Source: Semisulcospira habei (lineage: Eukaryota > Mollusca > Gastropoda > Semisulcospiridae). Taken from it: a stretch of 64,000 nt of DNA. The stretch spans positions 161,036,452 to 161,100,451 of the forward strand of contig BTPG01000007.1 of the NCBI GenBank assembly GCA_036245525.1, written 5' to 3'. The notes under the pieces are model-generated. The model did no database searches, had not been told where the DNA came from, and saw nothing but the letters and a program-made list of their open reading frames with translations. Position numbers and translations under genes: made by a program. Positions 1 through 64,000 of this stretch are shown here, piece after piece (positions within the stretch are counted from its first letter, which is position 1; each line of letters begins with the position of its first letter).

Positions 1-600
1 TTTTATGGAAAGAATCACGACAGACGCTCTGAAAGATCATGAAAGAACTGTCAGTATTGGAGTCAGAACAAACATGAACTTGCGTTTTGCGGACGACATC
101 GATGGCCTTGCAGGAACAGAGAAGGCGCTAGCTCAGCTGGTGAAAAAGCTGGACAGTACAGCCATTGCGTTTGGGATGGAAATCAGTGCAGAGAAGACCA
201 AACTGATGACCAATAACACCAGTGGCATTGGCAATCACATCATGATTGGAGGCCAAAAACTGGAAACAGTTAATAAATTTAAATACTTAGGAGCTATTGT
301 GACAGATGAGGGATCAAAACCAGAAATACTGTCTAGGATTGCGCAGACAACAGCACTGACAAGATTGAAGACCATATGGAAGAACAGAAACATCACACTC
401 TGCTCTAACTTAGTCTAAGATCAGACTGATGCGCTCATTAGTCATCTCAGTGTTCTTATGCCTGTGAGTCATGGACCCTCACAACAGACCTTGAAAGGAA
501 GATACAAGCCACTGAAATGAGATGTTTTCAAAGGCTGCTTGGCATTTCATAACATCACGAACCAGGAAGTGGGAAGCAGAATCAGGCAAGCCATCGGGGA
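1..600 (+). pseudogene. RTE-type LINE, C-terminal reverse transcriptase fragment (part 1)
   Basis: The reading frame from 5 to 418 shows the RT catalytic FADDI and the strongly typical RTE segments AEKTKLMTNNTSGI and FKYLGAIVTDEGSKPEILSR. After a stop at 416-418 the homology continues in other frames to about 600. It is 5' truncated by the window edge and interrupted at about 600 by inserted DNA. The rest of the element resumes at about 1440. It is a dead copy. Confidence 0.85.
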
Positions 601-899
601 CTACGAGTATGACAGGGTTCACAAACTTTTCATAAACGTTTCACAAACCCAAACTGAAGCCTGAAGGTTTACACACTTTAATTAGATCACTCTGTATCAG
701 CAGCTCATTTGAAGCTTTCATGCCTAATGCATGAAGAGATACCAAAATAAAAGAACGCTTAGCGAATGGCGGAGCTCGGTAGAAGCGTAAACAACCAATC
801 AGAATGTTCGGCAGAAAGACCATGCAGTCACTTTATGATCAGAGCTAAATATAGATCACTTACAACAAGCTTCAGCATGATCGTTTGCAATGGAATAGT
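600..899. other. Insert inside the RTE LINE, unrecognised
   Basis: About 300 bp separate the RTE fragment from the SINE-like element. No coding potential or clear repeat structure was seen. Confidence 0.4.
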
Positions 900-1288
900 C
901 ACAAATTGGGGGATTGATTGATTGGTTGTACATTGCTTAACGTCCCGACAGCAACAGTTGAAGGCTTTCTCAGGACGTGATTGAATGTATGTCGCCAGCC
1001 GGTCCAATACGTTAAATAAACCTACGACATGGGGACTAAATAAAGCTAAGACCATTTAGCAACACACATCCAATATCAAGAGCTACAGGCAGCGCAGACA
1101 GTCAGTAGGGAGAGTTTAAAAAAGGCAAATACAGGTGAATGGACCAAGGGTAGACAGAAACACATGCCCCAGAATCGGAAAGGAAACCCACCCTGTGGGG
1201 CTGACCAGGGTGACCCTGAGAACTAAAAAGTAGTTAACCCCACCCAAGTCCCCCAGGGCAGACCCGGGTGGGGGCACAAATTGGGGGA
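900..1288 (+). mobile_element. SINE-like element, copy 1, with 14-bp target duplication
   Basis: A 361-bp element (914-1274) is flanked by perfect 14-bp direct repeats CACAAATTGGGGGA at 900-913 and 1275-1288. It starts TTGATTGATTG, then GTACATTGCTTAACGTCCCG, and ends with CCCCAGGGCAGACCCGGG. A second, internally shorter copy lies at 51105-51400. Duplication length fits target-primed retroposition. No tRNA, 7SL or 5S head was recognised, so the polymerase source is unknown. Confidence 0.75.
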
Positions 1289-1439
1289 GAAAAAAAAAAG
1301 TAGACAAAAGTTTGCCAGCACTTTGTCATTTTTTACAGACTTTAAGGAAAAGGACTGAAATTGACAGACTTTCCAGGGGCGAGGGCCCTGAAAAAGCCTG
1401 GTCATTTTTTTTTAACAACTTTCACAAATGTTCACAGAC

Positions 1440-1690
1440 GGTACGGACCCTGTATGGTATGTGCATGTCACGCGTTCAGCAGGGCTTGCCAAAATAAACC
1501 TGCAAGGAGGACAAAGGATAGGAAGACAGAGGAAAAGATGGGAGGACAATATCTCAGAATGGACAGGACTGAAGCTGGGCGATACACTAAGGGCCGAGAA
1601 CAGAGAAGAATGGAGGGAGCTGGTTGCCAAGTCATTAGTGGTACCCCAACAGTCGGCAAGACTACGGGATATAGATATAGATAGATAGAA
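1440..1690 (+). pseudogene. RTE-type LINE, C-terminal tail (part 2)
   Basis: The frame from 1428 to 1688 encodes RTE tail motifs GRQRKRWEDNISEWTGLKL and NREEWRELVAKS. It ends in a short GATATAGATATAGATAGATAG tract. It completes the element begun at position 1. Confidence 0.85.
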
Positions 1691-1735
1691 ACACTGTATG
1701 GTACACAGGTTTAAAGAGATAATCACTGCCTTCAA

Positions 1736-2266
1736 TCAGTTGCGCTCGTAAGGGTACAGAGACGAGCAACAAAGCTGGTTAAAGAATGTAGAAATATGAC
1801 TTACTTAGATAGATTCAAATATTTTGGACTACACTCCATACGTGGACGTAGAATACGTAGAGACTTAATCCAAGTTTTTTAAATTTATAATGGCATCGAC
1901 GACCTAAATTGGAACGACTTTTTCAGTTGCAGCAGTTTTGTGACTGAACCCGAAACTCTGAAGGGAAAATCTGCCGTGTGCGGCATTGCAACACTCTAAC
2001 CTGCGGAAGTTTTGTTTTTCTAACAGAGTTGCCATTGTTTGGAATGAGTTACCAGTTTCATAAAAAAAAAAGCACCTTACTATAAATTCTTTTAAAAACC
2101 AGCTGGACAAATTACCAAAATTTAAAGATTTTCTATCCATAATGAATGATTTACTATAGGAAAATTTGCCGGCATGCCGCATAACGTAATAACACACCCA
2201 TAAAATAATTTTAAAAAGACAGGCCATTTGCAAAGGCCTCGCGGCCTCTTTTGTCCTCACACACAC
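1736..2266 (+). pseudogene. LINE C-terminal fragment, CR1/Jockey-like
   Basis: Conceptual translation shows VQRRATKLVKECRNMTYLDR, followed by RGRRIRRDLIQVF and a broken tail that reads like the C-terminus of CR1/Jockey-type LINE proteins. Several stops are present. Family assignment is from recognised phrasing only. Confidence 0.55.
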
Positions 2267-3587
2267 TACTACTATACTAGTACCACGTTATGGTGATGGC
2301 GAGGATCTAGACGGACGTTCGTGCCCAAGTCACGTGCGTAGACTTAACTAGTTAAAGCTGCAGCCGTCGTAAAAATCTAATTTTCTTTAAAAGTCGATGT
2401 CGAAAAGCAAATAAGACTAAACTCGCACAGAAGACTTACCTCTTACTGTACTCAGTACCAGTTATGCCCTATTTACTGATCTATTATCACTAGAAACAGA
2501 AAAGAAAGAGGTCTTCTTAGCCCGCGCAATTTTTGACGGAAGTTTAGCAGTAAAGGGACATCACTCCGATCAGTCTGGTTATACATCAACATGTATTTGA
2601 ATGGAGTCGGTATATATAGTCAGACCCTTCGTGCCACGTCTTGTAAGGGAACTGCTATTGAGTACCTAGACACAAAATAATCAAGTGTTATTGTTTCGCA
2701 TTCAAGTTGTATTAGTAAGCCGTTTTCCACTGATGATAACACGTCGATTACTTCCCTTGCTACAAGATCGGACTGTCTAAAGACCGTCGAAATAACCTCT
2801 CCTAAGTCAAAATAATCACATAATATTAAGTACTTAAAGTCAAAATAATCTTATATTTGAAGTTTTAGGTGGAATAAAAGTTGTTTACTTAGTGTTAGAA
2901 AGCTTCGAAGGGCTTGTTCTTTGAGCCTCTTGTTCCGTGTTGGTATTTTAGGCGACTTCGCCCAGACCCTTTGTCCCAAACACATCTCGTTCTGTTTGAC
3001 TTTTCACCCATCGATACTGTTTACGGAAGATTTCAATGGACCATGATAATCGGCTGACATTAGTATAAAAAATCACTGGACCATTTCTGAGCTCAAGTAT
3101 GAAAAGTAAAGGAAAAGTTTCAGAGTTCGTTTTTTGAAGGCCGGAACCCAAAACTTATGTTAATACACGATACATAGGGACAATTGAGTAGACTGCTTAA
3201 ATTTTTCTCTTTCTCCTTTCTTGTTGTGGTTGTCTTTGTGGTGGTGGTGGTGGTGGTTGTGTTGGTGGACAATTGCCATTTCAGAAGAGGATTTTTTTCT
3301 GTTTACTGTTTTGAACTGCTTCCAACAATATCATCTTCCTTTCCACTATTGTGACAATTGCAACATAATTGAATATGTATAAGTTACAAAATCTAAGAAG
3401 CACACTGAAAATGGTTTGCATAGAAATTGGTTATGTTGTATTAGTAAACTGTTTTCTGCCAACAATGATTACTTCCCTGTTTTAGGTGCAATGCGTGCCA
3501 TAACAACGGCGTTCTCTGCCTTACATAGTTCCCAAATTTTAGAGGCGTCACCTAACAATGTACCAGTCACAGGAGATGGGTCGACTA
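2267..3587. other. AT-rich DNA with no recognised gene
   Basis: No convincing coding region or structured repeat is seen. There is a short GTGGTGGTGG run near 3240-3260. Confidence 0.5.
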
Positions 3588-3672
3588 TAATAATTCATGG
3601 GTAGTGCCAGATTAGCTTAGAACCGTTAGGCGCGAAGCCAATCTGACACTACCCTTGAATTATCATGGTCGA
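3588..3672. repeat. Palindromic MITE, family 1 (decayed)
   Basis: Arms resembling TTCAAGGGTAGTGCCAGATT and its complement flank a degenerate loop. It is the most diverged member of the family common in the DHX37 introns. Confidence 0.7.
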
Positions 3673-4222
3673 TCCACCTCGTGCTGTGGTGCGTCGGCAC
3701 TAAATTGGTGGTAATATACTGCTCATGTTTACACCCGTTTTTCTTAGCTAGCTGTCGAGCTGGAAAGATCGATCTCTTCCTAGTCAAGTGTCAAGTAAGT
3801 TGGTAACCCACTGGTTGAGGCCGGCATATACATAGTAAACAAAGTTTTTGTTACATTTTTAAAAAAATTGTATTGTAAGGTGTCTCGAGGCGCACATATC
3901 CATTTCAAGATGCTCAAGGCGCCACTGGGATGGACGCTGGAGCTTTGAAAGCCTGCTGCTCAAAGCGCTACTCTATGTACAAACCTCCACCCGCTATTAA
4001 CTTCAGCGCATGCGATATATTTCTGTTTTCATTCCACCGGCCCCAACAGGCCAACTCTTTTCCAATAGTGGTGAGGTGGGATTTTTAATGTCAGCACTTG
4101 ATAATAATGCATAAGGCACACAGACGCACAATCAACCAAACACACACTCTCTAAAGGTTCACTTGCTTCAGTTTTATTGCCAACAACACGCACACAATGC
4201 TGTCTGTTCTCACCTGTCTATC
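3673..4222. other. Unannotated intergenic DNA
   Basis: No gene, RNA or element was recognised. Confidence 0.4.
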
Positions 4223-4232
4223 ACACACGCAT

Positions 4233-4312
<80 letters not shown>
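4223..4312. repeat. (CA)n microsatellite
   Basis: A nearly pure CA dinucleotide tract of about 90 bp, with GCATG interruption at its left end. Confidence 0.97.
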
Positions 4313-4314
<2 letters not shown>

Positions 4315-4620
4315 AGTGTAAACTTTGTACACATAACAATCATGAAATCAAAAGTGTTTCAATCGCGAAGCTTGGCATCAGAAACTGTGCGAATACTCAA
4401 TCTTCACTCCAGAACGTGACTTACTCCTTGACAATTGAAAGACCACATCCTGGGTTCATGCACTTCAGCCTGAACCAATACAGCCACGCAGGCCAGGATC
4501 ATGATAGTTCAAAGGCACCCCCTGATTAGACATCTGGCATTGTCTTTATCCATCTCCAGCCTTTGGTACACAAGTTGAAGACAGCAGAACCTGTTTTAAG
4601 TCACCGCCCTTATGATGGAT

Positions 4621-4688
4621 CACCTGTCATTAAAGACCATCATTTAAGTAGCTGTAACCACCTAAATGATGGTCTTTAATGACAGGTG
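4621..4688. repeat. Perfect hairpin, 26-bp arms
   Basis: Left arm 4621-4646 and right arm 4663-4688 are exact reverse complements with a 16-nt loop. Pieces of the same arm (CACCTGTC..TTAA, TTTAGATGGTCCTTAATGAC) recur near 18382 and 18967, so it is a dispersed foldback. Confidence 0.85.
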
Positions 4689-4744
4689 ACAATTTTTGCC
4701 CATCAAGACTTCTCTTGAGAGAGGACCTGTCTTTTAAAACCACT

Positions 4745-4950
4745 ATTGTTTCCTCAAATCACATTACCGATGACATTACCATTAGGAATGGTGTCTTAGC
4801 TAGCATAATTTTAGCAAAAAATCGTTTGTGTACCTGTGGCAGGGTAGGCAACAAGGGCGCCACAAGCCCAGCCAGTATCCCGAGTAGCCTCCCTTCCATC
4901 CCCATCCGGGCCACTGCCCACCGGATACTCGCCAGTCTGTTTTCATAGCT
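4745..4950 (+). repeat. DIRS D terminal inverted repeat (left)
   Basis: It pairs with about 10335-10530: the segments GAGTAGCCTCCCTTCC/CGGATACTCGCCAGTCTG here match the reverse complement near 10340-10410. Confidence 0.75.
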
Positions 4951-5324
4951 AGCCTTGGACGGTTGTGTACCTACTCTACTGCGCTTGGGCTGAGTACGGT
5001 GTGACCGGTTGCTTCGTTGCGTTGCTTCCGCACACTCTGTGCTGGCCTGAGTTACACTGTTCATGGGCTAGCTGGGATTTAATGTGAACGAACGAGAGAT
5101 ATCGCATTAGGTGCAGCCTGCGAGGAATTCCGTGTTCTTGTGGTGTGGCGTCTTGGACTTGCTCACCGGGACAGTACCTGCGGGGATCAGTGTTCACGGT
5201 TTGAGCTCGGCTTCAGCTTGGAGTGTCCTCTGCCACAGGGGGCTAGGGAGCTTCGCCCCTACACCTCTACGACACGGGGGTACCTTGACAATGACTAGAC
5301 CGAATGACACCCTGACGTGACAAG

Positions 5325-5495
5325 GTAAAACTGCGGTGGCTGCCCTCGACCGGCGCTCTGGGAGGAGATAGAGCGCCAGGCGTCGGCACACCCGTGCATT
5401 TCGCTTGTGCTCGTTTCGCCATTTCCTCGCATATGCGGTTGCGTGGCCTCGGGGGCCACGCTCGACCTCCTCTCACTATGCACTATGTTTTGCAG
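5325..5495 (+). other. Relic of DIRS ORF1 leader intron (copy D)
   Basis: Donor ACAAG|GTAAAA and acceptor GTTTTGCAG|TTAC, 171 nt apart, at the place where copies A, B, E and F carry the same intron. The expected ATG of the 8-nt stub is GTG here. The sequence after the acceptor is a decayed zinc-finger exon. Confidence 0.6.
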
Positions 5496-5819
5496 TTACA
5501 ATTACGCCCCTGCACGCTTGTGGCCGGGTGACCTACATGCCATATGCTCACCCTGTGCTGGCGGTGCCTCCACCAACCCATGGCCTACCAGCGCCCCCTG
5601 GCAGGAGGAACACTGGTCGCGGCGAGGAGACGTTGCCCCTGGAGGTGGTCATTCGGGTGACACGGGCTACGACGGACGCTAACGAGGCTATAGCATCAGA
5701 CAGATGGCATGCCACCTCCCGATATGTCGTGAGTGAATCCCCGGCGGTGGACACTCAACGGCGCAAGCCGCGGTCGTCGCCGACACTAGGACTTCGGGCA
5801 GACGGCGCGCCAGCTTGAG

Positions 5820-6690
5820 GAGCAATGTGAGTACACGTTTGAGTCTGTTCCACAGAGTGTAGGTGCGATCGGGACGCAACAGCATGCACGTAGCCTTCCA
5901 GCCCCCGGACTGTTGCGCAGTACCGTGGGTCACCGATGGGGCACCGCTCGGTCAGGTGCTGTTGACGAGTCTCCCCACCTGCGAGATAGATCGCCCTGCC
6001 TAGCCTTCACGGGTGGGTACCTGGGGTGAGACGGCCTGGACGAACCTCGGACTCAAAGCGCACGACGCACCAGCGGCAGGAGCAATGTGAGTAAACAATT
6101 CGAGTCTGTGCCGCAGAGTGCTGGCGCGACCGGGACACAGCCAGCATGCATGTAGCCTTCCAGCCCCCGGACCGTTGTGCAGTACCGTGGACCTGGAGTA
6201 AATGCTGGATCATTGGGGTGCCGCTCGTCAGGTGCTGTTGACGTGTCTTGCCTCTGGGAGATAGATCGCCCTGCCTACCCTCCATTGTGGAGGGTACTTG
6301 GGGTCAGAAGGCCTGAACGGACAAGAGATATTGCCCTGCCTACTCTCCATTTCGCGAGGGTACTTGGGGTCTGTAGCCCTGAATGAACGAGAGATATCGC
6401 CCCACCTACCCTCCATTACGGGAGGGTACTTGGGGTCAGAAGAGACGAATGAACGAGAGATAACGCCCTGCCTACCCTCCATTACAGGAGGGTACTTGGG
6501 GTCAGATGGCCTGGACGAACTTCGGACCTCGGCCTCGAAGTGGACGTGCGCAAGCGTCCAGAGCAATGTGAGGGAACGCTTTCAGTCTGTTCCACAGAGT
6601 GCTTGCGTGATCGAGACACAGCCAGCTTGCACATAGCCTTCCAGCCCCCGGACTGTTGCACTGTACCGTGGATCTGGAGCGGATTGGTTC
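5820..6690 (+). repeat. Triplicated ~110-bp segments and ~75-bp minisatellite in DIRS D ORF1
   Basis: A segment starting GAGCAATGTGAG and running to CAGCCCCCGGACTGTTG occurs three times (about 5818-5937, 6081-6191, 6560-6675). Between copies 2 and 3, at 6257-6510, lie four tandem units of TACCCTCCATTACGGGAGGG-TACTTGGGGTC. Translated on the minus strand the unit reads SDPKYPPVMEGRQG, a DP-containing repeat like those in the other DIRS ORF1s. Confidence 0.75.
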
Positions 6691-7430
6691 GGCGTAAGTA
6701 CACACGTAAGGCTTTTACCGGGTCCTGTTGTCTGGCTTCCCTGTTCGGGTTTATCGCCTTTAGGGGCCAGACAGTGATCACCTGGGGGGCGGACAATGGG
6801 ACTGCGTATTGGCCAGGAAGGCCAGGTCCGTCAGTAGCTGCACAGAGCTGTCCGTCCTGAACTGCAGCAGAGTGTGCCGAAGGCGCATGCAGCTCCCTCA
6901 CTCTGGAGGCCGTGGCAAGGGTGAGAAGAAGCAGGTCTTCTGCGTTATGTAGGCCACCAGGTCAGGGATGTCTTAGCACTTGCCGGGGTCCGAGCGGCCC
7001 AAGGGTCGGGATGTGTCGGCAATCAGGTGAGGTAGCCCCTGATGGTGATCGGTGCCAAGTGCTGCTCGGCAAAGCCAGAGGAAGAACTCGGCCAGCTGTG
7101 GGATGTCCGATCGGTAGGAGCGAGGTATCGGTCATCGCACCAAGACTCCAGGATTCGCCATGTTCCTCCGTAGCCTCGAAGGGTCGAGGGTCTGCGGCCT
7201 GCAGCGATAGCTTCCACTGCTGCACTCGAGAAGCGACTAGCGGTGAGGGTGTGCCCCACCGTCTCCAGGCGTGTAGTAGGAATTGCTCGGGAACGGAAAG
7301 CATGGCGCCTGCCTTGGTTGCTTGAGCTTCGAGCGTGGTGTGGGGGGGAGGGGGGTCCGGTGGCGAGGTTCAGAAGGAGGTGGCTCGGTGGTCCAAGACT
7401 TGATCCATCAGAACGGGCCACTAACAATCA
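6684..7430 (-). pseudogene. DIRS D tyrosine recombinase remnant
   Basis: Minus-strand sequence parallels copy A's recombinase: RFSSAAVEAIAAGRRPSTLR, ILESWCDDRYLAPTD and [11 protein letters not shown]. The homology stops at about 6684, before the H-x-x-R and Y catalytic boxes, so the C-terminal half is lost. Frameshifts are present. Confidence 0.8.
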
Positions 7431-7445
7431 AATTGCGATGCCTCC

Positions 7446-8160
7446 CTAGAGCTTGCGCAGGACCTGGGGGACCAGCACCGTGGACGGGTAGGCAGACGCG
7501 ATGAGAGCTTCACAGGAGAAGGGGAGTGCATCTACTGCCCAGGCTAGGGGGGCCGGGATGGGCGAGACGACGAGGGGCAACTGGCGGTTCCACCTCGTCA
7601 TGAAGAGGTCGACCAGAGGAGACTCCCACGCCATACAGATCATCTGAAAGGTGTCCGGACGTAGTGCCCAATCGGTGTGAAAAAGCTGTCCGGGCCGCGA
7701 GAGGGAGACTGCGAGGCCAAACAGATGTCCAGGAAACTTCTCACTCGGAGAGGGAGGTCGCGATCTGCGCCCGACTGGGGAACATGGTAAAGAAGAAAGC
7801 TGAGGGTGGGGAAGCAAGGCCCGCCCTGCTTCTGGGTGTAGGAGACCACTGTGGCGCTGTTGGAGGACGAGCAGTTCCCGGCGTCCGAGAGTGGTGTCCC
7901 AGGCGAGGAGGGCTTGCCAACTCACGTGCAGCTCCAACAAGTAGAAACATTAGTCCGCGATGTCCGTGGTCCAGCCGCCGGAACCCGGAGAACATTGGCA
8001 GCAGGAGCGCATGCCAGCCAACGCGGCTAGTGTTGACGCAGAGGGACAACTGCGGGGGTGGAGGGAAGAGAGGAACTCCAGTCGCGAGTCATCGGGATCC
8101 GCCCACCGGAGGAGGGAGGGGCAACGGAAGCACTGGCCCTCGAGTCTCGATGTCGCCAGC
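7446..8160 (-). pseudogene. DIRS D RNase H and methyltransferase-like remnant
   Basis: The 164-codon minus frame 7940-7446 contains LELHVSWQALLAWDTTLGRR and [19 protein letters not shown], then AWAVDALPFS, matching the end of RNase H and the following domain in copy A. Upstream pieces to 8160 are frameshifted. Confidence 0.75.
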
Positions 8161-8189
8161 CGAGAGTCGCCAGTGAAGAAGTAGGTACC

Positions 8190-8664
8190 GTTAAAGTGGA
8201 CGAGAGTAGAGATGGCCACGGGGGAGTAGGTCTGCTGCCGCACTCATCAGGCCCAGGAGCTGCAACCACACTCTGGCGGAGACCAACTCCAGTAGAACAC
8301 TAACCGAACCAGGTTCGCCAACTGCCGTATCTGCGGTTCCGGTAGTCTCCCAGGTTGAGGTCCGTCCGGAACGCCATGTCCAGGTGAACGAAGCGGCGGG
8401 AGGGGGTGAGGTCCGACCTGCCCACGTTGACCAAGACGCCAAGTCTGTCGAGAAGGTCCGTCAAGGAGTCTCCATCCTTCTCCAAGGCGGCCGCCAATTG
8501 GTTGCGCCGGGGCAGATCATCAAGGAATTTGAAGGTGGCTCGGGGACGTCCGTTGGGACGCGGCGAGAAAGCCGTCCTCAGAGATGAACCTGTTCCGTGC
8601 CGAGAGGTCGAAGATTGGGAGCCCCGTGCCTCTGAGCTTGGGAACCAGAAGGAGACGGCTGTAT
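8190..8664 (-). pseudogene. DIRS D reverse transcriptase remnant
   Basis: Frames on the minus strand give FVHLDMAFRTDLN and LYSRLLLVPKLRGTGLPIFD-like stretches that align with copy A RT. The YLDD core is missing. The N-terminal end is cut by the 5S rRNA insert at 8665. Confidence 0.75.
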
Positions 8665-8665
8665 A

Positions 8666-8784
8666 ACGCCAACAGCACTTGGTGTTCCCAGGCGGTCACC
8701 CATCCAAGGACTAACCGAGCCCGACGTTGCTTAACTTCGGTGATCAGACGAGAACCGGTGTATTCAAAGTGGTGGGCCATCGGC
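8666..8784 (-). rRNA. 5S rRNA sequence, full length, fused to tRNA (retrocopy)
   Basis: The minus strand from 8784 to 8666 is 119 nt and matches the whole of an invertebrate 5S rRNA, including TGATCACCGAAGTTAAGCAA and the internal control region CTTGGATGGGTGACCGCCTG, ending GTGCTGTTGGC. The 5' end begins directly after the CCA of the adjacent tRNA. It lies inside a dead DIRS, so it is best read as a retrocopied piece, not a 5S locus. Confidence 0.9.
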
Positions 8785-8859
8785 TGGCTCCCCGGCGGGG
8801 AACCGAACCCCGGTCGCCTGCGGGACAGGCGGGAATACTTACCACTATACTACCGAGGA
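8785..8859 (-). tRNA. tRNA-Asp(GTC)-like sequence with encoded CCA, fused to 5S rRNA
   Basis: The minus strand from 8859 to 8788 is 72 nt, the length of animal tRNA-Asp: it begins TCCTCGGTAGTATAGTGG (A box), carries anticodon-loop CTGTCCC with GTC, a B box GGTTCGGTTCC and an acceptor end CGGGGAG. Positions 8787-8785 read CCA, normally added after transcription, then 5S rRNA starts at once. One anticodon-stem pair is a mismatch. Confidence 0.88.
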
Positions 8860-8860
8860 G

Positions 8861-9640
8861 AAGGCCGGGGGGGTCGCCATGCGTAACCACCTTCGAGGCA
8901 TCCTACTGCAACCGCACGGGAATCTCTCCTCGAAGAGCGGCTGCCTGAGCCGGTCCAAAGGGATGGAGTCCGCACAGGGCCGCAACATAGGGGGCGGCTG
9001 GGGATGGGGGCGGGCGGGGACATCCGGTGGCAGGTGCGGGTATCCACGCCTGGAGGACGGATGAGAGGAGGACCTAACAGTCAGTAGGGAGAGAAGCAGG
9101 GCCTGCGAGCGGCAGAACCAGGAGGAGACGAAGCAGGTGGGCCAAAGGTCCCTGTAAGCGTCCTTCACCGTCTGCCAGGCAGGATTGAAGTGTAGCAGTT
9201 CGCAGAAAGGGGCCAGACGTACTGTCTGCGTAGGTGTGGCGGCATCGGGCATGGTGTGGACGGAAGCATGGCAAGCCGCCCGGGCGGCCAGGGCGAAGGC
9301 GAGGACGTCTCCTAACAGCGGAGTGAAACGACGGGCGCCAGGCTTTCTCCACACGAGAGACGAGGGTTTGGGTAACCAAGTCGAGCAATCCTGCACACAT
9401 GAGGGCGTTGCGGAAGAGGGACGCTGTCTAATCCAGACCGGGTGGGAAGCAATGCCACGAAGCGCGAAGTCCATCCGTGTGTAACTGCGCCGGGGGATCC
9501 ACAAGGCCGAGAGTGTCCTCTTGGGGCGGGTAAGTCTGAGGCCGAGGAGTGCAGGAAACAAGGAGCCCGAAGCAGACCTGGTCGCCGGGTGGGGAGCGTG
9601 AACGAACTTGTCCGAAGGCACCCAGAGAAGAACCACAGAA
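8861..9640 (-). pseudogene. DIRS D ORF1 C-terminal remnant
   Basis: A 263-codon minus frame (9636-8848) and its neighbours contain CDLFRKTALMCAGLL-like and LGDVLAFALAARAACHASVH stretches that match copy A ORF1 ([19 protein letters not shown]). Frames are shifted at least once. Confidence 0.7.
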
Positions 9641-10110
9641 GTAACAACAGTTCAAAGCACCCGAGCACAACACACCACCGGGAACAGAGGCTCCAAGTCA
9701 GCGCAGGCACAACCGGCGCAGAACCCTACACAGCCGTAGGGAAACTGCAGAGGACGAACGCACGTCTGCACTACACATCCTGCGCACTAACAGAGAGCAC
9801 CAGAGAAGAAGAAGCACACAAGGAACAACAGTCCAATAGCGCCAGGCAAGGCTGTGAGCACACAGCCGGAACCAAGTCTCTCAGGGCGCAGGGAACACAG
9901 CGCACAACGCCAGCTGGAAGAAGCACACAAGTGGCAAAAGTCTAAGCCTCCAAGGCCAGGAAGAATAACTTGACCAAGTCTCGTAAGTCGCAGGTACAAC
10001 CGGTGCAGAACCATACACAGCCGTAGGCTCAACACTGCAGTAGGCTAACACACGTCTTAACTCCGTAAGCTAAAGGAATAAAACTGGCGTGTCTGCGCAA
10101 GGCAGTTACA
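9640..10110 (-). repeat. DIRS D leader with ~288-bp direct duplication
   Basis: The segment CACAACCGGCGCAGAACCCT at about 9708 and its relative at about 9996 (ACAACCGGTGCAGAACCATA) show a direct duplication about 288 bp apart. No intact ORF. Confidence 0.55.
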
Positions 10111-10535
10111 CGTATGGGTGGGAAGGGAGGCTACCCGGGGTACTGGGTCACGGCACCCTTAGGTTGCCTCCCCTGGCTCTATAGGTACACATCGTAAGTT
10201 TTTGGGTAAAATTATGTAAGCTATAGGATGGTTCCATAAAGTAATGGCATCGGTAATGTTTTTGAAGAAACAAATACTTACCGATGACATTACTCGGATG
10301 ACCCTCCCGCCTGCCGCTAGTCAGCTAAGTAAACAGACTGGCGAGTATCCGGTGGGCAGTGGCTACTCGGGATACTGGCTAGGCTTGTGGCGCCCCTTGT
10401 TGCCTCCCCTGCCACAGGTACACAACCGATTTTTGGCTAAAATTATGCTAGCTAAGACACCATTCCTAACGGTAATGTCATCGCTAAGTATTTTTCAAAA
10501 AAATACATTTTAGAGAAAAATTCATTTTTCTTGCA
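10110..10535 (+). repeat. DIRS D right-side terminal repeats and ICR-like junction
   Basis: A left-type end in reverse (to 10270, ..GGTAATGTTTTTGAAGAAAC) abuts a right-type end in reverse (TACTTACCGATGACATTAC, 10271 onward), the arrangement of a DIRS internal complementary region. The right terminal repeat follows, to about 10535. Confidence 0.7.
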
Positions 10536-10539
10536 AGAA

Positions 10540-10859
10540 ACCAGTTGCTCAAAATAGGTCCTACAGTGTCTCCCACATATCGAAAGAATCTTCAATTAGA
10601 AGTTCATAGTTTAAAGCATTTCACTGGTAAGCAACATCAATGGCTATCTGCACTGACTGTATGCATAAGCAGTTTCTGCATGATTATTCCTTGGCAACTG
10701 TATGAAGTTGTTCACTCCTTAGACACATAAGCCACTTGTCCAAACCTTGTGCACACTGGTACATAGCTGTGCCTATGTCTGAAAGGCGTGCATAACAATG
10801 CCTATCCTCACTGCAATCTCTGTTCATTCATTATCAGGACACAGTCTACAGCTGCTTGT
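10540..10859 (-). other. Probable DHX37 3' UTR / downstream sequence
   Basis: This lies between the DHX37 stop codon and the edge of the decayed DIRS composite. No other gene or repeat was recognised. The only canonical AATAAA seen is the one overlapping the stop, so the transcript end is undetermined. Confidence 0.4.
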
Positions 10860-10945
10860 TTATTTCTTCGTCACAGGAGGCCATGTGTCAGCAACTTGCC
10901 AGTGGACAGACTCAGGCAGCCATTGAAGATACTCCTGCAGCAGAT
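10860..10945 (-). CDS. DHX37: DHX37 last exon with stop codon
   Basis: This exon carries 86 coding nt after acceptor TTTCTTTGTAG|AT. It completes a tyrosine codon split from exon 19 and encodes [20 protein letters not shown] and WPPVTKK, then TAA at 10862-10860. This matches the C-terminus of animal DHX37. A consensus AATAAA at 10864-10859 overlaps the stop. The 3' UTR presumably runs left towards about 10540, where the decayed DIRS begins. Confidence 0.93.
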
Positions 10946-13900
10946 CTACAAAGAAATAAACAAAGGCAGTGTCAGTACTGGTTTTGAAATAACTCAATAC
11001 ATCCTCTGGATGAAATTATCATTTTCCATAGATATCCTTTCCAGTCTACGTCACAGTTCTGGAGACTGATCAGCCATGATAGTTCAAGGGTGGTGCCAGA
11101 ACAGCTTGGCGCCTGCAGGCTCAAAAACTATTCTGGCACCACCCTTGAACTATCATGGTCAATCCACATACTGTTGTTGCATGTCAGGGTTTTGTGGGTT
11201 GAAAGTCTCCAGAGGCTATCCATAAAACATAATCCAGAAACAGATCAATGAATTATTTGAATTTATCAAATAAACCTAGACAGGTTTAACACATCTGCCC
11301 TTACGACACCACATGAGAAGAATGCCTGTGACAGTTCAATGATAGTCCTAGATGAGCTATCATGGCACTACCCATAACAGTATGAATCGATATATCTCCC
11401 ACAGCTGGTACATAGTCAAATTTGTGAGTTACTATCATGTGTGAAAGAGCTAAAAATTATTTTGAATATCAAAAGTTAGTAACAAACGTTGTGTAGGTGT
11501 GTATCAGCACATACTATTAGCTGCCAACCTCGGGCAGCCTTACTTTTGCTCACACCATTGTATTGTAGAATCCTTTAAAGCAACTACCTTTGTTTTCTCA
11601 AAACACATTACCGATGGTATTACAACTAGGAAATGTTTCTTAGCTAGTCTAATTTTAGCCCAAAAATTGTTGTGTACGATAATGGCCGTGATGGCAGGAG
11701 AGGGGCGCCATAGGTTAGGCGGAAACCCGGTAGCCTCCCTTCCGGTTCAACCACGCATGTGCTCAGTGCTCAAATCACCAGTCAGTTTCTTCGCTAGTCG
11801 CGTGAGGTTGTGTACGCCTGTGGCTCCTTCATTCGTTGGCTTTCGTTCACTGCTTCGACTTTCTACTGTGTGAGAGGGATTGTGGCCTTTGGGCTGGGAC
11901 GCTTTCGTGTGTGCGTTGTTTCGAGAGGACTTCCTAACAACGCTGGTGAGCTGTGCTCACTTTCGGCCGGTCGCCTTCAACTTCTGGTGCCCTTGGGGTT
12001 CGTCCTTGGCCTACCTCGGGGAAGGCCTGGTCGGTGGCGGACGGCGCGTTCCTGGTCTTCTCGTGTGACTGTCGTCTCTGCGCCTAGCACCGGTCCCTTC
12101 GTGGCCGGTCGGAGCGGGTTGGCGCCTTGATAGGACGGCCTCGGGCTTCACCGCTGACACCGCTCTTCGTTCCTCTCCTTTCCCAAACATGGCGAGGTAT
12201 AATCTCGGTCACTGCTTCCGTACGGCGCTCAGGGAGGGTTTGAGCGCCGCACGCCAGCATACGCCGTATCTCCTTCGTTCGTTTCGCGCGTTTCGTTGCC
12301 TGCCGGCTGCGGCAGGTTCGATTACCTTCACATAGATTGTTCTGTTTTGTGTTGCAGTTGGCAAGTCCGCACCTGTATCAGATGTGGACAATTCCAGTGG
12401 CCGAGCGATGGACACGAGGTGTGCCTGCCCTGTTCAACCTGTACATCTTCCCAACCGTGCCTGGTCTGCGCCCCCTGGCGGGAAGAACAATGGAATCAGC
12501 TATGGGGTTTCTACCGTGCACTTCCGACGCCAGCACGTATACAGGGCCATACACCGGTAAGAACCACAGACCCGACTAGTGGGTATTACCTGGTGAGAGG
12601 ACAGTCTACGCCGCGACTTACACCGCGAGCCCGTCCTCCTGGGCCGGCAGCGAACACAGACCCGACTAGTGCGCGCTGTCCGGTAGCAGAAACTAGTACT
12701 GAAGTTTCAGTCAGGCCCTCTTCCTGGAAAAATATAGACACGCCGGTAATCACCACAGACCCGACTAGTGGTGCTTATCAGACGTTAGAACGTTCTCCAT
12801 CGCGACTTCGGTCGCTTGCTCGTTCTACTACACCGGCAGCAGGTACAGACCCGACTAGTGCACGCTGTCCGGTTCCGCCGATCCTTTCGGCGCGAGACAA
12901 AGTACAGGTACAGGCTTCAGTTCCGGTAGCGGTCTCGGCACAGGAGATGCCCGCTTCCCAGCAGAAGGATACTCCTCCTCCACGCATCGACAGAGTTCGG
13001 CGTTCAGGTACGGACCGTTACTCACCTCGTTCCAGAGAGCAGAAGCACCGGACGGTCTCCCGCTCTTCTCGCCATCGTTCACCCTTCAGGGACAGGTCAC
13101 CGCGGCATAGGCATGCCTCCAGATCTTCCCGTACCAGTAGGCCATCGCGGACGGTGTCCGGGGTCGGATCTCCGCAAGTGGTGCGTCGGTCCAGACCGCA
13201 TTCTCCAGCTGTGAGACATTCTACTCGGAGAGCGCGCCAATCGTCTACTCCACCCTCCAGGCCGTCGTCGTCCAGAGGCAGTCGACGCTGCCGCCGCCAA
13301 TCCCGTTCTAGGAGTCCCCGCTCCCGCCGTGAGCCCTCCCCGCGGGGTAGGAGGTCGCCTCGACGCTACACTCATCGTTCTCGCTCTGGGTCTCAAGTAA
13401 CCTCCCCGGTCCGTTCGTGGCGTCACCGCTCCGTGAGACCTTCTCCGGCCAAGGCCTCGGTCACATCCCGGCTCGTCACGGAGGCTGGGCCCACACTCTT
13501 AGCACGAACCGGCCCCACCCACCTCGCTCTGCAATTAGAGGATGACGCGCTCAGCCTTGCGCCTGAGGACTCAGTTTCGGTTTTACTTCGGGACGACAGC
13601 CACGCGCACTCTATCCCGGCGCCCCCTGACGTGGATCAAGATGAGCAGGAACAACATCCGTCAGCAGTGGGACACAGGTTGGAGACTCTGCGTGCCCTGG
13701 ACGAGGCAGCTCGCATCATCTCGGCGTGCCTGCCGCCGGAAGACTGTCCTCCTTCTCCGCCTGCGAAGAAGAAGGCCGCGGCCTATGTAGATGCGGAACT
13801 CCATACCAAGACTTTTAAAACTCTTCCTCAACCTCCGGGTTTCAGCAGCCTACGGGACGCGTTCTCGGCTCGACTCGCGCAGGGACACTTGGGCGCCGCT

Positions 13901-16900
13901 GATTCTTCAATGACTCTAAGTGGCCGGCGGACCTACACATGTTCTTTCAACAATCTTGGTACGCGGGACATACTCAGAGCTTTACCTGCGCACTACCCAA
14001 ACCGGACCCAGCTACTTGGGCCCTGGCGGCGATTCCGGCACGGACCCCTCTGCTTCCAGGAATCGATCAGACAGGTAATCTCATACGCAACGCCTTAGCC
14101 TCCGCGGGATTTCTTGACCTTCTGACGCAAGCCATGGTTCGTCGCGTAGAGGAGGCTTGGCATCCGTCCCTTACGCCGCTGCTGGGGGATCTGCTAGCCC
14201 TGGCCGTCTCTGGTAACCGGGCCTCCTACCACACCTGTGTCAACGCTATGGCTGCGGCGGCCAACTGTGACCTTTTGCGTCGGGATTTCCTCCTCCGCTC
14301 CTGCCCTCTCCCCAATGACCTAAAGCTCCAACTTCGTCAGGCGCCCCTTGGCGGAGAACTTCTCTTTGGCCCCACTTGGTTAGCGGTTAAAGAGGCAAAC
14401 AAGGACACCTGGCCAAGTCGTACAGTACCTACTCCCTTTCAACATACCCGCAGGACCCAGGGTCGCCCCCTGCGGGCGGCTAGACCCGTTTCCCGGCCTT
14501 ACACCAGAGGTGGACGTCTCCCCCCCAGGCCCCCCGCCTTCCCCCGTACCCGTCCCACTGCAGGATCCTCTTCGGCCCCCGTTCCCAGGACCTGGCCCAA
14601 GCCTGCCCGACGCCCCGGGCGGGGCAGGGCCTTCTGACGTTCTCCACCTTCGGGCTCCGTCGACCGCGCTGGGACCTCCGGTCGGCGGGAGGCTCGCACG
14701 GCACAGCGCCGCCTGGCGGGCGCTGTTCCCGGACGACCCCTGGATTCTTTCAACCATCTCCCTCGGTCTGCAGATCTCCTTTCGGTCCCCGCCCCCACTG
14801 CAAAGTACTCCGGCGTGGACCTTGGTTCCGACAGACCAGCTCAAGGCAGACGCTCTGCGCAACGAGGTGACCGCCCTACTTCGGAAAGCAGCGACAGAGG
14901 TGGTGACGCGTCTCGACTCCCCAGCTTTCTACAGCCGGCTGTTTGTAGTTCCCAAGCCGGGCGGCAAGTGGCGTCCTGTGATCGACCTGTCCGCGCTCAA
15001 CAAGTTTATAGTAGCTCCACGCTTTCGCATGGAGACAGCTCGGGCCCTGCGTGCCTCGGTGCAACCCCTCGACTTTGCAATCAGCCTGGACCTCGCGGAT
15101 GCTTACCTTCACGTGCCCATGCACCCAGCGTCCAGACGCTATCTACGCTTCGCCTTCGAGGGTGTGGTATACCAGTTCCGCGCACTTCCCTTCGGCCTCA
15201 ACCTCAGCCCATGGGTCTTCACACGCATCATGGACGCAGTGGTAGCCAAAGCCCGTCGGACCTCCACGAGCCCCACGTCCAACTACCTGGACGACCTGCT
15301 CCTGAAGAATCAGGCCTCTGCCGCCTTGGAGGTGGACCGGGATGCCTTGCTTCAGCTCCTCAAGACGCTGGGCTTCATAGTCAACTTCGGCAAGTCCGAC
15401 CTCGTGCCGTCACGCCATTTCGTCCACCTAGGCATGGAGTTCTACACCGACCGCAATATCGTCCGGCTGCCCGAACCCCGCATTCAGAAGCTGGCGGAAC
15501 TAGCTCGGCAGGTATCCCAGAAGTCTTCGATTCCCGCCAGGCAGTGGCTTCAGTTGCTGGGGCTGATGAGCGCGGCAGCAGACCTTATTCCGTTAGGACG
15601 TCTCTACTCCCGGCCGCTACAGTTGCACCTTCTGCTACACTGGCGTCCGTCGACCTCCGACCTAGAGTCTCCGGTTCCGATTCCGTCGTTGCTCCGTCCT
15701 CACCTTCTACGCTGGGCGGACCCCCTCTGGCTCGCAACAGGAGTGCCGCTGTTCTCGCCACCGCCCTCCCTCTCCATCTGCGTAGACGCGAGCCTCTCCG
15801 GTTGGGGAGCACACCTTCTACCCTCCTTCGAGACGGCCTCCGGCCGGTGGGACCTGGATCTCCGGGACCGACACATCAACTGGTTGGAACTGGAAGCCGT
15901 CTGGCAAGCCCTTCGTGTGTGGGAAGCTCGCCTGCTTCACCGGGAGCTACTGGTGTTGTCGGACAACTCTACGGTCGTCGCCTACATCCAGAAGCAGGGC
16001 GGTACCCGCTCCCCATCTCTCTGCATCCTCCTGTACCAAGTGCTCCGGTGGTGCGAGGATCGGGACATTTCTCTCCGTGCTCGACATATCCCGAGCCACT
16101 TGAATGTGCTGGCCGACTCCCTCTCCCGTCGCGGTCAGCTCCTGCACACCGAGTGGTCACTGCGTCCAGACATCTTTCGGTTGATCGGCGCTGCCTGGGA
16201 GTCACCCATGATCGACCTATTTGCCACGAGATGGAATCGCCAACTCCCTCTGTTCGTCTCGCCGATTCCAGACCACTTGGCCTGGGCAGTGGACGCCCTC
16301 TCCACCTCCTGGGATGGACTGGTCGCCTACGCCTACCCACCCACGGTCCTCATCCCCAAGGTCCTTCTCAAGCTCAGGGGCAGCAACACTATCCTGTTTC
16401 TGGTGGCCCCGTTTTGTTGGACCAGGTCGTGGACGACCGACCTCCTGAATCTGGCGACGACCCCCCCACTACAGCTACCCACTCCACGAACGATGCTCAA
16501 GCAACCGCGGCAGACGCTGTACCATCCTTGTCCAGAACGTCTCCTCCTCCACGCCTGGAGGTTGTCCGGCAAGCCCTCTCCGCTAGAGGCTTCTCAGGTG
16601 CGGCAGTGGACGCGATCGCTACAGCCCGCAGAGCCTCGACCAGACGAGTTTACGAGGGCAAGTGGAGAGTTCTCAGCACCTGGTGTGACGACAGCCGCCT
16701 CTCCCCCACCGAGTTGACAGTCCCTCAGCTGGCGGATTTCTTCCTCTGGCTTTTTCACGACCAGCGTTTAGCTCCCATCACCATTCGAGGTTACTTGGCC
16801 ATGATCGCTGATACTTACAGGCATCTAGGACGTCCCGACCCGGGCGCCTGCAAGGACCTCGCCGATCTGATGGGCCATTTCGGTCTGCATCGTCCCGCTC

Positions 16901-19900
16901 TACGTACACTGCTGCCACGTTGGGACCTACCTTGGGTCCTTACTTGGCTCAACTCGGCCCGTTTTGAGCCGTTACAGCTGGCGAGACTACCGGATGTGAC
17001 GCGGAAGACCTGCTTCTTGCTAGCCCTCGCCTCAGCCTCCAGAGTCAGTGAGCTGCACGCCCTTTCTACTCGCCCCAACTGTTTACAGTTCCGGACGGAC
17101 GGTTCGGTGCAGCTGCTTCCCGACCCGACCTTCCTAGCCAAGACCAGACCTCCACTAGTGGCACCACTACTGGTCACCATACTACCTCTCAGAGAACCAC
17201 GCTCCGATCGAGAGTCCCGGCAACAGGACCCAGTTCAAGCGTTACGTGTGTACCTGCGCCGGACCAAGCCCCTCCGCAGGGGACGCACCCGCCTTTTTCT
17301 TCCTCTGTCCCCAGGTAGAAACGACATCTCAGCCCAGACTATATCCTCCTGGCTTCGGTGGGTGATAAGATCCGCCTACCAGGAACTCGCCCCTGATGCA
17401 GCAAAACGCATGAGGATCAGGGCGCACGAGATCAGAGCCATGGCCACGAGCCTCGCATTCGAACGCAACTGTGCGGTCAAGGACATCGTGGCGGCTGTGG
17501 GCTGGCGAACAGAGAACACCTTCGCTCGCTTCTACCTGAGGGACCTCTCCGGCCAGCGGCAGAACCTAGCGCTGGTGGGAGACATCGTGGCGGCGCAACA
17601 CTCCCTCCCGGCGCCCTAGGCGCCATAAGTATCTTCACTAAAATTAGAGGGAGGTTGCTTGGGGTGGACTCTTCTAGTAGCTTCGATGGCAGGGGTAGGG
17701 GCGGTTAGCGGCACCCACCTCCTTTTCGGGATTCTTCCTAGTTGTAATACCATCGGTAATGTGTTTTGAGAAAACAAACGTATTTTTCTTTAAAATAAGT
17801 TTTTTTGAAAAATACTTACCGATGGTATTACTCGAAGGTCCCTCCCACCTGCCCCGCTCGCCGCTGCTCCGCTAAGAAACTGACTGGTGATTTGAGCACT
17901 GAGCACATGCGTGGTTGAACCGGAAGGGAGGCTACCGGGTTTCCGCCTAACCTATGGCGCCCCTCTCCTGCCATCACGGCCATTATCGTACACAACAATT
18001 TTTGGGCTAAAATTAGACTAGCTAAGAAACATTTCCTAGTTGTAATACCATCGGTAAGTATTTTTCAAAAAAACTTATTTTAAAGAAAAATACGTTTTTT
18101 TTTTGCACTAAAGTGGTTTTTAACAAATTACATCTTGAGGCTGAGTTTTTTTTTTTTTAATCCTTACTGTCCTATGAAGGCTACATTTCAAATCAGGAGA
18201 TAAATCAGTTATTTTACTTCAAGGGTGGTGCCAGAATAGTCTGGCACCTCAGGCGCCAAACTATTCTGGCACCACCCCTGAACTAATATAGTCAAATTTA
18301 TTTCAAGCAATAATGTATCAAGATGAAAAGGGTTAAAGACAGGTGTTCTCCCATGAGACGCTTTGAAGGGGACGAAGAGTCACCTGTCGTTAAAACTCTT
18401 CCACGCACGCAGTCAAGAAAACCTGACCTCTAAGCAGCGCACATCGGTGTACCCCATAAACGCACACCAATCTGTGGAGCGGGCGTGACGTAAAATACTC
18501 AAAATTCCATTTCCCAAGACTACTTTCTGGACCCTTCCAACTATAATGTACTTCTACTAAAGCTGAACTGTTTCCATTCACCCCTGAATGAAAATAAATG
18601 GAAGGAACAGAGTTACATCAGGGACATGTAGCATAGCAAATACAACAAACATTTAGTTCTCCATTCCTCAAGTATCACTTATCACCACCCACACCAGCAG
18701 TGATAGTGTCCGTCTAAACCAGTTACCCCAATTTATCACATCTGACAAGGTTTATAAACATCTACACACTCTAACACTGGTACCACGAGAAAGATAGATA
18801 CAGAAATAGTATGAGAAGAGGGCTGTGTGGGACTGGGCAAGTTTTCCTGCCTGTGTGCGCACATTAGAAGTCATGAAAACTTGACCCACACATTAGAAGT
18901 CATGAAAACTTGGCCGCGTGCACATGGAGGTTGGCTGCCGTGCGCAGAAGAGTTAAACATCATCATTTAGATGGTCCTTAATGACAAGTGATCTCTCTCA
19001 CGGTTGTCGCTCAATACTAGTTCTGCTGTAATGATACCTATACTGAGCTCAGTATGGGAATTTAATCCTTTGAACCCCAGGGTCTCATTTCCCAAATTTT
19101 GGAGGTGTTACCTAACGGCAATGTACCAGCTGCAGGTGATGGATCGACCATGATAATTCAAGGGTAGTGCCAGATGAGCTTGGCGCCTTCAGGCACTAAG
19201 CTCATCTGGCACTACCCTTGAATTATCATGGTCAATCCATCTCCTGCTGTAGGGCGGTGGGGCTAAATTTTACCAAGAACAAAAGACTTCTCCATGGCAT
19301 GGGTGAGTCTAATGTGCATGAATAATGGAGTAAGTACGCTGGTGCTCCCTAAAGACTCACATTTGGGGTCTTGTTCCCATGTGGCCGTCAGAGAGCTGAG
19401 GGAATCCACGCCATGGGCCACTAGCGCTTTGAGCAGTACCTCTGTCCTCGGCTGCAGCCTGCAACCAAACAAACTCAGGGACATGTACAACACTGCAACA
19501 TGCATGCTGGTCTGTGATTTTGGACCTGTCAGCCGTAAGGTCCAAAATCACAGACCAGCACACCTATACCCCTTAAGTTTCCACAGCCAAACAGCTTTTA
19601 TTTCATGAAAACTGAGCACGTGGTGTGAGAACTGGAAGAACAAGCAAGAATGATGCTGATTAGTGTTACAGCTAGCTTAACCCATTTAGCCCCGAGTTCC
19701 TACAGCAGGAGATTGATTGACCATGCTAATTCAAGGGTAGTGCCAGATTAGCTTGGCGCTCGAGGGCGCCAAGCTAATCTGGCACTACCCTTGAATTATC
19801 ATGGTCAATCCACCTCCTGCAACTGGTACATAGTCATTAAGTAACAATTCCAAATTTTTTTAATGCACTCGTGTGGGTGAAAGGGTTAACCATTTGGCTG

Positions 19901-22900
19901 TTGGCAGCGATTTTGGTTGAAGTGATTCGCGCAGGAATCACCTTGACCAAAGTCACTACCGACAGCCAAAAGGTTATTGCTGGGACAAGTTTAAATACTA
20001 AGCACACATGCTTGACAGCAGACAAAAACACACACACACACACATTTTCCAAAGACCTTTCCATCGAAACGTACTTAGCCCACGACTTGACCATGGTGGC
20101 AGGGAGAGACAGAAGATCAGACGTGTGCTTCGCCAAAGCCGGAACAACTTTCCCCTCTAGCAAAAACCGGGCAAACCACTTAAACCGGTCCACACCTGGT
20201 GGGAACTCTACACACACTGCTGGAAGCGTCCAGCCACACCGCCCTGTTGAAGACAAACAAAACACCATCTTAGAGGTGCCACAAAATGGTATATGAACTT
20301 GGCATTCAAGACATTCAAGTGCAATGCCATCCTACACACCTTCGTTTATTGATTTTAAAAAATCAATACACCTGGAGAGAGACGCAGAACAGTCCAGTTA
20401 GAAGCATATAAGAGTGACCGACGTGTGAGCAGTTGGAAAGTCTTGGTATAATGTGCAGCAGTTGGCACAGGTCTGTGACTCTGGCAATGGTGTACTAAGC
20501 ATGTGACATGCCGTCAGAATGTGATGTGTATAGTGGTTGTATTTTTGATCAGTCTCAATTTAGATTATGTTTCTTACTAATCCTTTTACCTCTCTTTTTA
20601 TGAGCTGTGATCTGTCACAAGAATATCTTGTGATCCTACCCACCCCCAACAACACCCACAACCTGTACTCTGCCAGCGCCCAGACTTCATGTTTACAAAA
20701 GCATTGCAGATTCAGTGCTTGATAACCACATCTGAAGCGCACATATACAAATGAGCCTAGCAAGAAGCATATACCCTCATGAGTCCCCGCATTCTGTGCA
20801 GTGAATGGGTCAACAGTGTATATAACCCTTTTCATCTGGACACGCTTTTGCTTGAACTAAATTTGACTATGATAGTTAAAAGGTGGTGCCAGACCAAGCT
20901 ATTCTGGCACCACCCTTCAACTAAAATGGTGGATCTATCTTCTCATCTGTAATAGAGCCTTCATAAGACAATAATCAAATTTTAAAAAATTCAGCCTCAG
21001 GATGTAATGGGTTAATCATACAATGCTGCAGGCAACACTGAATATAACAATGACATCACTACTCACCAAATGTACTGGTCCTGTGACACATGACCTGCCC
21101 AGACTCCACGGACCAAGATGGCAGGGGGTCCTCTAGCGGCTTGGAAAATGTGCAGTGGTAAGGGGCCAGCACGGGAAGCCACTCTGCCTCCACCGCCACC
21201 ACACCTGCAAAATTGATGATAGTACATTAATGATTAGGTGGATGACTCACAATATTCTGACGCTGAAAATGATGACAACAATGATCTTATTTCAGGGACA
21301 AAATCCCAAACTCTGGCAATTTTTACCATTTCAAACTTAGCCTTAACTCCTTCACTGCCATTGATTTTTTTAAAAATTGTCTGAAATCACTGCACACTGA
21401 CCGAGATTCACATAAAGAACACAAATGGGACCAAACATAGGCCAACAAGAGACATAAATCCTCATAAGACATAATCGACTGCGGGGGGCTCATGAGTGTT
21501 TATGTCTCTTGCAGCCGGGTAGCGTTCAGTTTTCTCCAGCAGTTAAGGGGTTAATGAGCCAACTAAAAGTGAGCATAAAAGCACAGTGCACTGATCGAAA
21601 AAACAAATCTAATAAATGAATCCCACTGCAAAATGTCCACATAAACACAAACTGTTGACCTTTCATGTACGGCCGTGATGTCTCGTGTATGTGTTGGTAG
21701 ACCACAAACTCCCTGCCCTTGTGGTACAGTGCAGACGTCGGGTGGACGTACACGGGGTCTTCTAGCTCTGTGCACTGTTCAACAAAGCAAGCAATTACTG
21801 TGACACCTGTCTCAGAAGCCATCTCTGAGCAGTATGGTCTTCTGTGTTAAACCTCTTTTAGCCCCAAGGTCCCATTTCTCAAATTTGTTAGGTGTTGCCT
21901 AACGACTATGTACCAGTTGCAGGAGATGGCTTGACCATGATAATTCAAGGGTAGTGCCAGGTTAGATTGGCGCCTGTCGGTGCCAAGCTAATCTGGCACT
22001 ACCCTTGAATTATCATGGTCAAGCCATCTCCTGCTGTAGGGATCCAGGGCTAAAAGGGTTAACCCCGTCTGTATTAACCCCTTCACTCCCAGTGGACACA
22101 GATTGTGTTTTTTTAATTAATTGCAAAATTCAACCTTCCCAGCCATCGAAGGCACACACATACATAGTGATTTCAGCACGAGGCATAGATCCGCATGAGC
22201 CCCCACAAACACGGGGGCTCATGAGCATCTACGCCTCTTGCCGTTGGCTGACATTCAATTTGTTTTGGCAGTGAAGAGGTTAACTCCCTTGACGTCAGTA
22301 CTGTCAACAGTGCAAGGGGCTGCTTGTGCATTGTTTCAAGAACCACACAGTTTCACACAATACCGAGACATGCCAAATACAGATACATAGCAAATGGAGT
22401 TAGCGTTTGGGCCTGGACGAATAAAGTGATAACATTATTACTGGACATACCTGATATGCATGTTTGTGTTTCTTTGCATCTCCCTCCATCCCAGGTGGCA
22501 GATCAGGCATTAATCTGTATGAAAAAAATAAATCAAAAATGAAATGGAATAATCCATATTACCTCTCCTTTGCATTCAGTGCAGGAAATAATTTGACAGT
22601 GAAAGTCTAAGGGCAGTACATTATTAGCGTTGGACCCCCTCTTCAGGCTATGATATATGATATGACAGCCATGAATGTGTCAAGCTGAAAGAGAAGGGGA
22701 GATGGGTGGACAAGCTGAGGTGCGACTATCTATCAGCTATCATGGCTGATTCCCATGATTAGAACTTGAGTGTCACAGATGAGAATCGACTAGGAGATCA
22801 CAATATTTTATTTTATGTATCAATAATAACTCCTACTATGATGGAGCACTACGAACACAACCCATTTGCAAGAGGCATAGATCCTCATGAGCCCCCGCAA

Positions 22901-25900
22901 GTGCGGGGGCTATGCCTCTTGCTGGCTGTATTTAGATCTATGAACCTCAAGCACACATTGTTATCGGGCACTGATCTTCAATGATTCCAGAGGCATCATT
23001 TCTAGCCTCTGTCTGTGAAAGGGACAAACAGATCCAGAAAGTAAAGTGTCCGCTAACAATAGAAAATCAATCAACAGCTGATCCACTGACCTTGCTACAT
23101 GGTCAGCCAATCCCGTGGTCACAATCTGGCGCAGCAGCTTAGCCTGGAGGTCAGAGGGCGGGTTCAACTTGGGGTCAACACACAGGCTGACTCCTGGTAA
23201 TGCCATGTTGACTGCAACATAACAATGAATACACTTAATCATGGATATCAATTATCAGAGGAGGCCAAATGGCTAGGAGTCCAGAGCGATTAGACACCTA
23301 CGCACATACATGAATCTATAAGTTCTGATGGGTTTTTTTTTCCATTCAGATCAGGAATGTAACCCTTTCACATAGTATTTTCTCTGAACCACAATGATGA
23401 ATAGGTTGTTCCATCCCCTGCTACTGGTAAACAGTGTTCAGATGAGACCTCTTACTATTAGTTCCAATTCTTGGCATACTACCCAATATCTTGCATGCAT
23501 ATTTTCATCATTAGAGCAAGTAGCGCCTTTAACCCTTTTAGCCCCAAGGTCCCATTGCTAAAATTTTGGAGGTGTTGCCTAACGACTATGTACCAGTTGT
23601 AGGAGATGGATTGATCATGATAATTCAAGGGAAGTGCCAGATGAGCTTGGCGCCTTCAGGCGCCAAGCTCATCTGGCACTACCCTTGAATTATCATGATC
23701 AATCCATCTCCTGCTGCAGGGTCCCAGAGCTAAAATGGTTAACAACAACTTGTCATCATCCAACTAACCTGTGTTTGTAAGCTGGGTGCGCAGTTTGCGT
23801 ATTTCCTTCATGGCCTTGTAGCGGATCCCATATCGGGAGCAGAACTCTGGCGACAGTCCCTCAAACTCACAAGCTCCGACCGCTTTCAGCAGCACCATCA
23901 GATCACCCAGTAGAAGTGAGTTACCCTGTAAACAAGGAATGCTTATTTCCATATGCTCCTCCAGAGAAAATGACAAAAAAGATACCAGTATTCATGAGAG
24001 AACAATATCTTGTGCATGCAGATATTAAACCTTCAGCTATAAGAACCATCTCGGAAAAGCACCACAAACAGCAAAAGGGATAAAACGGTCATTTAATAGT
24101 TTCATTTATATCAAGTCATTATTTATGAATCCCTTGTGATTTTACTTCTTCTTTGATTTACAACAACTTGTTTGTGCAAGATTAAAACACAAAGATTTGT
24201 GTGTTGAGTCTAGGCAGCCGCCTCTGCTACGTCTACACCCTGAACCTCCTAGCCCCACCTCTCAATAAACATAATACTGCTGATAACACGTAAAAGTCAA
24301 ACATTTTCTCTTTCTCCATACATTTGCTAACTGAACGTCTATTGTATTGTCGGTGTTGCTATAAACTATTGATGCTTCTGATTCTTAGATGTGTATAATA
24401 TTAATGCTATGCACTAATATATTTCCCTTGCTTTTGCATCGGTGGCAGTTACAAATTGTCCCATGCTATTTAAAAATGTAAAAAAATTCACCTATTGTGT
24501 TCGTTAATTTTTATCTTGATTTTTTTCTTTGTATCCCGTGTTTGTTTTCCTGTTGCATTCAGTTTTGTTTACAGGACAGCTTGCAAGACAGGCAATGAGC
24601 TGCCTAATAGCTTTATCCTGCAATAAAAGATTCATCATCATCTCAAATCCATCCATCCAAACACAACACACACACAGACTAGACTCTGTACGGACAAACA
24701 CTGTCATGCACTTACCGTGCCAGCCCACATTCTCTTCACATTGTTGAAGTTTTGGATTCGCTTCTTTAAATCGTCATCCTGAAATAAAAGAAACAGGTAT
24801 TTGTTACAACTTTTCAAAAGGCTCTCTTTAACTATTTTAAAAATGTATTTTTCTACTCACTCAGAGTAATCACGACACTGAACACCACAAGCTTTAACCC
24901 ACTGTGTCACAGGTACAAAATACCCACATTCTGGAGCTGGCCTCCGAGGAGTGCATTACAATTAACAAGACAGATCGACCATAGCCAAGCTATTCTGGCA
25001 CCACACTTCAACTATCATGGTCAATCTTTATCTTGCTGTGGTGTGTCAGGACTGAATGAGGTAATCATGATAGTTCAAGGGTGGTGCCAGAATAGCTTGG
25101 CACCTATGGGTGCCAAGCTATCCTGGCACCACCCTTGAACTATCATGGTCAATCTTCATCTTGCTGTGTTGTGTTGGGACTAAATGAGTTAATCATGACA
25201 CTCTGTGCACCACAGTCCTGAAAGCACTTTTGATCTGGGACAGTTTCAATTTCAGATGCACCTTCTCAGACTGACTCATAGCGACTTGGTCAAAATACGT
25301 TCACTCAGCCCCCTCTTGCTTGCGTCCACCAGTTCTCTTTACAATACCAGTGGCTGAATGCACAATGGGGTCGACCTCTTCACTGACAAGAAAAACGGAA
25401 CAAGCAACAAGCTTATGAGAATCTATGCCTCTTGCTGAAACCTCTGTGTATCCACATTCTTTTGACATCTGGGGATCTTTAGAATTGATTCGACAACAGT
25501 TTCAAAAACACGATCTGCGTCCAAAAGCAAATGAAGGGCTTCAGCTTTGGACAAAATCTATGATACACTTAACCAGTTTCACCTCTCACCTCATTCTGAG
25601 CATCAGCAGCAGGTTGAAGATCCACAAACAGTTGGTCAACTGACAGAGCCGCGACGGCCGCAATCACATACGGTAGCAACTCCTGCTGGTGACCCATTGA
25701 CAACATGCGAGCGTAGCGGGGCGCGATGGGGAAAGAGGCCATAGCTCGGCCCAATGCTGTGATCTTAGGTGCAGGTTCTGCGAATGTGAAAATTATCATG
25801 GATGAGATATGCTTGAAACTATTTTGTGACAGAAAATCGTTCTCTTTCTTTTCAAAAGTAGAAATGAAGAGAACTTTAGAGTTCTATACAAAAACACAAC

Positions 25901-28900
25901 TGCACATCATCCATCTATAACACCTGTAAATTGGAAAACCTGTTTTTAACCCTTTTAGCCTCAAGGTTCCATTTCTCAAATTTTGGAGGTGTTGCCCAAT
26001 GACTATGTACCAGTTGCAGGACATGGCTTGACCATGATAATTCAAGGGTAGTGTCAGATTAGCTTGGTGCCTGAAGGCACCAAGCTAATCTGGCACTACC
26101 CTTGAATTATCGTGGTCAAGCCATGTCCTGCTGTAGGGATCTGGGGCTAAAACAGTAAAAGGGTTAACCCATTTAGCACTGATGCACTACAGCCAGAGAC
26201 AGATCAACCATGATAATTCAAGGGTAGTGCCAGATTAACTTGGCACCTCAGGTGCCAAGCTAATCTGTTACTACCCTTGAATTATCATGATCAATCCATC
26301 TCCTGCAACTGGTTCGGTCATTAGGTGACACCTCCAAACTTTCACAAATGTCGTCATAAGGTTACCCTTTTACCCCCAAGGTCCCATTTCTCAAATTTTT
26401 GAGGTGTTGCCTAACAACTATGTACCAGTTGCAGGGGATGGACCGACCATGATAATTTAAGGGTAGTGCCAGAATAGCTCGACGCCTGAAGGTGCCAAGC
26501 TAATCTGGCACTACCATTGATTATCATGTTCAATCAATCTCCTGCTGTAGGAACTCAAGGCTAAATGGGTCAAATTGGTCAACACAGATATGCTAAATAC
26601 AGACATACAGTGTGAGTTCCATGCTCACCTATTTTAGCAGCTTTAGCTTTGAAAGTCTTAGGTTTCTCCGGCTCACTCAATGCTCCGAGCGATATCAGCA
26701 GTTTCTCAGCAGCCTGAAACAACGTACGGTGAGACAGTACTTGACTTACATGTCATTTTGAAAAAGGGCTCATGCAAATCTATGGGAAAATACAGGGTAA
26801 GCTCATCTGCTGGTCAGTTTGACAAACACGACACTCAAACAATGGAATGAAAGTACTCACTCTACATACACTCCCATATATACTGAAAAGCCAAAAAACA
26901 TGCAACATTTCTGGAATCATCGGAAAGACTAAAGTGTTTCCGATGATTCCAAAAATGTTGAATTTCTTTTGCTCGTCAGTACAGAACTAAGGTAGTGTCA
27001 GTTGAGCTTGGCGTCTGGGAAGGTGCCAGGCTCACCTGTCACTGCCTTAAACTATCATGGCTGGTCCATCTCCCACAGCGGGCACAGAGTTTTTAGACAC
27101 TTGTTGATGTCTCCAATACTTATAAAATCATTATTAGGTGCAAAAACACTTGACAGTCCTGAAGTTTCTAATACATGGATTTGTCGTCAAACGTGATATC
27201 ATTTATAACCCTTTGCATGTCGGTAGCGGCTTTAGTCGCGATGATTCCTGTGGGAATCATCGTGACTAAAACCGCTATGGACACGCAAAGGGTTAAGCCA
27301 TGGTTGAACATTAACCCCTATCAATCAGAATACACCAGTGCATGAAAGAAGTTTGACTAAAATAGTTCAAAGGTAGTGCCAGATTAGATTGGCGCCTTTA
27401 GGCGCCAAGCTAGTCTGGCACTACCCTTGAACTAAAGCCATTGGTCTATATCCTTATCTGTAAGTACTATAATGTAGCCTGCATATGGCAGAGTACACAT
27501 TTAATGCTTTTAGTCTCGGTATGATATAGGTTATCAGTGGTTTGAATCAACTTTTGAAGCACTGTACCTTGATTTGTTCTGTATCAGGTGGAGTTGGGAA
27601 AGGAAAGTTGGCAACTTTGTCAATACTCATATCCTGGTGACAAAAAAATGTATCGTCTTTTACCAAGAGGGGTCACATTATTACTCAAATTCTTTTCTGC
27701 TGCTACAATTAAATGACAAGTTCCCCCATTCAGTGTTGGAACAATATAAGCAACACCAACAGGCAAGAGGATTAGATCACCACGGACCTCAGCAATTTTG
27801 GGCGCTCATAAGAATCGGCACCACTTGCTGGCCTTGTTTGTATCCATAATGCCCATAGCACAAGAGGTTAACCTTTTTCATCTTGATACACCCATTGCTT
27901 GAAATAAATTAGACTACAATCGTTCAAGGGTGGTGCCAGAATAGCTTGGTGCCTAAGGCGGCAAGCTATTCTGGCACCACCCTTGAACTAAAATGGTTGA
28001 TCTATCTCCTAAGCCTTGATAGGACAATATGCAGATTTTTTTTTAAATAGGTCTCAGAATGTAATGAGTTAACTAGAAGCAAATTTCTACATTCTGGCAG
28101 TGAAAGAGTTAACGTTTAAAACATTAACCCCTTTAAACATCAAAACAGTTTTTCTTCTTCATTAATTCTTTAAAAAGCAGGCTCCTGAGGCCAACATCAG
28201 CCCATGCTGTTTTGCTCATCAGGTACAGTAACATATTCATGCCAGCCTGCACTAGCAATAAAATAGTAGTCAAATGTTTCTTAACTCATTCGTGGCCAGC
28301 CGCATCCGGATGCGCGGCTTATGCCACACATCCGGATGCGGCTGGCCGCGAATGAGTTAACCCTTATGGCACCAACGGACTACAGCAGGAGATGGACTGA
28401 CCATGATAATTCAAGGGTAGTGCCAGATTAGCTTGGCGCCTCATGGCGCCAAGCTAATCTGGTACTACCCTTGAATTATAATGATCAAGCCGTCTCCTGC
28501 AACTGTTACTTTACAGTTAGGTGACACCTCCCAAATTTGGAAAATGCAGCTTTGGCGTTAAATGGGTTAAAGACTAAAAGCAAATGAGGATGACCGTATC
28601 TTGTCCTCACCTTCATCTGTAGTACAAGGTCATCTACAGGTCGTCTGGTGATCTCAGGGGGAGAGAACTGAGGGAAGTTGTCGTTGAACATGGCCGATGA
28701 ATACAATCTGCAACCAAAGAATGTTTGAATGAACCCGTTTCAAATCCTGCTGCATTACAACTTACCATCTTTGCCACATCATGCAAACAATATATTATAT
28801 TGAGCAACATTCTGCTTGATATAGTGCCGATAACAGGCAGATGTGGTTACGAGAACCGAATCAAAATGCCAGAGTCGCAAGACGAGGACATTTGATTTGG

Positions 28901-31900
28901 GTCAAGTAATCACATCTGCTGTTTATTGGCAGTATATCAAGCAAAATGTTGCTCAATATAATGTATGTACCCAGTCCAAAACAAAACTTTACCAGGGTCC
29001 TTCTGATTACCACCATTGGTGCTGAAGTGGTCATTTTTGCTGTATTTGGACATAAAACTTCCCAGCTTGTGACTACTAACTGAAATGTACTCGGCGCAAA
29101 TCCGCCCTCGCGTACATCTATTCAGTGCAAATGTGTTCCTCCGATTTCATTTATTTATAGAACTAAATAAACTCAGTGTGAATCTTCATGGCATGATTCC
29201 ACCCAGCATAAATCGACAAAAGCGTGAATTTACTCAAAGAAAGATATCTCAGTGGAATAGCGACAGCACACATTTACACTAGCCCAGGTTCATTCAAGCT
29301 GTGTAGATTTTCACTGGATATTTTCACTTTCTTTTTTTGATTTACCCTGAAACATTTGGTGGCTTGGACGATCACAGGTCATCCATTTGTTGACCAAGTA
29401 GCGCCATCGCGGTTGTGCTGAACTTGGGTCTTCTTTCTGTTGACTTTGTAGCACCGACATAGTGGCTTTGATCTTAGGTCCTCCTTTTGCTGACAATTTA
29501 GCACCATCATGGTGGCCTTGATCTTAGGTCTTCCCTTTGCTGACCATGTAGCACCATCGTGGTGGCGCATCAGCATCATCAAAATGCGTTTAACTTGTGA
29601 TTGTGAATGGTTTTGTTGTATGCTTGTGCGTTGATTAAATTTTATTAAAGGTAGTGAGATTTTGCGCATATACATTTTTTTGTAACACGCTTAGAGCCCA
29701 CTGCTCCTGGGGAGTCAGGGCGATATAAATGCTCTTTATTATTATTATTATTAACATAGCAAATCTTACCCTTTCAGCGCCACTGAAGTGGCACTGTGTG
29801 TACTAAACGTGCTAGAAACATCACGTCACCACAAAACTCTAACGTCACAATCTAAGGCCCGCATAGTCTGGAGTTCACGCCAGACTTTTCTGAAATGTTG
29901 CAAAGGAAGTGACATGACGTAATGTTTACGTACACATAGGCTGAAGGGAACTTTACCGTCCAACACCAAATGGATGCTTCAAACATACAGAACCCAGCAA
30001 ATCTGACACTGCTAAAATATGTTTCATCGGGCAAATTCCCTCTCACACGCCTCCGATGTTGGAGAAAACAGGCAGATAAGCTGCCATAGGTGCAACCACA
30101 GACATTAATAAATATATATTTATATAGATATGTCTATTTATGAACCTGGGTGTGATACTTCTGAAGTGTGTTTGTCTCTGTCCAAATGGTGACCTGTTGT
30201 GTGTGCCCCGTATTGTCCTGTCGACTGACTCAGCGCGGAGATTTCGTTTGACTGTGTAGACATCAGTGCTTTCTATAATCGTGCGTGTTGTTGAGTAAAG
30301 TCTACTTGTATAGAACACGAATAATGACAGAAAATGCCAGCAGGTTTGTTTATTTAGTCCTTATCTAAAGTTGTCACCATCACTAGTTAGTTAGTTATTT
30401 GGGTTTAACGCCGAGCAGGCGACTAAGGCCATCTCACGGTGGGATGGGTAAAAATCTGGTCAGCCAGACTAAAAGCAAGGTCTTAAGACAAGATGTAAAT
30501 ATAGATTAAAAATCTCAGGCTAAAATGTCGCACAAGTCTTTAAAAGAAACGTATACAGACTCTCAAAAAGAGCAAATAACAAAATTCACATAGTCTATGA
30601 ATGCTCAGATCTTGTTAAAAATATTGCATTCTCTCAAAAAATTGAAGATTTTGTCCGGGGGAACATCCCGGAACAAAACCTTCAAGGAATCTGCTGTGAA
30701 GTGTTTATATCTCGTGTCAATTAGATCAGCACAATACAGCAAAAAGTGTCGAACAGAAAACTGCTCATCACAGGCAAAACACCTTGGACGTTCATCCTGT
30801 TTAAGTAAGTAAGAGTGCGTAACATACGTGTGCCCGATGTGGAGCCGAGCAAGGACAGTCTCCTCACGGCGGCTGCCGCAACGGAAAGGTAGACTGTCGG
30901 ACACCTTAGGAAGAGCTTCATGAAGCTTGTTCCCTTCCTCTTTGTCCCACTCGGACTGCCACTCGCGGGCTATGTACGCACTAATCACAGGTTTAAAATC
31001 ACTATAAACAGTCTGTGTGTCAGGGACAGGGTCACTGCGGGCACTGTTGGCAGCAGAATCTGCGATTCTGTTGCCTTCGATGCCCACATGGCCCGGGACC
31101 CAAATAAAAATGATGTCATAATATTCCTTCATCAAATCCGCGTAGAGCTCTCTAATCTGCACCAGCAGTGGATGGTCTGTTCCCGCGCCCTGAAGGACCT
31201 GCAGGGCAGAAAGAGAGTCGGACAGAATCAGGAAGTTTCTTTCCCGAGACTGATAGGCTTGCCTGAGTGCCAGCAGAATTGCCTGCAGTTCTGCACTAAA
31301 TACAGAGGAATGGTCAGGTAGGCGGAGCTTAAATGGGCGTCTAGGATGGCGAGAGGACACTGCAGCCGCAACCACTCTCCCATCCTCAGACTTGGACCCA
31401 TCCGTATAATGACGGCAATAGCCAGGAAAACTTGAAAGGAGTTCATTGAGGCTCTGTTGGTATATGGCTGGTGGAGTACAATACTTCTTGTGGGCGGTCA
31501 AGTCCAGCAAGATGTCAGGAACTGGTAGTCGCCAGGGTGGAGTGACGTGTTGCAGAGATTCCGAAACTTTGTCCAGGTCCACTCCGGCCGCCTGCAGATG
31601 AGGTCGGACACGGAAGGAAAGTGGACGGACAGCTCCCAGATGGGCATCGTAAATCTCTGCAAACAACGGGTTAAAAACACAATCATAGGCAGGATTGTCT
31701 GGATGGGCCTTCAGCTTCAGAACGTAGCTGAGCATGAGGCGGATGCGGCGGAGCCTGAGAGAAGGCTCCCCTGCCTCGGCATACAGACGTCCTCAGAAAG
31801 AAAAAAATCCGACCACATCACTCCCCTGCTCAAGCTCCTTCACTGGCTCCCCATCCCCCAACGCATCCAATACAAGATTCTGTCTCTCTGCTACAAATCC

Positions 31901-34900
31901 CTGAACAACTACGCTCCTGCGTATCTCTCCAACTTACTTCACCCCTACACTCCTCCCCGCTCCCTCCGCTCCGCCTCTGACCCTCTCCGCCTCCTCATCC
32001 CCCGCACGAAACTCAGCACTTTCGGCCCCCGCTCTTTCTCAGTATACGGTCCAACCACCTGGAACACTCTCCCACTCTCTCTCCGTCAGAAACACTCGCT
32101 CTCCTCCTTCCAGTCTGCCCTCAAAACTCATCTCTTTCAACAGTTCTAGCACTATATCACCACACTCCCCAGCCCAAGCTGACCGTCCTAATGTATCTTC
32201 ACTATTTGTGTTACGTGAGTCATTGTCTAAAGCGTGCGCATGCGTGTGCGAGTTGTGAGTGCGCGCTTAGAGTTATAATTATTATAAGATAAGCGCATTA
32301 TAAATACCGTAATTATTATTATTATTATTTACTAGGAACTGGAGATGTCCTGAAGGCCCCTAGACATATGCGCAAACCTTGATGGTGAATCGTGTTCAGA
32401 CGCTGTAGAACAGACTTGGAAGCTGAGCCATATACCACAGAGCCGTAATCCAGTTTGGACCGAACAAGGGCCCGGTACAGTCGAAGTAAGACAATGCGGT
32501 CTGCACCCCAGTCAGTACGACCAACAACACGAAGAATGTCGAGGGCCTTCTGACAAGAGGTTCTAAGGTAGTTAACATGGTTGTAGAAGGTCAATCTTTT
32601 GTCAAAGATGACCCCCAAAAACTTTGCCTCTTCAGCCACCTTAATTAGCACTCAAGCAATGCTCAGGCTAGGTTTTGGAAAAAATTTTGTCTGGTTAGTA
32701 AAATGCACACAGACTGTCTTGGAGGGCGAGAACCTGAATCTGTTGAGAGACACCCACCCCTGGATGTGATCAACGCACAGCTGCAAGCGCCTCTCAAGGG
32801 ATGCAAGTCCTCGACCTCGTGCACACAAAGCAAAGTCGTCCACAAACAAAGAGCATTCAAAATCATCCTTGACGGCCTTTACAATGTTATTTATTTTAAT
32901 GCTAAATAAAACAGGAGATAGAATGCTGCCCTGCGGGACACCCATCTCCTGTTCAAAGGAGTCGGAGAGGGTGGAGCCCACACGGACATGAAACGACCTG
33001 TTAGACAAAAAATTGTGAATAAAAACAGGCAGGTGCCCTTTAAAACCCATGTCCGACAAATCCGACATTATACCATACTTCCAGGTAGTGTCATATGCCT
33101 TTTCAAGATCAAAGAAAATTGCATAGACATGCTGCTTGTTGACAAAAGCACCATCACTAGTGGACATCTGTGTCATCAATCTCAATAGCTTGGAAATTCA
33201 ATTCGTGTGTTTGCTGCTGCCTATTCTCCGTTATATATATGTGTGTATGGGAAAGAAATTTAGAGCGTATATACCCACTAAGAAGTATTTTATTACTAGT
33301 GAGCATAAGGAGATTGCTAATGTGACAGTATGCACATATTTAGCGTTTTTGGATTGCGGACAGAGGCAAGCATCACGATTGAATCTTTCTGGTCTGCAAG
33401 GGATTATGGGAAGGAAATTATATCGAGCAAGTTCATGAATATTAATTTGCTTGTTATACAATATATCATTACATGTGTCAAAGAAGGGGGAATTTTATGG
33501 AGTGGGTACATCCAAACATAACAGGTTTTGCATTTGTAATAGATGATTTCAAACAAGTGGATTAAAAACCTGGATAAATGTGACACCGCTCTTAACCCTG
33601 AGGCTGATTTTCTAAAATTTGCTTATTGTCCTATGAAGGCTACAGTACAGATAAGGCAACAGACCAACCATTTTAGTTCAAGGGTAGTGCCAGAATAGGT
33701 GCCAAGCTATTCTGGCGCCACCCTTGAACTATGATAGTCAAACTATTTTCAAGCATTAGTGTATCACAATGAAAAGGGTTAATCCACTTATTGATGTCGA
33801 AACACATGTAATTTTAACCTAATTCGGATTTCAATAGTCTATCGATGTAAAACCCCTCTATCAACAAAGTCAAAAGACAGTTTGTCCATTATATGAAAAA
33901 TTAATTTTTCTTTAAAATGTATTTTTTGGAAAAAATACTTACCGATGACATTACTAATTGGAACCTTCGCTTAACTAATTAATTTTAGCCCCAAAAAAAA
34001 AACTACTGTGTGTCCCTCATACTAGGGGAGGCAATCACTGGGGAGCTGTTACGATTGTGGTTGTGTTGTTCTGTGAGAGCATGCATGTGTTAATCGTAGG
34101 AAACGATCCGATAATTGAGCTATCATGGTTACGTATCATGTACCTTTTCAGTGAGATTTTCTATTGTTTGTGCAGATAGCAGAATTGGTTTTGTTATGAT
34201 ACGCTAAGTTTATTCCGGAAGCTTCTAGTAAAGTCGCACGGAGGATAGCAGTAGTAGAGCTGCTCTATTTTTAGCCATAGTTGTTCTCTGTGCACGTGAA
34301 TTTAGCAGCCGTTTTTTGCGTGTTATGAAAGGTCGTGAACAGTCTGCCATACTTTTGTGTCACGTCATTACACACTAGGATTTGGGGCTGAAATGAGCAG
34401 TCAAATTTTTGTAGACTATTTAAGTTATTCTAGAAAGTTCATTTTTTATTAATATTTATGAGTTTTAGTTACGTGTTCCATTCTGATTGGGTGCGTAGTG
34501 TAAATTCATTAGATTTTTCTGGAAAGTCGTTTTACTATAAAAGTTGGTGCTAGGAAGCACGTGTGTACATTGTCATGCATTGTCAGTTGTAGGAACACAC
34601 AGCTTATCATAGGTACGTGGCCCGTATAGGGTGTACATTGTGAGAGACGCAGCGTAACGGTGGTGTATGTGGAACTTTGTGTTGCCAGTGTTGACATTTT
34701 CAGAGGAGACATTGTATGTGTTGGTGCATTTGGGAATGCATTGTGTGGAGATCGCATCACTGAATTAAAATATTGTTGGAACTGTTACTCCAGTATTGTC
34801 TACATCCTTAAGCCACGTGTAACGAGTTGCAGCTGAGTGAAGTTTATTTAAAAGAACCTTATATGCGTGCTTCTGGTGTGTTTATCATACTACGAATACG

Positions 34901-37900
34901 ACTCCACCACGTAACATATTGGCACCTCCGACGGGACTTCTTCAGTTGGCTCAGTGGAAAGGGTAGCAGGAGAAAACAGCCAGCAGTGAAACGCAGAGAT
35001 GGCGACATCGGAAATGGAGACATTCCTAAAAATTGGAAAGGAATGTGGACTCGAAGGACCTCAACTCCTCGAGTTCGTAAAGGAGAGAGAGGAGAAAGAA
35101 AAAAAGAAATGAGAGAGAGAAGAAAAGGAGAGACTGAATAGAGAGGAGAAAGAAGAAAAGAGACGAGAGAGAGAAGAAAAGGAGAGATTGGAGAGAGAAG
35201 AAAGAGCTGAAGAACGTGAAATCAGGAAACTCGAAATCCAAGCAGAAGAAGCAGAGAAACAGCGAAGAGAGGCAGAGAAACAGCGAGAAGAGGCAGAGAA
35301 ACAGCGAGAAGAGGCGGAGAGGCAGTGACAACATGAAATTCATTTAAAGCAGGTGGAGATAGAAGCACAGAGCCAGAGGGCTACTGAAGCAACAGACTTA
35401 GCCAGCAGAGAGCAAACAGCCCGTGCGCCAAAACTTCCACCTTTCGTTGAAAATTCAGATAAGATGGACGCTTATCTGGAGCGATTCGAGCACTTAGCAG
35501 GCAGCAACAACTGGAGACAAGAGACTTGGGCCATCAAACTGAGCGCACTTCTAACTGGCAAAGCGCTTGAATTTTACACCCGCTTGCCAAGAGAAGAAGC
35601 CGAAGATTATACGCAGTTGAAAGCCGCCCTGCTGAGACAGTACGACTTCACTGAAGAGGGTTACAGGCGACGATTTCGGAACTGCAAGCCTGAAGAAGGA
35701 GAAACACCCGGCCTATTCATTGAGAGAATAAGGAGCTACATGGAGAAAAGGATAGAGCTGGCTGGTTTAAACAAAGATTACCAGAACCTGTGTGACCTCA
35801 TCATCAAAGAACAAGTCCTCAACGCATGTTTTAAGGACCTGGCCGCCCACCTCAGGGAGCAAAAAGACCAGTCCCTAAAGACCCTGGCCGACTTCGCTCA
35901 AAGATGCCTTGATGCCCACAACATGAAGTTCGGGCCCAGTAAGCCGCAGCGTGTGTCTGCACCAGCAGAGGAAATTAACAATGTCAGAGACACCCTGAAA
36001 TACAAGCCGATGAAGAACCTGACATGTTTTCTCTGTGGAAGGAAAGGTCACAAGGCGATACAGTGTCCTTCTAAAGATGTTCCCCGAGGCGGCAACATCA
36101 GAAGATCCAACCAAGATCGCGGGATAGCAGGCAGAAGCAGTACCACGTCTCAACACAGAGCCGCCGCTGATTTAGCCAATGATGTGACGTCATCCAGTGA
36201 CTTTGAGTCTGGAGAAAGGCGAGTGACACCGGAGCTCATTGAATCTTTCCCAAAAAATGGACGCATCCCAGTAGGAGATGGGGCTACATTTTTACCAGTC
36301 TCAAACATTGCGCTGCCTGAGAGAGAAGTGCTGAACATGCCGGTGGTGTCAGGATTCGTCGGAAATACACCAGTGAGAGTGCTGAGAGACACCGGTTGTA
36401 GTTGCATCATCGTGAGAGAGGACCTAGTAGCTGAAGACCAGAAGCTACAAGAGTGGACAAGTCTCATCTTGGCTGATGGAACTGTGAGGATCATCCCCCT
36501 TGCCAAGGTCAGTGTCAACACTCCGTACCTGAGAGGAGAGGTGAAGGCGTTGTGCATGAAGACACCAGTCTACGATCTTATCATCGGAAACATTGATGGT
36601 GCCAGAAACGCAGAAGATCAGATCCAGAGTGGAGACCCGAAACATGTGCTGTTAACACAAGAAGTCAAGCAAAGAAGAGTCACCAGACCATTGCTCTAAA
36701 AGTGGCGGACAACACGGAAGCAGCTGTGGTGAATAGGGAAAGGCTGGTGGAGCTACAGAAAGCCGACCCCACCCTTGACAAGTTCCGAGGTCCTACCGAG
36801 CCTGCAATGCGAAAGGGAAAAGAGATAACCTTCGAGACCAGGAAAAATATCCTGTACCGGATATTCAACAGCCTCGCGCTGGGACCATATGGCGTTGAGG
36901 CGCGTCCCCTGGGTGGTGGATAGGGGGTCCCTCGTGAGAGGGGTGCACTGAATGAAATAAGGTGCCGTGAACCAACATGGTCTAAGGGAAGGTGACCCCG
37001 ACAGAAAACCCCTGGTCCTCCTAGTAAGGGGGTTGGGCGTGGGGGTAGCTTCCCCACCCTGCAAAAAAGGAAATAGCTACAAAAACGCCGACGAAAAGAC
37101 TAACAGTAATTCCTTTCCTGGAGGAGGAAGGTTCTTCTACCAGAAGACTTAACTCCTGGCGTCGAGACCTCCAAGCAGACATCAAGAGACTGTGAACCAC
37201 CTGGAGTAGAATCGAAGGAGAAGCACAGGACAGGAGTCGCTGGAGGTCTCTCGTCGACGGCCTATACCCGGGTAGGGGTGACAGGCGAAAGTAAGTAAGT
37301 AAGGATATTCAACAGCAATGGAGATAAACCTGTACGTCAAGTTCATGAACTTTTGAGGATGCAGGTGATGAAATTGGCCCATGATTCCATATTGGGAGGA
37401 CACTTGGGAATCAACAAGACCCTCAATAGGATCCGAGCCGTCTTCTACTGGCCTGATATGGGAGGCGACGTCACCCGATTTTGCAGGTCGTGCGACATAT
37501 GCCAGAAAACAATCTCCAAAGGAAAGGTGCCCAAGGTTCCTCTAGAGAAAATGAATTTTTCAATTAAAATGAATTTTTTTGAAAAATACTTACCGATGGT
37601 ATTACACTTAGGAAATGGCTCTTAGCTAGCCTAATTTTAGCCAAGTTTTGGTTGTGTCCGTATAAGGGGGTGTTGGCAGGAGTGGGGCGCCATAGACCAT
37701 GCCAAACCCGAATAGCCTCCCCTTACTCACATCCGGTACAAGATTACCCAGCATACCCCAGTTTAGTTCTTAGCGAACTGCGGCAAGCGGGGCCGGAGGG
37801 AGGGACCTTCGAGTAATACCATCGGTAAGTATTTTTCAAAAAAAATTCATTTTAATTGAAAAATTCATTTGTTTTCTCAAAACACATTACCGATGGTATT

Positions 37901-40900
37901 ACACTTAGGAAGAATCCCAAAGAGGTGGGTGCCGCTATAGCGCCCCTACTGCCAACATCATTGCCCACAAACTCGCCCCCCTGCAGCACACTCCCGATAA
38001 TTTTAGCTAAGATACCTGCGGCGCCTAGGGCGCCGGGAGGGAGTGTTGCGCTGCTGCGGTGTCTCCCACCAGCGAGAGGTTCTGTCGCTGGGAAGAGAGG
38101 TCCCTCAGGTAGAAGCGGGCGAAAGTGGACTCCGCTCGCCAACTCATAGCCGCCACAAGTCTTTGACTGCACCGGTGCTGTCGCATCGGGACTTGCGGCC
38201 ATGGCTCTGACCTCGTGCGCCTCGATGTGCAACATGTGTCATCAACAGATCAACGTCCTGGAAGGCCGGGCGGATAACTCCCCGGAACCAGGAGGAGCAG
38301 GTCTGGGCTGAGAAATCACGTCTACCTGTGGACAGAGGGAGAAAACAGGTGTGTGCGTCCCCTGCGCCAGCTTGGTCCGGCGCAGGTACACACGTAAGGC
38401 TCTCACCGGTTCCTATGGTCTGGTCTACTGAGTGGAATCTGACACTCGTACGGCGGACAGTCATCGACTGTAGGACAGCCAAGGCGACCACGATTTGGCC
38501 CTGAAGGCTGGTACCGTTAGTAGTTGCACGGCGCCTTCCGTCCGTAACTGCCAGCAATCTGTGTGTGTGTGACAACAGCGCGTACGTATACTGACCCTGG
38601 AAGAGGTTAGGCTGTCACCGGGTTCTGAAGTCTGTTCTCCCGGGTGGCGTCCAACACGCGCAGGGCGAAACAACTGTCGCCGTCACGTAGGCCGCGTCTC
38701 GTCCAGGCAGATGTTTCAGGTAGCTGTAGCATGAACCGGTCGACTGGCACTGCCAGCCACCCGGGTGTGTGGACCGCGTGCGTAGTACTGAGCCTGGAGG
38801 TTGAGTCAAGGACTGCCCTGCAGTTCTCTTCCTTGAAACATCCGTCCGGCGTGTCATGCACCGGGTTCCAACGGACGAGGTTGAGATCCCGTAAGCCCCC
38901 AAGGTAAATCTTGGACCCTGCGCAGCCCAGCTGGGCATTCCCAAGCGAAGGGAGCCTCCGAAGGCGAGGTTTGCAGCTACCCGGGTCTGATGAGCGAAAT
39001 CGCCTGTAGGAGTCGGTGACCATGGTTAGATAGTCCCGAACGGTGAAAAGGGGGGCCGTCCTTAGGAGATGAAAAACCCCGAGGAAGGACTCTGCCAGCT
39101 GGGGCCTCGTCAAGATCGGAAGGAAGAAGGCTGTCGTCATTCCGTCACACAGCGCTCGTCGTCTACCCTCGCCACTCGACTGGGTGAGGGTCTGCGGGTT
39201 GTCTCGGTAGCACCCATGGCCGCAGTAGGAAGCCTCTGTGGTAGGGGGCTTGCTGCCCAATCCCCGGGTGCGCACCTACATCCACCAACCTGCAAACAAG
39301 TAATGGCGGACCACCAAGCGTATAACTCGGCATTTAAACTCGATGGCGAGCAGAGCAGTTGGAAGATCTGGCCCCAGCGACGCCACCCCGTGCGGCAGGC
39401 CTCCAGCGCACTAGCCTCTCCCAATTACGCCCTCCTGCTCCAAGCAGAAGAGGTGTCAGGTTGAACGGTGATCCCCTAGCAATCATCCGTCCTAAGAGAG
39501 CTGAAGAAGGTACTGAGAGTCCCTCCTACACTGCCCTGCTCCCGTCTACTGGGAGTCCCACTCGAACAGGACGACCACGCACTCCATCCTCGACGGAAAC
39601 CCGGCGAAGAAAACACGTAGTACCTGTCCCGTAGCGTCGGCCCTCTAGGCGACGGCGCAGTGGGCATGATCCCAGCCTACCGCCTGGCTTGCCAACTGGT
39701 TACGACTTCGGAAACTCGTAGTCCCAGGTCCTGGAGACACACCGCTGGTCTCAGGTCTTTGTCTGGCATCTGCCGAGATGACGAGGCACTTGTGTCGAGT
39801 CGAAGGACGAAGATCGTGCTCCAATCCACCGTCTAGTGTAAGAGCTGCGTCGACCATACTGCCACAGGCCCGAGCGCAACGACCTCTCAGGGACTAATTC
39901 CTGCCAAGTTGTCCCGTCTAACTCCCGGTACTTGCGCCCCCAGCAGCAGGATCCACAGCGCCGAATGGGTAACTTCATAAGGCGCTACCGAGGGTAAGTC
40001 CATCCGCTCCGGTCCGGCGCTGCAGCCTGCCGGAACTCCAAGTCGCCTCCACCCAGGGAAGCGAACGCTTCCGCTAGGTCCCGAAGCTGTCGTCTAAGGA
40101 GGCGACAAGAGTGCCTGGTCACCGCTGACTACGGCCAGGCCCAAGCGAAGAGTAGCACCCCGTCGGGAAAAGGATGCGACTAGCTGCAACTCATCTCCGG
40201 CGGAGCTAAATCTGAACTGTGTGCATACTCCCGATGAAGACGGCGTCCGCAGTGAAGTCTGTCGGGCCAGTCCTCCACCCGCGCTGACCTCTATCCCTCA
40301 CTCGCCTGGAGTATGCTGTCCCTGACGTTCACAGGACTGTGCCGTTGGCGTCACAACGTCGCCTCCGTCTCTCGGATGCAAGTCACTCAAACCGGTGCAT
40401 CAGACGAACCGCGCCTCCGCGGAAGAGTGGTCCCTGCCAATCCTGTCTGACGGTCCACAGTGTTTTAAGAAGACTGCTAGATCAGGCGGCGCCCGCAGCG
40501 TGAATCAGCCGAGCGACAGTCCTTGTAAGCCTCCTTGTCGGTCTGCCCAGGGGGCCAAGAAGTTCTCCACTGCGCGGTGCCCTGCGTGGCCGACTCTCCC
40601 ACTCGGTCGCGCGTAATCGTTGAGGACGGACGCAGCAACCGTTGGCAGCGGAAGAAAGTAGGATCAAGCTGAAGCCACCAGCGCCTCCCCCGGCGCCCTG
40701 AAGCGGAGACAGAAGCCGACCAGAAGGGGAAGGAACTTGAAAGGCTTGGACGCGATGAGGGGACCTGCTTAGTCCCAGGCCCGAGGAGACTCTCCTGTAA
40801 ATCCCCGCAGTAGACGGCGAACGCCAGACCTCTCGGAACTGCGAGTGTAGCGACGTAGGGAAGCTAACCTCGTCCAGCCACGGCGAATGACGTCCTCTGG

Positions 40901-43900
40901 CGTCCAGCGGGAACCGTAAGTCCCGCCCGCAGGAGAAGGGATGTCCAACCCCTCCGAAGTCCGGGGAACTCCGGCCGGCGGCGATTCAACGAAGGCGGAC
41001 CCCGCACTTGGAAGGAACAACGTAGTCTCAGGGGGCCGCTCCCCCGAACGGTGGCGATAACTCGGAGCGCCTGTCTTTGCCTTGCGTAGCGAGCCATGGA
41101 ACTGGGACGGCGTCTCCTGTTCCTCTCGTACCCCTGGTTTCTGTGAGGTGCGCACCTGCTTCCGAAGGGAAACTGAAGATCATGAGCGAAGGCCGGAACC
41201 CGGATCCCATCGTGAGGTCGTCTCTTCTGCACTGCATCTAGAGCGGCTCTCGTCTGCATGGTCGGGGCGAGGCGTGGCCCAACATCACTGAGCCGGGATC
41301 TTGTAGTGCGAAGTGCAGTGGTCCTGTAGCCCTTGCGGTCGCCACAAGCCATAGCAAGCTGGTGAATAGCCCGGGCGAGGGCGCCCAACCTAATAACAAA
41401 AATAAATTAATCAATGCTTAATGCATGAGCACTATTTGATTGTAATTGCCCTTAAGGGATAATCAAGTTATTTAATTAAATTAAAATATGAGAGACAGAA
41501 TACCCCTCTGTTTTCTCATCTCTATTTCCCAAACTAAAGAAATCGGTTTAGAGGTTCCAGGAATCTAACCTTGTAAGGATAAGAGGTGTCGCGTCCCAGC
41601 GGCCTGGCGAACCGCTGAGCCGCTGGGAAAGCAACCTTTTAACCCCTGTGTCGCGCACCACGATAAACGTACATACTCATACGTGTTCGCTACTGCGCCC
41701 ACATGCTCTCACAGACACTAGTCACTGTCCTGAGTCTGAGAAGCCGAGCAGTTGCTTCTGCGTGTCCTGTTTATGAATTGTCGTCTGGCCCGGGACTGGA
41801 AGCATCGTAAGTTCGGTAGCCGACGCCAGCCCTCCGCAGTCAGCGACTACAAGCTTACTGGGCCGGGACGCCTAGGTCACTGCCGTTGACATGGGCCCCA
41901 CCTTGTTGCTCTGTCCACCTGTTGCTTGTCCACTCTGGCCTGCGGAAGGACAGTGGAGCGGGCCACTCTTGAGGCCGGGTCCAGTGCCGGTGGAAGAATC
42001 AGTGGTTTAGCCATTCAAGTAGAGGTTGTCAGCTACCTCTCCTGCTGACAAGAGCCCAGAACAAGGAATCTTGTGCTTTACTGGTCCGGGACCACCCTGG
42101 GTCCCACCTTAATACTCTTGGGCGTCTCTGTCCGGCGATCTCTGACAGACGACATACTCTCTCTGTGGGACAGCCAGTCACTGCTTCTGACTTGGGTCCC
42201 CTTTGTTACTCTTGGGCGTCTGTCAGGCGAGCTCTGATAGACGCCGAACGCTCTCTGAGTGACAACTTGCCGACCTGTTTACCCCCTGGGTGCCGTCAGT
42301 GTACTTTCAACTGACTAATGTGTACTTTGGACTCACATGTGTATTATTCACAAGCCAGTGAGTTGTCCATATCTCCAAAATGTGTATTTTGTGTATAACG
42401 TGTACATGTATGTGTACCCCAAGCAAAATAGTGTACTTCAATACGCCGAATGTGTATGGTAAACAGGTCTGAATAACCAAGCCACTAAGGTAGCAACGCA
42501 ATTTAGTAATATTTAGGTAAATATCCCTTGTCAATAGACAAACAGAGAATCAGCCACTACTTATCTCTTTCGTAGGAGGGGTGTGGCAACCAAGCCACTG
42601 CTTCCGTGTCCACGATCTCCGATAGGCGTCGCACGCTCTCTGTGGGACCGCAAGGCCACTGCTTGTGCCCTGGGTCCCACCTAGTGGCTGTCAGGCGTCT
42701 CTGCCCGGTATCTGATAGGCGTCGCACGCTCTCTGTGGGACAGCAAGGCCACTGCTTGTGCCCTGGGTCCCACCTTGTGGCTGTCAGGCGTCTCTGCCCG
42801 GTATCTGATAGGCGTGGTACGCTCTCTGTGGGGTAACAAAGCCACTGCTCTGGCTTGGGTCCCACCTTGTCACTGCCAGGTGTCACTGCCCGGCGACCTG
42901 ATAGGCGTGGTACGCTCTCTGTGGGACAACGAAGTCCCTGCTTGTGACTTGGGTTTCGCCTTGTTACACTCTGACATCAGTGTCCGACGATCTCTGATAG
43001 GCGTCGTACGCTCTCTGCGGGACAACGAAGTCCCTGCTTCTGACTTGGGACCCACCTTGTTCATCTCGGACATCCATGCCCGGCGATCTCTGATAGGCAT
43101 CGTACGCTCTCTGCGGGACAACGAAGTCCCTGCTTCTGCCTTGGGTCCCACCTTGTTAACCTCGGACATCAATGCCCGGCGATCTCGGATAGGCGACGTA
43201 CGCTCTCTGCGGGACAACAAAGTCCCTGCTTGTGACTTGGGTCCCACCTTGTAAATCTCGGACATCAATGCCCGGCGATCTCGGATAGGCGTCGTACGCT
43301 CTCTGCGGGACAACGAAGTCCCTATCTCTGTGCGGGACAACGAAGTCCCTGTTCCTGACTTGAGGCGTCGTACGCTCTCTGCGGGACAACGAAGTCCCTA
43401 TCTCTGTGCGGGACAACGAAGTCCCTGTTTCTGACTTGGGTCCCTCCTTGTTAATCTTGGGCATCTCTGTCGGACGACCTCTGATAGAGTTGTACGCAAA
43501 CGGCGGTAAAGCCCCCCAGCTTTAACCATCTCTCTTCCAGTCATGTGGCGGACACCTCACCAGTGCGGGTCGACTCGCATCCTGCTCAGGGAAGGCCCTC
43601 CGCATGATCGTCCGAGGGGCCCTGAAAGTCGCCACACATCGTGCAGATACGAACCTAGTTACTGCAACAAGAGAGTACAAGATGAAAGAGCGAGCGTGGC
43701 CTCTAAGGTCACGCAATAACAACGCGCGCGCGCTGGCGAATCGGACATAATTGAATATGTAGTCGAATCAAACGAGTGTACAGCGCGTGCCGACGCTCGG
43801 CGCTCCTTCCCACTCAAGGGCGCCGGTCGAGGGCATTCACCGAGATATTACCTGGCCATGGCGGAAAAAGGAGCAAACCCACGTATCACCATATCGTAAC

Positions 43901-46900
43901 AGCACGCCACACGGCACGACCGGGTAGGCACGCAGGCCGAAGCAGCGTTCGGAAGCCGCAAGTCACAGTCTCCATGGTACAAGCCGTCGGCGCGTAGAAC
44001 CCACAGGTCGACGAGGCGTCACAGCGTGAGCACTACTACCAGCAGTCACGCCACAATCTCCACAGGTCAAGTTCCAACGAACTAACAGTCAAGGTCGAAC
44101 ACGACCGGCCAAGAACCAAAGCGGAGCTCGAACAGACACAACCTACTTCTGCCAGCTAAGAACTCAAACTGGGGTATGCTGGGTAATCTTGTACCGGATG
44201 TGAGTAAGGGGAGGCTATTCGGGTTTGGCATGGTCTATGGCGCCCCACTCCTGCCAACACCCCCTTATACGGACACAACCAAAACTTGGCTAAAATTAGG
44301 CTAGCTAAGAGCCATTTCCTAAGTGTAATACCATCGGTAATGTGTTTTGAGAAAACAAATGCCACTGATCGATATGCCTTTCAAGCGGGTAGCTGTGGAC
44401 CTGGTGGGGCCAATAATTATCCCCTCCAAGTGAAGATGGTCATCGCTACATTTTGACCCTGGTGGATTACACTACGCGTTATCGAGAGGCCATACCATTG
44501 AAGAAGATCGACACTCCAACAGTGGCAGAGGCGCCCGTCGATATGTTCAGCCGTTTGGGGATTCCTGAAGAGATCCTGAGTGACCTAGGAACTCACTTCA
44601 TCTCCGACTGCATGGAGGAAGTCAACCGGCTATTGAGCATCCGACACCTTACTACCACCCCTTATCACCCCATGTGAAAAGTTTAATGGAACGTTGAAGG
44701 CTATGCTGAAGAAACTGTGTGCTGAACAGCCAAGGGATGTGGCATAGATATATCAATGCCTTGCTCTTCGCATACCGTGCCTTTTGAATTACTGTACAGT
44801 AGAACTGTAAGGGGGTCCATGCACATCCTGAAGAAGCTGTGGACCAAGGATATCGACGCGCCTGAGGTGAAGATCAGCTACCAGTACGTCTTCGACCTGA
44901 AAGAGAAGCTGGAAGATACGCTCAGGATGGCTCGAGAAGAACTGGGGAAGGCGCAGAACAAAGGGAAGCATTACTATGATCATATGGCGAAACCTCGACG
45001 ATTCCAGCCAGGTGACCAGGTGTTGGTTCTTCTTCCTACCGACAACAACAAACTCCTGATGCAGTGGAAGGGACCCTACGTTGTCGACACGGTGGTTGGC
45101 ATCAACGACTACAGAGTCAAGGTCAACAACAAGGTGAAGACTTACCATGCTAATCTGCTGAAGAAGTATATTGAGAGAGGTCGTCAAGACAAAACACAAC
45201 TGGCGGCATCTTGCTGATGACGAAAGACTAGACGACGAGAACCTGTTTGACCTTAATGAACTCCGCCACAAGGAGGATGTAGAAGACATCCAGTTCGGTC
45301 AGAATCTGACCCAGACTCAACGAGAAGAACTGCGTGTCCTGACTCAAGAATTCAAGCATCGGTTTACACCTGACCCAGGAACAACAGACACCATCCAGCA
45401 CGAGGTTAATCTGACGTCGAATGAGCCAGTTCGCAGCAAACCTTATCGCCAGTGGCGCCACTCTCTATCTCTGGACCCTGAAATTTCTTTTTCTCTTCCT
45501 ATTTTCTTACCATGTAACCTATCAATTAGGCATCTTGAAATCCTTCCCCCTCCGAGAGAGGTCCCGAAGGTGTGACCCTGTCCAGGTGCTGGTCCAGCCT
45601 ACGGCAGTAGGGCGCTCTCAACTCCGAGGGGGGATCCCCTGCTTCTGCCGCCTGGGTCCTCTTATTGCCAGGAGGGCTTCCATTTGACCCAACGAAAACT
45701 CTGCGGAGGGACCGAGCTCTCAAAGGCCTTACTAATCATAGGGTGGCGAACCCCTGCCTGGCCTATTTCCCTTTCTGTGGATTGAAGGGTATAAATGAGC
45801 TCTTGGTGCTGTGCGGGATGGCGAATCCCTTCGGCTGCTAAAGGCTCAATCGTCTGCGCAGGACAAGGCAGCTCTGCACAAGGCACCGGAGGGGGCAGCA
45901 GGACCCTTTTGCGCCGACAAACACACGATGTCTGAATTGCCTTTCTTTGTTTCACATTCAAAGGAACGGACGCACTCTGCGCGCCGGCCTTTCTCCCTGT
46001 AAAAGGCCCATAGTTGTGATCAACCGTCTGAAATTTCATTTCTTTGTTTCACATTCAAAGGAACGGACGCGCCCTGCATGCCAGCCTTCTCCCTGTAAAA
46101 GCCCCATAGTCGTGACCAACGGTCTGAATTGCATTTCTTTGTTTCACATTCAAAGGAACGGATGCGCCCTGCGCGCCGGCCTTTCTCCCTGTAAAAGGCC
46201 CATAGTTGTGACCAACGGTCTGAATTGCATCTCTTTGTTTAAAATTCAAAGTAACGGATGCACCCAGCGTGCCAGCCTTTCTCCCTGTAAAAGGCCCATA
46301 GAGTGACCCACGGTCTGAATTTGCATTTCTTTGTTTCACATTCAAAGGAACAGACGCGCCCTGCGCACCAGCCTTTCTCCCTGCAAAATTACACATCACT
46401 AGGCCACTGGAATTCGCCACACAGGGCGCAAGTCCTCACATGAGCACTGTAACATAAGACAGACATAGGCCTTGCATGTGCTCGGAGCCTCAAGGAGGGT
46501 CCGAGTTCCCAACCGGTCGCGTACATACAAATTCGGAAAATTCAGAGAATTCGGGAAATGCCGTCACCCGGTCAAACGCCAGCTGAGGCAATAACCGAAG
46601 CTTTACCTGTCCATGCCTTGAATACAGAATCACAAAACAGAATAATCCTTGTTTCTTTTTCTTTTCTTATTTTTTTTAATTTTTTTTTTTTCCTTCCTTA
46701 ACAGGACCAAGAATCACACAAGTAGAGTTCACACAGTCCAAGGTCGGAGCACGAGGTGCACACGACCGTCCTAACTGAGCTAAGCAAAGTCACTGGTGGG
46801 AAAGGGTGAGTCCGCTACCGGATACGGTAGCACGGGAGGCCACTCGGGGTATCCGGGCTATGGCTCCCCAGTGATTGCCTCCCCTCGTATGAGGAACACA

Positions 46901-49900
46901 CAGTATTTTTTGGGGGGGGGCTAAAATTGATTATTATTATTACATAGTATTTATATGGCGCATTTCTCATATTTATAATATAACTCAATGCGCAGAATGT
47001 AGCCACGAACTGAACCCAACAAGCACGCTCACGTGAATCACACGCATTCACTCACACACTGTACGTAAACACAGAACATTCACGTGGTGATGAGTTAAGC
47101 GAAGGTTCCAATTAGTAATGTCATCGGTAATGATTTTGAGAAAATAAACTGTACGGTGACCTGCAGAAATACTGTATGTGGTATGGGTTCTAGATATAAA
47201 TACAAACAAACCAAAATCTGCACAAACAAATTTGACCGTAATCACGATAACAGATGCATAATCTGGTTCACAACATTCTACCCGGTGGAATAGTATCGCA
47301 TATAAAATCTGGATCAAATAAACCCGTTTAACCTGGGGCAGCATTACCAAATTTCAAGGGTGTCACTTAACAATGATATAACAGTTGCAGCAGATGTAGT
47401 GCATCAGGCTAATCCAGCTGTTTAACCCCCTTGTGCACGAAACCACCAGTACAGTAAATAGTACTGGTGGCTGCATATAAAAGGGGCTCAAGTGATACAA
47501 CTGCACAGAGATTCATGGAAGCAAACCCTCACCTGTAACAATGACCCGGTCCAACTCGACCTGCTCTTCCTGCTCTTTGATTGGCTGAGGCTTTGGATGT
47601 CCATGTGATTCGGAATGTCGACACTCCCGTCACTTTGTCGTAGAACTTGGTCTTTGTCTGAAGAGTAATGGAAAAGGTGAATTACCAATGCAATCCTAAA
47701 GTCCTCATGATCAATTTGCAAGATGCATACTCATGTATAAGTATGTATGCGCACGTGTGGCTGGGGGAGGGGATGGGTGCGGGAGGGGGTTTGGGAGGAG
47801 GGGGGAAGTGAGGAGGGGTTTAAAAGTTAGCCACTAAACTAAGCATAAAGCCTTGAAGGCCCAACACCCCCGTAACTGTAAGATACACTTCTGTAACAGA
47901 TGGTTACGAAATGCTACATACAGGTTCAGCTATGGTTCATTTAGACACATGACAATCCAGTTCAACACGTCATCTTTATATCAAGTAACCTGACAATGAC
48001 TCCACTCCATTCTAGAAATACAACACTATCAGCACGAAAAACAGCTAAAAATAGACTGACACGCTAACGGCAGTGCAGAATAAATAAGTGTGATTATGCG
48101 TATGCTTTTGCCGCGTGTCAAAACTGCTGTTAAAGTACATTAGGTGTGTTGACAAGGCATAACAAACACAATTTATGCTGAAATGTCTTCTGATTTATGC
48201 TTAATGGTACTTTAACACAAAAAAGCACCAAACTGCCAAGAGAACAAAATATCTACCGCTCAAAACTACCTTGCCCGTATCTATCACATAGCGCATGTTA
48301 GGAATGGTCAGGGACGTTTCTGCCACATTGGTTGCAACTACGCACAGTCGACAGCCCTCGGGAGCGGGTCCAAACACCTGTTGACACAAAGACTCATATA
48401 ATTAACAGTTAACCCTTTTAGCCCAATGACCACATTTCCCAAATTTTGGAGGCATTCCCCAATGATAAAATACCAGTTGCAGGAGATGGCTCGAACATGA
48501 TAATTCAAGGGTAGCGCCAGATTAGCTTGGCGCCTTCAGGCGCCAAGCTAATCTGGCACTACCCTTGAATTATCATGGCCACTCCTGTAGGGTTTCAGGG
48601 CTAAATGGGTTAAACTTTCTTTAAATGCCAAAAACCAAGCCCTGACACAAAAGCATCTGGATAATCCCCGACAGCTGAAAAGTGGTCACAGAAATCTGGC
48701 ACCATTGAACTCTCCAAGTCAAACGGCATCCAAGACATACAAACTTCTACATACCAACCAGTGATAGCATGAGGGTTGTGTCTGATTAGCTTAACCCCTT
48801 CTGACTGTGTTCTGAAATCTTTGTTTCACTGACACAAAGAGCCCCAGCCATGGATGCAAAGTGGTGTCAGCAAGAGGCATAGATTCTCATGAGCCCCCGA
48901 GACTGCGCGGGCTCATGAGGATCTATGTCTCTTGCAGCTGGGGCGTGTTCACTTTCAGCAGTGAATGGGTTAATGCCTGCCCATCCCTTCTGCGCTACTT
49001 GGGTGAATGGAGTTAAATCTCCCCTAAACTATACAGCAAAAGCGGCAAATTACAACCAATGTTATATCCTAGATTTCTGCACCTCCCTTGCGCATGCAGC
49101 CACCCATACTGTTTGCGGTACCAGCAGTCGCGTGCACAAAGGGGCTCCAAAGAATATCATAGATATCCACACGCTTGTCAACTTCATGATAGCATCCTTA
49201 ATAAGATGGTGTAAATGAAGCATACATTGGCAAGCATGAGGCACAGATTCTCATGAGCCCCAGTGGCTGCAGGGGCTCATGAGAATCTATGCCTCACGTG
49301 GACATAATAGATAGGTTAAGAGATTATTACACAAGTACCCACCCTGGCTTGCTTTTCTGTAGATAAGAGTGAGAACAAGGGAAGAACCCAGAGTGGCTGT
49401 GACGTCGTAGGAGTCTCCTCACCAGCGTCCAAGATTTCATCATCATCTTCCATCGCATCATCTCCGATTTCAACATCTGAGTTATCTCCCATTTCCATTT
49501 CCGCTTCCTCGTCCACTGGCTCTACAGAGTAGCTGAAATCCAGACCAAAAAGGTGACTGCCAAGCGTGTAAAATGCAGAGAAAACCCCAACGGAGAAAGA
49601 AACACGCTTAGAATTTAAACTGAATTAAATTGTGTTGTAACTGTCTTTTCTAAGCATGTTTCTTTTTCCATTGGGTTCTTCTCTACCGAGTAGCTGAGCA
49701 ACAGCAAAATTAATTTCTGTGTGTACATCACGTACAAGTAAAATCTAGAATCACAATACTTCTTTTCCGGACTGGCCCATAAAAATTAATTGAAAATGAA
49801 ACTTTAATTTCAAAATAACAAAACACTAACTTTGCACTCAACCGCTACGCTGCTGGTGATCACGGATTTCGCGTAAGAAACCTCTGTCCACCGACAGACA

Positions 49901-52900
49901 TTTGCGGAAAGAACAAAAACTAAATGGGTCCAGAAATAGGCATAAAGAACACAGGACCAACAAGAGACATAAATCTTTAAGAGCCCCCGCAGTCGTATCT
50001 GGTTCATGTTCAGTTTGCTCCCGCAGTTAAGGTGTTAAAACTACCGTCTCCTGCCCACCCAGCCCCTCTCATCCCCCACCCAGATAAAAAAAAGATAGTT
50101 ATCATCTGACTATCTGTAGGCAGTGATGCGAGTCCGGTTCACGGCAGTCTCCCTTGCAGCAGAGTATCACTGCCTACATTGCATCAAACCGATACACATG
50201 GGCGACATGACTGAAAATGTCTATGGACTAATTATGTCCCATAATATACTACCAGCAAGACATGAATTTTTATTAGCCCCTGCGGACGCAGTCAATAATC
50301 AGAATTTATGCCTCTTGCAGATGGAACAGGCTGGCTGAAGGTCTGCACTGAACAAAACGCTACACTTCAGCTTTCTGGGATTCTGAACGAGCTGAATCTG
50401 CCTCTATGACTGAAGACTGTCACCCATGCGATACATTTATTCCAGGGCATATCAAACATTCACCCACTTGTTCAAGTTGATGTTTGGCATGATCTTCTTC
50501 TCTTCCACAGCTTTTTTCTTTCTCTCTCGCCTGGACTCCACTTTGTCCTGTTTTGCCACCGCTGTCATAAACAACACAATTCTACACTGCAATGACTTTT
50601 CCAATTTTTGGGGGGATGAGGATGAAGACAGTTTCCACAGTTGAACTTTCATTTTCAATAAATGCATTATCCCATTTAACCCCAAGGACACACTGCCCAA
50701 ATTTTAGAGGTGTCACCTAACAGCTATGTACTAAATCCAGGAGAAAGATCGACCATGATAATTCAAGGGTAGTGCCAGATTAGCTTGGCGCATGACGGCA
50801 CCAAGCTTATCAGGCACTACCCTTGAATTGTCATTGTCGATCCATCCCCTGCTGTACTGCATCGGGGCAAAATAAGTTAATGATGCCATTCAAATGTACA
50901 CAGCCTCTATGACTTGCTTGCCTTATCTCCAGAAGAAAAATACAACTATGATTTGTTAAACCACTTCTCAGACGCTGGTTGCAGATTGCGTTTCTAAAAA
51001 TCTTCGCTCATTCAACACCAAAGGCCGCACCTGCCCAAGGACCATGGATACAAAGCGGGACCAGCGAGAGGCATATCTCCACACGAGCCCCCACAACTGC
51101 TGGGTTTGATTGATTGATTGTACATTGCTTAACGTCCCGACAGCAACAAGGCTTTCTCAGGACGTGCCTGCACTGCTTGTGAAAAAAAAAAACCCAGAAC
51201 ATTGAATGTATGTCGCCAGCCGGTCCAACACATTAAATAAACCTACGCCATGGGGCCTAAATAAAGGTAAGACCATTTAACAACACACATGCCCCAGAAT
51301 AGAGGGAAAAACCCACCCTGTGGGGCTGACCAGGGTGACCCTGGGAACTAAAAAGTAGTTAACCCCACCCAAGTCCCCCAGGGCAGACCCGAGTGGGGTT
51401 CACAACTGCTGGGGCTCGTGAGGATCGTGCCTCTTGCCTTTGGGTGTTGCTTGCCGTGTTCCAGCAGCAAAAGGGTTAACGATGCTGCTGACAAATAATG
51501 TGGACCGAGAAACCACTCACTCTGGCCCTTGTGATGTGGAAATGCCTGCTTCAGTTTTCGACACAGCGTCTCCACTTCCTGTTGGCCGGTCACAAACACT
51601 AGTATCCCACCCTCCGACAAATGTTGGTGGATCTTGCACGTCTGCGACAATGAAAAGCGCAATGTGATCGCTTGTTATTTCTTTATAATAACATGGGTTG
51701 ACCATGACAGCTCAATATAAGTGACTGTTTAACTATAACCAGGAACTACCCTTAACCCATTTAGCCCCAACACACTACAGCAGGAGATGGATCGACTATG
51801 GTAATTCAAGGGTAGTGCCAGATTAGCTTGGCACTATGTGCCAAGCTAATCTGGCACTACCCTTGAATTATGGTTGATCCATTTCTTGCAACTGGTACTA
51901 GTTGTTAGGCCACATCTCTCAAATTTGGGAAATGCAGCCTTAGCCCCAAGGTCCCATTTCTCAAATTTTGAAGGTGTTGCCTAATAACTATGTACCAGTT
52001 GCACTACCCTTGAATTATCATGGTCAATCCATCTCCCGCTGTAGAGACTCGGGGCTAAATGGGTTAAGCTTGGAAATCTGGCAAATGGCATATTTAACAT
52101 TGAAATGAAAACTAACCGCTGTAGTTGAAGGGTGGTGCCAGAAAAGCATGGCGCTGACAAGTTATTCTGGCACCAGCCTTAAACTATCACAGTCAATCCA
52201 TGCCGTACCTTTCGATACGCTTCAGTGAGATAGTTATCAGGTGTTCGCCTGTTAAAGTGAACCGTGACGGGGTACTGCCGGCTGTCCACCTTGATGACTG
52301 GTGGCTTGACTCGAAAGAGGTGACTGTTCTCCGTGAAATCTTCCACGCGCAGAGTGGCGGACATGATGATCAACTTCAGTGGCTTCCCTTTCTACAGGAT
52401 TGAAACAGACATGGTCAGGTGGACAGCATTCTGCATAAAGAAAGTTGACCTTCAAATTACACTACTTAAATTTGTGTTAACCCTTTTAGCCCCACAGTCA
52501 CATTTCTCAAATTTTAGAGGTGTTGCATAACGACTATGTACCAGTTCTAGGAGATGGATTGATCATGATAATTCAAGGGTAGTGCCGGATGAGCTTGGCG
52601 CCTGAAGGTGCCAAGCTCATCTGGCACTACCCTTGAATCATGATCAATCCATCTCCTGCTGCAGGATCCTGGGGCTAAAAGGGTCAAGATTAAATGCTCA
52701 CATACTTGGCTAGGTGGATATCATCTCTTTCATCCCGATTTAAAATGAAACAAAACGTTTATATGATGTATAATTTATACATGGTAGTGTAAACTTCACT
52801 TTTAATGCTATCAGACACATATAATTACAACTTCTGAATAAAGCAAAATGTGTGTGAGGGCTCCACCACACTTTCTCTATGCGAATTATTCCAATTTTAT

Positions 52901-55900
52901 CAAACTTTGAGTATAAGAACAAACAGCTGCCATTTCTTGAATATCTGAAAATCACAGTAAAATATTAACCATCGCCTGTAGGAATTATCACAACAAAAAC
53001 CACTATCAATACAAAAAGGGTCAAGGTCTTATTTTCAACCGTTATCAGAAAAACGTATTTTTCTTTAAAATAAGTTTTTTTGAAAAATACTTACCGATGG
53101 TATTACCACTAGGAAATGTTTCTTAGCTAGTCTAATTTTAGCCCAAAAATTGTTGTGTACGATAATGGCCATGATGGCAGGAGAGGGGCGCCATAGGTTA
53201 GGCGGAAACCCGGTAGCCTCCCTTCCGGTTCAACCACGCATGTGCTCAGTGCTCAAACCACCAGTCAGTTTCTTAGCGGAGCAGCGGCGAGCGGGGCAGG
53301 TGGGAGGGACCTTCGAGTAATACCATCGGTAAGTATTTTTCAAAAAAACTTATTTTAAAGAAAAATACGTTTGTTTTCTCAAAACACATTACCGATGGTA
53401 TTACCACTAGGAAGAATCCCGAAAAGGAGGTGGGTGCCGCTAACCGCCCCTACCCCTGCCATCGAAGCTACTAGAAGAGTCCACCCCAAGCAACCTCCCT
53501 CTAATTTTAGTGAAGATACTTAGGGCGCCGGGAGGGAGTGTTGCGCCGCCACAATGTCTCCCACCAGCGCTAGGTTCTGCCGCTGGCCGGAGAGGTCCCT
53601 CAGGTAGAAGCGAGCGAAGGTGTTCTCTGTTCGCCAGCCCACAGCCGCCACGATGTCCTTGACCGCACAGTTGCGTTCGAATGCGAGGCTCGTGGCCATG
53701 GCTCTGATCTCGTGCGCCCTGATCCTCATGCGTTTTGCTGCATCAGGGGCGAGTTCCTGGTAGGCGGATCGTATCACCCACCGAAGCCAGGAGGATATAG
53801 TCTGGGCTGAGATGTCCTTTCTACCTGGGGACAGAGGAAGAAAAAGGCGGGTGCGTCCCCTGCGGAGGGGCTTGGTCCGGCGCAGGTACACACGTAATGC
53901 TCGAACTGGGTCCTGCTGCCGGGACTCTCGATCGGAGCGTGGTTCTCTGAGTGGTAGTATGGTGACCAATTGTGGTGCCAAGAGTGGAGATCTGGTCTTG
54001 GCTAGGAAGGTCGGGTCGGGAAGCAGCTGCACCGAACCATCCGTCCGGAACTGTAAACAGGTGGGGCGAGTAGAGAGGGCGTGCAGCTCACTGACTCTGG
54101 AGGCTGAGGCGAGGGCTAGCAAGAAGCAGGTCTTCCTCGTCACGTCCGGTAGCCTCGCCAGCTGTATTGGCTCAAAGCGGGCCGAGTTGAGCCAAGTAAG
54201 GACCCAAGGTAGGTCCCAACGTGGCAGCAGCGTACGTAGAGCGGGACGATGCAGACCGAAATGGCCCATCAGATCGGCGAGGTCCTTGCAGGCGCCCGGG
54301 TCGGGACATCCCAGATGCCTGTAAGTACCAGCGATCATGGCCAGGTAACCTCGAATGGTGATGGGAGCTAAACGCTGGTCGTGAAAAAGCCAGACAGCTG
54401 AGGGACTGTCAACTCGGTGGGGGAGAGGCGTCTGTCGTCACACCAGGTGCTGAGAACTCTCCACTTGCCCTCGTAAACTCGTCTAGTCGAGGCTCTGCGG
54501 GCTGTAGCGATCGCGTCCACTGCCGCACCTGAGAAGCCTCTAGCGGAGAGGGCTTGCCGGACAACCTCCAGGCGTGGAGGAGGAGACGTTCTGGACAAGG
54601 ATGGTACAGAGTCTGCCGAGGTTGCTTGAGCATCGTTCGTGGAGTGGGTAGCTGTAGTGGGGGGGCCGTTGCCAGATTCAGGAGGTCGGTCGTCCATGAC
54701 CTGGTCCAACAAAACGGGGCCACCAGAAACAGGATAGTGTTGCTGCCTCTCAGCTTGAGAAGAACCTTGGGGATGAGGACCGTGGGTGGGTAGGCGTAGG
54801 CGACCAGTCCATCCCAGGAGATGGAGAGGGCGTCCACTGCCCAGGCCAAGGGGTCTGGAATCGGCGAGACGAACAGAGGGAGTTGGCGATTCCATCTCGT
54901 GGCAAAAAGGTCGATCATGGGTGACTCCCAGGTAGCGCCGATCATCCGAAAGATGTCTGGACGCAGTGACCACTCGGTGTGCAGTAGTTGACCGCGACGG
55001 GAGAGGGAGTCGGCCAGCACATTCAAGTGGCCCGGGATATGACGAGCACGGAGAGAAATGTCCCGATCCTCGCACCACCGGAGCACTTGGTAAAGGAGGA
55101 TGCAGAGAGATGGGGAGCGGGTTCCGCCCTGCTTCTGGATGTAGGCGACGACCGTAGAGTTGTCCGACAACACCAGTAGCTCCCGGTGAAGCAGGCGAGA
55201 TTCCCACACACGAAGGGCTTGCCAGACGGCTTCCAATTCCAACCAGTTGATGTGTCGGTCCCGGAGATCCAGGTCCCACCGGCTGGAGGCCGTCTCGAAG
55301 GAGGGTAGAAGGTGTGCTCCCCAACCGGAGAGGCTCGCGTCTACGCAGATGGAGAGGGAGGGCGGTGGCGAGAACAGCGGCACTCCTGTCGCGAGCCAGA
55401 GGGGGTCCGCCCAGCGTAGAAGGTGAGGACGGAGCAACGAAGGAATCGGAACCGGAGACTCTAGGTCGGAGGTCGACGGACGCCAGTGTAGCAGAAGGTG
55501 CAACTGTAGTGGCCGGGAGTAGAGACGTCCTAATGGAATAAGTCTGCTGCAGCGCTCATCAGCCCCAGCAACTGAAGCCACTGCCTGGCGGGGATCGAAG
55601 ACTTCTGGGATACCTGCCGAGCTAGATCCGCCAGCTTCTGAATGCGGGGTTCGGGCAGCCGGACGATATTGCGGTCGGTGTAGAACTCCATGCCTAGGTG
55701 AACGAAATGGCGTGACGGAACGAGGTCGGACTTGCCGAAGTTGACTATGAAGCCCAGCGTCTTGAGGAGCTGAAGCAAGGCATCCCGGTCCACCTCCAAG
55801 GCGGCAGAGGTCTGATTCTTCAGGAGCAGGTCGTCCAGGTAGTTGGACGTGGGGCTCGTGGAAGTCCGACGGGCCTTGGCCACCACGGCGTCCATGATGC

Positions 55901-58900
55901 GTGTGAAGACCCATGGGCTGAGGTTGAGGCCAAAGGGAAGAGCGCGGAACTGGTATACCACACCCTCGAAGGCGAAGCGTAGATAACGTATGGACGCTGG
56001 GTGCATGGGCACGTGAAGGTAAGCATCCGCGAGGTCCAGGCTGATTGCAAAGTCGAAGGGTTGCACCGAGGCACGCAGGGCCCGAGCTGTCTCCATGCGA
56101 AAGCGTGGAGCTATTATAAACTTGTTGAGCGCCGACAGGTCGATCACAGGACGCCACTTGCCGCCCGGCTTGGGAACTACAAACAGTCGGCTGTAGAAAG
56201 CTGGGGAGTCGAGTCGCGTCACCACCTCTGTCGCTGCTTTCCGAAGTAAGGCGGCCACCTCGTTGCGCAGAGCGTCTGCCTTGAGCTGGTCTGTCGGAAC
56301 CAAGGTCCACGCCGGAGTACGTCGCAGTGGGGGCGGGGACCGAAAAGAGATCCGCAGACCGAGGGAGATGGTTGAAAGAATCCAGGGGTTGTCCGGGAAC
56401 AGCGCCCGCCAGGCGGCGCTGTGCCGTGCGAGCCTCCTGCCGACCGGAGGTCCCAGCGCGGTCGACGGAGCCCGAAGGTGGAGAACGTCAGAAAGCCCTG
56501 CCCCACCCGGGGCGTCGGGCAGGCTTGGGCCAGGTCCTAGAAGCGGGGACCGAAGAGGATCCTGCAGTAGGACGGGTACGGGGGAAGGCAGGGGGCCTGG
56601 GGGGAAGACGTCCACCTCTGGTGTAAGGCCGGGAAACGGGTCTAGTCGCCCGCAGGGGGCGACCCTGGGTCCTGCGGGTATGCTGAAAGGGAGTAGGGAC
56701 TGTACGACTTGGCCAGGTGTCCTTATTTGCCTCCTTAACCGCCAACCAGGTGGGGCCGAAGAGAAGTTCTCCGCCAAGGGGCGCCTGACGAAGTTGGAGC
56801 TTTAGGTCATTGGGGAGAGGGCAGGAGCGGAGGAGGAAATCCCGACGCAAAAGGTCACAGTTGGCCGCCGCAGCCATAGCGTTGACACAGGTGTGGTAGG
56901 AGGCACGGTTACCAGAGACGGCTAGAGCGAGCAGATCTCCCAGCAGCGGCATAAGGGACGGATGCCAAGCCTCCTCAACGCGACGAACCATGGCTTGAGT
57001 CAGAAGGTCAAGAAATCCCGCGGAGGCTAAGGCGTTGCGTATGAGATTACCTGTCTGATCGATTCCTGGAAGCAGAGGGGTCCGTGCCGGAATGGCCGCC
57101 AGGGCCCAAGCAGCTGGGTCCGGTTTGGGTAGTGCGCAGGTAAAGCTCTGAGTATGTCCCGCGTACCAAGATTGCCGAAAAAACATGTGTAGGTCCGCCG
57201 GCCACTTAGAGTCATTGAAGAATCCAGCGGCGCCCAAGTGCCCCTGAGCGAGTCGAGCCGAGAACGCGTCCCGTAGGCTGCTGAAACCCGGAGGTTGAGG
57301 AAGAGTCTTAAAGGTCTTGGTATGGAGTTCCGCATCTACATAGGCCGCGGCCTTCTTCTTCGCAGGCGGAGAAGGAGGACAGTCTTCCGGCGGCAGGCAC
57401 GCCGAGATGATGCGAGCTGCCTCGTCCAGGGCACGCAGAGTCTCCAACCTGTGTCCCACTGCTGACGGATGTTGTTCCTGCTCATCTTGATCCACGTCAG
57501 GGTGCGCCGGGATAGAGTGCGCGGGGCTGTCGTCTCGAAGTAAAACCGAAACTGAGTCCTCAGGAGCAAGGCTGAGCGCGTCATCCTCTAAATGCAGCGA
57601 GAGGTGGGTGGGGCCGGTTCGTGCTAAGAGTGTGGGCCCAGCTTCCGCGACGAGCTGGGATGTGACCGAGGCCTTGGCCGGAGAAAGTCTCACGGAGCGG
57701 TGACGCCACAAACGGACCGGGGAGGTTACTTGAGACCCAGACCGAGAACGATGAGCGTAGCGTCGAGGCGATCTCCTATCCCGCGGGGAGGGCTCACGGC
57801 GAGAGCGGGGACTCCTAGAACGGGATTGGCGGCGGCAACGTCGACTGACTCTGGACGACGACGGCCTAGAGGGTGGAGTAGAAGATTGGCGGGCTCTCCG
57901 AGTAGAATGTCTCACATCTGGGGAATGCGGTCTGGACCGACGAACCACTTGCGGAGATCCAACCCCGGACACCGTCCGCGATGGCCTACTGGTACGGGAA
58001 GATCTGGAGGCATGCCTATGCCGCGGTGACCTGTCCCTAGAATGTGAACGGTGGCGAGAAGAGCGGGAGACCGTCCGGTGCTTCTGCTCTCTGGAACGAG
58101 GTGAGTAACGGTCCGTACCTGAACGCCGAACTCTGTCGATGCGTGGAGGAGGAGTATCCTTCTGCTGGGAAGCGGGCATCTCCTGAGTCGAGACCGCTAC
58201 CGGAACTGAAGCCTGTAACTGTACTCTCTCTCGCGCCGAAAGGATCGGCGGAACCGGACAGCGTGCACTAGTCGGGTCTGTGCCTGCTGCCGGTGTAGTA
58301 GAACGAGCTAGCGACCGAAGTCGCGATGGAGAACGTTCTAACGTCTGATAAGCACCACTAGTCGGGTCTGTGGTGATTACCGGCGTGTCTTTATTGTTCC
58401 AGGAAGAGGGCCTGACTGAAACTTCAGTACTAGTTTCTGCTACCGGACAGCGCGCACTAGTCGGGTCTGTGTTCGCTGCCGGCCCAGGAGGACGGGCTCG
58501 CGGCGTAAGGCGCGGCGTAGACTGTCCTCTCACCAGGTAATACCCACTAGTCGGGTCTGTGGTTCTTACCGGTGTATGGCCCTGTATACGTGCTGGCGTC
58601 GGAAGTTCACGACGGTAGAAACCCCATAGCTGAGTCCATTGTTCTTCCCGCCAGGGGGCGCAGACCAGGCACGGTTGGGAAGAGGTACAGGTTGAACAGG
58701 GCAGGCACACCTCATGTCCATCACTCGGCCACTGGAATTGTCCACATCTGATACAGGTGCGGACTTGCCAACTGCAACACAAAGCAGAACAATCTATTTG
58801 AAGGTAATCGAACCTGCCGCAGCCGGCAGGCAACGAAACGCGCGAAACGAACGAAGGAGATACGGCGTATGCTGGCGTGCGGCGCTCAAACCCTCCCTGA

Positions 58901-59781
58901 GCGCCGTACGGAAGCAGTGACCGAGATTTTACCTCGCCATGTTGGGAAAGGAGAGGAACGAAGAGCGGTGCCAGCGGTGAAGCCCGAAGCCGTCCTACCA
59001 AGGCGCCAACCGGCTCCGACAGGCCACGAAGGGACCGGTGCCAGGCGCAGAGACGACAGTCACCCGAGTCGACCAGGAACGCGCCGCCAGCCACAGAACA
59101 AGGCCTTTCCCCGAGGTAGGCCAAGGACGAACCCCAAGGGCACCAGAAGTTGAAGGCGACCGGCCGACAGTGAGCACAGCTCACCAGCGTCGTTAGGAAG
59201 TCCTCTCGAAACAACGCACACACGAAAGCGTCCCAGCCCAAAGGCCACAAACCCTCTCTCACAGTAGAAAGTCGAACCAGGGAACGATAGCCAACGAACC
59301 GAAGGAGCCACAGGCAGACACAACAACACGCGACTAGCGAAGAAACTGACTGGTGGTTTGAGCACTGAGCACATGCGTGGTTGAACCGGAAGGGAGGCTA
59401 CCGGGTTTCCGCCTAACCTATGGCGCCCCTCTCCTGCCATCATGGCCATTATCGTACACAACAATTTTTGGGCTAAAATTAGACTAGCTAAGAAACATTT
59501 CCTAGTGGTAATACCATCGGTAATGTGTTTTGAGAAAACAAACACCCAGAACCATGTTTGTGCTAAAATGACGTACTTTCCTTTGCATTCAAGACATTTT
59601 TGCCATGTGACAATTCTACACAAAGGTTTCTTTGTAGAACAAAACCACAACAAACAAAAAGGCTCACCTTAGCTCTGAGTGGCACAATACGGGACAGCAG
59701 CCCGATGAGAATGTCTGTGTAGACGCTGCGTTCATGCGCCTCATCAACAATGATTGTGCTGTACTTCAGCAGCAGAAAATC
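10860..59781 (-). CDS. DHX37: DHX37 (DEAH-box RNA helicase), exons for the C-terminal 793 residues
   Basis: Family knowledge: DHX37/Dhr1 is a nucleolar ATP-dependent RNA helicase that releases U3 snoRNA from pre-18S rRNA in the small-subunit processome. The sequence shows 20 exons on the minus strand, all with GT-AG borders and matching phases, summing to 2382 nt (794 codons with the stop). Domain order is end of RecA1 (motifs II DEAH and III SAT), RecA2 with the lysine-rich and acidic insert typical of DHX37, motif V (TNVAETS), motif VI (QRAGRAGR), winged helix and HA2 region, OB-fold, and a short C-terminal tail ending WPPVTKK. Motifs I and Ia are outside the window to the right. Introns reach 18.8 kb (47532-28708), 8.4 kb (19360-10946) and 7.3 kb (59667-52392), all packed with transposons. 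No exon carries a frameshift or stop, so the gene looks functional. DHX37 rather than another DEAH helicase is supported by the insert position and the C-terminal sequence. Confidence 0.95.
11073..11160. repeat. Palindromic MITE core, family 1
   Basis: Arms CCATGATAGTTCAAGGGTGG and complement, loop GCGCCTGCAGGCTCAAAAAC. It lies in the last DHX37 intron. Confidence 0.85.
11161..11588. other. DHX37 intron sequence without recognised element
   Basis: Intronic DNA between a MITE and DIRS copy A. A weak fragment of family 1 (GACAGTTCAATGATAG) is at about 11330. Confidence 0.4.
11589..11791 (+). repeat. DIRS A left terminal inverted repeat
   Basis: Begins TTTGTTTTCTCAAAACACAT and pairs with 17874-18094 up to CAGTTTCTT. 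The outermost 35 bp differ from the right end, as in DIRS1. Confidence 0.92.
12197..12357 (+). other. Predicted intron in DIRS A ORF1 (161 nt)
   Basis: Donor GGCGAG|GTATAATC and acceptor TCTGTTTTGTGTTGCAG|TTGG. Removal joins ATGGCGAG to TTGGCAAG in frame with the zinc finger. Copy B has the same 161-nt interval with donor GTAAAATC, and F has 160 nt. Confidence 0.82.
12571..12860 (+). repeat. DPTS tandem block in DIRS A ORF1
   Basis: CAGACCCGACTAGTG occurs four times, with CCCGACTAGT at 12571, 12661, 12760 and 12850, spaced 90, 99 and 90 nt, so in codon register. Encoded peptide T/N-TDPTSG/A. Confidence 0.92.
14510..16717 (+). CDS. DIRS A reverse transcriptase / RNase H / methyltransferase-like ORF
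   Basis: This is a 735-codon open frame overlapping the end of ORF1. RT motifs appear in order: [52 protein letters not shown] and the catalytic SNYLDDLLL. RNase H follows with [45 protein letters not shown] and LADSLSRRG. After it comes [18 protein letters not shown] and [14 protein letters not shown], placed where DIRS1-group elements carry a phage-Dam-like methyltransferase; that part is tentative. It converts element RNA to DNA. The ATG at 14510 is the first in frame, and true initiation is not known. Confidence 0.93.
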   Translation: MDVSPPGPPPSPVPVPLQDPLRPPFPGPGPSLPDAPGGAGPSDVLHLRAPSTALGPPVGGRLARHSAAWRALFPDDPWILSTISLGLQISFRSPPPLQSTPAWTLVPTDQLKADALRNEVTALLRKAATEVVTRLDSPAFYSRLFVVPKPGGKWRPVIDLSALNKFIVAPRFRMETARALRASVQPLDFAISLDLADAYLHVPMHPASRRYLRFAFEGVVYQFRALPFGLNLSPWVFTRIMDAVVAKARRTSTSPTSNYLDDLLLKNQASAALEVDRDALLQLLKTLGFIVNFGKSDLVPSRHFVHLGMEFYTDRNIVRLPEPRIQKLAELARQVSQKSSIPARQWLQLLGLMSAAADLIPLGRLYSRPLQLHLLLHWRPSTSDLESPVPIPSLLRPHLLRWADPLWLATGVPLFSPPPSLSICVDASLSGWGAHLLPSFETASGRWDLDLRDRHINWLELEAVWQALRVWEARLLHRELLVLSDNSTVVAYIQKQGGTRSPSLCILLYQVLRWCEDRDISLRARHIPSHLNVLADSLSRRGQLLHTEWSLRPDIFRLIGAAWESPMIDLFATRWNRQLPLFVSPIPDHLAWAVDALSTSWDGLVAYAYPPTVLIPKVLLKLRGSNTILFLVAPFCWTRSWTTDLLNLATTPPLQLPTPRTMLKQPRQTLYHPCPERLLLHAWRLSGKPSPLEASQVRQWTRSLQPAEPRPDEFTRASGEFSAPGVTTAASPPPS
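14815..17619 (+). CDS. DIRS A tyrosine recombinase ORF
   Basis: The recombinase-homologous part runs from about 16440 to 17619. It has an N-terminal core-binding part ([40 protein letters not shown]) and a catalytic domain with R in [13 protein letters not shown]-x-x-R in [14 protein letters not shown], and the nucleophile Y in [13 protein letters not shown]. It integrates the circular cDNA without target duplication. The frame stays open without a stop from 14815, overlapping the RT ORF by 1.9 kb; whether that upstream part is translated is unknown. Confidence 0.93.
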   Translation: MDLGSDRPAQGRRSAQRGDRPTSESSDRGGDASRLPSFLQPAVCSSQAGRQVASCDRPVRAQQVYSSSTLSHGDSSGPACLGATPRLCNQPGPRGCLPSRAHAPSVQTLSTLRLRGCGIPVPRTSLRPQPQPMGLHTHHGRSGSQSPSDLHEPHVQLPGRPAPEESGLCRLGGGPGCLASAPQDAGLHSQLRQVRPRAVTPFRPPRHGVLHRPQYRPAARTPHSEAGGTSSAGIPEVFDSRQAVASVAGADERGSRPYSVRTSLLPAATVAPSATLASVDLRPRVSGSDSVVAPSSPSTLGGPPLARNRSAAVLATALPLHLRRREPLRLGSTPSTLLRDGLRPVGPGSPGPTHQLVGTGSRLASPSCVGSSPASPGATGVVGQLYGRRLHPEAGRYPLPISLHPPVPSAPVVRGSGHFSPCSTYPEPLECAGRLPLPSRSAPAHRVVTASRHLSVDRRCLGVTHDRPICHEMESPTPSVRLADSRPLGLGSGRPLHLLGWTGRLRLPTHGPHPQGPSQAQGQQHYPVSGGPVLLDQVVDDRPPESGDDPPTTATHSTNDAQATAADAVPSLSRTSPPPRLEVVRQALSARGFSGAAVDAIATARRASTRRVYEGKWRVLSTWCDDSRLSPTELTVPQLADFFLWLFHDQRLAPITIRGYLAMIADTYRHLGRPDPGACKDLADLMGHFGLHRPALRTLLPRWDLPWVLTWLNSARFEPLQLARLPDVTRKTCFLLALASASRVSELHALSTRPNCLQFRTDGSVQLLPDPTFLAKTRPPLVAPLLVTILPLREPRSDRESRQQDPVQALRVYLRRTKPLRRGRTRLFLPLSPGRNDISAQTISSWLRWVIRSAYQELAPDAAKRMRIRAHEIRAMATSLAFERNCAVKDIVAAVGWRTENTFARFYLRDLSGQRQNLALVGDIVAAQHSLPAP
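17744..17831 (+). repeat. DIRS A internal complementary region
   Basis: Its first 35 nt are the reverse complement of the left end; the next 53 nt are the reverse complement of the right end. It thus spells the circle junction on the opposite strand, the hallmark of DIRS1-type replication. Confidence 0.93.
17874..18094 (+). repeat. DIRS A right terminal inverted repeat
   Basis: Inverted copy of the left repeat, ending CATCGGTAAGTATTTTTC..AAAGAAAAATACG next to an T-rich flank. Confidence 0.92.
18157..18335. repeat. Palindromic MITE, family 1b, TTAA at both ends
   Basis: Core arms TTCAAGGGTGGTGCCAGAAT at 18218-18284. The outer end AGATGAAAAGGGTTAA matches 27868-28072 and 33592-33782 in reverse orientation. 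Confidence 0.82.
18336..19061. other. DHX37 intron DNA with minor repeats
   Basis: Contains a direct repeat CACATTAGAAGTCATGAAAA at about 18860 and 18893. No exon is supported here: a possible acceptor near 18480 gives a peptide unrelated to DHX37. Confidence 0.5.
19062..19270. repeat. Palindromic MITE, family 1
   Basis: TTAA at 19062, then AACCCCAGGGTCTCATTTCC; core palindrome 19148-19231 with CTTGGCGCCTTCAGGCACTA loop; right end GGGGCTAAA. Confidence 0.85.
19361..19458 (-). CDS. DHX37: DHX37 visible exon 19
   Basis: This exon is 98 nt with acceptor TTGCAG|GCTG and donor AAAT|GTGAGT, ending in phase 1. It encodes [20 protein letters not shown] and ATWEQDPK. The next exon is 8.4 kb away because DIRS copy A lies in the intron. 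Confidence 0.94.
19508..19562. repeat. Hairpin beside DHX37 exon 19
   Basis: CTGGTCTGTGATTTTGGACC pairs exactly with GGTCCAAAATCACAGACCAG across a TGTCAGCCGTAA-type loop, just upstream of the exon 19 acceptor on the minus strand. Confidence 0.8.
19677..19889. repeat. Palindromic MITE, family 1, TTAA to TTAA
   Basis: Left TTAACCCATTTAGCCCCGAG, palindrome 19721-19804 (loop GCGCTCGAGGGCGCC), right GAAAGGGTTAA. The right TTAA is shared with the next element. Confidence 0.88.
19886..19973. repeat. Palindromic MITE, family 5
   Basis: TTAACCATTTGGCTGTTGGC pairs with CCGACAGCCAAAAGGTTAT; inner arms GTGATTCGCGCAGGAATCAC. Abuts the preceding family 1 MITE. Confidence 0.75.
20075..20243 (-). CDS. DHX37: DHX37 visible exon 18
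   Basis: This exon is 169 nt with acceptor CAACAG|GGCGG and donor GCTAA|GTACGT, ending in phase 2. It encodes [20 protein letters not shown] and [18 protein letters not shown], the C-terminal region specific to DHX37. Confidence 0.94.
20822..21015. repeat. Palindromic MITE, family 1b
   Basis: ATAACCCTTTTCATCTGGAC at the left, core GGTGGTGCCAGACCAAGCTA with short loop, right GGATGTAATGGGTTAA. Confidence 0.8.
21067..21204 (-). CDS. DHX37: DHX37 visible exon 17: OB-fold
   Basis: This exon is 138 nt with acceptor TTGCAG|GTGT and donor TTTG|GTGAGT, ending in phase 1. It encodes [20 protein letters not shown] and onward to [12 protein letters not shown], the OB-fold strand containing the family W-L/I-P signature. 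Confidence 0.94.
21343..21554. repeat. Palindromic MITE, family 2, TTAA to TTAA
   Basis: TTAACTCCTTCACTGCCATT ... CAGTTAAGGGGTTAA with internal arms AAGAGACATAAATCCTCAT and CTCATGAGTGTTTATGTCTC. Confidence 0.82.
21660..21774 (-). CDS. DHX37: DHX37 visible exon 16
   Basis: This exon is 115 nt with acceptor TGAACAG|TGC and the weak donor GAAAG|GTCAAC, ending in phase 1. It encodes [19 protein letters not shown] and [16 protein letters not shown], the OB-fold entry typical of DEAH helicases. Confidence 0.92.
21847..22062. repeat. Palindromic MITE, family 1, TTAA to TTAA
   Basis: Left TTAAACCTCTTTTAGCCCCA, core CCATGATAATTCAAGGGTAG and complement, right GGGCTAAAAGGGTTAA. Confidence 0.88.
22074..22283. 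repeat. Palindromic MITE, family 2, TTAA to TTAA
   Basis: TTAACCCCTTCACTCCCAGT ... GGCAGTGAAGAGGTTAA; core GAGGCATAGATCCGCATGAG paired with CTCATGAGCATCTACGCCTC around ACAAACACG. Confidence 0.88.
22451..22514 (-). CDS. DHX37: DHX37 visible exon 15 (64-nt microexon)
   Basis: This exon is 64 nt with acceptor ATACAG|ATTA and donor TATCAG|GTATGT. It encodes [20 protein letters not shown] plus Q. It was found by phase: it is the only piece that joins exon 14 (phase 2) to exon 16 (phase 0) and supplies the roughly 20 residues the family has here. Confidence 0.88.
22870..22924. repeat. Family 2 palindrome core
   Basis: AAGAGGCATAGATCCTCATG, CCCCCGCAAGTGCGGGGGC loop stem, then CTATGCCTCTTGC; one arm is shortened. 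Confidence 0.78.
23091..23211 (-). CDS. DHX37: DHX37 visible exon 14
   Basis: This exon is 121 nt with acceptor TTGCAG|TCA and donor GCAAG|GTCAGT, ending in phase 2. It encodes [20 protein letters not shown] and [12 protein letters not shown], the end of the ratchet helices. Confidence 0.94.
23529..23742. repeat. Palindromic MITE, family 1, TTAA to TTAA
   Basis: 214 bp from TTAACCCTTTTAGCCCCAAG to GAGCTAAAATGGTTAA. The core AGATGAGCTTGGCGCCTTCA is a near-perfect foldback. Confidence 0.9.
23769..23925 (-). CDS. DHX37: DHX37 visible exon 13
   Basis: This exon is 157 nt with acceptor TTTACAG|GGT and donor CACAG|GTTAGT, ending in phase 1. It encodes [19 protein letters not shown] and later [19 protein letters not shown], strongly conserved in DHX37. 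Confidence 0.95.
23926..24715. other. DHX37 intron, no element recognised
   Basis: AT-rich intronic DNA between exons 12 and 13. Confidence 0.5.
24716..24778 (-). CDS. DHX37: DHX37 visible exon 12
   Basis: This exon is 63 nt (21 codons), phase 0 at both ends, acceptor TTTCAG|GAT, donor GCACG|GTAAGT. It encodes [20 protein letters not shown] plus T. It is small but matches the human-type segment before the conserved LGDLMVLL. Confidence 0.92.
24894..25192. repeat. Two adjacent family 1 MITEs (first one partial)
   Basis: The first has lost one arm (AAGCTATTCTGGCACCACAC at about 24977). The second is complete, 25066-25150, loop GCACCTATGGGTGCC, ending GACTAAATGAGTTAA. Confidence 0.82.
25193..25589. 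other. DHX37 intron, short MITE scraps
   Basis: A single family 2 arm, GAGAATCTATGCCTCTTGC, is at about 25418. Nothing else recognised. Confidence 0.45.
25590..25777 (-). CDS. DHX37: DHX37 visible exon 11: HA2 (ratchet) region
   Basis: This exon is 188 nt with acceptor TCGCAG|AAC and donor AATGAG|GTGAGA, ending in phase 0. It encodes [20 protein letters not shown], the LG-x-F-P-x-P-x-K/R segment common to DEAH ratchet domains, then [19 protein letters not shown]. Confidence 0.95.
25946..26573. repeat. Three family 1 MITEs back to back
   Basis: Units 25946-26167, 26164-26362 and 26357-26573 abut; the first two share TTAA at 26164-26167, and alternate in orientation of the outer GTACCAGTTGCAGG side. 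Cores are long foldbacks with GCGCC/GGTGCC loops. Confidence 0.88.
26629..26713 (-). CDS. DHX37: DHX37 visible exon 10: HA2 start
   Basis: This exon is 85 nt with acceptor GTTTCAG|GCT and donor AAATAG|GTGAGC, ending in phase 1. It encodes [19 protein letters not shown] and a basic tail. This is the start of the helicase-associated HA2 region. Confidence 0.93.
26908..26953. repeat. Short hairpin
   Basis: GGAATCATCGGAAA and TTTCCGATGATTCC around GACTAAAGTG, an exact 14-bp stem. Related to the GATTCC core of family 3. Confidence 0.75.
26985..27070. repeat. Family 1 MITE core, diverged
   Basis: AAGGTAGTGTCAGTTGAGCT pairs imperfectly with GGCTCACCTGTCACTGCCTT. Confidence 0.7.
27211..27295. repeat. 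Palindromic MITE, family 3
   Basis: ATAACCCTTTGCATGTCGGT opens and ACACGCAAAGGGTTAA closes; inner arms CGGCTTTAGTCGCGATGATT and complement, 85 bp overall. Confidence 0.8.
27355..27445. repeat. Family 1 MITE core
   Basis: AAAATAGTTCAAAGGTAGTG with loop GCGCCTTTAGGCGCC and complementary arm ending CTTGAACTAAAG. Confidence 0.82.
27568..27633 (-). CDS. DHX37: DHX37 visible exon 9: winged-helix region
   Basis: This exon is 66 nt (22 codons), phase 0 at both ends, acceptor TCACCAG|GAT, donor TCAAG|GTACAG. It encodes [20 protein letters not shown] plus IK. The FPFPTPP motif is shared by DEAH helicases at this position. Confidence 0.94.
27868..28072. repeat. Palindromic MITE, family 1b, TTAA to TTAA
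   Basis: TTAACCTTTTTCATCTTGAT opens, GTCTCAGAATGTAATGAGTTAA-type end closes; core GGTGGTGCCAGAATAGCTTG. Confidence 0.88.
28281..28360. repeat. Palindromic MITE, family 4 (CpG-rich), TTAA to TTAA
   Basis: 80 bp: TTAACTCATTCGTGGCCAGC and GCTGGCCGCGAATGAGTTAA with CGCATCCGGATG arms. Short enough to be almost wholly a hairpin. Confidence 0.85.
28357..28570. repeat. Palindromic MITE, family 1, TTAA to TTAA
   Basis: Begins with the right TTAA of family 4, runs TTAACCCTTATGGCACCAAC to GGCGTTAAATGGGTTAA, and ends 41 nt from DHX37 exon 8. Confidence 0.88.
28611..28707 (-). CDS. DHX37: DHX37 visible exon 8: winged-helix region
   Basis: This exon is 97 nt with acceptor TTGCAG|ATTG and donor ATGAAG|GTGAGG, ending in phase 0. 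It encodes [19 protein letters not shown] and [13 protein letters not shown]. The PEI-R-P-L-LQ-K pattern is the conserved DEAH segment leading into the winged helix. Confidence 0.95.
28708..29339. other. DHX37 intron, no element recognised
   Basis: Start of the 18.8 kb intron on the exon 8 side. A vague repeat of CAATATA..GAGCAACATT occurs at 28800 and 28944. Nothing coding. Confidence 0.45.
29380..29575. repeat. ~60-bp tandem repeat, about three units
   Basis: Units of the form TAGCACCATCATGGTGGCCT-TGATCTTAGGTCTTCC-TTTGCTGACCATG recur with divergence. Confidence 0.75.
29640..29756 (+). mobile_element. 3' tail of a LINE/SINE, (ATT)n end
   Basis: ACACGCTTAGAGCCCACTGC, then GGCGATATAAATGCTCTTTA and (TTA)n. 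It has the form of a non-LTR element 3' terminus; no ORF remains. Confidence 0.55.
29757..30382. other. DHX37 intron, no element recognised
   Basis: No gene or repeat structure stands out. Confidence 0.45.
30605..31735 (-). pseudogene. Nimbus-like LINE: RNase H domain and C-terminus
   Basis: A 376-codon frame with [46 protein letters not shown] and [18 protein letters not shown], the four RNase HI blocks (D, E, D, H/D). After it comes a CxxC-like HFLLYCADL segment. Frame open, but the protein is disconnected from RT. Confidence 0.88.
31792..32331 (+). pseudogene. L2/CR1-like LINE 3' fragment inserted in the nimbus-like LINE
   Basis: The frame to 32149 encodes [20 protein letters not shown] and [19 protein letters not shown], the usual C-terminus of L2/CR1-type LINEs, then a 180-bp 3' UTR with GCGCGCTTAGAGTTATAAT and an (ATT)n tail. 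5' truncated. The host LINE resumes on both sides at PVPS / LYAEAGEPS. Confidence 0.85.
32325..33185 (-). pseudogene. Nimbus-like LINE: reverse transcriptase
   Basis: Motifs [38 protein letters not shown] and the catalytic [13 protein letters not shown], then [17 protein letters not shown] single in-frame stop at 32652-32654 splits it. Confidence 0.88.
33592..33782. repeat. Palindromic MITE, family 1b, TTAA to TTAA
   Basis: TTAACCCTGAGGCTGATTTT to ACAATGAAAAGGGTTAA, core AGTTCAAGGGTAGTGCCAGA with a shortened loop. Confidence 0.85.
34047..34916 (+). repeat. 5' LTR of the Gmr1-like element
   Basis: 870 bp from TGTTACGATTGTGG to CACCACGTAACA, with TGTTAC/GTAACA terminal inverted repeats. Three bases later TGGCACCTCCGACGGGAC is a plausible tRNA primer-binding site (34919-34937). 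The partner LTR is absent. Confidence 0.78.
34999..36699 (+). pseudogene. Gmr1-like gag and protease
   Basis: ATG at 34999; a strongly charged R/E/K coiled-coil region to 35330 contains two in-frame stops (about 35109 and 35328). From 35353 the frame is open for 448 codons: capsid part with [24 protein letters not shown]-related helices ([39 protein letters not shown]), zinc knuckle [14 protein letters not shown], and the aspartic protease active site VLRDTGCS followed by VYDLIIGN. Gag packages RNA and the protease cleaves the polyprotein. Confidence 0.88.
36702..37555 (+). pseudogene. Gmr1-like integrase N-terminus (interrupted)
   Basis: [15 protein letters not shown] at 36747 onward is the usual pre-integrase spacer. 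After a 430-bp insertion the frame resumes at 37316 and gives the H-H-C-C zinc finger ([38 protein letters not shown]). There is a frameshift relative to gag-protease. No RT lies between protease and integrase. Confidence 0.88.
36859..37316 (+). mobile_element. Small non-LTR insertion with 14-bp target duplication
   Basis: GGATATTCAACAGC at 36859-36872 and 37303-37316 flanks a 430-bp insert ending GTAAGTAAGTAA. Its 3' half translates to [24 protein letters not shown] wording, a LINE C-terminus. It is probably a 5' truncated LINE or derived SINE. Confidence 0.78.
37813..37906 (-). repeat. DIRS E internal complementary region
   Basis: GTAATACCATCGGTAAGTAT..AATTGAAAAATTCATTTGTTTTCTCAAAACAC..GGTATTAC, that is right end joined to left end, equal to the joined termini of E itself. 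Confidence 0.85.
37990..39275 (-). pseudogene. DIRS E tyrosine recombinase remnant
   Basis: Fragments [39 protein letters not shown] and [14 protein letters not shown] align to copy A recombinase, in several frames with stops. RHRY residues are not all recoverable. Confidence 0.75.
39276..41390 (-). pseudogene. DIRS E RT/RNase H and ORF1 remnants, heavily decayed
   Basis: GC-rich minus-strand sequence in the expected position. [20 protein letters not shown] near 41380 resembles the ORF1 C-terminal region. RT catalytic motifs could not be identified. Confidence 0.5.
41391..41640. other. AT-rich insertion in DIRS E
   Basis: Composition drops sharply from the GC-rich DIRS sequence (AATAACAAAAATAAATTAAT). 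No family recognised. Confidence 0.5.
41641..43475 (-). repeat. 93-98-bp tandem block in DIRS E ORF1
   Basis: At least nine units from 42598 to 43475 carry GATAGGCGTCGTACGCTCTC and GGGACAACGAAGTCCCTGCT; more degenerate units lie near 42110-42290, and an AT-rich insert sits at 42300-42590. On the minus strand a unit reads [19 protein letters not shown] and [10 protein letters not shown]. Confidence 0.9.
43662..43851 (-). other. Predicted intron in DIRS E ORF1 (190 nt)
   Basis: ATG at 43859-43857, donor GGCCAG|GTAATATC, acceptor CTCTCTTGTTGCAG|TAAC. The next exon gives [16 protein letters not shown], homologous to A, after one stop codon that is probably decay. Confidence 0.75.
44365..44760 (+). 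pseudogene. Gmr1-like integrase catalytic core
   Basis: Resumes after DIRS E. First D in RVAVDLVGP, second D in [12 protein letters not shown] (the usual Q-G is L-G here), and the E in [11 protein letters not shown] just after a small deletion. Frameshifts and stops are present at about 44431 and 44678. Confidence 0.83.
44756..45217 (+). pseudogene. Gmr1-like integrase C-terminus (GPY/F-type)
   Basis: [20 protein letters not shown] followed by [16 protein letters not shown] and [15 protein letters not shown]: the GPY/F module of Ty3/gypsy integrases. Confidence 0.87.
45171..45465 (+). pseudogene. Gmr1-like reverse transcriptase N-terminus, truncated
   Basis: [20 protein letters not shown] and [20 protein letters not shown] are the standard Ty3/gypsy RT entry. 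It follows integrase directly and stops at about 45465, before the catalytic palm. Confidence 0.85.
45466..45930 (-). other. DIRS F internal sequence, unresolved
   Basis: GC-rich, no clear homology; probably ORF1 sequence beyond the tandem block on the minus strand. Confidence 0.4.
45931..46390 (-). repeat. ~95-bp tandem block in DIRS F ORF1
   Basis: Five units contain CTTTGTTTCACATTCAAAGG and CTCCCTGTAAAAGGCCCATA. On the minus strand a unit reads [20 protein letters not shown]. The block follows the zinc-finger exon. Confidence 0.9.
46447..46606 (-). other. Predicted intron in DIRS F ORF1 (160 nt)
   Basis: ATG at 46614-46612, donor GGACAG|GTAAAG, acceptor GTCTTATGTTACAG|TGCT. Joining restores the frame into [15 protein letters not shown], matching copy A's zinc-finger start residue by residue in most positions. 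Confidence 0.85.
46930..47092 (+). mobile_element. SINE-like insertion in the DIRS F terminal repeat
   Basis: From GATTATTATTATTACATAGT to CATTCACGTGGTGATG it interrupts the terminal repeat between CTAAAATT and AGTTAAGCG. A second copy lies in DIRS C at about 61091-61260 (CACGGAACGTAAACACAGAA). Confidence 0.7.
47425..47490. repeat. Short hairpin near DHX37 exon 7
   Basis: CCACCAGTAC and GTACTGGTGG around AGTAAATA, flanked by TTTAACCCCCTTGTGCA / AAAAGGGGCTCAA. It resembles the TTAA/CCC-ended foldbacks. Confidence 0.7.
47533..47657 (-). CDS. DHX37: DHX37 visible exon 7: motif VI
   Basis: This exon is 125 nt with acceptor CTTCAG|ACA and donor TTACAG|GTGAGG, ending in phase 2. It encodes [20 protein letters not shown] followed by [18 protein letters not shown], whose arginines are motif VI (arginine finger). 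The largest intron of the window, 18.8 kb, follows. Confidence 0.95.
47751..47819 (+). repeat. G-run tract with quadruplex potential
   Basis: Seven runs of three to six G within about 65 nt (GGGGGAGGGGATGGG ... GGAGGAGGGG). On the DHX37 transcript strand it is C-rich. Confidence 0.7.
48270..48377 (-). CDS. DHX37: DHX37 visible exon 6: motif V
   Basis: This exon is 108 nt (36 codons), phase 0 at both ends, acceptor CAACAG|GTG, donor GCAAG|GTAGTT. It encodes [20 protein letters not shown] and on to [16 protein letters not shown]. The TNVAETS segment is motif V, contacting RNA and ATP. Confidence 0.95.
48409..48613. repeat. Palindromic MITE, family 1, TTAA to TTAA
   Basis: 205 bp beside exon 6; core GATTAGCTTGGCGCCTTCAG is a nearly exact foldback. 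Confidence 0.9.
48791..48973. repeat. Palindromic MITE, family 2, TTAA to TTAA
   Basis: TTAACCCCTTCTGACTGTGT ... GCAGTGAATGGGTTAA; core AGAGGCATAGATTCTCATGA and complement. Confidence 0.88.
49233..49302. repeat. Family 2 palindrome core
   Basis: GAGGCACAGATTCTCATGAG with GCCCCAGTGGCTGCAGGGGC loop stem and complementary arm, 40 nt from DHX37 exon 5. Confidence 0.85.
49343..49532 (-). CDS. DHX37: DHX37 visible exon 5: acidic insert
   Basis: This exon is 190 nt with acceptor ATTTCAG|CTAC and donor CCAGG|GTGGGT, ending in phase 0. About 35 residues are dominated by Asp and Glu, then the helicase fold resumes with [19 protein letters not shown]. An acidic loop at this place is a known DHX37 feature. 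Confidence 0.92.
49960..50340. repeat. Decayed family 2 MITE scraps
   Basis: Single arms ACAAGAGACATAAATC (49966) and CAGAATTTATGCCTCTTGC (about 50302) with a degenerate core AGCAAGACATGAATTTTTAT at 50258. Confidence 0.55.
50468..50561 (-). CDS. DHX37: DHX37 visible exon 4: lysine-rich insert
   Basis: This exon is 94 nt with acceptor TGACAG|CGG and donor AACAA|GTGGGT, chosen because only this donor keeps phase with the next exon (phase 2). It encodes the basic segment [16 protein letters not shown] followed by IMPNINLN, matching the charged insert that distinguishes DHX37 within the DEAH family. Confidence 0.87.
50676..50880. repeat. Palindromic MITE, family 1, TTAA to TTAA
   Basis: TTAACCCCAAGGACACACTG to GGGGCAAAATAAGTTAA; core 50751-50838. 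Confidence 0.86.
51061..51445. repeat. Family 2 palindrome split by a SINE-like element
   Basis: Left arm GCGAGAGGCATATCTCCACA at 51064 and right arm GGGGCTCGTGAGGATCGTGC at 51411 belong to one hairpin whose loop CACAACTGCTGGG was duplicated by the insertion. Confidence 0.8.
51092..51413 (+). mobile_element. SINE-like element, copy 2, with 13-bp target duplication
   Basis: 296 bp (51105-51400) between CACAACTGCTGGG repeats at 51092-51104 and 51401-51413. Same start (TTGATTGATTGATTGTACAT) and end as copy 1 but internally shorter. Confidence 0.85.
51521..51641 (-). CDS. DHX37: DHX37 visible exon 3: start of RecA2 (motif IV)
   Basis: This exon is 121 nt with acceptor GTCGCAG|ACG and donor CCAGA|GTGAGT; it ends in phase 1. 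It encodes [20 protein letters not shown], the motif IV strand of RecA2, then [15 protein letters not shown]. Confidence 0.93.
51752..52066. repeat. Two overlapping family 1 MITEs
   Basis: First core 51800-51873; then a truncated second unit (TTAGCCCCAAGGTCCCATTT at 51941) ending GGGCTAAATGGGTTAA. Confidence 0.8.
52122..52195. repeat. Family 1 MITE core, diverged, 14 nt from DHX37 exon 2
   Basis: AGTTGAAGGGTGGTGCCAGA and TTCTGGCACCAGCCTTAAAC pair imperfectly just downstream of the exon 2 donor. Confidence 0.72.
52209..52391 (-). CDS. DHX37: DHX37 visible exon 2: motif III
   Basis: This exon is 183 nt (61 codons), phase 0 at both ends, acceptor CTGTAG|AAAGGG, donor AAAG|GTACGG. It starts [15 protein letters not shown], which includes helicase motif III (SAT, coupling ATP hydrolysis to unwinding), and continues into the linker to RecA2 ([19 protein letters not shown]). 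Confidence 0.95.
52477..52687. repeat. Palindromic MITE, family 1
   Basis: TTAACCCTTTTAGCCCCACA to GGGGCTAAAAGGGTCAA, the right TTAA having changed to TCAA; core 52562-52642. Confidence 0.87.
53317..53404 (-). repeat. DIRS B internal complementary region
   Basis: 88 bp equal to the right end joined to the left end (AAAGAAAAATACG|TTTGTTTTCTC), matching A's region exactly in structure. Confidence 0.93.
53520..54680 (-). pseudogene. DIRS B tyrosine recombinase, frameshifted
   Basis: The catalytic half is open from 54338 to 53520 with R (SASRVSEL), H-x-x-R (RAHEIRAM) and Y (FARFYLRD). The 13 nt present in A after the sequence CAGCTG are missing near 54395, breaking the frame in the N-terminal domain. 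Confidence 0.93.
54400..56777 (-). pseudogene. DIRS B reverse transcriptase / RNase H, frameshifted
   Basis: RT motifs to SNYLDDLLL and beyond are in frame from 56777 to about 55535; one C is missing there relative to A (GCAGACTTATT versus GCAGACCTTATT). RNase H and the [18 protein letters not shown] domain continue in the other frame. Confidence 0.93.
56488..58940 (-). CDS. DIRS B ORF1 (gag-like), spliced, intact
   Basis: Predicted as an 8-nt exon (58940-58933) joined to 58771-56488, 2292 nt or 763 residues. Zinc finger ([12 protein letters not shown]), four DPTS repeats, a long RS-rich segment, then a globular part with [17 protein letters not shown] and [16 protein letters not shown]. No stop or frameshift. 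Copy A lacks one base at the AAGFF site. Confidence 0.88.
58772..58932 (-). other. Predicted intron in DIRS B ORF1 (161 nt)
   Basis: Donor GGCGAG|GTAAAATC, acceptor TGCTTTGTGTTGCAG|TTGG, same length and phase as in copy A. Because B is sense to DHX37, these sites are in the orientation of the host transcript. Confidence 0.85.
59668..59781 (-). CDS. DHX37: DHX37 visible exon 1: DEAH box
   Basis: This exon is 114 nt (38 codons), phase 0 at both ends. The acceptor is TTCCAG|GATTTT and the donor AAG|GTGAGC. It encodes the stretch with walker-B motif [20 protein letters not shown], ending LRAK. It is the first DHX37 exon seen in the window; upstream exons are beyond the right edge. Downstream lies a 7.3 kb intron almost filled by DIRS copy B. 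Confidence 0.95.
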
Positions 59782-59942
59782 CTGGAACATTGAGCACACT
59801 ACCAACACTAGTTACCATAGTACAATATATCAACATTTCCTATTGATAATGATTCGTCCCGCACTGGAAAATGAACACCCTCAAAGACATCACAGCAAAG
59901 ATGGACAGGCCATGATAGCCAAACCTTCACTGCCAAGAAGAA

Positions 59943-60176
59943 GTGAAGACAATCTTATTGCAAGAGACATAAATCCTCATGAGCCCCTGCAGTTGCGGGG
60001 GCTCATGAGGATCTATGTCTCTTGCCAACGCCACTGTGCATCTGATATTCCTTGGATGGACAGGACTATTTGGCGGCAAGTTAAAAAGCTAAGATGACCT
60101 TATTGCAAGAGACACAGATCCTCATGTGCCTGCACAGTTGCAGGGGCTCATGAGGATCTATGTCTTTTGCCAAGGC
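59943..60176. repeat. Two tandem family 2 palindromes
   Basis: Cores at 59957-60025 (GCAAGAGACATAAATCCTCA, loop CAGTTGCGGG) and 60104-60172 (GCAAGAGACACAGATCCTCA). They share flanking GCATCTGAT..TTCCTTGGATGG, so the pair arose by duplication of about 147 bp. Confidence 0.85.
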
Positions 60177-60747
60177 CTCTTTGCATCTGATTTTCCTTGG
60201 ATGGCTTGGGCTCTTTGGTGTTGAGGTAGCAAGATTTCTGAGAAAAAATTCCGTGTCCAATGACATTAAATTAGTGACAAGTTTGGCAGAATTTTTATGA
60301 TTAGCTTGGCACCTTCCTATGATAAATATTAATTTATTTCCTCAAAAACATTACCGATGACATGACTACATGGGAATATCTACTTCTAGGCTCAATTTTA
60401 GCCTACTTGCCCGTTGTGTGCCCACACAACCCGAGAGGCCCTCGGGGAACCCCCCAGAGGGGCCGAGAGTTATCTTCCCATACCTGCCTTACCAGATCCG
60501 GTCACGAGACCATTCAGTCTTTCTACTTCGCTCGTGGAGAGAAGACGTGTCTGGCCCGCGCTCTCGCTGCCTCGACCGGTCTTCTGCCTACCGACGCTGG
60601 TTGCCGACTTCGTGTGCTCTGCGCCCGCTTCTACCCTGCCTTCTATCTGGCCTTCTCTTCCTGCTTCGTTGGGCCACTTGCGGGGATTCTTCTGCTTCTG
60701 TGGACGGCGGTTTGACTGCCCTTCCCCCCCTTCCCTTCGTTGCAGAG

Positions 60748-61005
60748 GTAAGGTAGCGGTAGTTCCCTCGGCCGGCCCTCGGGCTGAGAGCCGGCTGCCT
60801 GTGGGTGCTTCCCTGCTTTTGCTTTGGGGTTCGTTTCAGTGCGTAGTGCCTGATTAGCTCACGGTCGGCTGTTGCCGTGTCGCGCCCGTTTTGCACGTGG
60901 GCCTTGGGCTCCGTGTGTGTTAGCCCGTTTAAAGCCCCGTTAGCCCTCCGAGAGTGCCCCATTACGTTTCACCGGGAGCCCGCCTACGCTTCGTTAATGT
61001 CGTTG
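60748..61005 (+). other. Decayed leader-intron region of DIRS C
   Basis: A donor TGCAGAG|GTAAGG at 60748 aligns with the A/B/D/E donors through GGTAGCGGTAGTTCCCTCGG. The acceptor before the CSRCDDLAGRR zinc-finger relic near 61008 is not clear. Confidence 0.45.
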
Positions 61006-61090
61006 TGCTCCCGGTGCGATGACTTAGCTGGCCGACGGACACTCACGCGGTCTCCCTACCGCGTTCGGTGGTTCCTCGGACCGCAGGTGT

Positions 61091-61260
61091 AATAATAATG
61101 ATGATAATAATAATAAGCACGTTAAATAGGCGCTTTTTCCCAATTGAAAATCGGCTCAAAGCGCTGCCCCGAACTGGGCCCAACAAGCGCGCTCACGCGA
61201 GTTACGCGCATTCACTCACACACGGAACGTAAACACAGAACTTTCACGTGGTGCTAAGGG
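61091..61260 (+). mobile_element. SINE-like insertion in DIRS C
   Basis: (TAA)n at the left, then AAGCGCTGCCCCGAACTGGG and TTTCACGTGGTGCTAAG. Same family as 46930-47092. Confidence 0.7.
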
Positions 61261-61539
61261 CAAGCTCAAGCGAGCTGCTGTAATTTTGGAAGTTCAAAAT
61301 CGTTGTATTTGAAATTGATTGGGTGGACTGACTCTGATACCAGAGTGTAAGCGGTGTGCGGCCTGGCCTGAGGTTATGTGGGCGGACCTTGGTCCTTTTA
61401 CCGCCGAGAGCGTGCCCGCCCGGCTTACGAGCGTTCAGCGCCCTTTGACACGTTGGCCGCCCTGGCTGTTTCCTCGGCCACTCCCGCACGGAACGGTCCC
61501 CGCTTCGGGGTTCGCGGTTTGTTCTGACCACAGGACCGC

Positions 61540-62611
61540 CACTGCTGCCACGCCCGCTGACCCTTCCGGAGGGTCTGTTTGCCGGCTTAGCGCACGTCTC
61601 ACTGAGAGTGACCAGCAGCAGTCGGCCTGGAGCCGTCCGTCGTTGACGAGCCGTCCTCTCCACTCTCCCCGCACCAAGCCCGCTGATCCTTCCGGAGGAT
61701 CGCCATGCCGGCATAGTGGCCTACTTCCGGAGTAGGGCCCGGAGAGACGTCAGCACCGTCCGTCGCGACGCAGCTGCGACCCTGATCCTCACCGTTCCTC
61801 CTCCAGACGCCCGCGCTCTCGCTCGCTTTGTGAGCACCGTCAGCGGGATTCTCGACGCCCCCTGCAGGACGATGCGCTCAGCCTGCTACCCGAAGTCTCG
61901 GTCTCGGCTCTGTTGGACGAGGATCGCTCGACCTCGCACGCGGCAGCTTCCCCGGAGCTGAAGAGGAAGGTCGCCACCTTCGTTGACACGGAGAGGCAGG
62001 TCAAGAAGTTTAGGTCGCTTCCCCAACCGCCCGGCTTTAAGGGTCTTCGAGACATCCTTTCGTCGCACCTACAGCTGGCCACGTCCCAGGAGCCGGTCTT
62101 CTTCTCCGACCGTCGCTGGCCCGCGGATTTAGACATCTTGTTTCGGCGGGACTGGTATGCTGGACTCTCCCAGGCCTTCTCCATCCCTCTGCCTACGCTG
62201 GACCCTTCGGCGGTGTCCCTAGCCGGCGGTCTGACTCTGCTGCGGCGGTCCCCGATGCGGGGCCTGGACAAGACAGCGACCTTGGTCCGTAACACCTTCG
62301 CCTGCTCGGGTATTATGGAGCTCCTCACTCAATCCTTGGTTCGTCGGGTGGAGGTATCCTGGCATCCTTCCATCTCTCCCCTCCTAGGAGACCTGCTGGT
62401 CCTCGCGGAGATCGCCAATTGCGCCGCCTACTATTCCTCGGTCAACGCGATGGTGGTTGCGGCCAACTGCGACCTCATGCGTCGAGATGCCCTGCTCCGC
62501 CCCTGCAGTACGTTGCCGCCGGACCTGCGAGCGCAACTTCACCGTGCCCCCTTGGGTGGACCCTTGCTGTTCGGCGACTCAGTCTACGGGTCGGCGGTTC
62601 GTTCCTCGTGA
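61540..62611 (+). pseudogene. DIRS C ORF1 remnant
   Basis: Contains DPSGGS repeats at 61556 and 61682, and from 61913 a 232-codon frame with KVATFVDTERQVKKFRSLPQ and SLVRRVEVSWHPSISPLLGD, homologous to A ORF1 C-terminus. Frameshifts upstream. Confidence 0.8.
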
Positions 62612-62779
62612 TGTCTGTGCGACTTGGCCGGAGACGTTTCGTCGGACCTCTGGAGTTTTATCGGCGAGAGCGACCTCCGTCTACTATCTCTCGTCCGGAT
62701 CCTGTGGACACTTCCGCCGCCCCTTCGGTAACGACCGCCCTTCCTCGCATCGGCCCCTCGGAACGGTCTGCTCGTCGGG

Positions 62780-63020
62780 ACCCGGCGTTGTGCGCTGACC
62801 AGAGGATCGCCACTGCTGCCACGCCCGCTGACCCTTCCGGAGGGTCTGTTTACCGGCACAGCGCCCGCATCACTGAGCCCGGCCTGCAGCAGTCCGCCAT
62901 GAGCCGTCCCACGTTGACTGGCCTTCATCCTCTCTCTCTCCCCGAGAAGCCCGCTGATCCTTCCGGAGGATCTACACGCCGGCATAGAGCCCTTCTCACT
63001 GAGTCCGGCCAGGAGAGACG
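62780..63020 (+). repeat. Second copy of the DPSGGS block in DIRS C
   Basis: About 240 bp closely repeat 61510-61750 (GCCACTGCTGCCACGCCCGC, TCCGGAGGATC); both blocks have the two DP codons 126 nt apart. It replaces the RT region. Confidence 0.85.
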
Positions 63021-63083
63021 TCAGCCTCAACCTAAGCTACCAACCTCAACACGGTACGCCTTCCGGCGCCCTGGATCAAGAAG

Positions 63084-63900
63084 ATGGCGGCTCTAGCCGA
63101 CCAGTTAGCTCGGGAGGATGCAGCCCCCGCCAGAGTCTGGCTTCAGTTGCTCGGTGTCATAACCGCCGCAGCGGATCTTATCCCGCTAGGGCGTCTCTAC
63201 TCCCGGCCAATTCAACTGCATCTTCTTCTCCATTGGCTCACGTCTTCTGGAGACTTGATGACCGCGGTCCCAGTGTCCCAGATGCTCCGCCTGCACCTTC
63301 GTCGGTGGACCGACCCTACGTGGCTAGCGTCGGGAGTTACCTTAGCCTCCCCCCCCGCCACAGGTCTCTCCTTGCGTCGATGCCAGCCTTCGGGGTGGGG
63401 GGCCCACCTCCTGCCCGGTTCCTCGCGACGGCGGGCTCCTGGCCCTCACACTTGGCGCACACCCACATCAACTAGCTGGAGATGCAGGCCGTCTGGCGAG
63501 CCCTTCAGGCTGGGGAGTACCTCCTCGGACACCAGGAGCTTCTCGTGCTTTCGGACGACACGACGGTGGTCGCTTACATCCAGAAGCAAGGTGGCACACG
63601 CTCCCCTGACCTGTGTATGCTCCTCTACAGGAAGATGTGTTGGTGCGAGGACCGGAGCAGTATCCTTCAAGCCCGGCACGTTCCCGGATACCTGAATGTC
63701 CTGGCCGACTCTTGGTCTCGCCGCGACCAACTCCTACACACGGAATGGACCCTGCGACAGGACATCTTTCGGATGATCTGCGCCAGCTGGTGACTCCACA
63801 GGTCGACTTGGTCGCCACGAGGTGGAACCACCAGCTCCCCCTCTTCGTCTCCCCGCTTCCCGACCACCTTGCCTAGGCTGTCGATGCGCTCTCCATTCCC
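63084..63900 (+). pseudogene. DIRS C RNase H and downstream domain
   Basis: [20 protein letters not shown], then [40 protein letters not shown] and LADSWSRRDQLLHTEW. Stops at 63473 and about 63791, then [20 protein letters not shown]. Continues beyond the window. Confidence 0.82.
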
Positions 63901-64000
63901 GGGGACGGACTTGTGGCCTATACCTGTCCCCCTACCGTCTTGGTTCCCTAAGTCCTCCTCTAACTTGGGGCTGTTCGGCGTTACTCCTGTTGGTCGCGCC

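Follow-up and report, generated by a model that had tools for sequence, protein, structure and literature searches.

Dicistronic tRNA-5S genes of Yarrowia are functional host genes, and tRNA and 5S rRNA have also given rise to SINEs, such as the fruit-bat SINEs and AmnSINE1. In LINE-1 chimeras, by the account in passages of the paper describing them, 5S sequence is typically antisense and truncated, and tRNA sequence is mostly half-length and antisense (PMC13174262). Passages on the TRIMp3 elements Cassandra (5S), Ajax (5S) and Helenus (tRNA) place the small-RNA sequence within the LTR, attribute it to SINE insertion and describe conserved promoter motifs (PMC10886601, PMC10853983). The word 'DIRS' is absent from the main texts of these three papers, and no DIRS element carrying tRNA or 5S was reported among the matches listed in the literature searched.

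Here we analysed a stretch of 64,000 nucleotides from the gastropod Semisulcospira habei (hereafter the window), where a tRNA-Asp, CCA and 5S rRNA had been predicted end to end on the minus strand, an arrangement that sequence, Rfam and ARAGORN all bore out (Table 1). No base intervenes at the joints between tRNA, CCA and 5S, and Rfam scores of 42.8 bits for the tRNA and 91.5 bits for the 5S (positions 8784-8667, minus strand; E 2e-18) exclude chance for both. The insert (hereafter the module) ends at position 8664 (minus strand), and the sequence of the surrounding DIRS-like element restarts with TAC at 8663. The 5S of the window lacks one A, giving an insert of 196 nt, while undamaged copies have 197 nt. 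Compared with the host gene, the window tRNA carries A37C, G41A and A58G (linear positions 37, 41 and 57).

Table 1. Features of the module and of the DIRS-like elements in the window.
Feature	Position	Strand	Evidence
tRNA-Asp(GTC), full length, 72 nt	8859-8788	minus	Rfam tRNA 42.8 bits, E 9.8e-06; ARAGORN
CCA	8787-8785	minus	sequence read; absent behind host tRNA-Asp genes
5S rRNA, nt 1 to 3' end (GGCGTTA)	8784-8664	minus	Rfam, copy comparison
DIRS-like D family, part upstream of insertion (ends ..GGCCTTC)	8860-9526	minus	family comparison
DIRS-like D family, part downstream of insertion (starts TACAGCC; RT-derived)	6676-8663	minus	family comparison
RT-core deletion junction of D family	8509-8552	minus	comparison with DIRS A
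D element, left part	9602-10276	minus	family comparison
DIRS A, relative with RT core, without module (site ..CTTTC|TACAGCC)	11589-18099	plus	comparison, RVT_1

We take these elements to be DIRS-like, a label carried over from the original prediction and from general background, which would rest on inverted ends and a reverse transcriptase (RT), the recombinase match being weak. Reading 20 copies over 10 kb gave a family element of ~6.2 kb with inverted ends. In one of these elements (L020), an inverted match pairs -3170..-2963 with 2989..2783, and inner inverted matches lie within 2649-3044; in our reading these would correspond to the ITR and the internal complementary region of the DIRS order. 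The DIRS A ORF matched RVT_1 (E 1.3e-21), and Pfam RT domains were present in the proteins nearest to its RT. Among the 120 such proteins listed, none bore a DIRS label, and the few named entries came from animals, as uncharacterised proteins, apart from one of bacterial MAG origin; the best named relatives belong to two gastropods (Batillaria, 63% identity; Littorina, 44%) and a starfish (Patiria, 40%). A search for a tyrosine recombinase in one DIRS A frame returned Phage_int_SAM_4 (E 0.0075) and SAM_5 (E 0.079), both below cut-off, and the DIRS B frame searched had no match to this domain. Within the window, two DIRS-like copies (11589-18099 and 53049-59542) are ~97% alike and lie in opposite orientation, and tandem arrays with a unit of 96 nt (partly 93 nt) stand beside a DIRS-like element (42098-43511, 45930-46416). 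The window also holds, within 3505-52691, a MITE-like family of palindromic repeats built around GGCACTACCCTTGAATTATCATGGTC, with 20 places in family D3, and a MITE-like 66-nt palindrome family that opens with GCAAGAGGCATAGATCC.

The module had been placed between ORF1 and RT, but it is located within the RT reading frame (..PAF|YSRL..), its point of insertion in the D family falling exactly between F and Y of the DIRS A frame (window 11589-18099). The 197-nt insert breaks this frame, and the upstream RT frame runs into the TAG of the tRNA. The D family also has no counterpart of DIRS A 15010-15258, a stretch that includes motif A (LDLADAY). This loss is a deletion separate from the module insertion, and relatives with an empty site have it too. 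In the window copy, a further ~1.8 kb of upstream element is gone between 9526 and 9602.

The genome assembly (1.98 Gb) was searched using a 281-nt query made of the module and ~40 nt of flank on each side, and the best 40 of 1577 candidates were scored, so that copy numbers of the module are lower bounds. We found at least 27 copies, including that of the window, with both flanks full or nearly full; the remaining 13 of these best 40 matches contained 5S only. For 20 of the 26 copies outside the window we read 10 kb of sequence, and for the other six 0.7 kb; the 20 belong to one DIRS-like family. The position of the module was identical throughout (27/27 copies), and the tRNA-5S join was kept in 26 of 27, the exception (L044) having lost it by an internal deletion larger than those in L039-L043. 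CCA was intact in 19 of the 26 joined copies, the others reading CCG (4), CTA (2) or ACG (1). The RT-deletion junction was present in 25 of 27 module copies; the exceptions are truncated (L027) or further deleted there (L028).

A search using the RT flank returned, as the best 40 of 4310 candidates, 23 copies already found and 17 new relatives. Nine of the new relatives had the empty site GGCCTTC|TACAGCC or one near it (two read GCCTTA|TACAGC), six had larger deletions with the 5S 3' end alone left, one was a damaged module (L076) and one had lost the site (L080). Given the empty relatives, the insertion removed nothing, contrary to the suggestion that the module replaced a few hundred bases. 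The RT-core deletion common to the filled copies was already present in seven of the nine empty relatives, while the other two (L083, L085) kept RT-core sequence that is two bases short relative to DIRS A at motif A. Since the deletion is found in seven of nine empty relatives and in 25 of 27 module copies, the likely order of stages, as read from these copies, is an empty site with the RT core still present, an empty site after the RT deletion, a filled site in RT-deleted elements, and finally loss of most of the module. By this reading, the family would have lost its RT core, and hence would have been non-autonomous, before the capture. A flank tree was poorly resolved and did not cleanly split filled from empty copies: four empty copies fell within the smallest clade holding all filled ones (support 0.589), and the truncated L027 was misplaced. 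Alignments read by eye showed a common deletion of the tRNA and most of the 5S in L070, L072, L081 and L084, and another shared deletion of the tRNA and most of the 5S in L069 and L071. The four loci of the larger group sit on four different chromosome-size contigs, and therefore elements without most of the module seem to have multiplied too, or may have been duplicated by other means.

Position 58 carries m1A in many mature tRNAs, and reverse transcriptases misread modified tRNA there. Searching with a 72-nt tRNA query that has the usual A37 and A58, we obtained 41 matches among the best 40 of 65 candidates, of which 22 were host-type (at 21 loci) and 19 were members of the family; at least 11 host tRNA-Asp genes among them matched the query at 100%. 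From 20 of the 21 host-type loci we obtained 21 tRNA sequences, all with A58 (21/21), none followed by an encoded CCA (0/21) and nearly all with a four-T run within 20 nt (20/21). At position 58 of the module, L018 alone has the A of the host; the other 26 of 27 copies read G (24), C (1) or T (1). In the oldest lineage (L026, L027, L041, L042), position 58 was altered in all four copies, G41 was host-like in all four and A37 was host-like in two, and the founder tRNA thus seems, from these copies, to have been unlike the host gene chiefly at the m1A58 site. By our own arithmetic, the chance of a single change landing on position 58 is ~1/72. Because A58 is the one tRNA position altered in nearly every copy, the oldest lineage included, the sequences suggest that the template tRNA was mature and modified, an argument built on this one site. 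Passages of a study in which m1A58 was detected by misincorporation name m1A58 for other zebrafish tRNAs and m1A9 for tRNA-Asp (PMC11417395). All modules but L041, where a deletion affects the site, retain A9 (26/27); a trace was therefore not left by every modified base. Host tRNA-Asp genes also cluster on the contig that contains the window (G000:C7:120.91-121.10 Mb), and L068 (G000:C4:144671300-144671900) has a tandem pair of tRNA-Asp-like copies that share the tail ggacacatttttttttt.

The host 5S array (L034) extends at least over C3:173064127-173078656, and the original prediction had pointed to such arrays as the place to look for linked tRNA-Asp-CCA. No tRNA was present in three sampled units of ~500 bp, and as far as these units go we rejected displacement from an array that links 5S and tRNA as the origin of the module. 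The module joins RNAs that are unlinked in this sample and shows a post-transcriptional feature in the unencoded CCA, with the change at A58 as a putative second one. The proposal of reverse transcription across two mature RNAs gains support from the CCA missing in the host genes, the exact ends and the departure at A58.

We then read the surroundings of the 13 matches with 5S only, a set found by likeness to the module 5S and not random; eight lie in mobile elements and two in the array, three (L032, L036, L037) being left unassigned. Five loci (L029, L030, L033, L038, L045) belong to another DIRS-like family with a 120-nt 5S copy in the gag region, followed by the A-rich stretch taaaagaagaaaaaa, and a sixth (L035, the same as L047) carries its 5S within a different DIRS-like copy, the site showing no evident loss. 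At L031, the same as L048 (G000:C1:9832000-9837500), a 5S is flanked on one side by a DIRS-like RT and on the other by a Penelope-like ORF, with RVT_1 below and GIY-YIG above cut-off. This locus is a three-part chimera in which 1852-4228 holds the DIRS-like RT, a full 5S and a 488-aa open Penelope-like GIY-YIG ORF, in sense orientation. At L046 (G000:C1:51133550-51134050), 5S from nt 4 on is joined in frame to the putative start of an RT that we take, by its motif, to be Penelope-like; the joined sequence had no Pfam match. Besides the module, 5S was captured independently four times, in the gag-site family, at L035/L047, at L031/L048 and at L046, each time by a DIRS-like or Penelope-like element. 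Including the module, all five captures are sense to the element (5/5; one-sided sign test 1/32, our own arithmetic), and all start at 5S nt 1 except L046. Literature searches combining Penelope, 5S and template switching gave nothing useful among the matches listed.

Together, these observations make it probable, to our minds strongly so, that an RT jumped end to end over two mature RNAs and that the product was then amplified passively. An enzyme acting in trans would have reverse transcribed the RNA of an already RT-dead DIRS-like element, since a family without an RT core would need one from elsewhere. This RT would have left the element RNA at one point, probably a break, and a broken template would explain why nothing is missing at the site. 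It would then have switched to a mature 5S rRNA at its 3' end and copied it to nt 1, moved on to the CCA terminus of a mature, modified tRNA-Asp, copied the whole tRNA with a misreading of m1A58, and returned to the element RNA at the following base, which would leave an exact 197-nt insert. The chimera, being non-autonomous, would then have amplified and carried the module along as a passenger. As two of the 5S captures touch Penelope-like sequence, an RT other than the DIRS-like one may be responsible. The right-hand edge could partly reflect microhomology, the 5S 3' ends and the target sharing GGC-TT. A broader generalization, which we offer tentatively and hold to be somewhat doubtful, is that DIRS-like and Penelope-like RTs repeatedly patch broken templates end to end with mature 5S, once with tRNA and 5S, and that the copies record host RNA maturation and base modification (CCA, m1A58) at the time of capture.

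Passive amplification has to be weighed against adoption of the module as a working pol III promoter that aids transposition, as in Cassandra, Helenus and Ajax. The original prediction held that both pol III promoters were present, and the module does contain the regions of the A and B boxes and of the internal 5S promoter, in a family that reached at least 27 copies after the capture. Yet the B box has lost A58 (G58 in the window) and no four-T run follows the module, making the presence of both promoters doubtful on this reading. Across 21 copies, median identity was 0.90 for the tRNA, 0.92 for the 5S and 0.90-0.91 for the flanks (medians were used, the mean downstream identity being lowered by truncated copies). 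Changes per site on internal branches were alike in module and flanks (0.162 versus 0.168, p 0.91; 19 of 21 copies, L021 and L011 left out), as they were in a second set that leaves out seven truncated or rearranged copies (0.127 versus 0.101, p 0.33; internal/terminal p 0.25; 14 of 21 copies). An apparently slower evolution of the module (p 0.013) was caused by the misaligned flanks of L021 and L011 and was gone without them. In-frame coding exaptation was likewise rejected: frame 0 runs open across the module in some copies, but the insert is 197 nt long, the tRNA contributes a TAG and the RT core is missing. As the module drifts at the flank rate and derivatives without the tRNA and most of the 5S exist in groups of four and two copies, it looks like a passenger, apparently drifting with its flanks and not a new working gene, and we regard adoption as a promoter as very unlikely.

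The original prediction had also entertained a founder or member of a tRNA-5S SINE, which would have entered the DIRS-like element via a LINE and hitch-hiked. SINEs derived from tRNA and 5S are known, according to passages of the LINE-1 study (PMC13174262), and a tRNA followed by a 5S would supply pol III boxes. However, no module was found outside the family: the 40 module matches (best 40 of 1577) divide into 27 with family flanks and 13 with 5S only, and the 41 tRNA matches (best 40 of 65) into 22 host-type and 19 family members. With neither a tail nor a target duplication seen among the matches listed and in the empty-site comparison, a site without loss and no SINE body, we consider a SINE origin extremely improbable. 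Capture could instead have occurred at the DNA level, with a double-strand break in a DIRS-like copy taking up a free tRNA-5S cDNA. Insertions of free cDNA into double-strand breaks are known in principle, and pasting would not need the element's RT, but an RNA-to-RNA jump would be required anyway; the sense orientation of five out of five independent 5S captures, the site without loss and the sense chimera of DIRS-like, 5S and Penelope-like sequence (L048) also argue against it, leaving it little probability. Ligation of broken element RNA, tRNA and 5S by an RNA ligase, followed by ordinary reverse transcription, would yield joints just as exact as those of template jumping, and likewise in sense orientation. 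The end of a mature tRNA is CCA-OH, however, and suitable end chemistry would be needed at three consecutive joints, so that we also rate ligation as very improbable.

Template jumping over two mature RNAs would mean that end-to-end jumping is preserved here, outside LINEs, as a fossil in multiple copies that represent successive stages, and suggests that captured tRNAs may carry a readable trace of ancient RNA modification. It is also a warning for tRNA and 5S annotation, as good-scoring ARAGORN or Rfam matches may be retrotransposon baggage. Like the Yarrowia genes, the module has a tRNA directly upstream of a 5S, but it differs in its intervening CCA, the lack of a T-run and its decaying copies. 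It shares tRNA and 5S parts in mobile DNA with the fruit-bat SINEs and AmnSINE1, but is without free copies, tail or target duplications among the matches listed. As in TRIMp3, described in passages of two papers as non-autonomous retrotransposons carrying tRNA or 5S sequence (PMC10886601, PMC10853983), a small-RNA sequence rides in a non-autonomous element; here, in contrast, the element is DIRS-like and holds an internal tRNA and 5S with CCA, ~3 kb from each end and not inside an LTR, the ends being inverted and not direct repeats. Promoter conservation by selection, a TRIMp3 trait, is not seen here either, the module as a whole evolving at the flank rate. LINE-1 chimeras, as passages on them describe, are likewise small cellular RNAs joined by RT to retrotransposon cDNA in one event, whereas here tRNA and 5S are full length, sense, end to end and internal in an amplified DIRS-like element (PMC13174262). 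As far as these passages go, the present case works like the LINE-1 chimeras and resembles TRIMp3 in outcome only.
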